IMG/VR virus record: IMGVR_UViG_3300007960_000240
Location: 1-21,663 of that record
Strand: one strand, 5' to 3'
Source: a virus
DNA: 21,663 nucleotides
Below the pieces are notes generated by a model that saw nothing but the letters and a program-made list of their open reading frames with translations, had not been told where the DNA came from and did not search any database. How positions within the stretch are numbered: position 1 is the first letter of the stretch; every line of letters starts with the position of its first letter. Made by a program: the position numbers and the translations under genes. Shown in pieces: positions 1 to 21,663 of the stretch.

Positions 1-90
1 GAAGGTGCGAGTAGCCGTCACCTTGCCCTGGTCATACTGCCAGGTGCGGCTGCCCGCCTGCTCTTGGATGACGATGTTCGGAGTGGCCAT
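1..90 (-). CDS. Distal tail protein, 5' end only (partial)
   Basis: The first 30 codons of a gene that runs off the left edge. The protein begins MATPNIVIQEQAGSRTWQYD. Its ATG overlaps the TAA stop of the tape-measure gene (TAATG), so the two are translationally coupled. In siphovirus tail clusters the gene after the tape measure usually encodes a distal tail or tail-tip protein, and that position is the only basis for the name. No domain can be recognised in so short a piece. Confidence 0.6.
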   Translation of the reverse strand, partial: MATPNIVIQEQAGSRTWQYDQGKVTATRTF

Positions 91-1280
91 TATGCGAAGC
101 CTCCTGTGCCGCCAGCCGCCGCCATTTTTTCGGTGGCCCGCATGGTGCGCTCCTGCACCTCGCGCTGCCGGAGCTTGGGGTACGGGTCGAATGTGAACGC
201 ACCCAGGGCCGTGGTGGCAGAGCTGGTCTGCGCCACGCTATCAGCTACGGCCCTGTCCGTCTCGGCCTGCTTGGCGGCCAGCTGTTCCTCAAGCTCGTAC
301 AGGCTGGTCAGAGCCTCGCGCTCGTCCTGGGACTGCGCGTCACGCAGCCTGGCCTGGTGCTCGAGGGCACGCATGGCCTGCGCCTGCTCGAGCTGCGCAG
401 CGCGCGCTGCCTGGGCGTCGGTGCTGGCAATGGCGTCCACATACTTCAGCTCCACCTGCCGCATGGCCAGCGCGTCCTCGAGCGCCTGCACCTTGGCCCG
501 TTGCGACTCCTCTTCCTTGGCGGCCTGCTTGGCCGCAGCCTCGGCCTGCTTGGCCGCAGCCTCGGCCTGCTTGGCGTCCTGCTCGTCAAGCTTGTCCAGC
601 TGTGCCTGCGCCTGCAGCTCAATCATGCGCAGCTGGCGCGCATGCCGCTCCTCAATCAGCACGCGCTCCTGGTCGCTCATCTCGCGGGCCATCTCGAACT
701 GCAGGTCGTAGTACAGCTGCTGCGCCTTGGCCTGCGCCTCGGCAACCACAGCCGCGCGCTCGTCGCCAGCCGCGCGCACCTTGGCCACCTCCTCCTCCAG
801 CCGCATTCTGTAGTCCGCGTTGCGCAGGGCCAGCACGCGCTCTGCCTCGGCACGCGCCTCGGCCTCGCGTTCGGCGGCCATGGTCAGCCTGCTGGCGCGG
901 GCAGCGGCCTCCAGCTCACGCATGTGTTCAGCCGCCTTGTCGGCTGCGCCAGCCGTGGCGTCGTAGATGGCCTCGCCCAGGTCAACGAACGCACCCGCGA
1001 AGGGTATCGTCTTGAACATGTCCAGCAGCGCCTCGGGCGTTTCCTTGTCGCTGCGCAGGAACCCAGCCATGCCCTTGGCCAGGGTGGCTGCAATCATTGG
1101 CCCTGCCAGCGTGCCCATGACGCCGCGCGCCTGCTCGGTGAACTTGCCACCGAAGTCATAGCCGAAGCTCTTGCCCGCCTCGCCGCCCGCCTTGACGCTC
1201 TTGGCCTTGGCCTCCTCGAGACCCTTGTCGAGCATGCTGGTGCGCGCCGCGATGTCGATGTAGACGCTGCCTGCCAGCAT
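90..1280 (-). CDS. Tape measure protein (short)
   Basis: A 396-residue protein read as the tail tape measure, which sets tail length and is threaded through the tail tube. The N-terminus (AGSVYIDIAARTSMLDKGLE, residues 3-22) resembles tape-measure N-termini. A Gly/Ala-rich hydrophobic stretch lies at about 50-75. From about 115 to 345 the protein is an Ala/Glu/Gln/Arg-rich, almost uninterrupted coiled coil that includes a heptad-length repeat, AKQAEAA. It starts 2 bp after the stop of the frameshifted chaperone, the classic siphovirus order. At about 1.5 Angstrom per residue it would specify a tail of roughly 60 nm, short for a siphovirus. Position and coiled-coil character support the call. 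I cannot exclude that a second tape-measure-like gene lies beyond the window. Confidence 0.8.
   Translation of the reverse strand: MLAGSVYIDIAARTSMLDKGLEEAKAKSVKAGGEAGKSFGYDFGGKFTEQARGVMGTLAGPMIAATLAKGMAGFLRSDKETPEALLDMFKTIPFAGAFVDLGEAIYDATAGAADKAAEHMRELEAAARASRLTMAAEREAEARAEAERVLALRNADYRMRLEEEVAKVRAAGDERAAVVAEAQAKAQQLYYDLQFEMAREMSDQERVLIEERHARQLRMIELQAQAQLDKLDEQDAKQAEAAAKQAEAAAKQAAKEEESQRAKVQALEDALAMRQVELKYVDAIASTDAQAARAAQLEQAQAMRALEHQARLRDAQSQDEREALTSLYELEEQLAAKQAETDRAVADSVAQTSSATTALGAFTFDPYPKLRQREVQERTMRATEKMAAAGGTGGFA
522..576 (-). repeat. 21-bp tandem repeat inside the tape measure gene
   Basis: The unit GGCCTGCTTGGCCGCAGCCTC (plus-strand reading, split here for brevity into GGCCTGCTTGG and CCGCAGCCTC) occurs at 522-542 and 543-563 and partly again to 576. 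It encodes the seven-residue repeat AKQAEAA in the coiled coil. Being an in-frame multiple of seven residues, copy-number change would lengthen the coil without breaking its register. Confidence 0.85.
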
Positions 1281-1282
1281 GG

Positions 1283-1884
1283 TCAGCCCTGCTCCTGCAG
1301 CCAGCGCTCAACATAGTCTCGGCACGCATCGTCGCTGGCGTTGCTGCGCACCAGGCGCCCCTGGCGCACAATGGCAAGCAGGCCATTGAACTCCGCGACA
1401 GGCAGCCCCATCGGGTCAGGCACGGCGCCCTGCGTGTTCAGCAGGTGCGCCTCTGTCAGCCAGTCCCGCTGCCGCTCACGCCCGCGCGCGAGCGGCTCAC
1501 CCATTTTCCCTCGGCGTCCGACCACTCGAACCCAAGCAGCTGCAGCGCAATGTGCGTGAGGTCATCCGGCGACAGCGCTGCCGCGATGGCCGTGGCCCGC
1601 ACCTGGTCGCCCTCGAGCGCGCACAGCAGAATCTCGTAGGCGCCCTCGAGCTGGAACGCCCAGCGAATCAGCCAGCTGGTCAGCATGGCCTGCTCACGCA
1701 CCTCGGCTGCGCGCCGCATCAGCTCGTCGGCAGGCAGCTCGGCGGCACGCCCATCGGCAATGGTGGCATCAGCCATGCGGCGCGCCAGCAGGCGCTGCAT
1801 GCCAACCAGCTCACGCACGCACAGGGGCCGCAGCAGGAGCGGCCCGTCGGGCAGGTCTACGGGCACATGGCCGATGGCCGTCAT
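1283..1884 (-). CDS. Tail assembly chaperone, -1 frameshift product (gpGT-like)
   Basis: Predicted 200-residue fusion made when ribosomes slip back one base at GGGAAAA (minus strand 1510 to 1504). It consists of residues 1-127 of the upstream chaperone followed by 73 residues read in the -1 frame from 1504 to the TGA at 1283-1285. The extension begins MGEPLARGRERQRDW and contains PMGLPVAEFNGLLAIV, then a C-terminal region ending in ERWLQEQG. Siphoviruses typically make two chaperones, gpG and gpGT in lambda, in this way from the genes between tail tube and tape measure. The extension's stop lies 2 bp from the tape-measure ATG, so this frame fills the whole gap. Alternatively the extension could be translated separately from the ATG at 1504, but the slippery site makes a fusion more likely. 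Confidence 0.8.
1456..1884 (-). CDS. Tail assembly chaperone, zero-frame product (gpG-like)
   Basis: A 142-residue protein, starting MTAIGHVPVDLPDG, with an Ala/Leu-rich helical body (residues 20-115) and a C-terminal tail AEGKWVSRSRAGVSGSG translated beyond the slippery site. The ATG overlaps the stop of the preceding gene (ATGA). The position immediately before the tape measure and after the tail tube, together with the slippery heptamer at codons 126-127 in the correct phase, identifies it as the short chaperone. It should bind the tape measure protein during tail assembly and be absent from finished virions. Sequence similarity of such chaperones is usually low, so the call rests on context and the frameshift signal. 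Confidence 0.8.
   Translation of the reverse strand: MTAIGHVPVDLPDGPLLLRPLCVRELVGMQRLLARRMADATIADGRAAELPADELMRRAAEVREQAMLTSWLIRWAFQLEGAYEILLCALEGDQVRATAIAAALSPDDLTHIALQLLGFEWSDAEGKWVSRSRAGVSGSGTG
1471..1510 (-). other. Programmed -1 ribosomal frameshift signal
   Basis: On the minus strand the heptamer GGGAAAA (1510 to 1504) lies in the X XXY YYZ phase: codon GGA is codon 126 and AAA is codon 127 of the chaperone. A 7-base spacer, TGGGTGA (1503 to 1497), separates it from a predicted hairpin at 1496 to 1471. The hairpin has an 11-bp stem (GCCGCTC pairs with GAGCGGC, extended inward by a G.U pair and three more pairs) and a GCGG loop. Slippery site, spacer and stem match the standard layout. 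Confidence 0.85.
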
Positions 1885-2129
1885 GGCACCACCACCTGCG
1901 TGGCCGCCTTGGCAATGTCCTCGAATCTCCGGCAGTCCGTGTCACGCACCTGCGCGCGCATGCGTCCAAGAGATGCACGCGCACGCTGTATGGCTGTGGA
2001 CGGGTCGATGCTGCCAGGCGAGACGCGGCGCGCAACCACGCCACCATCATGCATGGTGAACCGCACGCACCAGTCGCGCGTGCTGGGGGCCACCAGCTGC
2101 GCGGCGAGAATGGCGTTGAACTGACTCAT
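1881..2129 (-). CDS. Small tail-region protein, unknown function
   Basis: An 82-residue protein beginning MSQFNAILAAQL, between the tail tube and the tail chaperones. The ATG overlaps the TGA of the tail tube gene (ATGA), which decides the start over a possible upstream GTG. The middle (DWCVRFTMHDGGVVARRV) looks like a small beta-hairpin. The C-terminal half is Arg/Ala-rich and helical. I do not recognise a family. Position suggests a role in tail assembly or a minor tail component. Confidence 0.75.
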   Translation of the reverse strand: MSQFNAILAAQLVAPSTRDWCVRFTMHDGGVVARRVSPGSIDPSTAIQRARASLGRMRAQVRDTDCRRFEDIAKAATQVVVP

Positions 2130-2563
2130 GTCAGGTTGGTAGACCACACCACGGTGGGGCCGTTGCTGTCGTTGAGCTCGAAGTTGAGCGTCAGGGTGGC
2201 GTCACCGTTCTTGTCCGTGTTGAACGCCAGGCTGCTGAACAGCGCGTCGAAGGTGAGGTTGGCAGCTGACTGCGAGGCCGTGCCACCGTAGCACGACAGC
2301 ACCAGCGTGCCGCCCAGCTGCTTGTTCGTCAGGTCTGTGTTATTGCCGAACGGCGACCCGTCAGAATCGCCAACGGACGGCACGCCCGCCAGGCTGCCCG
2401 TGATGTCAAGCACGCCCAGGCGGCGCGTCTTCGCAGCGTGCGCGAAGCCTGTGGTGTCGCTGCTCGTGTAGGCCACATTGGCTGACCACACCTTGACATT
2501 GAGAGCGTAGTTCGAGGGCAGGTCGACCAGCCCGTCATTTCCAACCGTGTAGATGGTGGCCAT
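2126..2563 (-). CDS. Major tail tube protein
   Basis: A 145-residue beta-rich protein starting MATIYTVGNDGLVDLPSNYA, read as the protomer of the tail tube. It has the size, Thr/Ser/Asn-rich composition and alternating hydrophobic pattern of siphovirus major tail proteins (for example LGVLDITGSLAGVPSVGDSD and LGGTLVLSCYGG). It follows the tail-completion gene and precedes the chaperones, the expected order. A strong ribosome-binding site, AGGAG, lies about 8 bases before the ATG, fitting a highly expressed structural gene. Stop codons are shared with the next gene. The name is inferred from order and composition rather than a diagnostic motif. Confidence 0.75.
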   Translation of the reverse strand: MATIYTVGNDGLVDLPSNYALNVKVWSANVAYTSSDTTGFAHAAKTRRLGVLDITGSLAGVPSVGDSDGSPFGNNTDLTNKQLGGTLVLSCYGGTASQSAANLTFDALFSSLAFNTDKNGDATLTLNFELNDSNGPTVVWSTNLT

Positions 2564-2572
2564 GTGTGTCTC

Positions 2573-2977
2573 CTACAGTAGCGTGGCACGCAGCTCGTAC
2601 TCGTCTTCAATCAGCCAGGCGTCATCATCCTGCTGCGGCACACCTTGTCGCCGGAGCCTTGTGGTGACGCGGTCGTGTCCTGCCAGGGTGGCCGTCCACC
2701 CATCCAGCAGCGCCTTGAGGCGGGTCTGCGCTGACGCCAGGTCACCCGTGGTATCGGCAGAATCGTACATGCGGAACAGGATGCCCAGCACCAGCTCGTA
2801 GCCCGCGCTGGTTCTGTCGCTGCGGTCTGTGGTGACCTCGTACACGCACACGGGCAGGGCGCAGTCGCTTGGCGCCTGGGTGGCGTACACGCGGCCATCA
2901 AAGACATAGGCGAACCCGCCAGCTGTGTTCGAGCTGGAGATGCGGGTGCGCAGCGCTGTCAGCACGGCCATGCTCAT
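2573..2977 (-). CDS. Tail completion / tail terminator protein
   Basis: A 134-residue protein starting MSMAVLTALRTRISSSNTAG. Its form matches the tail terminators that join the tail tube to the head: an N-terminal helix of the type VLTALRTRI, an early segment FAYVFDGRVYATQAP, a central strand-rich part with YELVLGILFRMYD, and a C-terminal strand EYELRATLL. The ATG overlaps the neck protein stop (ATGA). An internal ATG two codons downstream is a possible alternative start. It lies between the gp10-like neck protein and the tail tube protein, as in HK97-like clusters. The family assignment is by pattern and order. Confidence 0.7.
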   Translation of the reverse strand: MSMAVLTALRTRISSSNTAGGFAYVFDGRVYATQAPSDCALPVCVYEVTTDRSDRTSAGYELVLGILFRMYDSADTTGDLASAQTRLKALLDGWTATLAGHDRVTTRLRRQGVPQQDDDAWLIEDEYELRATLL

Positions 2978-3444
2978 CCTAGCCTCGCCACCCTTCGCAT
3001 GGCGCGCGCCATTGTCGGCTCGAACAGGTCGCGCACGGCCTCGATGGTGGGCTTGATGTATGGCCGCGCGCGCACCCGCCCGAAGTTCCCTTCGATGCGC
3101 GCATAGCGCACAGGGCTGCCCAGCTGCATGCCGATGCGGTCAGGCGTGCTGTACTTGCGCACCTTGGCGCCCGTCGGCCCGCCAATCTGCCAGCTGCGCC
3201 GGAGGGTGCCTGTGTTGACCGCAGGCGGCTGCCCTGGCGCACTCGCCTGGTGCAGCCCCTGCTTGCGCATGGTCTTCGCACCCTTGCGGCCCTTGCCGAT
3301 TCTGTAGATGCGGCCCGTGCCAGGCTTGCCGAGCTGCACCTTGAGCGCACGCTCAACGACCAGCAGGTAGGCGTTGACACCTTGCGTGATGGCCCAGCGC
3401 ATTTGACTGGTGGCCTGCGGGTTGCCACGCCACTCGACGCTCAT
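2974..3444 (-). CDS. HK97 gp10-like neck / minor tail protein
   Basis: A 156-residue basic protein beginning MSVEWRGNPQATSQMRW. An N-terminal helix (AYLLVVERALKVQLG) is followed by a Lys/Arg-rich stretch, then NTGTLRRSWQI and SPVRYARIEGNFGRVRARPY, and a C-terminal helix. The combination of an NTGxLRxSW-like segment with a YAxxxEFG-like segment is typical of HK97 gp10-family neck proteins. The start overlaps the previous stop as ATGA. It acts at the head-tail interface of the virion. Confidence 0.75.
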   Translation of the reverse strand: MSVEWRGNPQATSQMRWAITQGVNAYLLVVERALKVQLGKPGTGRIYRIGKGRKGAKTMRKQGLHQASAPGQPPAVNTGTLRRSWQIGGPTGAKVRKYSTPDRIGMQLGSPVRYARIEGNFGRVRARPYIKPTIEAVRDLFEPTMARAMRRVARLG

Positions 3445-3812
3445 GCCAGCACCTCCGGCGGCGGCACGCGCACCGCGTCCACAATGGTGTGCGCATTGGG
3501 GTGGGTGGTCGCCAGGTCAGGCACGCGCACGCCTGTGACCCTGTACAGGTTGCAGCTGTTGCCCGTTGGCGGCTGCGCCACCAGGTCATCGGCCTGCACA
3601 TCCACGGCGCCGTTGAAGTAGATGACGGTGCCGCGCCGCAAGCTTGTGCGCCCCTGCGCCAGCTGCTCGGCACTCGAGCGCTCCTGCACGAATGCCTGGT
3701 GCGTGGTGCTGGTATAGCTCTTCGCCACCATGCCGTATGCGTCCACCGTGGTGGTGGGGCGCCGCAGCGCCACCTGCTTGCCCATGGTGGCAATGAGCGC
3801 AGCCACGCTCAC
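3441..3812 (-). CDS. Head closure / head-tail adaptor protein
   Basis: A 123-residue protein with a GTG start inside a GTGA overlap with the connector gene. The sequence starts MSVAALIATMGKQVALRRPT and continues with a strand-rich body (TTTVDAYGMVAKSYTSTTH) and a C-terminal region with YRVTGVRVPDLAT. This length and the pattern of a short helix, then an opening strand with LRRPTTTVDAYG, resemble the head-closure (gp16/HK97 gp7) proteins that seal the connector. It occupies that slot between the gp6-like connector and the gp10-like neck protein. Confidence 0.7.
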   Translation of the reverse strand: MSVAALIATMGKQVALRRPTTTVDAYGMVAKSYTSTTHQAFVQERSSAEQLAQGRTSLRRGTVIYFNGAVDVQADDLVAQPPTGNSCNLYRVTGVRVPDLATTHPNAHTIVDAVRVPPPEVLA

Positions 3813-4654
3813 CGAAGCCTCCTGTACGGCGCCAGCAGCTGGAACGCCTCGCGGTCAGCCTGCGCCCTGCCCTCGAGGCTGTAGCTGTAGTCGCCCAGGC
3901 TCTCGCTGGCCAGGCTGTAGTCGCGCGCCCTGCCGTAGTAGATGCCAGCCGCCAGCATGCGCGTGGCCTGTTCAATGTCGGGCGGCACCTCCTCGTAGCC
4001 TGCGTCGTAGTCGGCCACAATGGTCTGCTTGGCGCTGGGCCACCTGTAGCCGTCATCGGGGAACCCGCCTCCGGTGAGGTACACGATGCCACGGTCAAGG
4101 TCTGCACGGGTGTCCAGCTGCGCCTGGTCAGGGTAGGTCAGCGTGGCCGTGGCGTTGAGCAGGTCGCGCCCAGCGAATCGGTGCATGTACTTGACCAGGC
4201 AGTTCGATGCCAGCGTGGCGCTGAAACCCGTCTGCTGGTTGATCCAGGCCACCAGCAGCTGGCTGGTTGGCACCTGATTGTGGTTGCGGTGCGACACCGT
4301 TTCGTCCCCGTCGGCGTCAACCCGCGTCAGGCAGAACTCGTTCTCCCGCATGGTCACCGTCGCCAGCACATCGGTGCTGACGGTGCTGCTGATGGTCAGC
4401 GCCGCCAGGCGCCCGCTGCCCAGGTAGTGGACATGGCCGATGGGCGCCCAGCGCAACAGCACCGCACCCTCGCCTCCAGCCGTTGTCCACTCAATGACGC
4501 GGCGCTGCACCACCTTGCGGCGCAGGTAGCTCTCAACCTGGTATGTGGCGGCGTCAATGGCCTGCTCGAGCTGCGTGTCGTTGTCCGACACGGTTATGCC
4601 CAGCGTGGCCTTGAGGTCAGCCAGGGAGATGATGGCATACTGGTCAACGGCCAC
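3809..4654 (-). CDS. Head-tail connector protein (gp6-like)
   Basis: A 281-residue protein starting at GTG (MAVDQYAIISLADLKATLGI) with AGGAGGG 7 bases upstream. The N-terminus is a typical connector head: a start helix SLADLKATLGI, then DNDTQLEQAIDAATYQVESY and LRRKVVQRR. The family signature of an early xLxxLKxxL helix followed by a long helix of Ala/Leu residues is visible. The C-terminal part (PPDIEQATRMLAAGIYYGR) repeats the helical P-x-D-x-x-x-A motif seen at the ends of these proteins. At 281 residues it is much longer than HK97 gp6 (about 100), because of a central beta-rich insert (about 60-215). It binds the portal ring in the capsid vertex. Confidence 0.75.
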   Translation of the reverse strand: MAVDQYAIISLADLKATLGITVSDNDTQLEQAIDAATYQVESYLRRKVVQRRVIEWTTAGGEGAVLLRWAPIGHVHYLGSGRLAALTISSTVSTDVLATVTMRENEFCLTRVDADGDETVSHRNHNQVPTSQLLVAWINQQTGFSATLASNCLVKYMHRFAGRDLLNATATLTYPDQAQLDTRADLDRGIVYLTGGGFPDDGYRWPSAKQTIVADYDAGYEEVPPDIEQATRMLAAGIYYGRARDYSLASESLGDYSYSLEGRAQADREAFQLLAPYRRLR

Positions 4655-4868
4655 GCGGCGCCCTCCTGCGTGGTTTCATCGGCTTGACGGCTGGTTCTGT
4701 TGCGGCTGGCGTCTGCGCAGGGCCGCTGGGTGCCAGTATGCGCAGCACGCCCATGGCAGCGAACCGCTCGGCCAGCTCCTTGCGCATGACCACCGTGGCG
4801 CCCACGCGGTGCATGTTCCAGGGGCGCACCACCAGCACCACCACCATGGGCTCGGCTACGGGTTCCAT
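4644..4868 (-). CDS. Small head-cluster protein
   Basis: A 74-residue protein starting MEPVAEPMVVVLVVRPWNMH. It overlaps the end of the glycosyltransferase gene by 13 bp and the start of the connector gene by 11 bp. The core, VRPWNMHRVGATVVMRKELA followed by ERFAAMGVLRIL, resembles small phage head-region proteins with the plan of strand, W/F-N, G, and a short helix ending in a G-x-hydrophobic strand. The C-terminus is basic and Pro-rich (VKPMKPRRRAPRGR). Function is unknown. Placement suggests a head or connector accessory. Confidence 0.7.
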   Translation of the reverse strand: MEPVAEPMVVVLVVRPWNMHRVGATVVMRKELAERFAAMGVLRILAPSGPAQTPAATEPAVKPMKPRRRAPRGR

Positions 4869-6034
4869 GGCAGAGCTCCGTTGGCATTGTAGTCGCGCAC
4901 ATATTGGTGCCTGGGCTGCAGCTGCTCGTCCGGCCAGCTGCACATGACCTGCAGGTGGCCCACCCGTACCAGCGGCGTGATGCCGCACCGCAGGCCGTGC
5001 GCCCGCGCGTGGCTCCAAAAGTAGATGTCATCGTCCACGCGCCCGTCACCCCAGCCACCGTCCTCGGCAGGCTTGCCAACGAACAGCGGGCGGGGGAGCT
5101 TGGCCAGCGTCTCAACCCGCATGAGGGTGCAGCCGAAGTGTGCGGAGAGGCATGGCCACCATGGCTGCCGCAGGGCCGTGGCCTCCATCTCGCGCAGCGG
5201 CTGGCCGTTGCCGTCATCAAGCATGGCCAGCATGTGGTCGCGGTCGCGCGCCACCTGCAGCGGCGCCAGCACATCGAGATGCTGCTCCTCGAGCAGGTGC
5301 CGCAGCACAAGCACATCATTGGCCTCGAAGACCGTGTCGTAGTCCACCGTCAGGATGTACTTGAACTTGCCCTCGGCGCACACCTTGTCCAGCTCACGCT
5401 GCAGGCATTGCCCCCAAAAAACGCCAGTCGTGCGCACCATGGGCATGGCCAGCTTGAAGCAGGCATGTGCCACGCATTGCATGTTGTCGCTCCACGCCAG
5501 GCGTGGCATGCTCATCACGCACAGCACATCACCCTGCGGCACCACGGGCAGCCGGACATTGGCCACCCTGCGTGCGCGCAGGTTCAGGCTGATCGGGTAG
5601 GCGCTGCAGTCATCTGCACCGTCCCAGGTTCCAACCACCTCGAGGCACGCCATGCCCAGCAGCGCCTCGAGCTTCTGCCTGTTGAATATGGCGCCATGGC
5701 GGTCATCGGCGTCCACATGCCCGCCCATGAGGAAAGACTCGGTCACATGGCCGCCGCCATTGTGGTAGTGCGCCAGCACCTTGTCGAAGTCAGGCACGGC
5801 CACCAGCAGCTCACCACCTAGCCGGAGCGCTCGCGCCCACTCGCGCAGCACAGCCAGCGTGTCTCTGTGGCTGGCGTGCTCAAGCACATGGCTGGCCCTG
5901 ATGCAGTCAAGCTGGCCGTCGGCAATGCCCTCCAGGCATTCCATGCGGCGGCCCTGCTTGATGTCCCACGGCTCATGGCCTGGCTGTGCGGCGTCCCCGC
6001 AGCCGATGTCGATTCGCTTGATGGTGTCCGTCAT
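4856..6034 (-). CDS. Methyltransferase-glycosyltransferase fusion
   Basis: A 392-residue two-domain protein. Residues 1-155 look like a class I SAM-dependent methyltransferase: motif I IDIGCGD (8-14), LDCIRASHVLEH (42-53), and LGGELLVAVPDF (72-83), the strand-4/5 region. Residues 165-392 look like a GT-A glycosyltransferase: YILTVDYDTVF (226-236) carries a DxD-like metal site at 231-233, LDVLAPLQVARD follows, then FGCTLMRVETL (300-310), and VDDDIYFWSHARAHG (333-347) with H360 as a likely metal ligand. It sits inside the head gene cluster behind a hairpin, so it may decorate a virion protein or the DNA. No clear Shine-Dalgarno precedes the ATG. I infer both activities from motifs; acceptor and sugar donor are unknown. 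Confidence 0.75.
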   Translation of the reverse strand: MTDTIKRIDIGCGDAAQPGHEPWDIKQGRRMECLEGIADGQLDCIRASHVLEHASHRDTLAVLREWARALRLGGELLVAVPDFDKVLAHYHNGGGHVTESFLMGGHVDADDRHGAIFNRQKLEALLGMACLEVVGTWDGADDCSAYPISLNLRARRVANVRLPVVPQGDVLCVMSMPRLAWSDNMQCVAHACFKLAMPMVRTTGVFWGQCLQRELDKVCAEGKFKYILTVDYDTVFEANDVLVLRHLLEEQHLDVLAPLQVARDRDHMLAMLDDGNGQPLREMEATALRQPWWPCLSAHFGCTLMRVETLAKLPRPLFVGKPAEDGGWGDGRVDDDIYFWSHARAHGLRCGITPLVRVGHLQVMCSWPDEQLQPRHQYVRDYNANGALPWNP

Positions 6035-6038
6035 AAGA

Positions 6039-6066
6039 CACAGCGGCGCCGCCTGGCGCCGCTGTG
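6039..6066 (-). terminator. Terminator-like hairpin before the glycosyltransferase gene
   Basis: A perfect 12-bp inverted repeat, CACAGCGGCGCC (6039-6050) and GGCGCCGCTGTG (6055-6066), with a 4-base loop. On the minus strand it lies 24 bases after the decoration gene stop. It is followed only by TCTT and then the ATG of the next gene. The U-tract is weak, so it may be a partial terminator, or an mRNA stabiliser that protects the abundant capsid message. Confidence 0.6.
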
Positions 6067-6090
6067 CGGGTAGGTGGTGCTGGCAGTCTA

Positions 6091-6522
6091 TCAGACTGCG
6101 AACACATTGCGCGCATCGACGGTGCCAGCGCCCGTGGTGCCCGCGCCGTCCTGGCGCCGCCCCAGGGTGGCGTACCCCACCACCGTCGCGGAGGCGCCAG
6201 GCGTGACGCTCAACTTGAGGTACCTCTTGAGGCCGCGCGTGTCCACCTGGATCAGGTAGTACGGGGTCGTGAGGGTGGTGGCCGTGCCGTGCGTGCCGAT
6301 GGTGAAGTCGGTGCCGCCCGTGATGCCAGCAGCCACCCAGGTGCTGTCATCGTCAGACTGCTCGACCTTCAAGGTGCTGGCCGCGTTCGTCACATTCGCA
6401 TGCACCGCGATGGTGGCGTAGTCGTAGCCCTTGCAGTCGATGCTGGTGGTGGCCGTGGCGTTGGTGGCCACCGAACCCGATGCCAGCGCGTAGATGAACT
6501 TCTGATTTGCTTCGCGAATCAT
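6091..6522 (-). CDS. Capsid decoration-like protein
   Basis: A 143-residue beta-rich protein starting MIREANQKFIYALASGSVAT. The features are SIDCKGYDYATIAVHANVTN, KVEQSDDDSTWVAAGIT, and YLIQVDTRGLKRYLKLSVTP. This pattern, a GYDYA strand, EQSDDDSTW and D-RG-KRYLK, recurs in phage proteins encoded directly after the major capsid protein. Size, Thr/Ala/Gly richness and position fit a capsid surface or cement protein. A strong site, AGGAGGG, lies about 9 bases before the ATG. The exact role is inferred. Confidence 0.7.
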   Translation of the reverse strand: MIREANQKFIYALASGSVATNATATTSIDCKGYDYATIAVHANVTNAASTLKVEQSDDDSTWVAAGITGGTDFTIGTHGTATTLTTPYYLIQVDTRGLKRYLKLSVTPGASATVVGYATLGRRQDGAGTTGAGTVDARNVFAV

Positions 6523-6543
6523 GGTAGTTGACCCTCCTGCTGG

Positions 6544-7926
6544 TCAGCGCGTGTACTGAATGATGGGGCCAGCCGTGGTGCTGTCGCCCGTGTTCGCAGC
6601 GACGATGTCGATGCGCTGGGTGCCGCGCACCGCCATCTCGTCCTGCTCGAAGGCGTTCAGCGCGCTGTCGGAGAGCTTGAGGCTCATTTCGCGACGGTCG
6701 CCGAAGTAGCACGCCTGCTGCAGGTCACCGAAGTACGCGAGCACGGTGCCGTCCGTGGTGGTGCTGGCCGGAGGCAGAACCTGCGAGAAGACCACCTCGT
6801 AGCCGAAGAAACGCGGCTGCACGCCAGCGGCAATCTCCGCAGCCGACACGCCACCAGCCGTCATGGCGATGCGCTCGAACAGCTGGTGATAGACGCTCTT
6901 GTGGCAGTAGAGGCGGCAATTCGGCCCCATGGCGTAGGCGGGCAGCCCAGCGAAGAGCTTGGCGATTCCCGCGTTGGTGATGGCCGTGGTCAGGTCGCCC
7001 GTGCCCGCGCCGGAGTCAACGACACCCGCGCTGCCCATGGCGTTGGCCAGGCCGACGATGCCACCGTAGCCGCTGGTGCCGTCGCCAAGGAACCCAGCCT
7101 CGTCCTCACGCTTGGAGAACTCGTAGGCGATCTCCTGCGCCAGGTCATCGGCAATGTTCACAATGGCGTCCTCGGCCAGCTCGTTGCTGACCGTGGTGAG
7201 GGTCATCAGCTTGCGCGCCACCAGCGTCACCTGGTCGAAGGTCTGCGTCGACTCGGTGCCCTGGCGGGCCTCGCCCGTCCAGTAGCTGGTGACGGTGGCC
7301 GTGCGGCGCGGCATGGTGAGCGTGTCGCGCGACATCGGCACGACCTTCGCGTAGCGCCGGAAGACGCCATACTGCTCACGCAGGTTGATGATGGTCTGCT
7401 CGAACTCCTCGGGCACCAGGAACCCGCCCGCGCTGTTCACACCTTCGGTGTGCGCCTTGAGCCGGAGGCCGTTGGACGCGCACCAGTCAATGCTCTTGCG
7501 GTGGCCGTTGGTCGCCATGAGCCAGCGCCCGAAGCGATAGGCGCCCTCGGCGTTGTCGAAGTTCTTCACACGCTTGAACGAGCGGAGCATGGGCGCGCCG
7601 CCAACCTGCAGCGCCTTGCGCACGGGCACGCCAGCGTCGAGCTCGAGCTTGACATGCTCGCGCACGCTCTTGGCAACCTGCTCCTCGTTGGCCTTGGCGC
7701 CGTCCTGCTGCATGGCACCGTCCTCCATGGCGTCTTCGGTGGTGGCGCCAGCGGCGGCGCGAATGACCACCTCGACGGACTCCGGGTCGATGGGCGTGCC
7801 AGCCTCGTCAACCAGCATGGCGCCCTCGAGCATGAGGCTCTTGGCGTGCGTCACGCCAGCCTCGCCGTGCTGGTTGGCTGCGGCCTGCAGCCCCTTGCGA
7901 AAGGTCTCGATGTTGATCGTCTTCAT
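6544..7926 (-). CDS. Major capsid protein, HK97 fold
   Basis: A 460-residue major capsid protein. Residues 1 to about 150 form an acidic helical N-terminal region (scaffold-like delta domain) that the neighbouring protease probably removes. The mature part begins near HTEGVNSAGGFLVPEEFEQT (159-178), the characteristic entry to the HK97 capsid core, and includes YWTGEARQGTESTQTFDQVT and NELAEDAIVNIADDLAQEIA. The C-terminal part has GYEVVFSQVLPP and an AVRGTQRIDIVAAN strand. SD AGGAG lies upstream of the ATG. The gene follows the prohead protease and precedes a decoration protein. Family signatures are clear. Confidence 0.92.
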   Translation of the reverse strand: MKTINIETFRKGLQAAANQHGEAGVTHAKSLMLEGAMLVDEAGTPIDPESVEVVIRAAAGATTEDAMEDGAMQQDGAKANEEQVAKSVREHVKLELDAGVPVRKALQVGGAPMLRSFKRVKNFDNAEGAYRFGRWLMATNGHRKSIDWCASNGLRLKAHTEGVNSAGGFLVPEEFEQTIINLREQYGVFRRYAKVVPMSRDTLTMPRRTATVTSYWTGEARQGTESTQTFDQVTLVARKLMTLTTVSNELAEDAIVNIADDLAQEIAYEFSKREDEAGFLGDGTSGYGGIVGLANAMGSAGVVDSGAGTGDLTTAITNAGIAKLFAGLPAYAMGPNCRLYCHKSVYHQLFERIAMTAGGVSAAEIAAGVQPRFFGYEVVFSQVLPPASTTTDGTVLAYFGDLQQACYFGDRREMSLKLSDSALNAFEQDEMAVRGTQRIDIVAANTGDSTTAGPIIQYTR

Positions 7927-7997
7927 TCGTCTGCTCCTGCAGGTGTGTCGACTCCAGGCGCCGCCTCAAGGCCCATGCCGCCAGCGCGCGCCGCCAT
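7923..7997 (-). CDS. Possible 24-codon gene between protease and capsid genes
   Basis: A small open frame of 24 codons (MAARAGGMGLEAAPGVDTPA then GADE). It starts at an ATG that overlaps the protease stop (TGATG), has GGAG just upstream, and ends in a TGA that overlaps the capsid ATG (ATGA). It fills the only 70-bp gap of this region exactly. It could be a leader that couples capsid translation to protease translation or a chance frame. No product family is recognisable. Confidence 0.35.
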   Translation of the reverse strand: MAARAGGMGLEAAPGVDTPAGADE

Positions 7998-8656
7998 CAG
8001 CTCCACAGCCTGCCCATGCGCCGTGCGATTTCACGGCGCGCAATGGATGCCACATCTATCGTCTGCTTGACCTTGGGCCTGCAGGCTGGCGGCAGGTCAA
8101 CCACCACCTGCACCCGCCTGGGCGGCTGGTACCCCATCCAGCGCTGGGCGTCGGCGGCGCTGACGGCGCCCTTGCGCACGGCGCTGACCAGCGCGTCAGG
8201 GTTGGCCTGCAGGGGCGCAATGCTCACCTCGCGGAGCTTCCATTTCGAGTACACGGTGTGAACCTGCTCACCGTACCTCTTGCGGTCATCGGGCGTTGCG
8301 CGCCGCATGCCGCCCTGCTCGGGGAAGTAGCCGATGCTAATGCCACGCACAATGCCCTGCCCCACCAGGCTGGCCACGAAGTCGGGGAAGTAGGTGCCCT
8401 CGAACCCGTCCGGCCTCTTGGCGAATGTGAACTCACCGACGATGCTGTTGGGCTGCCTCTTGAGAGACAGGCACCTGCCAACAGGCTGCTCGTAGTCGTG
8501 GTTCCAAAAAAGCACAGGGTTGCGCTCGTACTCGGTGGCGTTCATGCCCTGGGGCACCACCACCTCGAAGTCCCTGTCGAGCGCGTCGGTGGTGATGACC
8601 GCCTCAAACCCGCTGGCGGTGCTGCTGAACTTGGCATCGAGCGCCTTGCGAATCAC
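7997..8656 (-). CDS. Prohead protease (HK97/U35 family)
   Basis: A 219-residue serine protease that matures the procapsid. Visible motifs are PVLFWNHDYEQPVGR (residues 47-61, with catalytic H53), GIVRGISIGYFP (101-112, nucleophile S107) and WKLREVSIAPLQANPDA (139-155, with E143). These are the three conserved blocks of the HK97 prohead protease. The start is GTG with AGGAG nearby. It lies 15 bp after the portal-MuF stop. Its place between portal and capsid genes is standard. All catalytic positions appear intact. Confidence 0.9.
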   Translation of the reverse strand: MIRKALDAKFSSTASGFEAVITTDALDRDFEVVVPQGMNATEYERNPVLFWNHDYEQPVGRCLSLKRQPNSIVGEFTFAKRPDGFEGTYFPDFVASLVGQGIVRGISIGYFPEQGGMRRATPDDRKRYGEQVHTVYSKWKLREVSIAPLQANPDALVSAVRKGAVSAADAQRWMGYQPPRRVQVVVDLPPACRPKVKQTIDVASIARREIARRMGRLWS

Positions 8657-8671
8657 GCTGCTCTCCTGGGG

Positions 8672-11600
8672 TCAGCCCCTGATGCGCCGCTCGGCTTCGG
8701 CGGCAATGTCCTCGAAGTCATCGGCAAGCACGGGCAACATGGCGCAGCGGCAATTCGGGTGCAGCGGCGGCCCCTGAACATCCTCGAAGTCGAGGTTCAT
8801 GCTGCCACCACCACGCACCGCCAGCGTCTCACCCTGGCTGTAGAACGGCTGGTCGAGCGGCACGCCCGCCTTGCCATAGGCTTTCGCAGCTGCGCTGCAG
8901 AACTCACAGGCGTCCGGCGCCAGCTCCCACCTCTTGCCAGTCACCAGGCCCGTGGCGCGCCAGGCGTCCTGGTTGGCCGTAGACGCGGCGCGTGCCGCCT
9001 CGGTGCGTGCAATGGTGGTTGCGCGGCGGCGCGTCATGTCGCCCGCAGCATCGTCGGCACCTTCGGCCCAAGCTTGCACGCGGTCAGCCAGCTCACCCAC
9101 CGTTTCGCCCTTGGCCAGCCCGTCGCCAAGCAGGTCGCGCACGCGCGCCTCTGTGTAGCCGTTGACCGACGCCGCCGCCCGCTGCGCCAGCGTGGTGCTG
9201 GAGCGTGCCACATAGTCCTCGAGCTGCTGGCTGCTCCAGCCCAGCTGTGCCACCGCAGGCGTGCCCGCCACGCGCTGAAGCGTGTCCATGCCCAGCGCGG
9301 CGCCGCCCTCGAGGGCGCGCGCCAGGTACGGCTGCAGCGCCTCGGTGAGGTCGCGATTCCACTTCGCGCTGCGCAGCAGGCGCGTGACCTGGTTGACCAG
9401 CTCGGTGGTGTCACCACCGCCCGCCTTGATGGCACGCACCACCTCCTGCACCTGGGTGCGCAGCACGCTGGTGGTGCCGGACAGCCAGCGCTCGAGCAGC
9501 TCGTCATTCACCAGGGCGCCCGTGTCGGCCTTGGCCAGCGCCTCCTGGTCGTGTGCCAACCACCACTCGCGATGGCTCTTGACATGGCTGCAGCCGCATG
9601 ACTTGGCCGCCTCGCGCTCACGGTCGAACTCGGCCACCTTGCGGGCCGCCCAGTCCCAGCCCTCGTCACCACCCCAGCCCATCCAAGCCTGCCACCCTGG
9701 CCCCTGCTCGTCCCAGCTCTCGCCCTGCTTGTCGGACTCATGGCGCTCGAAGTAGGCCACCATGCGCCTGATGGTCTCTTCCGACAGGGCCACCCTGTTC
9801 TGCAGGTCGCGCGCCCTGGCCAGCCCCACCTCGGTCATGCCACGCTGGCTGGCAGGCTTGGCCTCGCGCACCTCGAGCGCGCGCCGCGCATTGTCGGCAA
9901 CCTGCTGCGGCGGCACGGTGTCAATGTCCTCGAGCGCCTTGGCGCCGCCGCACATGCTGATGGCGATGGCCGTCGCCTGCTCCTGGTCGTAGCCCTCCTG
10001 CAGCAGCTTGGCAATGCCACGGGCCACGCAGTCATCCAGGCTTTCGCCTGGCTGCGGTTCAGGCTTGCGCACGGGTGCAGGTGCCGCCGCCTGCTGGGCG
10101 TCGGCCTGCGCAGGCGCGGCAGGTGCCATGGGCGTGATGGGGTCGAATATGGCGTCGAGCTGCTCGGCTGCCACGGTGGGGAAGCTGGCCCGCGCAATGG
10201 CGCGCGCCGCCTCCTTCGGCAGCTCACCAGCCTGCACAGCTGTGGCCATGTCGACCAGGCTTTGAATCTGCGCGCCGTTCAGCGCCGTGTCGGCCACCGC
10301 ATCGGCCTGCGCCGCCGCGTCGGCTGGCTGCTCAACGGTGGCGTCATCGGCCTGCGGCGCCGTGTCGGGTTCAGGCGTGGGGCTGGCTGCCGGAGCGGTG
10401 TCGGCGGGCAGCGGCACGCCTGCGCCGTATGGCATGGCCATGGGCGTGCCGCCCAGCGGCTGCCCGTTGACATGCAGCATGTCAGCGTGCGGGTCATCGA
10501 CAATGGGTTCGAGCCCCTGCTGCTCACGCGCCTCGTTCGGCGTCATCCAGCCATTCGCCACGGCTGCCTGGCGCTCGGTCAAGTCCTGCACCCTGTTGGC
10601 GGGCACAGGGTTGTCATAGGCCAGCACGGCATCGTCCTCGAGGCCGAACAAGGGAAGCAGGCGCTGGTTCAGCACCTCTTCGTCCATGCGGCACAGGGGC
10701 AGCACGGTCATCTCGCGCCAGCTGCTGAACCCAGCCTCGGCGCTGGCCAGGTTGGGGTCATTGGCCTTGAGCATGCTGACTGGCACGCCGAACACGGCTG
10801 CAATCTCCTCCACGATTTCCTCGCGCCCCTCGAGGTCTTTGCTGGGGAACTGCATCGGCTTGAGGTCTATGTCGGCTGTGGTGACAAGGAAATGACCTGT
10901 CTTCCTGTTGCCGCGCAGCTTGGCCTGAATCTGCTGCTCGAGTCCGTCCAGCTGCTCGTCGCTGGCGTTGCCCTTGACCACCAGCGCATAGTCGGGCCGC
11001 GCGTGGTTGGCGAAAAATGCCAAGTCCATTTCGTGCAGCGCGGCATTGGCCTCGGCTGCGCCCCATGCGGCCTCGAGCTTGCCCATGCCGTAGAAGAGGT
11101 CGCGCGGGTTGGGACGCTTGAAATGCAGCACCTCCGACGGCTCAAGGCGCACGCTGCTCTCGCTGCTGCGGCCATACTGGAACGCAGCGATGTAGTTCTG
11201 CTCGTCCGGCACGATGCGCGTCCATTGCGGCGGCATGGGCCACAGCTCCGACGGCACACCCAGCGCCTCGTTGGTCACGATGTGCATGTATGCGTTGCCC
11301 GTGAGCTCCTGCCACACCACGCGCAGCACGGCCAGGTCGAACCCGTTCGTGTACGGGTTGCTGCGCGCCAGCAGCTGCATGAGCGGGTGGCTGTCGGTCA
11401 CCTCCTCGAAGTCCGCGCCAAGCTCTGCCGCCTTGCGCATGACATGCTGGCTGGGCTGCTGCAGGCTGTCGCCCGCCAAATATCGCTTGACCTTGCGGCT
11501 AGCCGCCCGCGTGTTCCACAGCTTGGCACCCGTGCCGCGCGACCGGACATACATGCGCAACGGGTTGGCTGCCACCGCCTGTGCGTTGATGGTGGCCGCC

Positions 11601-11794
11601 GCATAGATCCAGCTGGAGTAGGCGGCGACGGCTGCATTGCCGTTGAACGGCTGTGGTTTCCCGTCGTGCCTCTTGTCGCCCTGCGACATGCTGGCGCGAA
11701 TGTAGGTCTGTGCGGTGGCCGCCTTGGCAACCAGGTCGCCTGCCTGCGGCACAGGTGCGGACAGCCAGCGGCGAATGGTGTGGAGTAGGGGCAT
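8672..11794 (-). CDS. Portal-MuF fusion protein
   Basis: A 1040-residue multidomain protein. Residues about 1-440 are the portal: SWIYAAATINAQAVAANPLR (61-80), NPYTNGFDLAVLRVVWQELT, EVLHFKRPNPRDLFYGMGKL, and FGVPVSMLKANDPNLASAEA near 335-354 are standard portal blocks. Residues 460-580 are an Ala/Pro/Gln-rich linker containing LNGAQIQSLVDMATAVQAGE (505-524), a helix pair common at phage portal C-termini. Residues 584-615 carry SLDDCVARGIAKLLQEGYDQ, and 649-725 carry RGMTEVGLARARDLQNRV plus a WxAWMGWGGDEGW block. Residues 760-1040 are MuF-like, ending with PDACEFCSAAAKAYGK and LHPNCRCAMLPV. The portal is the dodecameric DNA gate, and MuF-type proteins act in head morphogenesis. TGATG overlaps the terminase stop. 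Most phages encode these two functions separately. Confidence 0.9.
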   Translation of the reverse strand: MPLLHTIRRWLSAPVPQAGDLVAKAATAQTYIRASMSQGDKRHDGKPQPFNGNAAVAAYSSWIYAAATINAQAVAANPLRMYVRSRGTGAKLWNTRAASRKVKRYLAGDSLQQPSQHVMRKAAELGADFEEVTDSHPLMQLLARSNPYTNGFDLAVLRVVWQELTGNAYMHIVTNEALGVPSELWPMPPQWTRIVPDEQNYIAAFQYGRSSESSVRLEPSEVLHFKRPNPRDLFYGMGKLEAAWGAAEANAALHEMDLAFFANHARPDYALVVKGNASDEQLDGLEQQIQAKLRGNRKTGHFLVTTADIDLKPMQFPSKDLEGREEIVEEIAAVFGVPVSMLKANDPNLASAEAGFSSWREMTVLPLCRMDEEVLNQRLLPLFGLEDDAVLAYDNPVPANRVQDLTERQAAVANGWMTPNEAREQQGLEPIVDDPHADMLHVNGQPLGGTPMAMPYGAGVPLPADTAPAASPTPEPDTAPQADDATVEQPADAAAQADAVADTALNGAQIQSLVDMATAVQAGELPKEAARAIARASFPTVAAEQLDAIFDPITPMAPAAPAQADAQQAAAPAPVRKPEPQPGESLDDCVARGIAKLLQEGYDQEQATAIAISMCGGAKALEDIDTVPPQQVADNARRALEVREAKPASQRGMTEVGLARARDLQNRVALSEETIRRMVAYFERHESDKQGESWDEQGPGWQAWMGWGGDEGWDWAARKVAEFDREREAAKSCGCSHVKSHREWWLAHDQEALAKADTGALVNDELLERWLSGTTSVLRTQVQEVVRAIKAGGGDTTELVNQVTRLLRSAKWNRDLTEALQPYLARALEGGAALGMDTLQRVAGTPAVAQLGWSSQQLEDYVARSSTTLAQRAAASVNGYTEARVRDLLGDGLAKGETVGELADRVQAWAEGADDAAGDMTRRRATTIARTEAARAASTANQDAWRATGLVTGKRWELAPDACEFCSAAAKAYGKAGVPLDQPFYSQGETLAVRGGGSMNLDFEDVQGPPLHPNCRCAMLPVLADDFEDIAAEAERRIRG

Positions 11795-12993
11795 CAGATC
11801 ACCTTGAATACCAGCGGGCGTGCCTGCCTCTTGGCTGCCAGCGCCAGCGCCAGGGCGCAGACGCCATCGTCGTGGCCCGTACTTGCCTCGTATACCACGC
11901 GCCCACCCGTATATCGGAACGCGAACGAATCCAGTTCAGCGCGGAGCCAGCCGTCAGGGTAGCGCAGCTCCCGTGCCTGCAGCGCCACGGCGAGCCCTTC
12001 CATGAGCTGCTGCTTCGAGTGGCTGGTGAACTTCCAGCCCTCGGCACGCCTGCACAGGCGGGCCAGGTCTTCCACAATGGGGTCACCCACGCCCGTGCTG
12101 TCGATCATGGCTGGCACGCTGCCAATGAGCGCAGCCACACGGCTGCGCGTGGCACCCCAGTCGCTCTGCCACCGCTCGAGCACGCACACATGGCCGCTGG
12201 CGTCCAGGCCGCACACCACCGTCCAGTCGTGACTCTTGGCAAGGTCTACACCGTAGGCCACAGCTGGCTGCGTTGACTGCACGCCCACGCAGTCCCGTAT
12301 GGCCTCCGCGCCGAACGGGTTGCTGCCATCGTCGCTGGCCTCGGCCAGGTACAGCTCACGGAACACATGCTCCGGCAGCTGCCGCTGCGCGTCACGCACC
12401 TCCTCGTCAGCCAATATGCCACCGCTCACAGCATCGGCTGCGGTGAGCTTGTGGTAGGCCATGTTGGGCGTGCCAGCCTCGGCCATGCGCGCCAACCTGT
12501 AGACCCAGTTTTTCCGCCCCTTGACATTGCCGATGATGCGGCACGGGCCACGGGTTGCGGTGAGCGTGCTGCGCACCGCGTTCCATGCCTCTTCCGGGCA
12601 GCGGGTTGCCTCGTCAATCACAGCGGCGCGCACATCGTCACCGTACAGGCTGTCAGGGTTGTCGGCGCTCTTGAACCACAGGCTGGCACCGTTGACCAGC
12701 TTGATGCACAATGAGCTCTCATTGGCCTGCCAGGTGCGCTGCTGCGCGTCGGCCTGGCGCAGCATGGCCACCATGCGCATGTATGCCACCTGCTTGGCCA
12801 CAGGGTAGGTGGGCGCCACCCACCAGTAGCTGCCAGCTCCACCGTTCCAGGCTTGGGCCAGCAGCCATAGCAGGCACCCTGCGGTCTTCCCGCTCTTGGT
12901 GCTGGCCTCGATGACCACGAAACGGGCTGGGTCACAGATGGCCGCGTGCTGCTTGGGGTAGAGCGCTGGCAGCGCAGGCGGCTGCACCAGCAT
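11794..12993 (-). CDS. terL: Terminase large subunit
   Basis: A 399-residue DNA packaging motor. The ATPase has Walker A, EASTKSGKT (29-37), and Walker B, AAVIDEAT (123-130, D127 and E128). The nuclease domain carries the acidic residues expected of the RNase H fold: GVDLAKSHDWTVV (D250), AMIDSTGVGDP (D298) and GHDDGVCALALA (D375/D376). It starts at ATG 3 bp after the small terminase-like gene and shares TGATG with the portal gene. Length and motif order are normal for TerL. The protein docks on the portal and cuts concatemeric DNA. Confidence 0.93.
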   Translation of the reverse strand: MLVQPPALPALYPKQHAAICDPARFVVIEASTKSGKTAGCLLWLLAQAWNGGAGSYWWVAPTYPVAKQVAYMRMVAMLRQADAQQRTWQANESSLCIKLVNGASLWFKSADNPDSLYGDDVRAAVIDEATRCPEEAWNAVRSTLTATRGPCRIIGNVKGRKNWVYRLARMAEAGTPNMAYHKLTAADAVSGGILADEEVRDAQRQLPEHVFRELYLAEASDDGSNPFGAEAIRDCVGVQSTQPAVAYGVDLAKSHDWTVVCGLDASGHVCVLERWQSDWGATRSRVAALIGSVPAMIDSTGVGDPIVEDLARLCRRAEGWKFTSHSKQQLMEGLAVALQARELRYPDGWLRAELDSFAFRYTGGRVVYEASTGHDDGVCALALALAAKRQARPLVFKVI

Positions 12994-12996
12994 GGG

Positions 12997-13473
12997 TCAG
13001 CCTCCGGCGCCGCCGCCTGCAACCAGGGTGATAGGTGCCAGCTGCACCAGCTCGGTGGGCTGGCCACCATCAAGGCGCTCGACCTTGTCAGCCACCTGCA
13101 GCGCCGCCAGGTTGTCGCGCTGCATGGCCACCAGCACCTCGATGGCCCGCAGCCTCTCGCGGTCATTGCGGGCGGTGGCCACCACATGGGTGGCCACGCG
13201 CGGCAGGTCGCGCAGCAGCTCGGGTGCCAAGTCCCAGCCGCCATGTATGGCACGGGCCAGCAGGCGCAGGCCAGCCCGCTCATGGGTGGGCGTCACCACC
13301 TGCTGGGCCGCCTGGGGCGCCTGGGCCGCCCAGGGCGCCGCCTGGGCGCCTGGGGCCGCCTGGGGCGCCTGGGGCGCCTGGGCCGCCTGTGGCGCCGCCT
13401 GGCCGCCCTGGCGGCCCTTGGGCGCCCGCTGCTTGCGGCGCCCGCCCTGGGTGCCCTGCTTGCCCTGCTTCAT
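12997..13473 (-). CDS. Terminase small subunit candidate with low-complexity N-terminus
   Basis: A 158-residue protein immediately upstream of terL. The first 25 residues are basic (MKQGKQGTQGGRRKQRAPKG). Residues 25-60 are an Ala/Gln/Pro low-complexity stretch built of AQAPQA-type units. Residues 65-140 are a helical domain (ERAGLRLLARAIHGGWDLAP, then IEVLVAMQRDNLAALQVADK, VERLDGG) that recurs in phage proteins next to large terminases. The C-terminus is Gly/Ala-rich. Position and basic character fit a DNA-recognising small terminase, but no HTH is obvious. The start is chosen at the ATG overlapping the folE stop (ATGA) with GGAGGAG upstream. Confidence 0.6.
   Translation of the reverse strand: MKQGKQGTQGGRRKQRAPKGRQGGQAAPQAAQAPQAPQAAPGAQAAPWAAQAPQAAQQVVTPTHERAGLRLLARAIHGGWDLAPELLRDLPRVATHVVATARNDRERLRAIEVLVAMQRDNLAALQVADKVERLDGGQPTELVQLAPITLVAGGGAGG
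13300..13400 (-). repeat. GC-rich degenerate 9-bp repeat in the small-terminase gene
   Basis: A run of degenerate 9-mers of the type CTGGGGCGC, CTGGGCCGC and CTGGGCGCC (plus-strand reading). It encodes the Ala/Gln/Pro low-complexity segment. All three frames on this strand stay open across it because the repeat period is a multiple of three. It is a likely spot for copy-number variation. Confidence 0.7.
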
Positions 13474-14390
13474 GCCCACTCCTCCAGCCTGCGGCGCATG
13501 CTGTCATCACCAGCCCAATCACCGCGCAGGCACACCGTCACCATCTCGGCGTCAGGCTGCCGCACCCCACGGCAACCCATGCAGCTGTGGTGTGCCCTGA
13601 TGGCCACCCCAACGGCCAGGGCGCCAATGGCGCCCCCAAGGGTATCGGCTATTTCGCGGGTCAGCCGCTCCTGCAGCTGCGGCCTGTGCGCCAGCACCTC
13701 CACCAGGCGCGGCACCTTGGACAGGCCCACCACCCTGTCGCTGGGCAGGTAGGCCACGGTGGCCGTGCCAACGAACGGCAGCAGGTGGTGCTCACACATG
13801 CTGGTGAACCTGATGCCGCGCACATACACAGCCTGTCCGAACGGCTCGGTGAAGGTGGTGCCCAGCACGCTGGCAGGGTCAACGCCCAGCCCGTTGGTCA
13901 TCTCGCGCATGGCCTTGACCACACGCCTGGGCGTGTCGCGCAGCCCCTCGCGCGTGGGGTCTTCACCCATGCCCTCGAGCAGCCTGACCACCGCATCCTC
14001 CGGCCCGTTGCCACGCTCCCACGGGAACTGCAGCCAGGCGCTGACCTGCTCGGCTTGCGGCGCCATGCTGGCTGGGCTGTGCCTCTTGCGATACATGGCA
14101 TCGCAGCGCAGGCCAGCCTCGTGGTACGGCTGCATGGTGCGCCCGCTGTCCACCAGGTCATCAACCACCAGCACGCGCTGGCCGTCGGCCTCGAGTGCCA
14201 GCAGCTGGTTCAGGTCTGCCATGGGGAACGCCATCTCGCAGTCCAGCCAGCTTGACACCAGCATGGCCACAGGCCAGCCGCCCATGGGAATGCCGTACAC
14301 GCAGCCGATGTCCGCATGCGACCAGCGCTCGGCAATGGCCGCCGCCTGCTCACGCATTTCCCCCCACTCAACTCGCAGCGGCTCGGTCAT
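13470..14390 (-). CDS. folE: Gpt-like phosphoribosyltransferase fused to GTP cyclohydrolase I
   Basis: A 306-residue two-domain protein. Residues 1-125 are a type I phosphoribosyltransferase: YGIPMGGWPVAMLVSS (32-47) and the PRPP-binding signature VLVVDDLVDSGRT (73-85). The segment SAWLQFPWERG (117-127) echoes the WIEQPWDMG end of E. coli Gpt (xanthine-guanine phosphoribosyltransferase). Residues 129-306 are FolE: TSMCEHHLLPF (C199, H202 zinc; H201), VVGLSKVPRL, HRPQLQERLT, and HHSCMGCRGVR (C270 as third zinc ligand, H268). FolE makes 7,8-dihydroneopterin triphosphate from GTP, the first step to preQ0. The Gpt part may supply guanine nucleotides or recycle guanine released by DpdA. It follows queE with an ATGA overlap and SD GGAGGG. 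Zinc and catalytic residues look intact. Confidence 0.9.
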   Translation of the reverse strand: MTEPLRVEWGEMREQAAAIAERWSHADIGCVYGIPMGGWPVAMLVSSWLDCEMAFPMADLNQLLALEADGQRVLVVDDLVDSGRTMQPYHEAGLRCDAMYRKRHSPASMAPQAEQVSAWLQFPWERGNGPEDAVVRLLEGMGEDPTREGLRDTPRRVVKAMREMTNGLGVDPASVLGTTFTEPFGQAVYVRGIRFTSMCEHHLLPFVGTATVAYLPSDRVVGLSKVPRLVEVLAHRPQLQERLTREIADTLGGAIGALAVGVAIRAHHSCMGCRGVRQPDAEMVTVCLRGDWAGDDSMRRRLEEWA

Positions 14391-15034
14391 CGCACCCTCC
14401 AGCTCTTGTGCTGCTGAACCGACAGGCGCCAGTCAGGGTGGCGCCGCACCAGCTCGAGGCACCACTCCATGGTGCGCCTGTCCACCGCCAGGCCGTCGTG
14501 CGCTGGGCTGATGAGCTGGTGGTCTGCCACCACCACGGTGCGAGGTATCGCCTGCCCGTAGCCGCGCACATACTTGACCTCATTCGCGCGGCGCTGCTTG
14601 ATGGCATGCTCGGCCACCTTGGGGCTCACCGTCACCCAGTCAAGCTCGAGGTGGTCAAGGTTGATGCTGCCGTTCGTCTCAATGGCCACGCGCATGCCAG
14701 CGTCGTGCAGCGCGGCACACAGCCTGGCGTCGACCTGCAGCCCAGGCTCACCGCCAGTCAGCACCACCCACGGGCGCCAGCCAGCTGGCGGCTCACCGCC
14801 GATGCCGTGCCGCAGCTCGTCATGCAGCAGCTGCAGCACCTGCTCAAGCTCGAGCGCGCGCCCGCTCTCAAACTCCGTGTCGCAGTCAAAGCCTCCGGGC
14901 GACTTGTCGCCAGGCTCCACCCTGCAACGCATGTTGCACCCAGTCAGGCGCAGGAACAGGCTCATCTCGCCAGCCCTCATGCCCTCGCCCTGCGGGCTGT
15001 AGAAGCACTCGTTCACCCTGTATGTGTCAGCCAT
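14387..15034 (-). CDS. queE: 7-carboxy-7-deazaguanine synthase QueE
   Basis: A 215-residue radical SAM enzyme that converts 6-carboxytetrahydropterin into 7-carboxy-7-deazaguanine. Residues 11-18 (FYSPQGEG) and 25-40 (SLFLRLTGCNMRCRVE) are the family entry. Three cysteines are C33, C37 and C51, the last in GGFDCDTEF, so spacing is C-x3-C-x13-C rather than the common C-x3-C-x2-C. Other family blocks are TGGEP (93-97), ETNGS (119-123), VSPK (137-139 region) and the C-terminal QQHK (207-210). The ATG overlaps queD by 22 bp, with GGAGG about 10 bases upstream. It acts between QueD and QueC in one operon. Confidence 0.92.
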   Translation of the reverse strand: MADTYRVNECFYSPQGEGMRAGEMSLFLRLTGCNMRCRVEPGDKSPGGFDCDTEFESGRALELEQVLQLLHDELRHGIGGEPPAGWRPWVVLTGGEPGLQVDARLCAALHDAGMRVAIETNGSINLDHLELDWVTVSPKVAEHAIKQRRANEVKYVRGYGQAIPRTVVVADHQLISPAHDGLAVDRRTMEWCLELVRRHPDWRLSVQQHKSWRVR

Positions 15035-15426
15035 TGCGCACAGTCCTCCAGCTGGGCCACCACGGTGGCGCTGTCCGTCTCCTGCAGCTCGAGCGCCACC
15101 ACCTGCGGCAGCCGCTCATGGCAGCGCTGCAGCAGCAGCGCGGCCAGGCACTCCGCGCTCGTCGGGCACGGCAGCACCACACACTCCGGCACGGCGCACG
15201 CCACCGCGTCCTGGCGCCACGCCAGCGTGCGGTGGTCGAGCTCCTCGAACACGGGCGCGATGGCGGCGTCAATCTCCGCGAACAGCACGCCCACGGCTGC
15301 GCTGCCAGGCTGCACCTGCAGGTGAACCTCCACACCGTATCGGTGCCCATGCAGCCGCGCACACTTGTCCTGCAGCATGTGGTTGCGGTGGGCAGCGTAG
15401 AACCGGAACCGACGCTTGATGATCAC
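15013..15426 (-). CDS. queD: 6-carboxytetrahydropterin synthase QueD
   Basis: A 137-residue member of the PTPS family that turns dihydroneopterin triphosphate into 6-carboxytetrahydropterin. Zinc ligands are H13 (AAHRN), H26 and H28 (LHGHRYG). The catalytic Cys is C22 (DKCARLHGH), LDH with D64 and H65 forms the rest of the relay, and E116 in LQETDSATV binds the pterin. It starts at GTG, overlapping the QueC stop (GTGA), with SD GGAGG about 6 bases upstream. The length is normal for QueD (about 120-140). Confidence 0.92.
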   Translation of the reverse strand: MIIKRRFRFYAAHRNHMLQDKCARLHGHRYGVEVHLQVQPGSAAVGVLFAEIDAAIAPVFEELDHRTLAWRQDAVACAVPECVVLPCPTSAECLAALLLQRCHERLPQVVALELQETDSATVVAQLEDCAQWLTHTG

Positions 15427-16088
15427 GCTGCACCTCCGCTGGCGTATTCGGTGTGGTCAGGCACGCCCGCCAGCTCGAACGCCTCTCGGCGCTCGACACA
15501 GGTGCCGCACCGCCCGCAATGTATGGCGCCACCCTCGTAGCAGCTCCATGACTTGTGCATGGGTGCGCCCAGCAGGTCGCCGCGCACCACAATGTCGTGC
15601 TTCGTCATCAGCACGAACGGCGCCAGCAGCTCGAACTGGCTGGCGCCCCAGTTCCCCATGCGCACGGCCTGCTGCATGACCTGCATCCACATGGGCCTGC
15701 AGTCAGGGTAGATGGCGTGGTCGCCAGCGTGCGCCGCGATTGACACAGCGTCCATGTCATGGCTGATCGCCAGGGCCGACGCCAGGCACACGAAGGTGGC
15801 GTTGCGGCTGGGCACCACCGTCTGCTTCATGCTCTCATGCGCGTAGTGCCCATGCGGCACGCTGCCGTGCCCAGTCAGCGCGCTGCGCGTGACTGCGCAC
15901 AGGTCAACCCTGACCAGCGTGTGCGGCACACCGCAGGCCGCTGCCAGCTCCTGCGCCCAGTCCAGCTCACGCCTGTGACGCTGACCGTAGTCAAAGCTGA
16001 TGGCACGCACCTCATCACCCTGCTCAAGGTGGTGCGTCAACAGCACCGTGCTGTCCAGGCCGCCGCTCAAAGACACGACTACACGCAT
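15423..16088 (-). CDS. queC: 7-cyano-7-deazaguanine synthase QueC
   Basis: A 221-residue ATP-dependent enzyme that makes preQ0 from 7-carboxy-7-deazaguanine and ammonia, through an amide intermediate. The PP-loop SLSGGLDST lies at residues 6-14. HESMKQTVVPSRNATFV (84-100), GDHAIYPDCRP (122-132) and LLAPFVLMTKHDIV (154-167) are QueC blocks. The zinc site is C183, C191, C194 and C197 (SWSCYEGGAIHCGRCGTC). The start ATG at 16088 has SD GGAGG and overlaps the dpdA end. No glutamine amidotransferase domain is attached, so this is plain QueC, not the Gat-QueC that leads to archaeosine-type bases. Confidence 0.94.
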   Translation of the reverse strand: MRVVVSLSGGLDSTVLLTHHLEQGDEVRAISFDYGQRHRRELDWAQELAAACGVPHTLVRVDLCAVTRSALTGHGSVPHGHYAHESMKQTVVPSRNATFVCLASALAISHDMDAVSIAAHAGDHAIYPDCRPMWMQVMQQAVRMGNWGASQFELLAPFVLMTKHDIVVRGDLLGAPMHKSWSCYEGGAIHCGRCGTCVERREAFELAGVPDHTEYASGGAA

Positions 16089-16924
16089 GCATCCTCCGGT
16101 TCCGCAGGCAGCCTGCCGCGCAGCCTGCTGTACTCGTTCCACACCATGTTGAGGTCTACGCTGCCGCTCAAGTACATGCGCGTGCCCAGGTTGGCGCGCA
16201 CCTGCGCCGACACGGCCACATGCGAGGCGACGGTGATGCGGGCCGCCAGGCTGCGCCCGCCTCGCCAGCTGCCGTCCTTGCGCAGGTCTGCAATGTCGTA
16301 GCCCAGCCTGGCGATGCCTGACGCTATGGCTGGGCTGATGCGGCCCACCAGGTCGCTGCGCTGGAACGCCTGCAGCACGCCACCACCAATGTGCAGCTCA
16401 CACCTGCCATAGCGCAGGGCGCCCGTGTAGTTCGAGCTATCGCAGCTGTATGGCCGGAGCGCCTTGAGTACCGACAGCCTGTTGACGCCCAGCAGGTGGA
16501 CGGCCTGCTTGGCCAGGTGGTCGCGCATGCGCATGAGGTACGGCACGGGCGTCTGCCCCTTGCGCACCAGTCCGCCAATGCACACCACGGGCGAGGTGCT
16601 GGCGTACTCGGCCAGCGCGTCGGGGCTGTCTCCCCGCGTCCACACGGGCACGGGCTGCAGCCCCTGCGCGCGCATCTCCAGGTAGTTCTGCCTGGTGCGC
16701 ACAGGGTCGCCAATGACATCGAGCGCCACATACATGTGCGGGCGCACGGGCAGCGCCTTGAGGAAAGCGATGTAGTCCTGCAGCACAATGGGCCGCCCTG
16801 ACTGCCAGGCTGTAAAGGCGCCGCTGTCCACCATGAGCTCTACGGCGCTGCCCATGCGCGCGATGCCATCGACCGCCTTGGCGTTCAGGTACGGGTATGC
16901 GATCAGCAGGCGCAGCCTACTCAA
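16079..16924 (-). CDS. dpdA: DNA 7-deazaguanine transglycosylase DpdA
   Basis: A 281-residue TGT-superfamily enzyme predicted to replace guanine in DNA with preQ0. Motifs include MVDSGAFTAW (31-40, D33 as TGT-type Asp), YVALDVIGDP (65-74), VCIGGLV (114-120), HLLGV (143-147) and YSCDSSNY (159-166, D162 as the likely nucleophile). This order, in place of tRNA-TGT features, is the phage DpdA pattern. No CxCxxC zinc site or RNA-binding domain is visible, unlike tRNA TGT (about 370 residues). I choose a TTG start at 16924 because the frame before it is the antisense-shifted shadow of the ParB-like gene, GGAG lies 6 bases upstream, and it overlaps the ParB stop by 8 bp. Neighbours are all deazaguanine genes. 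Confidence 0.88.
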   Translation of the reverse strand: MSRLRLLIAYPYLNAKAVDGIARMGSAVELMVDSGAFTAWQSGRPIVLQDYIAFLKALPVRPHMYVALDVIGDPVRTRQNYLEMRAQGLQPVPVWTRGDSPDALAEYASTSPVVCIGGLVRKGQTPVPYLMRMRDHLAKQAVHLLGVNRLSVLKALRPYSCDSSNYTGALRYGRCELHIGGGVLQAFQRSDLVGRISPAIASGIARLGYDIADLRKDGSWRGGRSLAARITVASHVAVSAQVRANLGTRMYLSGSVDLNMVWNEYSRLRGRLPAEPEDACV

Positions 16925-17498
16925 CCACGGCTCCGGCGAACGGCGCCACGGCTGCCCGCACGGCATCGGCCACGGCCTCGCGGTCTGCCTCGTCACAGCG
17001 CACCGTGATGGTGGCTGGTGCAGCGGCTGGCTCCAGCTGTGCCTCGAGCCGCTCCAGCTCGGCCTCCGGCAGCTCCCATGTGCCAATGACCGCCTGCAGC
17101 TCACCCTCGGTGAAGTACGGCGCCAGGTCAACCTCCTGCGCAAGCTTGCCCAGGACGGCTGCGTCCCACTCGGCCAGCTCTGCCGTTCGGTTGTCGGCCA
17201 CCGCATATGCCACGGCCTCGGCGTCAGCCAGGCTGGTGCGCACCGCGTCAATGTGCGTCCAGCCCAGGGCACGCGCCGCCTGCAGCGTGGCGTTGCCTGC
17301 CAGCACCACGCCATCGGCGCTGACCACAATGGGCCGCTGCTGGCCGAATCGCTCCAGGCTTGCCTGCACCGCCTCGAGGTTGCGCGGCCCGTGCAGCCTG
17401 GCGTTGCGCGGGTCTAGCTGCAGCTCGCCTGTGGCCAGGCGTTCAATGCGGCTCCCTGACCCTCGCGGGCTGTTGTCTGCAGGTACGGTCTTCGCCAT
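16917..17498 (-). CDS. ParB-like nuclease-domain protein, DpdA partner candidate
   Basis: A 193-residue protein with the ParB/Srx N-terminal domain at about 20-140: LDPRNARLHGPRNLEAVQAS (28-47), FGQQRPIVVSADGVVLAGNA (51-70, GN in place of the usual GH), LGWTHIDAVRTSL, and VADNRTAELAEWDAAVLGKL (100-119). The ADNR-x-EL-WD block is the one found where ParB-like domains precede phage DNA methylases, not in chromosome-partition ParB. Residues 162-193 form a short C-terminal unit. It is first in the modification operon, behind a promoter, with SD GGAGG 4 bases upstream, and its end overlaps dpdA by 8 bp. No HTH or Walker ATPase partner is present, so partitioning is unlikely. I infer a role in DNA recognition for DpdA. 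Confidence 0.8.
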   Translation of the reverse strand: MAKTVPADNSPRGSGSRIERLATGELQLDPRNARLHGPRNLEAVQASLERFGQQRPIVVSADGVVLAGNATLQAARALGWTHIDAVRTSLADAEAVAYAVADNRTAELAEWDAAVLGKLAQEVDLAPYFTEGELQAVIGTWELPEAELERLEAQLEPAAAPATITVRCDEADREAVADAVRAAVAPFAGAVVE

Positions 17499-17510
17499 GT
17501 TGCCTCCGCG

Positions 17511-17522
17511 CTGTGCGCACAG
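17511..17522 (-). promoter_or_regulatory. 12-bp palindrome at the operon start (operator candidate)
   Basis: The perfect palindrome CTGTGCGCACAG lies just downstream of the predicted -10 box, where transcription should begin, and before the ParB-like gene's ribosome site. Such placement suits an operator or a short 5' hairpin. The regulator is unknown. Confidence 0.4.
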
Positions 17523-17524
17523 GC

Positions 17525-17553
17525 ATCATGCACCGCTCATGGCGGGCCGTCAA
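17525..17553 (-). promoter_or_regulatory. Sigma70-like promoter of the modification operon
   Basis: On the minus strand TTGACG (17553 to 17548, 5 of 6 to consensus), a 17-bp spacer, then CATGAT (17530 to 17525, 4 of 6). It lies in the only gap between the fibre gene and the ParB-like gene and should start transcription of the deazaguanine and packaging genes. Confidence 0.55.
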
Positions 17554-17554
17554 C

Positions 17555-18346
17555 CTATCGGCTGACCACCATGCGCAGCGCCAGCAGGTCTGTGTAGGCC
17601 AGCCTGGCGGTGGTGCCTGCGGTCTTGATGAGGCCAACGGTCACACCAGTCTCGCGCCCGCTGCCGCTGGGCAGGCCGCTGGTGGCCTGGTAGACCAGGC
17701 TGCCGTCGATGTAGAAGTCAGCGCCGCTGGCGTCAGCGGCAACCACGATTCGGAAGCTGTGCCAGCTGGTGTCGCCTGGCACGCCCGTGTCCTGGGGGCC
17801 AGCCGACACGCCCGCGCTGTAGACCTCCACCTGCCAGTTCCCGCTGCCCACGCTGTGCGTGTAGCTGAAGAAAGCTCCATCGAGCGGGTTGGTGGCGTTC
17901 CTGCGGTCGAAAAAGCCCACGCGCGCGCTGAACCCATTGGTGGCGTCCGACAGCGCGCCCAGCCGGAACACGCACAGCAGGTCATGCAAGCTCGTGCCGA
18001 ATCGCGTGTCGGCCACGCTGGCGCTGCCCACGCCTGCGTAGCCCGTGGCCGTGGTGCCCGTGCTGTGGCTGATGATGCCCTGGTGGGTGCCGTCGCCCGT
18101 GTTCGAGAAACTGTTGGTCGCGCCTGTGCCTGCGCCGTGGTTGAACCAGTCACCCAAGTTCACGAAGTCGCTGTACAGCTGCACGACGCGCGACCAGTCG
18201 GGCAACCACTCGAGCTGCAGGCTGCCCTGGGCGCCACCGTCGGTGAGCTGCACATGGTCGCCAGCCGTCAGCTGCCTGGCCTGTGGCAGGTTGCTGGCGC
18301 CGCTGGTGATGAAGCTGGCGGCCTCGAGTGGTGGCAGGTACCTCAT
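17555..18346 (-). CDS. Lectin-like tail fibre / receptor-binding protein candidate
   Basis: A 263-residue protein starting MRYLPPLEAASFITSGASNL, rich in Gly, Ser, Thr and aromatic residues. The body reads as a concanavalin-like jelly roll: LQLEWLPDWSRVVQLYSDFV, then the C-terminal WHSFRIVVAADASGADFYID, GSLVYQATSGLP and YTDLLALRMVV. The strand pattern IVVAADASGADFYIDG is typical of LamG-like phage fibre domains. It overlaps the lipoprotein stop (ATGA) and precedes the promoter. Function as a host-contact protein is inferred from composition. It could instead be another virion surface protein. Confidence 0.6.
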   Translation of the reverse strand: MRYLPPLEAASFITSGASNLPQARQLTAGDHVQLTDGGAQGSLQLEWLPDWSRVVQLYSDFVNLGDWFNHGAGTGATNSFSNTGDGTHQGIISHSTGTTATGYAGVGSASVADTRFGTSLHDLLCVFRLGALSDATNGFSARVGFFDRRNATNPLDGAFFSYTHSVGSGNWQVEVYSAGVSAGPQDTGVPGDTSWHSFRIVVAADASGADFYIDGSLVYQATSGLPSGSGRETGVTVGLIKTAGTTARLAYTDLLALRMVVSR

Positions 18347-18585
18347 GGCGCCTCCTCGACCCAGCGTGGGCTGACCAGGTAGTAGCCCTCCGGCAGGGGC
18401 ACGGCCTGCCCTGACAGCTGCCAGGTGCCATCGGCCTGCAGCGTGTACAGCCTGGCCTTGGCACCAGGGCCGATGCGGGCGGGCGCGGAGTCACCCACCA
18501 GCACCACCCTGGGTGCGCAGCCAATCGCGCACGCGCTGGCCAGCAGCGCGCATGCCGTCAATGTCCTGCTTCGCGTCTGTGGCAA
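18343..18585 (-). CDS. Rz1-like lipoprotein (o-spanin candidate)
   Basis: An 80-residue protein if started at TTG 18585, which has GGAGAGAGG upstream. It has a basic n-region (MPQTRSRT), a hydrophobic stretch and lipobox-like sites at C19 (LLASAC) and C23 (AIGC). The mature part is PRVVLVGDSAPARIGPGAKA followed by LYTLQADGTW and LPEGYYLVSP. The CAPRVVLVG opening and LPEGYY end are a known phage lipoprotein pattern of Rz1-like size. It begins inside the preceding membrane gene in another frame, like Rz1 within Rz. Such proteins reach the outer membrane, so a Gram-negative host is implied. A later TTG (18561) is a weaker start. Confidence 0.65.
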   Translation of the reverse strand: MPQTRSRTLTACALLASACAIGCAPRVVLVGDSAPARIGPGAKARLYTLQADGTWQLSGQAVPLPEGYYLVSPRWVEEAP

Positions 18586-18661
18586 CGGTGCCTCTCTCCA
18601 TGCGTCGGGCAACCCAGTCAAGCAGGGCCACGGCAAGAGCGGCCACGATGCGCTCAAGCAT
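18491..18661 (-). CDS. Small membrane protein paired with the lipoprotein
   Basis: A 56-residue protein starting MLERIVAALAVALLDWVARR. One N-terminal membrane segment (4-17) is followed by a charged helix (MERGTVATDAKQDIDGMRAA, then GQRVRDWLRTQ). The ATG overlaps the holin-like gene by 8 bp. It hosts the lipoprotein start in an alternate frame. The layout recalls Rz/Rz1 spanins, but 56 residues is too short to span the periplasm, so a spanin role is doubtful. It may be a membrane accessory. Confidence 0.6.
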   Translation of the reverse strand: MLERIVAALAVALLDWVARRMERGTVATDAKQDIDGMRAAGQRVRDWLRTQGGAGG

Positions 18662-18866
18662 CGGGTGCCGTGGCGCCAGCCTGCTCGCTGGTGACCTGGT
18701 TGTCTCTTGCGGCCAGCAGGCCGATGCCCGCAATCACGGCAGCGGCTGCGGTGCCCCAGTCTGCCATGGTGGTGGGGTCGCCGTCCAGCTCGGCCATGAG
18801 CACGGTGGCCAGGGCTGCGACGATTGACAGCACGCCTGTGACGGTGGTGCGCCAGCTCTTCTGCAT
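18654..18866 (-). CDS. Holin-like membrane protein
   Basis: A 70-residue protein with two membrane segments (about 8-25, TVTGVLSIVAALATVLMA; and about 38-53, GTAAAAVIAGIGLLAA) and a C-terminal tail RDNQVTSEQAGATAPDA. The RDNxVTSEQAG ending is common in small phage membrane proteins next to lysis genes. Size and topology are those of a class II-like holin, which permeabilises the inner membrane. SD GGAG lies about 6 bases before the ATG. The endolysin is not visible in this window. Call by topology and context. Confidence 0.6.
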   Translation of the reverse strand: MQKSWRTTVTGVLSIVAALATVLMAELDGDPTTMADWGTAAAAVIAGIGLLAARDNQVTSEQAGATAPDA

Positions 18867-18878
18867 TGGTGTCTCCTG

Positions 18879-18889
18879 CCGCTGTGCGG
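18879..18889 (-). other. Short intergenic hairpin with CCGCACAGCGG core
   Basis: The 11-base element CCGCTGTGCGG (plus strand) can form a small hairpin (CCGC/GCGG, loop TGT) between the beta-rich protein stop and the holin-like gene's ribosome site. The same 11 bases occur in the leader of the glycosyltransferase gene (6059-6069). Its function is unknown. Confidence 0.35.
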
Positions 18890-18892
18890 CTG

Positions 18893-19144
18893 TTATGCCG
18901 GATCTGCCCACCAGCTCACGGCACCTGCCGTGAACGCCAGGGTGGCCTGGTCGAGCCGGATGATGCCGACATCGACGGGCTGGTTGCTGGGCAGCGTGAT
19001 GGCGCTGTTGGTGTCGCCCGTCGGGTGCAGCGTGATGGCTGCCGACGAGTTGAACAGGGCCAGCCTGTGAGGCTCGTCAATGTTGGCCTGCAGCACGGGC
19101 GACTGCGTGGTGGTGATTGAGATTGAGTTGATCTTGATTGCCAT
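18893..19144 (-). CDS. Small beta-rich protein B, paralogue of its neighbour
   Basis: An 83-residue protein starting MAIKINSISITTTQSPVLQA. It is mostly beta strand: LALFNSSAAITLHP, SAITLPSNQPVDVG, and TLAFTAGAVSWW at the end. Its second half aligns with the preceding gene's middle (SAIITI-x-SIILPSGQ against AAITLH-x-SAITLPSNQ, then GEVSLW against GAVSWW), so the two look like tandem duplicates. SD GAGG precedes the ATG. Unknown function; perhaps a virion surface piece. Confidence 0.7.
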   Translation of the reverse strand: MAIKINSISITTTQSPVLQANIDEPHRLALFNSSAAITLHPTGDTNSAITLPSNQPVDVGIIRLDQATLAFTAGAVSWWADPA

Positions 19145-19151
19145 GTGAACC

Positions 19152-19487
19152 TCATAAAGGAGCTGGTGCTGGTTTATTGCCTCCACTCCCGCCGCCAGCT
19201 GCCGCGCCACCTGCAGGCATGGTGCCAACCCACCTGCCCAGCATGCGCATGTGTCTCTTGGGCGGTTCTGTCCACAGGCTAACCTCGCCGCTGAAGACCG
19301 TGACGCCCACAAGGTCAAGCTGTGCCAGGCCCAGCCGCATCACCTGTCCGCTGGGCAGAATGATGCTGGTGGTGCCGATGGTGATGATGGCGCTGCCCGA
19401 CGCATGCACCGATAGCAGCTCGGAGCTACCCTCCGGCGCATTGGTGAACGGGCTACCCGTGGCGCTGATCTTGGTGTAGTACGGCAT
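19152..19487 (-). CDS. Small beta-rich protein A with Gly-rich tail
   Basis: A 111-residue protein starting MPYYTKISATGSPFTNAPEG. Residues 20-75 are a beta-rich module (ASGSAIITIGTTSIILPSG, LAQLDLVGVTVFSGEVSLW) shared with the next gene. The C-terminal 35 residues are Gly/Ala/Pro-rich (TMPAGGAAAGGGSGG), a flexible tail. The start is in a TGATG overlap with the coiled-coil membrane gene. Function unknown. Confidence 0.7.
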   Translation of the reverse strand: MPYYTKISATGSPFTNAPEGSSELLSVHASGSAIITIGTTSIILPSGQVMRLGLAQLDLVGVTVFSGEVSLWTEPPKRHMRMLGRWVGTMPAGGAAAGGGSGGNKPAPAPL

Positions 19488-19741
19488 CAGCGCCCAGCCT
19501 CCAGGCGCTCGATGCGTTCACGCAGGTGGTCAAGCTCGCGCTGGGCGTTCGCCTGCCCGCTGGCGCTGGCCACCTGGGCCTTCGTCAAGTCCTGCACAAT
19601 GTTGGCCAGCTCTTCAACACGCACCGTGTTGACCGTGAGGCGCTCGTCGCGACGGCCTGCTTCGGCGCCGAAGTACGCCATGCCGCCCACTATGCTGCCC
19701 AGCTGCACCAGGTTGATGACGCGGTCAACGGTGACGGTCAT
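19487..19741 (-). CDS. Coiled-coil membrane protein
   Basis: An 84-residue protein with one predicted membrane segment (about 9-26, INLVQLGSIVGGMAYFGA), a basic boundary (GRRDER) and a coiled coil to the end (about 36-82, with VRVEELANIVQDLTKAQ and RELDHLRERIERLEAGR). The start at the ATGA overlap with the resolvase gene replaces an upstream alternative. Membrane segment plus coiled coil near holin-like and lipoprotein genes suggests a lysis or envelope accessory, but no specific family is sure. Confidence 0.65.
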   Translation of the reverse strand: MTVTVDRVINLVQLGSIVGGMAYFGAEAGRRDERLTVNTVRVEELANIVQDLTKAQVASASGQANAQRELDHLRERIERLEAGR

Positions 19742-20085
19742 AGCACCGTCTCCGCTCTTGCCCGCACCAGCTCCTCGGCCAGGTCTACGAGTCGGTCGAG
19801 CCGCACGGCTAGCACCCATCGCGTGTCACCGTCCTCTCTGTACAGCGTGACAGGTATGGCACCGCCTGGTGCGTCATGTTCGGCCTGCCGCAGGTAGTCC
19901 ATGGCGGCAATGCGGCGCCGCCTCTTGACCTCCACATGCACCTGCCCAGGCACCGTCACAATGTCGGGGCTGTCCGGCCCACCACGGTGCTGGCAGCCAC
20001 GATGCGACAGCAGGCCCGTGGCCTGCAACCAGGCGGCTGCAGCCTCGCGTTCACCGTTGGCACCCTTGCGTCGGGCATTGGTCAT
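19738..20085 (-). CDS. PDDEXK nuclease, Holliday junction resolvase-like
   Basis: A 115-residue protein starting MTNARRKGANGEREAAAAWL. The pattern RRKGANGEREAA (E12), RGCQHRGGPDSPDIVTV (D41) and HVEVKRRRRIAAMDYLRQA (E52, K54) is the PD-(D/E)xK core in the Hjc-like arrangement. It probably cuts branched DNA made during phage replication or before packaging. It follows the double-hairpin intergenic region and has GGGGG close to the ATG. All catalytic residues are present. Precise substrate is inferred from family resemblance. Confidence 0.75.
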   Translation of the reverse strand: MTNARRKGANGEREAAAAWLQATGLLSHRGCQHRGGPDSPDIVTVPGQVHVEVKRRRRIAAMDYLRQAEHDAPGGAIPVTLYREDGDTRWVLAVRLDRLVDLAEELVRARAETVL

Positions 20086-20123
20086 GCCCCCAGTCTATCG
20101 GCCAACCTAGGCCACCAATGCAG

Positions 20124-20150
20124 CAGCGGCGCCCTTGTGAGGCGCCGCTG
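20124..20150 (-). repeat. Hairpin sharing arms with the 6039-6066 hairpin
   Basis: Perfect 10-bp arms CAGCGGCGCC and GGCGCCGCTG with a 7-base loop. The same arm sequences form the centre of the hairpin before the glycosyltransferase gene, with a different loop, so this is a repeated structured element. No T-tract follows it on the minus strand. Confidence 0.6.
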
Positions 20151-20155
20151 TGAAA

Positions 20156-20187
20156 GGCGCTGGCGTGCGGGTGCGCACGCCAGCGCC
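20156..20187 (-). terminator. Rho-independent terminator candidate
   Basis: A perfect 14-bp stem, GGCGCTGGCGTGCG (20156-20169) with CGCACGCCAGCGCC (20174-20187), loop of four. On the minus strand it lies about 20 bases after the small gene's TAA and is followed by TTTC. This fits termination of the five-gene block to its right. Confidence 0.65.
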
Positions 20188-20205
20188 CAAGAGGATAGAT
20201 GCGGG

Positions 20206-20403
20206 TTATGCCTCGGGCGGCGGCTCGAGGTGTGGGCGCATGCTAGGCCGAAACTCCACCAGCCACGCATAGGCGTCACGCCACGCGGCCACATGCTTGG
20301 CGCGCTGGGGCGCGTCGGCCTCGAGCCGCATGAGCTGCTGCTTGGCCCAATGCAGGCGGCGCACGGCCACCTCGGTGCGGCGAATCAGGGTTGCCAGCCT
20401 CAC
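20206..20403 (-). CDS. Small helical protein, unknown function
   Basis: A 65-residue protein from the GTG at 20403, chosen because it overlaps the previous stop (GTGA). It starts MRLATLIRRTEVAVRRLHWA and contains W-rich helical segments (KHVAAWRDAYAWLVEFRP), ending in an acidic-proline tail. It is the last gene before the terminator. No family recognised. Confidence 0.6.
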   Translation of the reverse strand: MRLATLIRRTEVAVRRLHWAKQQLMRLEADAPQRAKHVAAWRDAYAWLVEFRPSMRPHLEPPPEA

Positions 20404-20591
20404 GCCACCACCTCCACCACCTGGTTGCGCGTGATGAACCAGCTGCTGTCGCACATGGCGCCAACGCCACAGACCCACAAGCTGACGGTGGCATCAGCGT
20501 CCAGGGCCAGCACGCGGCCCTCCAGCACGGTGCCATCGGTGTGCGTGAACCGGATCAGGCTGCTCTCGCGGAGGGTGGTAGGCTTGCGCAT
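20400..20591 (-). CDS. Small beta-rich protein, unknown function
   Basis: A 63-residue protein starting MRKPTTLRESSLIRFTHTDG. The body looks like a small SH3/Sm-like barrel: IRFTHTDGTVLEGRVLALDA, TVSLWVCGVG, and SSWFITRNQVVEVVA. The ATG at 20591 has SD AGGAG about 7 bases upstream, which decides the start over a longer reading. Unknown role; it may bind nucleic acid. Confidence 0.65.
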   Translation of the reverse strand: MRKPTTLRESSLIRFTHTDGTVLEGRVLALDADATVSLWVCGVGAMCDSSWFITRNQVVEVVA

Positions 20592-20654
20592 GGCTGACTC
20601 CTGTGTGCGGCTCGGCGCCGCGTGCCTGGCCCCAGCATGGGGCACGGGTACAGC

Positions 20655-20960
20655 CTACCTGCCGCCTGCCTGGCGGTCAAGAGGCTTGGCCATGGATTCG
20701 GCGCGGGTGCCCACCAGCTGCAGCCAGCCCTGCCGTTCTCGCCAATGCAGCAGCCGCCAGGCGTGCAGGTGCTGCCCCACCATGGCCTGGCTGCAGCCCA
20801 TAAGCTTGGCCAGCTGGTCGCTGCCCAACGGCAGGGGCGGCAGCTCGGCCAGGCAGCCAGCCAGGGTGCTGCTGTCATGCCGTTCGGTGTGGTCGTAGCC
20901 GCAGGGCGGCACCAGCGACCTCCATGCCTGCAGCACATGGTGCGCCCCCACCGTGGTCAC
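20655..20960 (-). CDS. Winged-helix-like small protein 2
   Basis: A 101-residue protein from GTG 20960, taken because of the GTGA overlap with the preceding gene. The start reads MTTVGAHHVLQAWRSLVPPC. An HTH-like region is at about 43-75: PLPLGSDQLAKLMGCSQAMV then GQHLHAWRLLHWRERQGWLQ, with a wing-like WLQLVG. The pattern suits a small DNA-binding protein. The C-terminus is basic (KPLDRQAGGR). Target unknown. Confidence 0.6.
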   Translation of the reverse strand: MTTVGAHHVLQAWRSLVPPCGYDHTERHDSSTLAGCLAELPPLPLGSDQLAKLMGCSQAMVGQHLHAWRLLHWRERQGWLQLVGTRAESMAKPLDRQAGGR

Positions 20961-21286
20961 AGCGCGCCCCCAGGCCGCGCCTGCGCCGCCACGCACACAA
21001 TGCGCGCGCGCCCTGCGGCGCCTGCACGGGTGCGCCCTGCGGGCACAATGGCGCCCGCCTTGCGCAGCTCCCCGCACCGTTTCCACCAGCAGCTGGTGGC
21101 TGGCAGGTCTGCCAGCTGTGCCGCCTCCTCGTCGGTCAGGCCGTCGCTGCCTGCCAGCTCATACTGGCGCAGCAGCAGCTGGTGCGCTGGCGTGGTGCAG
21201 GGCAGGCTGTCTCCGGCAGCCTGGCTGGTGGCGTGCCCGTTGCGGCGCGCCCTGCCCATGGTGGCCCACAATGGCAGGTCAGTCAT
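20957..21286 (-). CDS. Winged-helix-like small protein 1
   Basis: A 109-residue protein starting MTDLPLWATMGRARRNGHAT at ATG 21286, with AGGAGGG upstream. The core at about 47-95 (SDGLTDEEAAQLADLPATSC, then WWKRCGELRKAGAIVPAGRT) is a winged-helix fold pattern found in small phage proteins, with a basic Arg-rich wing (RTRAGAAGRARIVC). It overlaps its right neighbour by 8 bp. Function may be transcription control or DNA binding; not proven. Confidence 0.65.
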   Translation of the reverse strand: MTDLPLWATMGRARRNGHATSQAAGDSLPCTTPAHQLLLRQYELAGSDGLTDEEAAQLADLPATSCWWKRCGELRKAGAIVPAGRTRAGAAGRARIVCVAAQARPGGAL

Positions 21287-21659
21287 CCTCACCCTCCTCA
21301 AGCTCGAGTTCCCCCAGCTCGAGCTGCAGGGCTGACCAGCGCTCCTCGTTCAGGCACGGGTAGACCTCGAGCCGCTCGGCCAGCCTGTCGGCAACCTGCA
21401 GCTGCTTGGCTGCATCGCTGGCAATGGCCACCCACTCAACCCAGCCGCACAGGAAATGATTCTCCCGCACGACGGTCACAGCCTCACCGTCCTCGCCGCC
21501 AAGCTCCTCGAGCTGCACCTGCCAGTTCGATAGCTCCAGGCTGTCGCTGTCTCGGCTCCGGCCAACGGGTGCCACATAGTGGCCTTCCCAGGTGGCGCCG
21601 TGGTAGTAGCGCGGCATGCTCCACAGCCGCAGCCTGGCTGGTGTGTATGCGTTGCTCAT
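21279..21659 (-). CDS. Conserved phage protein, unknown function
   Basis: A 126-residue protein starting MSNAYTPARLRLWSMPRYYH. The pattern SMPRYYHGATWEGHYV, PVGRSRDSDSLELSNW, VVRENHFLCGWVEWVAI and YPCLNEERWS recalls a protein family seen in many phages but of unknown function. The C-terminus is very acidic (ELGELELEEGEDD). It is complete here; only 4 bases remain to the window edge. Confidence 0.75.
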   Translation of the reverse strand: MSNAYTPARLRLWSMPRYYHGATWEGHYVAPVGRSRDSDSLELSNWQVQLEELGGEDGEAVTVVRENHFLCGWVEWVAIASDAAKQLQVADRLAERLEVYPCLNEERWSALQLELGELELEEGEDD

Positions 21660-21663
21660 CGGC

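Follow-up and report, generated by a model that had tools for sequence, protein, structure and literature searches.

Recurrent linkage of a phosphoribosyltransferase to FolE in viral 7-deazaguanine DNA-modification cassettes and its possible role in guanine recycling

For DNA modification by base exchange, a question that we have not seen raised concerns the fate of the guanine that is displaced and the source of the GTP needed to make thousands of new bases. This question is posed by the window, i.e. the whole stretch of 21,663 nucleotides analysed here (positions 1 to 21,663 of IMG/VR virus record IMGVR_UViG_3300007960_000240), in which GTP cyclohydrolase I (FolE) is fused to a purine phosphoribosyltransferase (PRT). 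The preliminary description of this DNA had already named the Gpt part of the fusion, yet did not raise the question of its joining to FolE, which is the informative feature. We propose that the locus is a hypermodification operon with a guanine-recycling PRT-FolE, a reading to which we assign a probability of roughly 0.6. The preQ0 pathway and the DpdA exchange are established elsewhere; the present analysis shows the genes and their order, the conserved catalytic residues and the recurrent PRT-FolE linkage.

The fusion (13470..14390) is the last of six overlapping genes on the minus strand, spanning 17498-13470, and comprises an N-terminal PRT of the xanthine-guanine type (residues 1-127, 14010..14390; PF00156 3e-7, PRK09177 XPRT 3e-7) and a C-terminal FolE domain (13470..14009; PF01227 1e-61). 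It is preceded by a ParB-like protein of 193 aa encoded by the first gene (16917..17498; phrog_620 4e-30), a DpdA-type DNA base-exchange enzyme of 281 aa with a TTG start (16079..16924; phrog_887 8e-31), QueC of 221 aa (15423..16088; PF06508 2e-60, TIGR00364 above cut-off), the 6-carboxytetrahydropterin synthase QueD of 137 aa with a GTG start (15013..15426; PF01242 1.5e-20, TIGR03367 2e-15 and below cut-off) and QueE (14387..15034; phrog_2076 9e-30, TIGR04508 3e-39 and below the model's cut-off). Neighbouring genes overlap by 4-22 bases. Directly downstream on the same strand lie a terS-like ORF with a low-complexity N-terminus (12997..13479), which shares 10 bases with the end of FolE and is named by its position, a weak low-complexity hit being the sole result of the profile search, and the terminase large subunit gene (11794..12993; phrog_2 2.5e-29, PF03237 and PF17289 above cut-off). 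The six-gene cassette adjoining the terminase genes was thus recovered as first described, with profile matches far above chance. Codon differences between the cassette and that of a sister record (99.6% identical) number 14 synonymous and 3 non-synonymous, whereas a ratio of about 3:1 the other way is expected without selection (p ~1e-6). Hence, the cassette frames are real genes under purifying selection.

The set FolE, QueD, QueE, QueC and DpdA is the minimal one that leads to dPreQ0 in phage DNA, as in Rosebush and CAjan (PMC6884629), and all five are encoded in the window, which places it by gene content in the second, dPreQ0-bearing group of that study. The earlier proposal that this phage carries preQ0 or a related base in its DNA is thereby supported, as an inference from a complete preQ0 pathway with DpdA, of the kind proven in those two phages. 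As to tailoring of the base, searches of the window, of a complete sister genome (32.3 kb, 99.5% identical) and of a more distant relative yielded neither QueF above cut-off nor a preQ0 transporter (YhhQ), and ArcS was absent from the PHROG scan matches of the larger ORFs. A QueF match below cut-off in G006 (2e-4) lies inside the FolE frame and was attributed to cross-matching of related folds. We also rejected a tailoring gene hidden outside the window, since the complete sister genome has neither QueF nor YhhQ; ten larger ORFs from the part of that genome missing in the window gave replication or recombination genes or no match in the PHROG scan. Because the sister genome lacks QueF, dPreQ0 is the best predicted base, and on its gene content the phage very probably carries it in its DNA. 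A prophage was rejected as no integrase was found.

The cassette layout itself is already known. In Gordonia phage Sour (NC_042132), ParB, DpdA, QueC, QueD, QueE and FolE are followed by TerL on one strand, in the order seen in the window, yet Sour FolE has no PRT domain, its QueE has a CX3CX2C motif, and DpdA and QueE are only ~26-27% identical between the two. The gene order of Microbacterium phage Nicole72 is a close variant of that in the window, and Mycobacterium phage Rosebush, in whose virion DNA dPreQ0 was found (PMC6884629), has the same minimal gene set. FolE with the same N-terminal PRT occurs in the Nipunavirus/Queuovirinae group (PaMx25, NP1, Quinobequin-P09, DoCa3) and in Bhz54, VpKK5 and MMDA13, where the preQ0 genes adjoin DpdA as in the window. 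Unlike the window, these cassettes show the order QueE-QueC-QueD-PRT-FolE-DpdA beside a sliding clamp and DNA polymerase, have no ParB and in some phages carry Gat-QueC, with which the base may be dG+, while the window has a ParB-like gene and QueC without Gat. Throughout this set, including the well-studied cultured phages PaMx25, NP1 and Quinobequin-P09, the fusion is labelled only 'GTP cyclohydrolase', and we found no mention of PRT as a cassette component in the literature consulted on such cassettes.

How regular is this association? With DpdA sampling, for which the first sequence of the query had no PRT, 31/67 viral cassettes had PRT joined to FolE or no more than 1.5 kb from it, and 28 of the 32 loci holding both domains had them fused. 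FolE sampling gave 20/70 viral cassettes, against 1/80 for bacterial FolE loci, the single case being a phage-like cassette. The differences are significant by Fisher's test (p 4e-12 for DpdA-sampled and 1e-6 for FolE-sampled loci), with a control that was fetched using the fusion as query and represents genomes of a different kind, not DpdA-less phages. One aligned stretch, L003:8221-9160, was a wrong frame and was subsequently excluded. Among PRT-sampled loci FolE was present in 62/80, and in 59 of these 62 the two were joined or at most 1.5 kb apart (33 as fusions, 13 with PRT upstream and 13 with it downstream), a rate biased upward by a query built mainly from FolE-linked PRTs, unlike the DpdA- and FolE-sampled rates. 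Unfused copies lie upstream of FolE in locus L006 and Flavobacterium phage immuto and downstream in Brevundimonas phage StAshley, and an approximate FolE tree implies at least 25 changes in PRT state. Given these several arrangements and repeated changes, the linkage is not one inherited accident. PRT thus recurs in about a third to half of the sampled viral cassettes, apparently unremarked so far as the literature shows. It is also dispensable, at least half of the DpdA cassettes being without it; cultured phages exist both with and without the domain, and those without may use host salvage.

The closest solved relatives of this PRT are xanthine-guanine phosphoribosyltransferases: the family profile matched the archaeal purine PRT 1vdm (2e-18) and E. 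coli XGPRT 1a95 (3e-14). The window protein shares with both the PRPP loop (here DDLVDSGRT), the Lys and the W..PW(E/D) motif; most FolE-linked PRT domains, however, span 112-134 residues compared with 152-153 in Gpt and the purine PRT, and that of the window is fused to FolE. Outside the PRT-sampled set, the loop residues D77, D78, D81, G83 and T85 are conserved in 51-55 of 55 sequences and the purine-contact residues K102 and W119, both present in the window, in 53/56 and 54/56, respectively. The domain is probably catalytically active on a purine. In the window, Met-Gly-Gly replaces the Arg-Gly-Gly loop, whose Arg is found in 117/144 relatives and is missing in 22/87 fused members; activity of this particular copy is therefore possibly lowered or altered. 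The AF2 model of the whole fusion has a pLDDT of 94.8, its FolE half matches M. tuberculosis FolE 9p8z (Foldseek, 2e-21), and FolE residues C199, H201, H202, H268 and C270 are invariant across 57 fusions.

What, then, might PRT do beside FolE? In the mechanism that we propose, FolE, QueD, QueE and QueC would convert GTP to preQ0, and DpdA would exchange guanine in phage DNA for preQ0, setting guanine free. PRT would join this guanine to PRPP, giving GMP, which cellular kinases would return to GTP, the substrate of FolE. Recycling from guanine via GMP and GTP to preQ0 is proposed because DpdA frees one guanine and FolE uses one GTP for each preQ0; the fusion would make guanine turnover a closed circuit, one for one, and relieve the host GTP pool where a large fraction of genomic guanine is replaced. 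If true, a phage could exchange the guanines of its DNA while taking little, on balance, from that pool. The recycling role presupposes that PRT acts on guanine and that this guanine derives from DpdA, and we rate its chances as even; somewhat more tentatively, a Gpt-like PRT that returns DpdA-ejected guanine to GTP may constitute an unrecognised step of phage 7-deazaguanine modification at large.

The main competitor holds that PRT is a general GTP supply, salvaging any free guanine or hypoxanthine for FolE rather than specifically the guanine released by DpdA. Indeed, PRT is tied more tightly to FolE than to DpdA, a pattern that fits general supply as well as DpdA-derived guanine: among 11 DpdA loci that have at most one Que gene it occurs in only 1, and that locus also has FolE. 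Moreover, FolE-PRT of StAshley adjoins ribonucleotide reductase and a dNMP kinase, the 12 kb examined showing no DpdA, and a related PRT of Cellulophaga phage phiST is a neighbour of RNase H, close to ribonucleotide reductase, with no FolE nearby. General supply could do without a fusion to FolE, yet DpdA cassettes show the fused state most often, and the DpdA exchange must free guanine one for one, making it the most obvious new source during infection; we thus regard this alternative as rather unlikely. Animal GTP cyclohydrolase is regulated by GFRP, and PRT might by analogy be a non-catalytic regulatory or scaffold domain of FolE that senses PRPP or GMP, for which its fusion to FolE and the recurrent loss of the RGG Arg could speak. 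Such a function appears improbable, as the PRPP-loop residues and the purine-contact Lys and Trp are kept in almost all fused copies and the domain also exists as a separate gene.

Still less probable is that PRT makes a preQ0 ribonucleotide and so opens a nucleotide route to modified DNA. D81, which we take to be the equivalent of the Asp that contacts purine N7 in E. coli XGPRT, is kept in 142/144 copies, and 7-deaza bases have no N7. Some viruses do carry 7-deazaguanine DNA without DpdA (PMC6884629), yet nearly all PRT-bearing loci sampled by DpdA or FolE also have DpdA. Finally, preQ0 is a precursor of queuosine too, and a queuosine role was proposed for phages with the pathway but without DpdA (PMC6884629), so that the cassette might boost host tRNA queuosine instead of modifying phage DNA. 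Against this highly improbable reading stand the DpdA gene within the operon, whose family profile has as its sole PDB sequence match at E <= 0.5 the DNA-guanine transglycosylase 7ui4 (3.5e-9), and the finding that DpdA of phage 9g could not replace E. coli Tgt (PMC6884629). Modification of phage DNA with guanine recycling by PRT-FolE stays our preferred reading.

Are the active sites of the other enzymes in order? DpdA retains D33, D69, the presumed nucleophile D162 and H143 (H187 in CAjan), conserved in 61, 60, 62 and 62 of 62 aligned sequences, respectively. At position 96 (H132 in CAjan) it has Thr, whereas 58/62 relatives, and Sour likewise, have His; this near-invariant His is to our knowledge not a published defining residue, and its replacement possibly lowers or alters activity in the window protein. 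The AF2 model of DpdA (pLDDT 89.7) gave weak best Foldseek matches, partly TIM-barrels, and no TGT structure at E <= 0.001. QueC shows SGGLDS, YGQRHRRE, VPSRN, YPDC and CY-x6-CxxCxxC, in agreement with the canonical SGGxDS, YxQxHxxE, VPxRN, YPDC and C(x)8CxxCxxC with its essential Tyr (PMC13329287); the zinc motif keeps the Tyr but has C(x)7 spacing, as in Sour, and an amidotransferase (Gat) domain is absent. In the radical SAM enzyme QueE the three cluster Cys are kept as CX3C-X13-C, which is neither CX3CX2C nor CX14CX2C, the third being displaced by a 13-residue loop. The closest solved relative, Burkholderia multivorans QueE (4njg, 7.5e-29 over nearly the full length), has CX14CX2C with the second Cys at the end of its loop, whereas in the window it stands at the loop's start. 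We rejected this odd motif as a ground to doubt the pathway, for it is common to the relatives L031, L036 and L037, and the spacing before the third Cys ranges from X2 to X35 in other viral QueE. The preliminary statement that active-site residues are intact thus nearly stands, apart from Thr96 of DpdA, the X13 loop of QueE and the Met in the RGG loop of PRT.

The preliminary description had further suggested modification timed with late gene expression, from the lack of a terminator between the cassette and terS/terL. Our consensus scan agrees on the lack, yet the whole of 11500-21663 yielded no terminator on the minus strand, which makes the gap beside terS of little weight. The head-gene strand of the sister genome also carries the genes for replication initiation, Erf and exonuclease; since replication and head genes share a strand, strand and missing terminators cannot part early from late expression, and late timing is left unsupported. 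In other phages the cassette adjoins DNA polymerase instead. A weak promoter-like sequence (17525..17553, minus strand) lies 27 bases upstream of parB; it was the one site in the scan of 11500-21663, against 0.6 expected by chance, and is suggestive only by its position. The ParB-like gene itself lies within 1.5 kb of DpdA in 38/79 DpdA-sampled loci and also comes first in the Sour cassette; judging from this linkage, its product probably recruits DpdA to DNA or defines the target of DpdA.

The window, at 21,663 bases a whole virus record by itself, holds six overlapping frames on the minus strand, from 17498 to 13470, which encode in order a ParB-like protein, DpdA (TTG start at 16924), QueC, QueD (GTG start), QueE and a two-domain PRT-FolE protein with GTP cyclohydrolase I at its C-terminal end. 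A terS-like ORF (12997-13479, minus strand) overlaps the end of this last frame, and beyond it follow terL and the genes of a portal-MuF protein, a protease and the major head protein. In a profile search every pathway enzyme gave strong matches. The six-gene cassette upstream of the terminase reported in the preliminary description is confirmed. The terS-like ORF has a low-complexity N-terminus rich in Ala, Gln, Pro and Gly (APQAAQAPQAPQAA...), and between the head-completion genes and the major head protein lies a 392-aa protein (4856-6034, minus strand) whose N-terminus weakly resembles a SAM methyltransferase.

Both the layout and the predicted base are of an already known kind. Gordonia phage Sour (NC_042132) carries ParB-DpdA-QueC-QueD-QueE-FolE-TerL in the same order, Microbacterium phage Nicole72 has a close variant of it with two DpdA genes and Gat-QueC length, and in the DpdA-sampled IMG/VR loci ParB-DpdA-QueC-QueD-QueE-(PRT)-FolE is one of the most frequent orders, whether PRT is present or not. 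In phages Rosebush and CAjan a minimal set of FolE, QueD, QueE, QueC and DpdA yields dPreQ0 (PMC6884629). Since searches of the window, the complete sister genome and the more distant relative G006 found neither QueF nor YhhQ, we predict dPreQ0 as the modified base; with the preQ0 genes and DpdA present, DNA modification with preQ0, as first suggested from the sequence, is likely.

The further claim that active sites are intact holds for the most part. The QueC motifs SGGLDS, YGQRHRRE, VPSRN, YPDC and CY...CxxCxxC are present (reference: the canonical list of PMC13329287), the zinc motif being shorter by one residue, as in Sour; FolE retains its Cys and His residues, and DpdA keeps D33, D69, H143 and D162, residues that vary little or not at all across an alignment of 62 sequences. 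The claim does not extend to residue 96 of DpdA (16082-16924, minus strand), which is Thr in the window versus His in 58 of the 62 sequences and could alter base specificity or rate. The Cys spacing of QueE is also atypical: all three Cys are retained, spaced CX3C-X13-C as compared with CX14CX2C in B. multivorans QueE, the nearest relative with a solved structure. As the X13 form is common to the window and three relatives (L031, L036, L037), and the third Cys stands at X2 to X35 across the sampled loci, we read its displacement as a tolerated loop, not damage. In three groups of viral loci this Cys is displaced by 35-, 7- or 18-residue loops (L052, L054, L055, L083, L091, L094; L026 and its kin; L068, L079, L087, L106, L109); judged by sequence, the cluster loop of this radical-SAM enzyme is unusually variable in viruses.

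What is new about this otherwise known cassette is a recurrent guanine phosphoribosyltransferase, which gives a directly testable prediction. In the FolE protein, residues 1-127 make up a xanthine-guanine-type phosphoribosyltransferase domain (PF00156, 3e-7; XPRT model, 3e-7), and a nine-sequence PRT profile matched the solved structures of purine PRT 1vdm (2e-18) and E. coli XGPRT (3e-14). AF2 modelled the full-length protein with high confidence (pLDDT 94.8, pTM 0.84), and the FolE half of the model matches GTP cyclohydrolases of solved structure. Outside the PRT-sampled set, 51-55 of 55 copies keep the PRPP loop, and the Lys and Trp that correspond to XGPRT purine-contact residues are kept in 53/56 and 54/56, respectively; the RGG loop of the window domain has Met in place of Arg. 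Among cultured phages, this fusion is found in Nipunavirus (PaMx25, NP1, Quinobequin-P09, DoCa3), Stenotrophomonas phage Bhz54, Vibrio phages VpKK5 and 1.207.B and Sphingomonas phage MMDA13, while a separate PRT gene directly adjoins FolE in Flavobacterium phage immuto (QueD-QueE-PRT-FolE-DpdA-QueF), Brevundimonas phage StAshley and contig L006. Fused and adjacent copies are annotated only as 'GTP cyclohydrolase' or 'phosphoribosyltransferase'. In searches that covered open-access literature we found no mention of the link.

Sampled loci were annotated with profiles built in this analysis. PRT was fused to FolE or at most 1.5 kb from it in 31 of the 67 DpdA-sampled loci that carry DpdA and FolE together with two or more Que genes, where the query alignment was headed by the Sour sequence, which is without PRT, and in 20 of 70 FolE-sampled loci. 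Sampling by PRT alone returned FolE in 62/80 loci, 59 of these 62 fused or within the same distance (33 fused; PRT upstream of FolE in 13 and downstream of it in 13). By comparison, only one of 80 bacterial FolE loci had PRT near FolE, even with the fusion itself as query, a choice biased toward finding PRT (Fisher p = 4e-12 against the DpdA-sampled and 1e-6 against the FolE-sampled loci). That single locus is a phage-like ParB-QueD-QueE-PRT-FolE contig (L275, 5031-8849, binned in a Thermoguttaceae MAG), and it probably represents a phage or prophage caught in the bin of a planctomycete. An approximate tree built from 156 viral FolE sequences shows at least 25 changes of PRT state; the link is therefore not one shared ancestor's accident.

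These genes, their linkage and their conservation are observed, and on them we base a proposal of guanine recycling. Synthesis of preQ0 from GTP by FolE-QueD-QueE-QueC and base exchange by DpdA are established elsewhere; the exchange is most likely TGT-like (PMC6884629). The displaced guanine would be released in the exchange, PRT would combine it with PRPP to GMP, cellular kinases would return GMP to GTP, and FolE could begin the next preQ0 from it. Since each preQ0 inserted frees one guanine and each preQ0 made costs one GTP, such a loop would balance one to one. That PRT instead acts on preQ0 is argued against by the conserved Asp, which we take to match the N7-contacting Asp of the XGPRT structure, whereas preQ0 has no N7. 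A serious rival to recycling is plain GTP supply, because PRT tracks FolE more closely than DpdA.

The sister record G001 (32,336 bases) is 99.5-99.6% identical to the window over the common part and extends beyond both window ends; since its termini overlap each other by 70 bases, it looks like a complete, circularly permuted genome of ~32.3 kb. The whole window region lies within it, permuted; the places concerned are the ends of G001 (L272) and window 1-205 and 18272-21663. Comparison of the cassette codons in the two gives 14 synonymous changes and 3 non-synonymous ones, against ~3 non-synonymous per synonymous expected without selection. At L272 3764-3952 (minus strand) the sister phage encodes a CsrA-family protein (PF02599, 2.8e-6, barely over the cut-off).

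Late expression of the cassette, also put forward in the preliminary description, is unsupported. No minus-strand terminator-like site turned up in a scan of 11500-21663, and the one promoter-like site there, 27 bases upstream of parB, compares with 0.6 expected by chance. The head genes of the sister genome share their strand with those for replication initiation, Erf and exonuclease VIII, so that neither strand nor missing terminators separate early from late.

Two DpdA genes were present in 12 of 79 DpdA-sampled loci. Tandem diverged copies, two or three per cassette, occur in L003 (7377-10906, three) and L019 (670-2751), and further in L126, L131, L133, L136, L138, L140-L142, L157, L158, L166 and L179; such paralogues might not share the same target or base. 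Inside the DpdA cluster of L003, a membrane-protein ORF (~9560-10001, plus strand; MGYVLIALYLLVIVVANQIV...) looks like a candidate YhhQ/VUT-type preQ0 transporter.

Follow-up and report, generated by a model that had tools for sequence, protein, structure and literature searches.

Gene content and architecture of the locus

The window analyzed here is a phage record of 21,663 bases (IMGVR_UViG_3300007960_000240, positions 1–21,663), whose minus strand codes, in this order, for a ParB-like protein, DpdA, QueC, QueD, QueE, a phosphoribosyltransferase–FolE fusion, one further ORF and the large terminase subunit (all coordinates given for the window are on this strand). The ParB-like protein is a stand-alone product of 193 aa (16917..17498), with its best family matches to phrog_620 (ParB-like, E 4e-30) and to the N-terminal part of phrog_498 (ParB-DNA methyltransferase, E 7e-26). 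It is followed by a DpdA of the phage DNA-guanine transglycosylase type (281 aa; 16079..16924; phrog_887, E 8e-31) and by QueC (15423..16142; PF06508, E 3e-60), QueD (15013..15426; PTPS, E 1.5e-20; phrog_2389) and QueE (14387..15034; phrog_2076, E 9e-30). The FolE gene (13470..14390) encodes a phosphoribosyltransferase domain at the N-terminus of its product (PF00156 before PF01227), and the terminase large subunit (11794..12993) is recognized by Terminase_6N/6C.

The ParB and dpdA genes overlap by 8 bp (TTGAGTAG, 16917..16924): dpdA starts with a TTG at 16924, within the end of the ParB gene, and a GGAG lies 6 nt upstream (16931–16934), while a GGAGG precedes the ATG of ParB. An alternative in-frame ATG, examined in a near-identical contig (L002), would extend the overlap to about 50 bp, and the TTG fits the starts of homologous DpdAs better. 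The same contig retains the junction, with 1412 of 1420 nucleotides of the ParB–DpdA region identical. A re-reading of the sequence confirmed the coordinates, the motif and the 8-bp overlap given in a preliminary description of the locus.

The predicted structure of DpdA (AlphaFold2, pLDDT 93, built from 34 sequences) recovers TGT structures in all 50 listed rows of a structure comparison, the best with Z 14.0 over 228 residues at 3.2 Å; Foldseek alone ranks generic TIM barrels first. While the NCBIfam equivalog for the bacterial type of DpdA reaches only 16.6 bits against a cut-off of 200, the window displays both of the features by which a phage DpdA was judged here, namely a TGT-like fold and preQ0 genes (QueC, D, E and FolE) close by.

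A methylase-type ParB domain without a methylase

Standard ParB models detect the window protein below their thresholds: Pfam ParB_N scores 17.8 bits, under its 26.3-bit gathering cut-off, and TIGR00180 (partition ParB) 16.9 bits against a curated 58.45, and the sole PADLOC match is to a Type II methyltransferase model (E 2e-14). The AlphaFold2 model (pLDDT 85, built from 45 sequences) aligns over residues 17–148 to known structures, including 7bnr_A, a ParB with a CTP analogue (Z 16.4, 128 residues, 3.5 Å), and the sulfiredoxin 6ky4 (Z 11.8), and a profile search (A5) retrieves Noc/ParB chains (E 1e-13). The model comprises a ParB N-domain plus helices only, and the Pfam scan found no HTH family. 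Together with the structure alignment, it delimits a ParB/Srx-fold core at residues 17–142 (17073..17450) and a C-terminal tail at residues 143–193 (16920..17072), the part that tracks the partner enzyme among relatives.

Within this core the ADNRTAELAEWD block (residues 101–112; 17163..17198) conserves D102 and N103, which align with the E-N of ParB. At the site of the GxxR P-motif the protein reads AGNAT (GNAT at residues 68–71; 17286..17297), with Thr71 in the position of the arginine. The predicted structure thus places the protein in the ParB/Srx superfamily by fold alone and not by NTPase character, because the arginine of the P-motif is missing; an Arg-to-Ala change at GxxR is described as abolishing nucleotide binding in the tested ParB-fold proteins (PMC12704722). 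In a set of 217 dereplicated ParBs, from which the remaining 45 unclassified ones were left out, this arginine is present in 43 of 79 DpdA-paired proteins and in 0 of 93 from other named partner classes, a contrast that is partly one of sampling, as the non-DpdA ParBs were fetched with Thr-bearing queries.

The domain had been described as being of the type that usually precedes DNA methylases, here standing alone. This characterization holds: in 45 of its 80 nearest IMG/VR relatives the ORF also carries a methylase motif, scored as (D/S/N)PP(Y/F/W), another 31 stand alone and the remaining 4 lack a usable ORF, whereas the 193-aa window ORF contains no methylase domain according to Pfam and PHROGs. 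The known phage ParB-DNA methyltransferase fusions (phrog_498; PMC12704722) share with it the type of ParB N-domain, ADNRTAELAEWD and the P-motif threonine, but where they continue into a methylase the window has a separate DpdA. That ADNRTAELAEWD is invariant among methylase-type ParBs is in part an effect of ascertainment, since TAELAEWD served as a search pattern for relatives.

The ParB–DpdA pair is recurrent and clade-restricted

DpdA queries against IMG/VR yielded 158 loci, which fall into 113 clusters at 70% identity. Combining two ParB profiles and counting as adjacent any same-strand ParB no more than 300 bp away from DpdA, we found ParB in 103 of the 158 loci and adjacent in 100; at the level of clusters it is adjacent in 71 of 113 (62 upstream, 9 downstream). 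In the cluster representatives 73 of 77 ParB matches lie next to DpdA, as against 7.6 expected under uniform placement, and a control with reversed ORFs gave 0 ParB matches in 15,831. These figures supersede those from the first profile (80/158 loci; 58/113 clusters; 59/64 adjacent versus 5.8), which missed 21 loci recovered by the N-domain profile; 7 of the ParB-less loci end too near DpdA for the presence of ParB to be judged. Among 55 dereplicated junctions with ParB upstream, with start codons chosen by rule, 36 overlap and 41 are separated by at most 30 bp. Hence ParB is a recurrent and tightly coupled neighbor of DpdA, in keeping with the partnership proposed from the single locus, which the lack of any recurrent neighborhood would have spoken against. 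A fusion of ParB with DpdA did not turn up in any of the 158 loci.

In actinobacterial genomes ParB precedes DpdA at 5 of 6 loci, and it does so immediately in Gordonia phage Sour, Hedgerow and Finch. In other phages further genes come between the two: one small gene in Bipper, a second DpdA-family ORF and a small gene in Nicole72, and a QueF-like gene in Rinkes. CAjan, VpKK5 and EC151 have no ParB near dpdA by annotation or by the first ParB profile.

These differences follow the DpdA lineages. In a quick tree of 112 DpdAs, whose deep branches are weakly supported, ParB accompanies DpdA in 21 of 21 loci of the window's clade and 38 of 39 of the other large clade (actinophage types), but in 0 of 38 of the clade containing CAjan, where no ParB match was obtained even at E<=10; 10 further representatives fall outside the three clades, and the rows for the window, Sour, Rinkes and CAjan themselves are uncounted. 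The ParB-free DpdAs do not have a longer N-terminus than the paired ones. Published analyses report modification of about 32% of G in CAjan DNA and dPreQ0 at about 28% of G in that of Rosebush (PMC6884629), and Hedgerow, a member of the species Rosebushvirus rosebush, has the ParB–DpdA pair. Since both DNAs are modified, DpdAs with and without ParB are functional. The trees suggest that DpdAs recruited ParB independently more than once; a single origin of the DpdA-paired ParBs is not rejected (AU p 0.64), and we do not adopt the multiple-origin scenario.

One core beside many enzymes, with a tail that follows the partner

A downstream gene could be called for 30 of the 31 stand-alone ParBs among the nearest relatives. 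By Pfam and PHROGs these genes comprise Mom (6), TET-associated glycosyltransferases (5), ABC (5), DpdA-like proteins (4), C5-methylases (3), QueC-like proteins (2) and a terminase (1). Queries restricted to the N-domain gave 62 dereplicated ParBs, of which 19 are methylase-fused, while the others are followed by TET/JBP-like proteins (8; labeled from sub-threshold Pfam scores of 1e-5 to 6e-4), a second ParB-type protein (6), C5-methylases (3), DpdA (3), ABC (3), ParB (3), PP-loop proteins (2), Mom (1) or a glycosyltransferase (1), with 9 downstream genes unclassified and 4 ParBs having none. The notion of a parallel use of the same module is thereby upheld, as the core that pairs with DpdA also pairs with methylases, Mom, TET/JBP and glycosyltransferases. 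The N-domain of the Sour ParB, whose partner is DpdA, is 72.7% identical to that of CaiB, with a TET/JBP partner and an amino acid:DNA transferase next to it, and 72.8% to that of Shatter, paired with ABC. A counter-example is Arthrobacter phage Brent, in which ParB is flanked by hypothetical genes.

For the 125 stand-alone ParBs whose partner could be classified, the C-terminal tails were aligned with one another by short-word BLAST, with pairs binned by N-domain identity. Similar tails occur in 277 of 1955 same-partner pairs and in 0 of 3387 different-partner pairs; at 55–70% N-domain identity the respective figures are 66 of 106 and 0 of 356, and without binning 365 of 3270 and 0 of 4480. 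When partner labels were permuted for pairs at 35–55% identity, none of 500 shuffles reached the observed difference, and the best match across partners has E 0.004 over 11 residues. The tails of DpdA-paired ParBs are themselves diverse (254 of 3081 pairs similar), and that of the window protein has no counterpart at E<=1e-3, the nearest being those of L098 (DpdA; E 0.006) and L271 (ABC; E 0.008). Tails with a CPxC motif, too short to score, are by eye common to ParBs with Mom, C5-methylase and one PP-loop partner; short zinc-ribbon-like examples stand beside Mom and C5-methylases in L013, L026, L049, L064, L074 and L270.

Relationship to known systems

The actinophage ParB–DpdA–QueCDE–FolE loci (Gordonia Sour, Mycobacterium Rosebush/Hedgerow, Rhodococcus Finch) resemble the window in gene order and overlap, but the window ParB is closer to the methylase-type ParBs and its tail is without a close match. 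With the canonical CTPases ParB, Noc and KorB it has the N-domain fold in common, but not the GxxR arginine, and no HTH is seen. A ParBc domain likewise adjoins a phage DNA base-modifying enzyme of different chemistry, the cytosine carboxymethyltransferase CmoX, and its role there is given as unknown (PMC12783734). One paper lists ParB and queuosine genes together in a DNA-modification category (PMC6965579), and another places ParB within a thymidine hypermodification operon (PMC11955845). Thus, as far as these sources go, the pairing of ParB with modification genes is already partly in print (PMC12704722, PMC12783734, PMC6392294, PMC6965579, PMC11955845). We met neither the clade split nor the tail rule in our searches of open-licence literature, outside of which most subscription papers lie, and earlier statements of either may exist.

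Predicted role of the ParB-like protein

From its position and recurrence we regard the ParB-like protein as a likely partner of DpdA. Comparison of sequences supports a set in which a ParB core appears to be paired with modifying enzymes, in some cases fused to them and in others encoded by a gene of its own that overlaps theirs, the evidence being the coupling, the recurrence, the restriction to clades, the swapping of partners and the accompanying change of the tail. The reading that we favor, and hold to be somewhat better than an even bet, is that the window protein is an accessory subunit of DpdA and a member of this set, which would be widespread among phages and in which one ParB core is combined with many chemically unrelated modifying enzymes. 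The overlap of the two genes would then set ParB and DpdA at a fixed ratio, the tail would dock on the modifying enzyme, and the conserved core might contact DNA, or some other element common to the DNA metabolism of phages, and so keep the enzyme on phage DNA.

More tentatively, we propose a generalization that we rate a little short of even: DNA modification in phages might be organized in a plug-in fashion, with a core and an exchangeable partner-specific tail serving methylases, Mom, TET/JBP, glycosyltransferases, PP-loop proteins and DpdA, and DpdAs themselves might form two classes, one dependent on ParB and the other self-sufficient. If true, a single accessory part would explain how phages exchange their DNA-modification chemistries and why only some DpdAs are accompanied by a helper, and the gene following such a ParB would offer a route to unknown modification enzymes. 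The varied enzyme pairings of the core suggest a shared accessory part for the camouflage of phage DNA.

The preliminary description had instead seen the domain as supplying target recognition or DNA loading to the base-exchange enzyme. Its view of a recurrent neighbor and shared module stands, but the functional part is no more than putative, given the lack of an HTH in the Pfam scan, Thr71 and the similar modification of ParB-free CAjan. A sequence-reading ParB that directs DpdA to particular guanines is an alternative that we consider unlikely, if the strongest of those weighed here. HaeIII is reported to cut Rosebush but not CAjan DNA despite the same modification (PMC6884629), as expected if the two types of DpdA differ in their sites, and the tail does vary with the partner. 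However, such a difference in sites may reside in DpdA itself, and neither the Pfam scan nor the structure comparison revealed an HTH or other DNA-binding family in ParB. Moreover, it is the core that is conserved, the reverse of what a specificity subunit would show, and the fraction of G that is modified is similar for the ParB-free DpdAs (PMC6884629). Because CAjan and Rosebush are modified to a similar extent, ParB is dispensable for the site selection of DpdA in general.

Distinctly less probable is that the protein is the phage counterpart of DpdB, a ParB-superfamily ATPase driving preQ0 insertion by DpdA. In print, DpdB figures as an ATPase that is ParB-like and aids DpdA (PMC12839542), and its gene, like the window ParB, can overlap dpdA: in L256, one of two actinobacterial dpd clusters that we fetched, dpdA lies between two genes, one of them overlapping it by 4 bp, which match PADLOC DpdB (E 1e-145 and 1e-152) as well as DndB of Pfam. 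Further, ORF1 of mycobacteriophage CRB2 was proposed in 2019 as a possible dpdB homologue (PMC6392294). Against this, four phage ParBs have no PADLOC DpdB match, the ParB profile retrieves no DpdB at E<=10, and hhalign returns a probability of 0.1%; DpdB is a DndB-family protein of about 380 aa with DGQQRS, as opposed to 193 aa and AGNAT in the window protein, and no sequence relation between them was found. Orthology with DpdB is therefore rejected at the sequence level by PADLOC, profile search and hhalign. Phages and bacteria appear to have placed different ParB-superfamily proteins beside DpdA, and for CRB2 ORF1 the comparison would support an analogous position but not homology within the DpdB family. 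The same actinobacterial cluster (L256:4068-8461) has DpdC upstream and a DpdB paralogue on either side of DpdA.

Slightly less probable still is a clamp, gated by CTP or another NTP, that would bring DpdA onto DNA and allow it to slide. The fold match to ParB with CTP analogues (Z 16.4), the retention of D102/N103 and the arginine in 43 of 79 DpdA-paired ParBs are in keeping with it. Yet a classic CTP-driven clamp is unlikely for the window protein because the P-motif arginine is absent, the non-DpdA-paired ParBs (fetched with T-bearing queries) lack it throughout, and an HTH of the parS type was not seen.

Membership of ParB in the packaging module, belonging with the terminase while the dpdA and que genes merely lie between them, we think improbable. 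A terminase does follow just downstream in the window, Sour, Nicole72, Rinkes and several cluster B phages, but in Finch, where ParB–DpdA–QueCDE is found at 122 kb, none of the 12 features in the 6.3 kb inspected is a terminase, and the ParB–Mom pair of Dropshot is located in the replication region. Among 29 loci extending 5 kb to either side, TerL was detected in 7 (seven queries, of low sensitivity), and ParB occurs on either side of DpdA. Finally, a nuclease nicking DNA for base exchange is very improbable, as the 'ParB-like nuclease' annotations rest on homology, even if some members of the ParB/Srx superfamily are reported to be active nucleases (work cited in PMC12839542).

Variant loci

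Several loci depart from the simple ParB–DpdA pair. Tandem DpdA ORFs follow ParB in L003:3359-6867 (three) and in Microbacterium phage Nicole72 (two; L086:670-2751), and two consecutive ParB genes lie ahead of DpdA in L100:4817-5993. In L007:3366-5056 a long, odd-tailed ParB overlaps a divergent DpdA-like gene, followed by QueC and more que genes; a shrunken methylase was considered for its tail and set aside, the methylase profile giving a mere hint (E 0.15 over a linker). ChrisnMich gp2 (L261:785-1753), annotated as a queuine tRNA-ribosyltransferase, is weakly Tet_JBP and does not match the DpdA profile. In Mycobacterium phage Rinkes, gp1 (L089:1-1302) is a ParB fused to DUF6610 (PF20314, E 2e-33); its reading as a ParB–DpdA fusion was dropped, with an hhalign probability of 1.4% over 39 columns and an empty viral scan. 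The adjacent Rinkes gp2, annotated as a GTP cyclohydrolase, matches the QueF-II preQ1 synthase with E 4e-22, below the cut-off.
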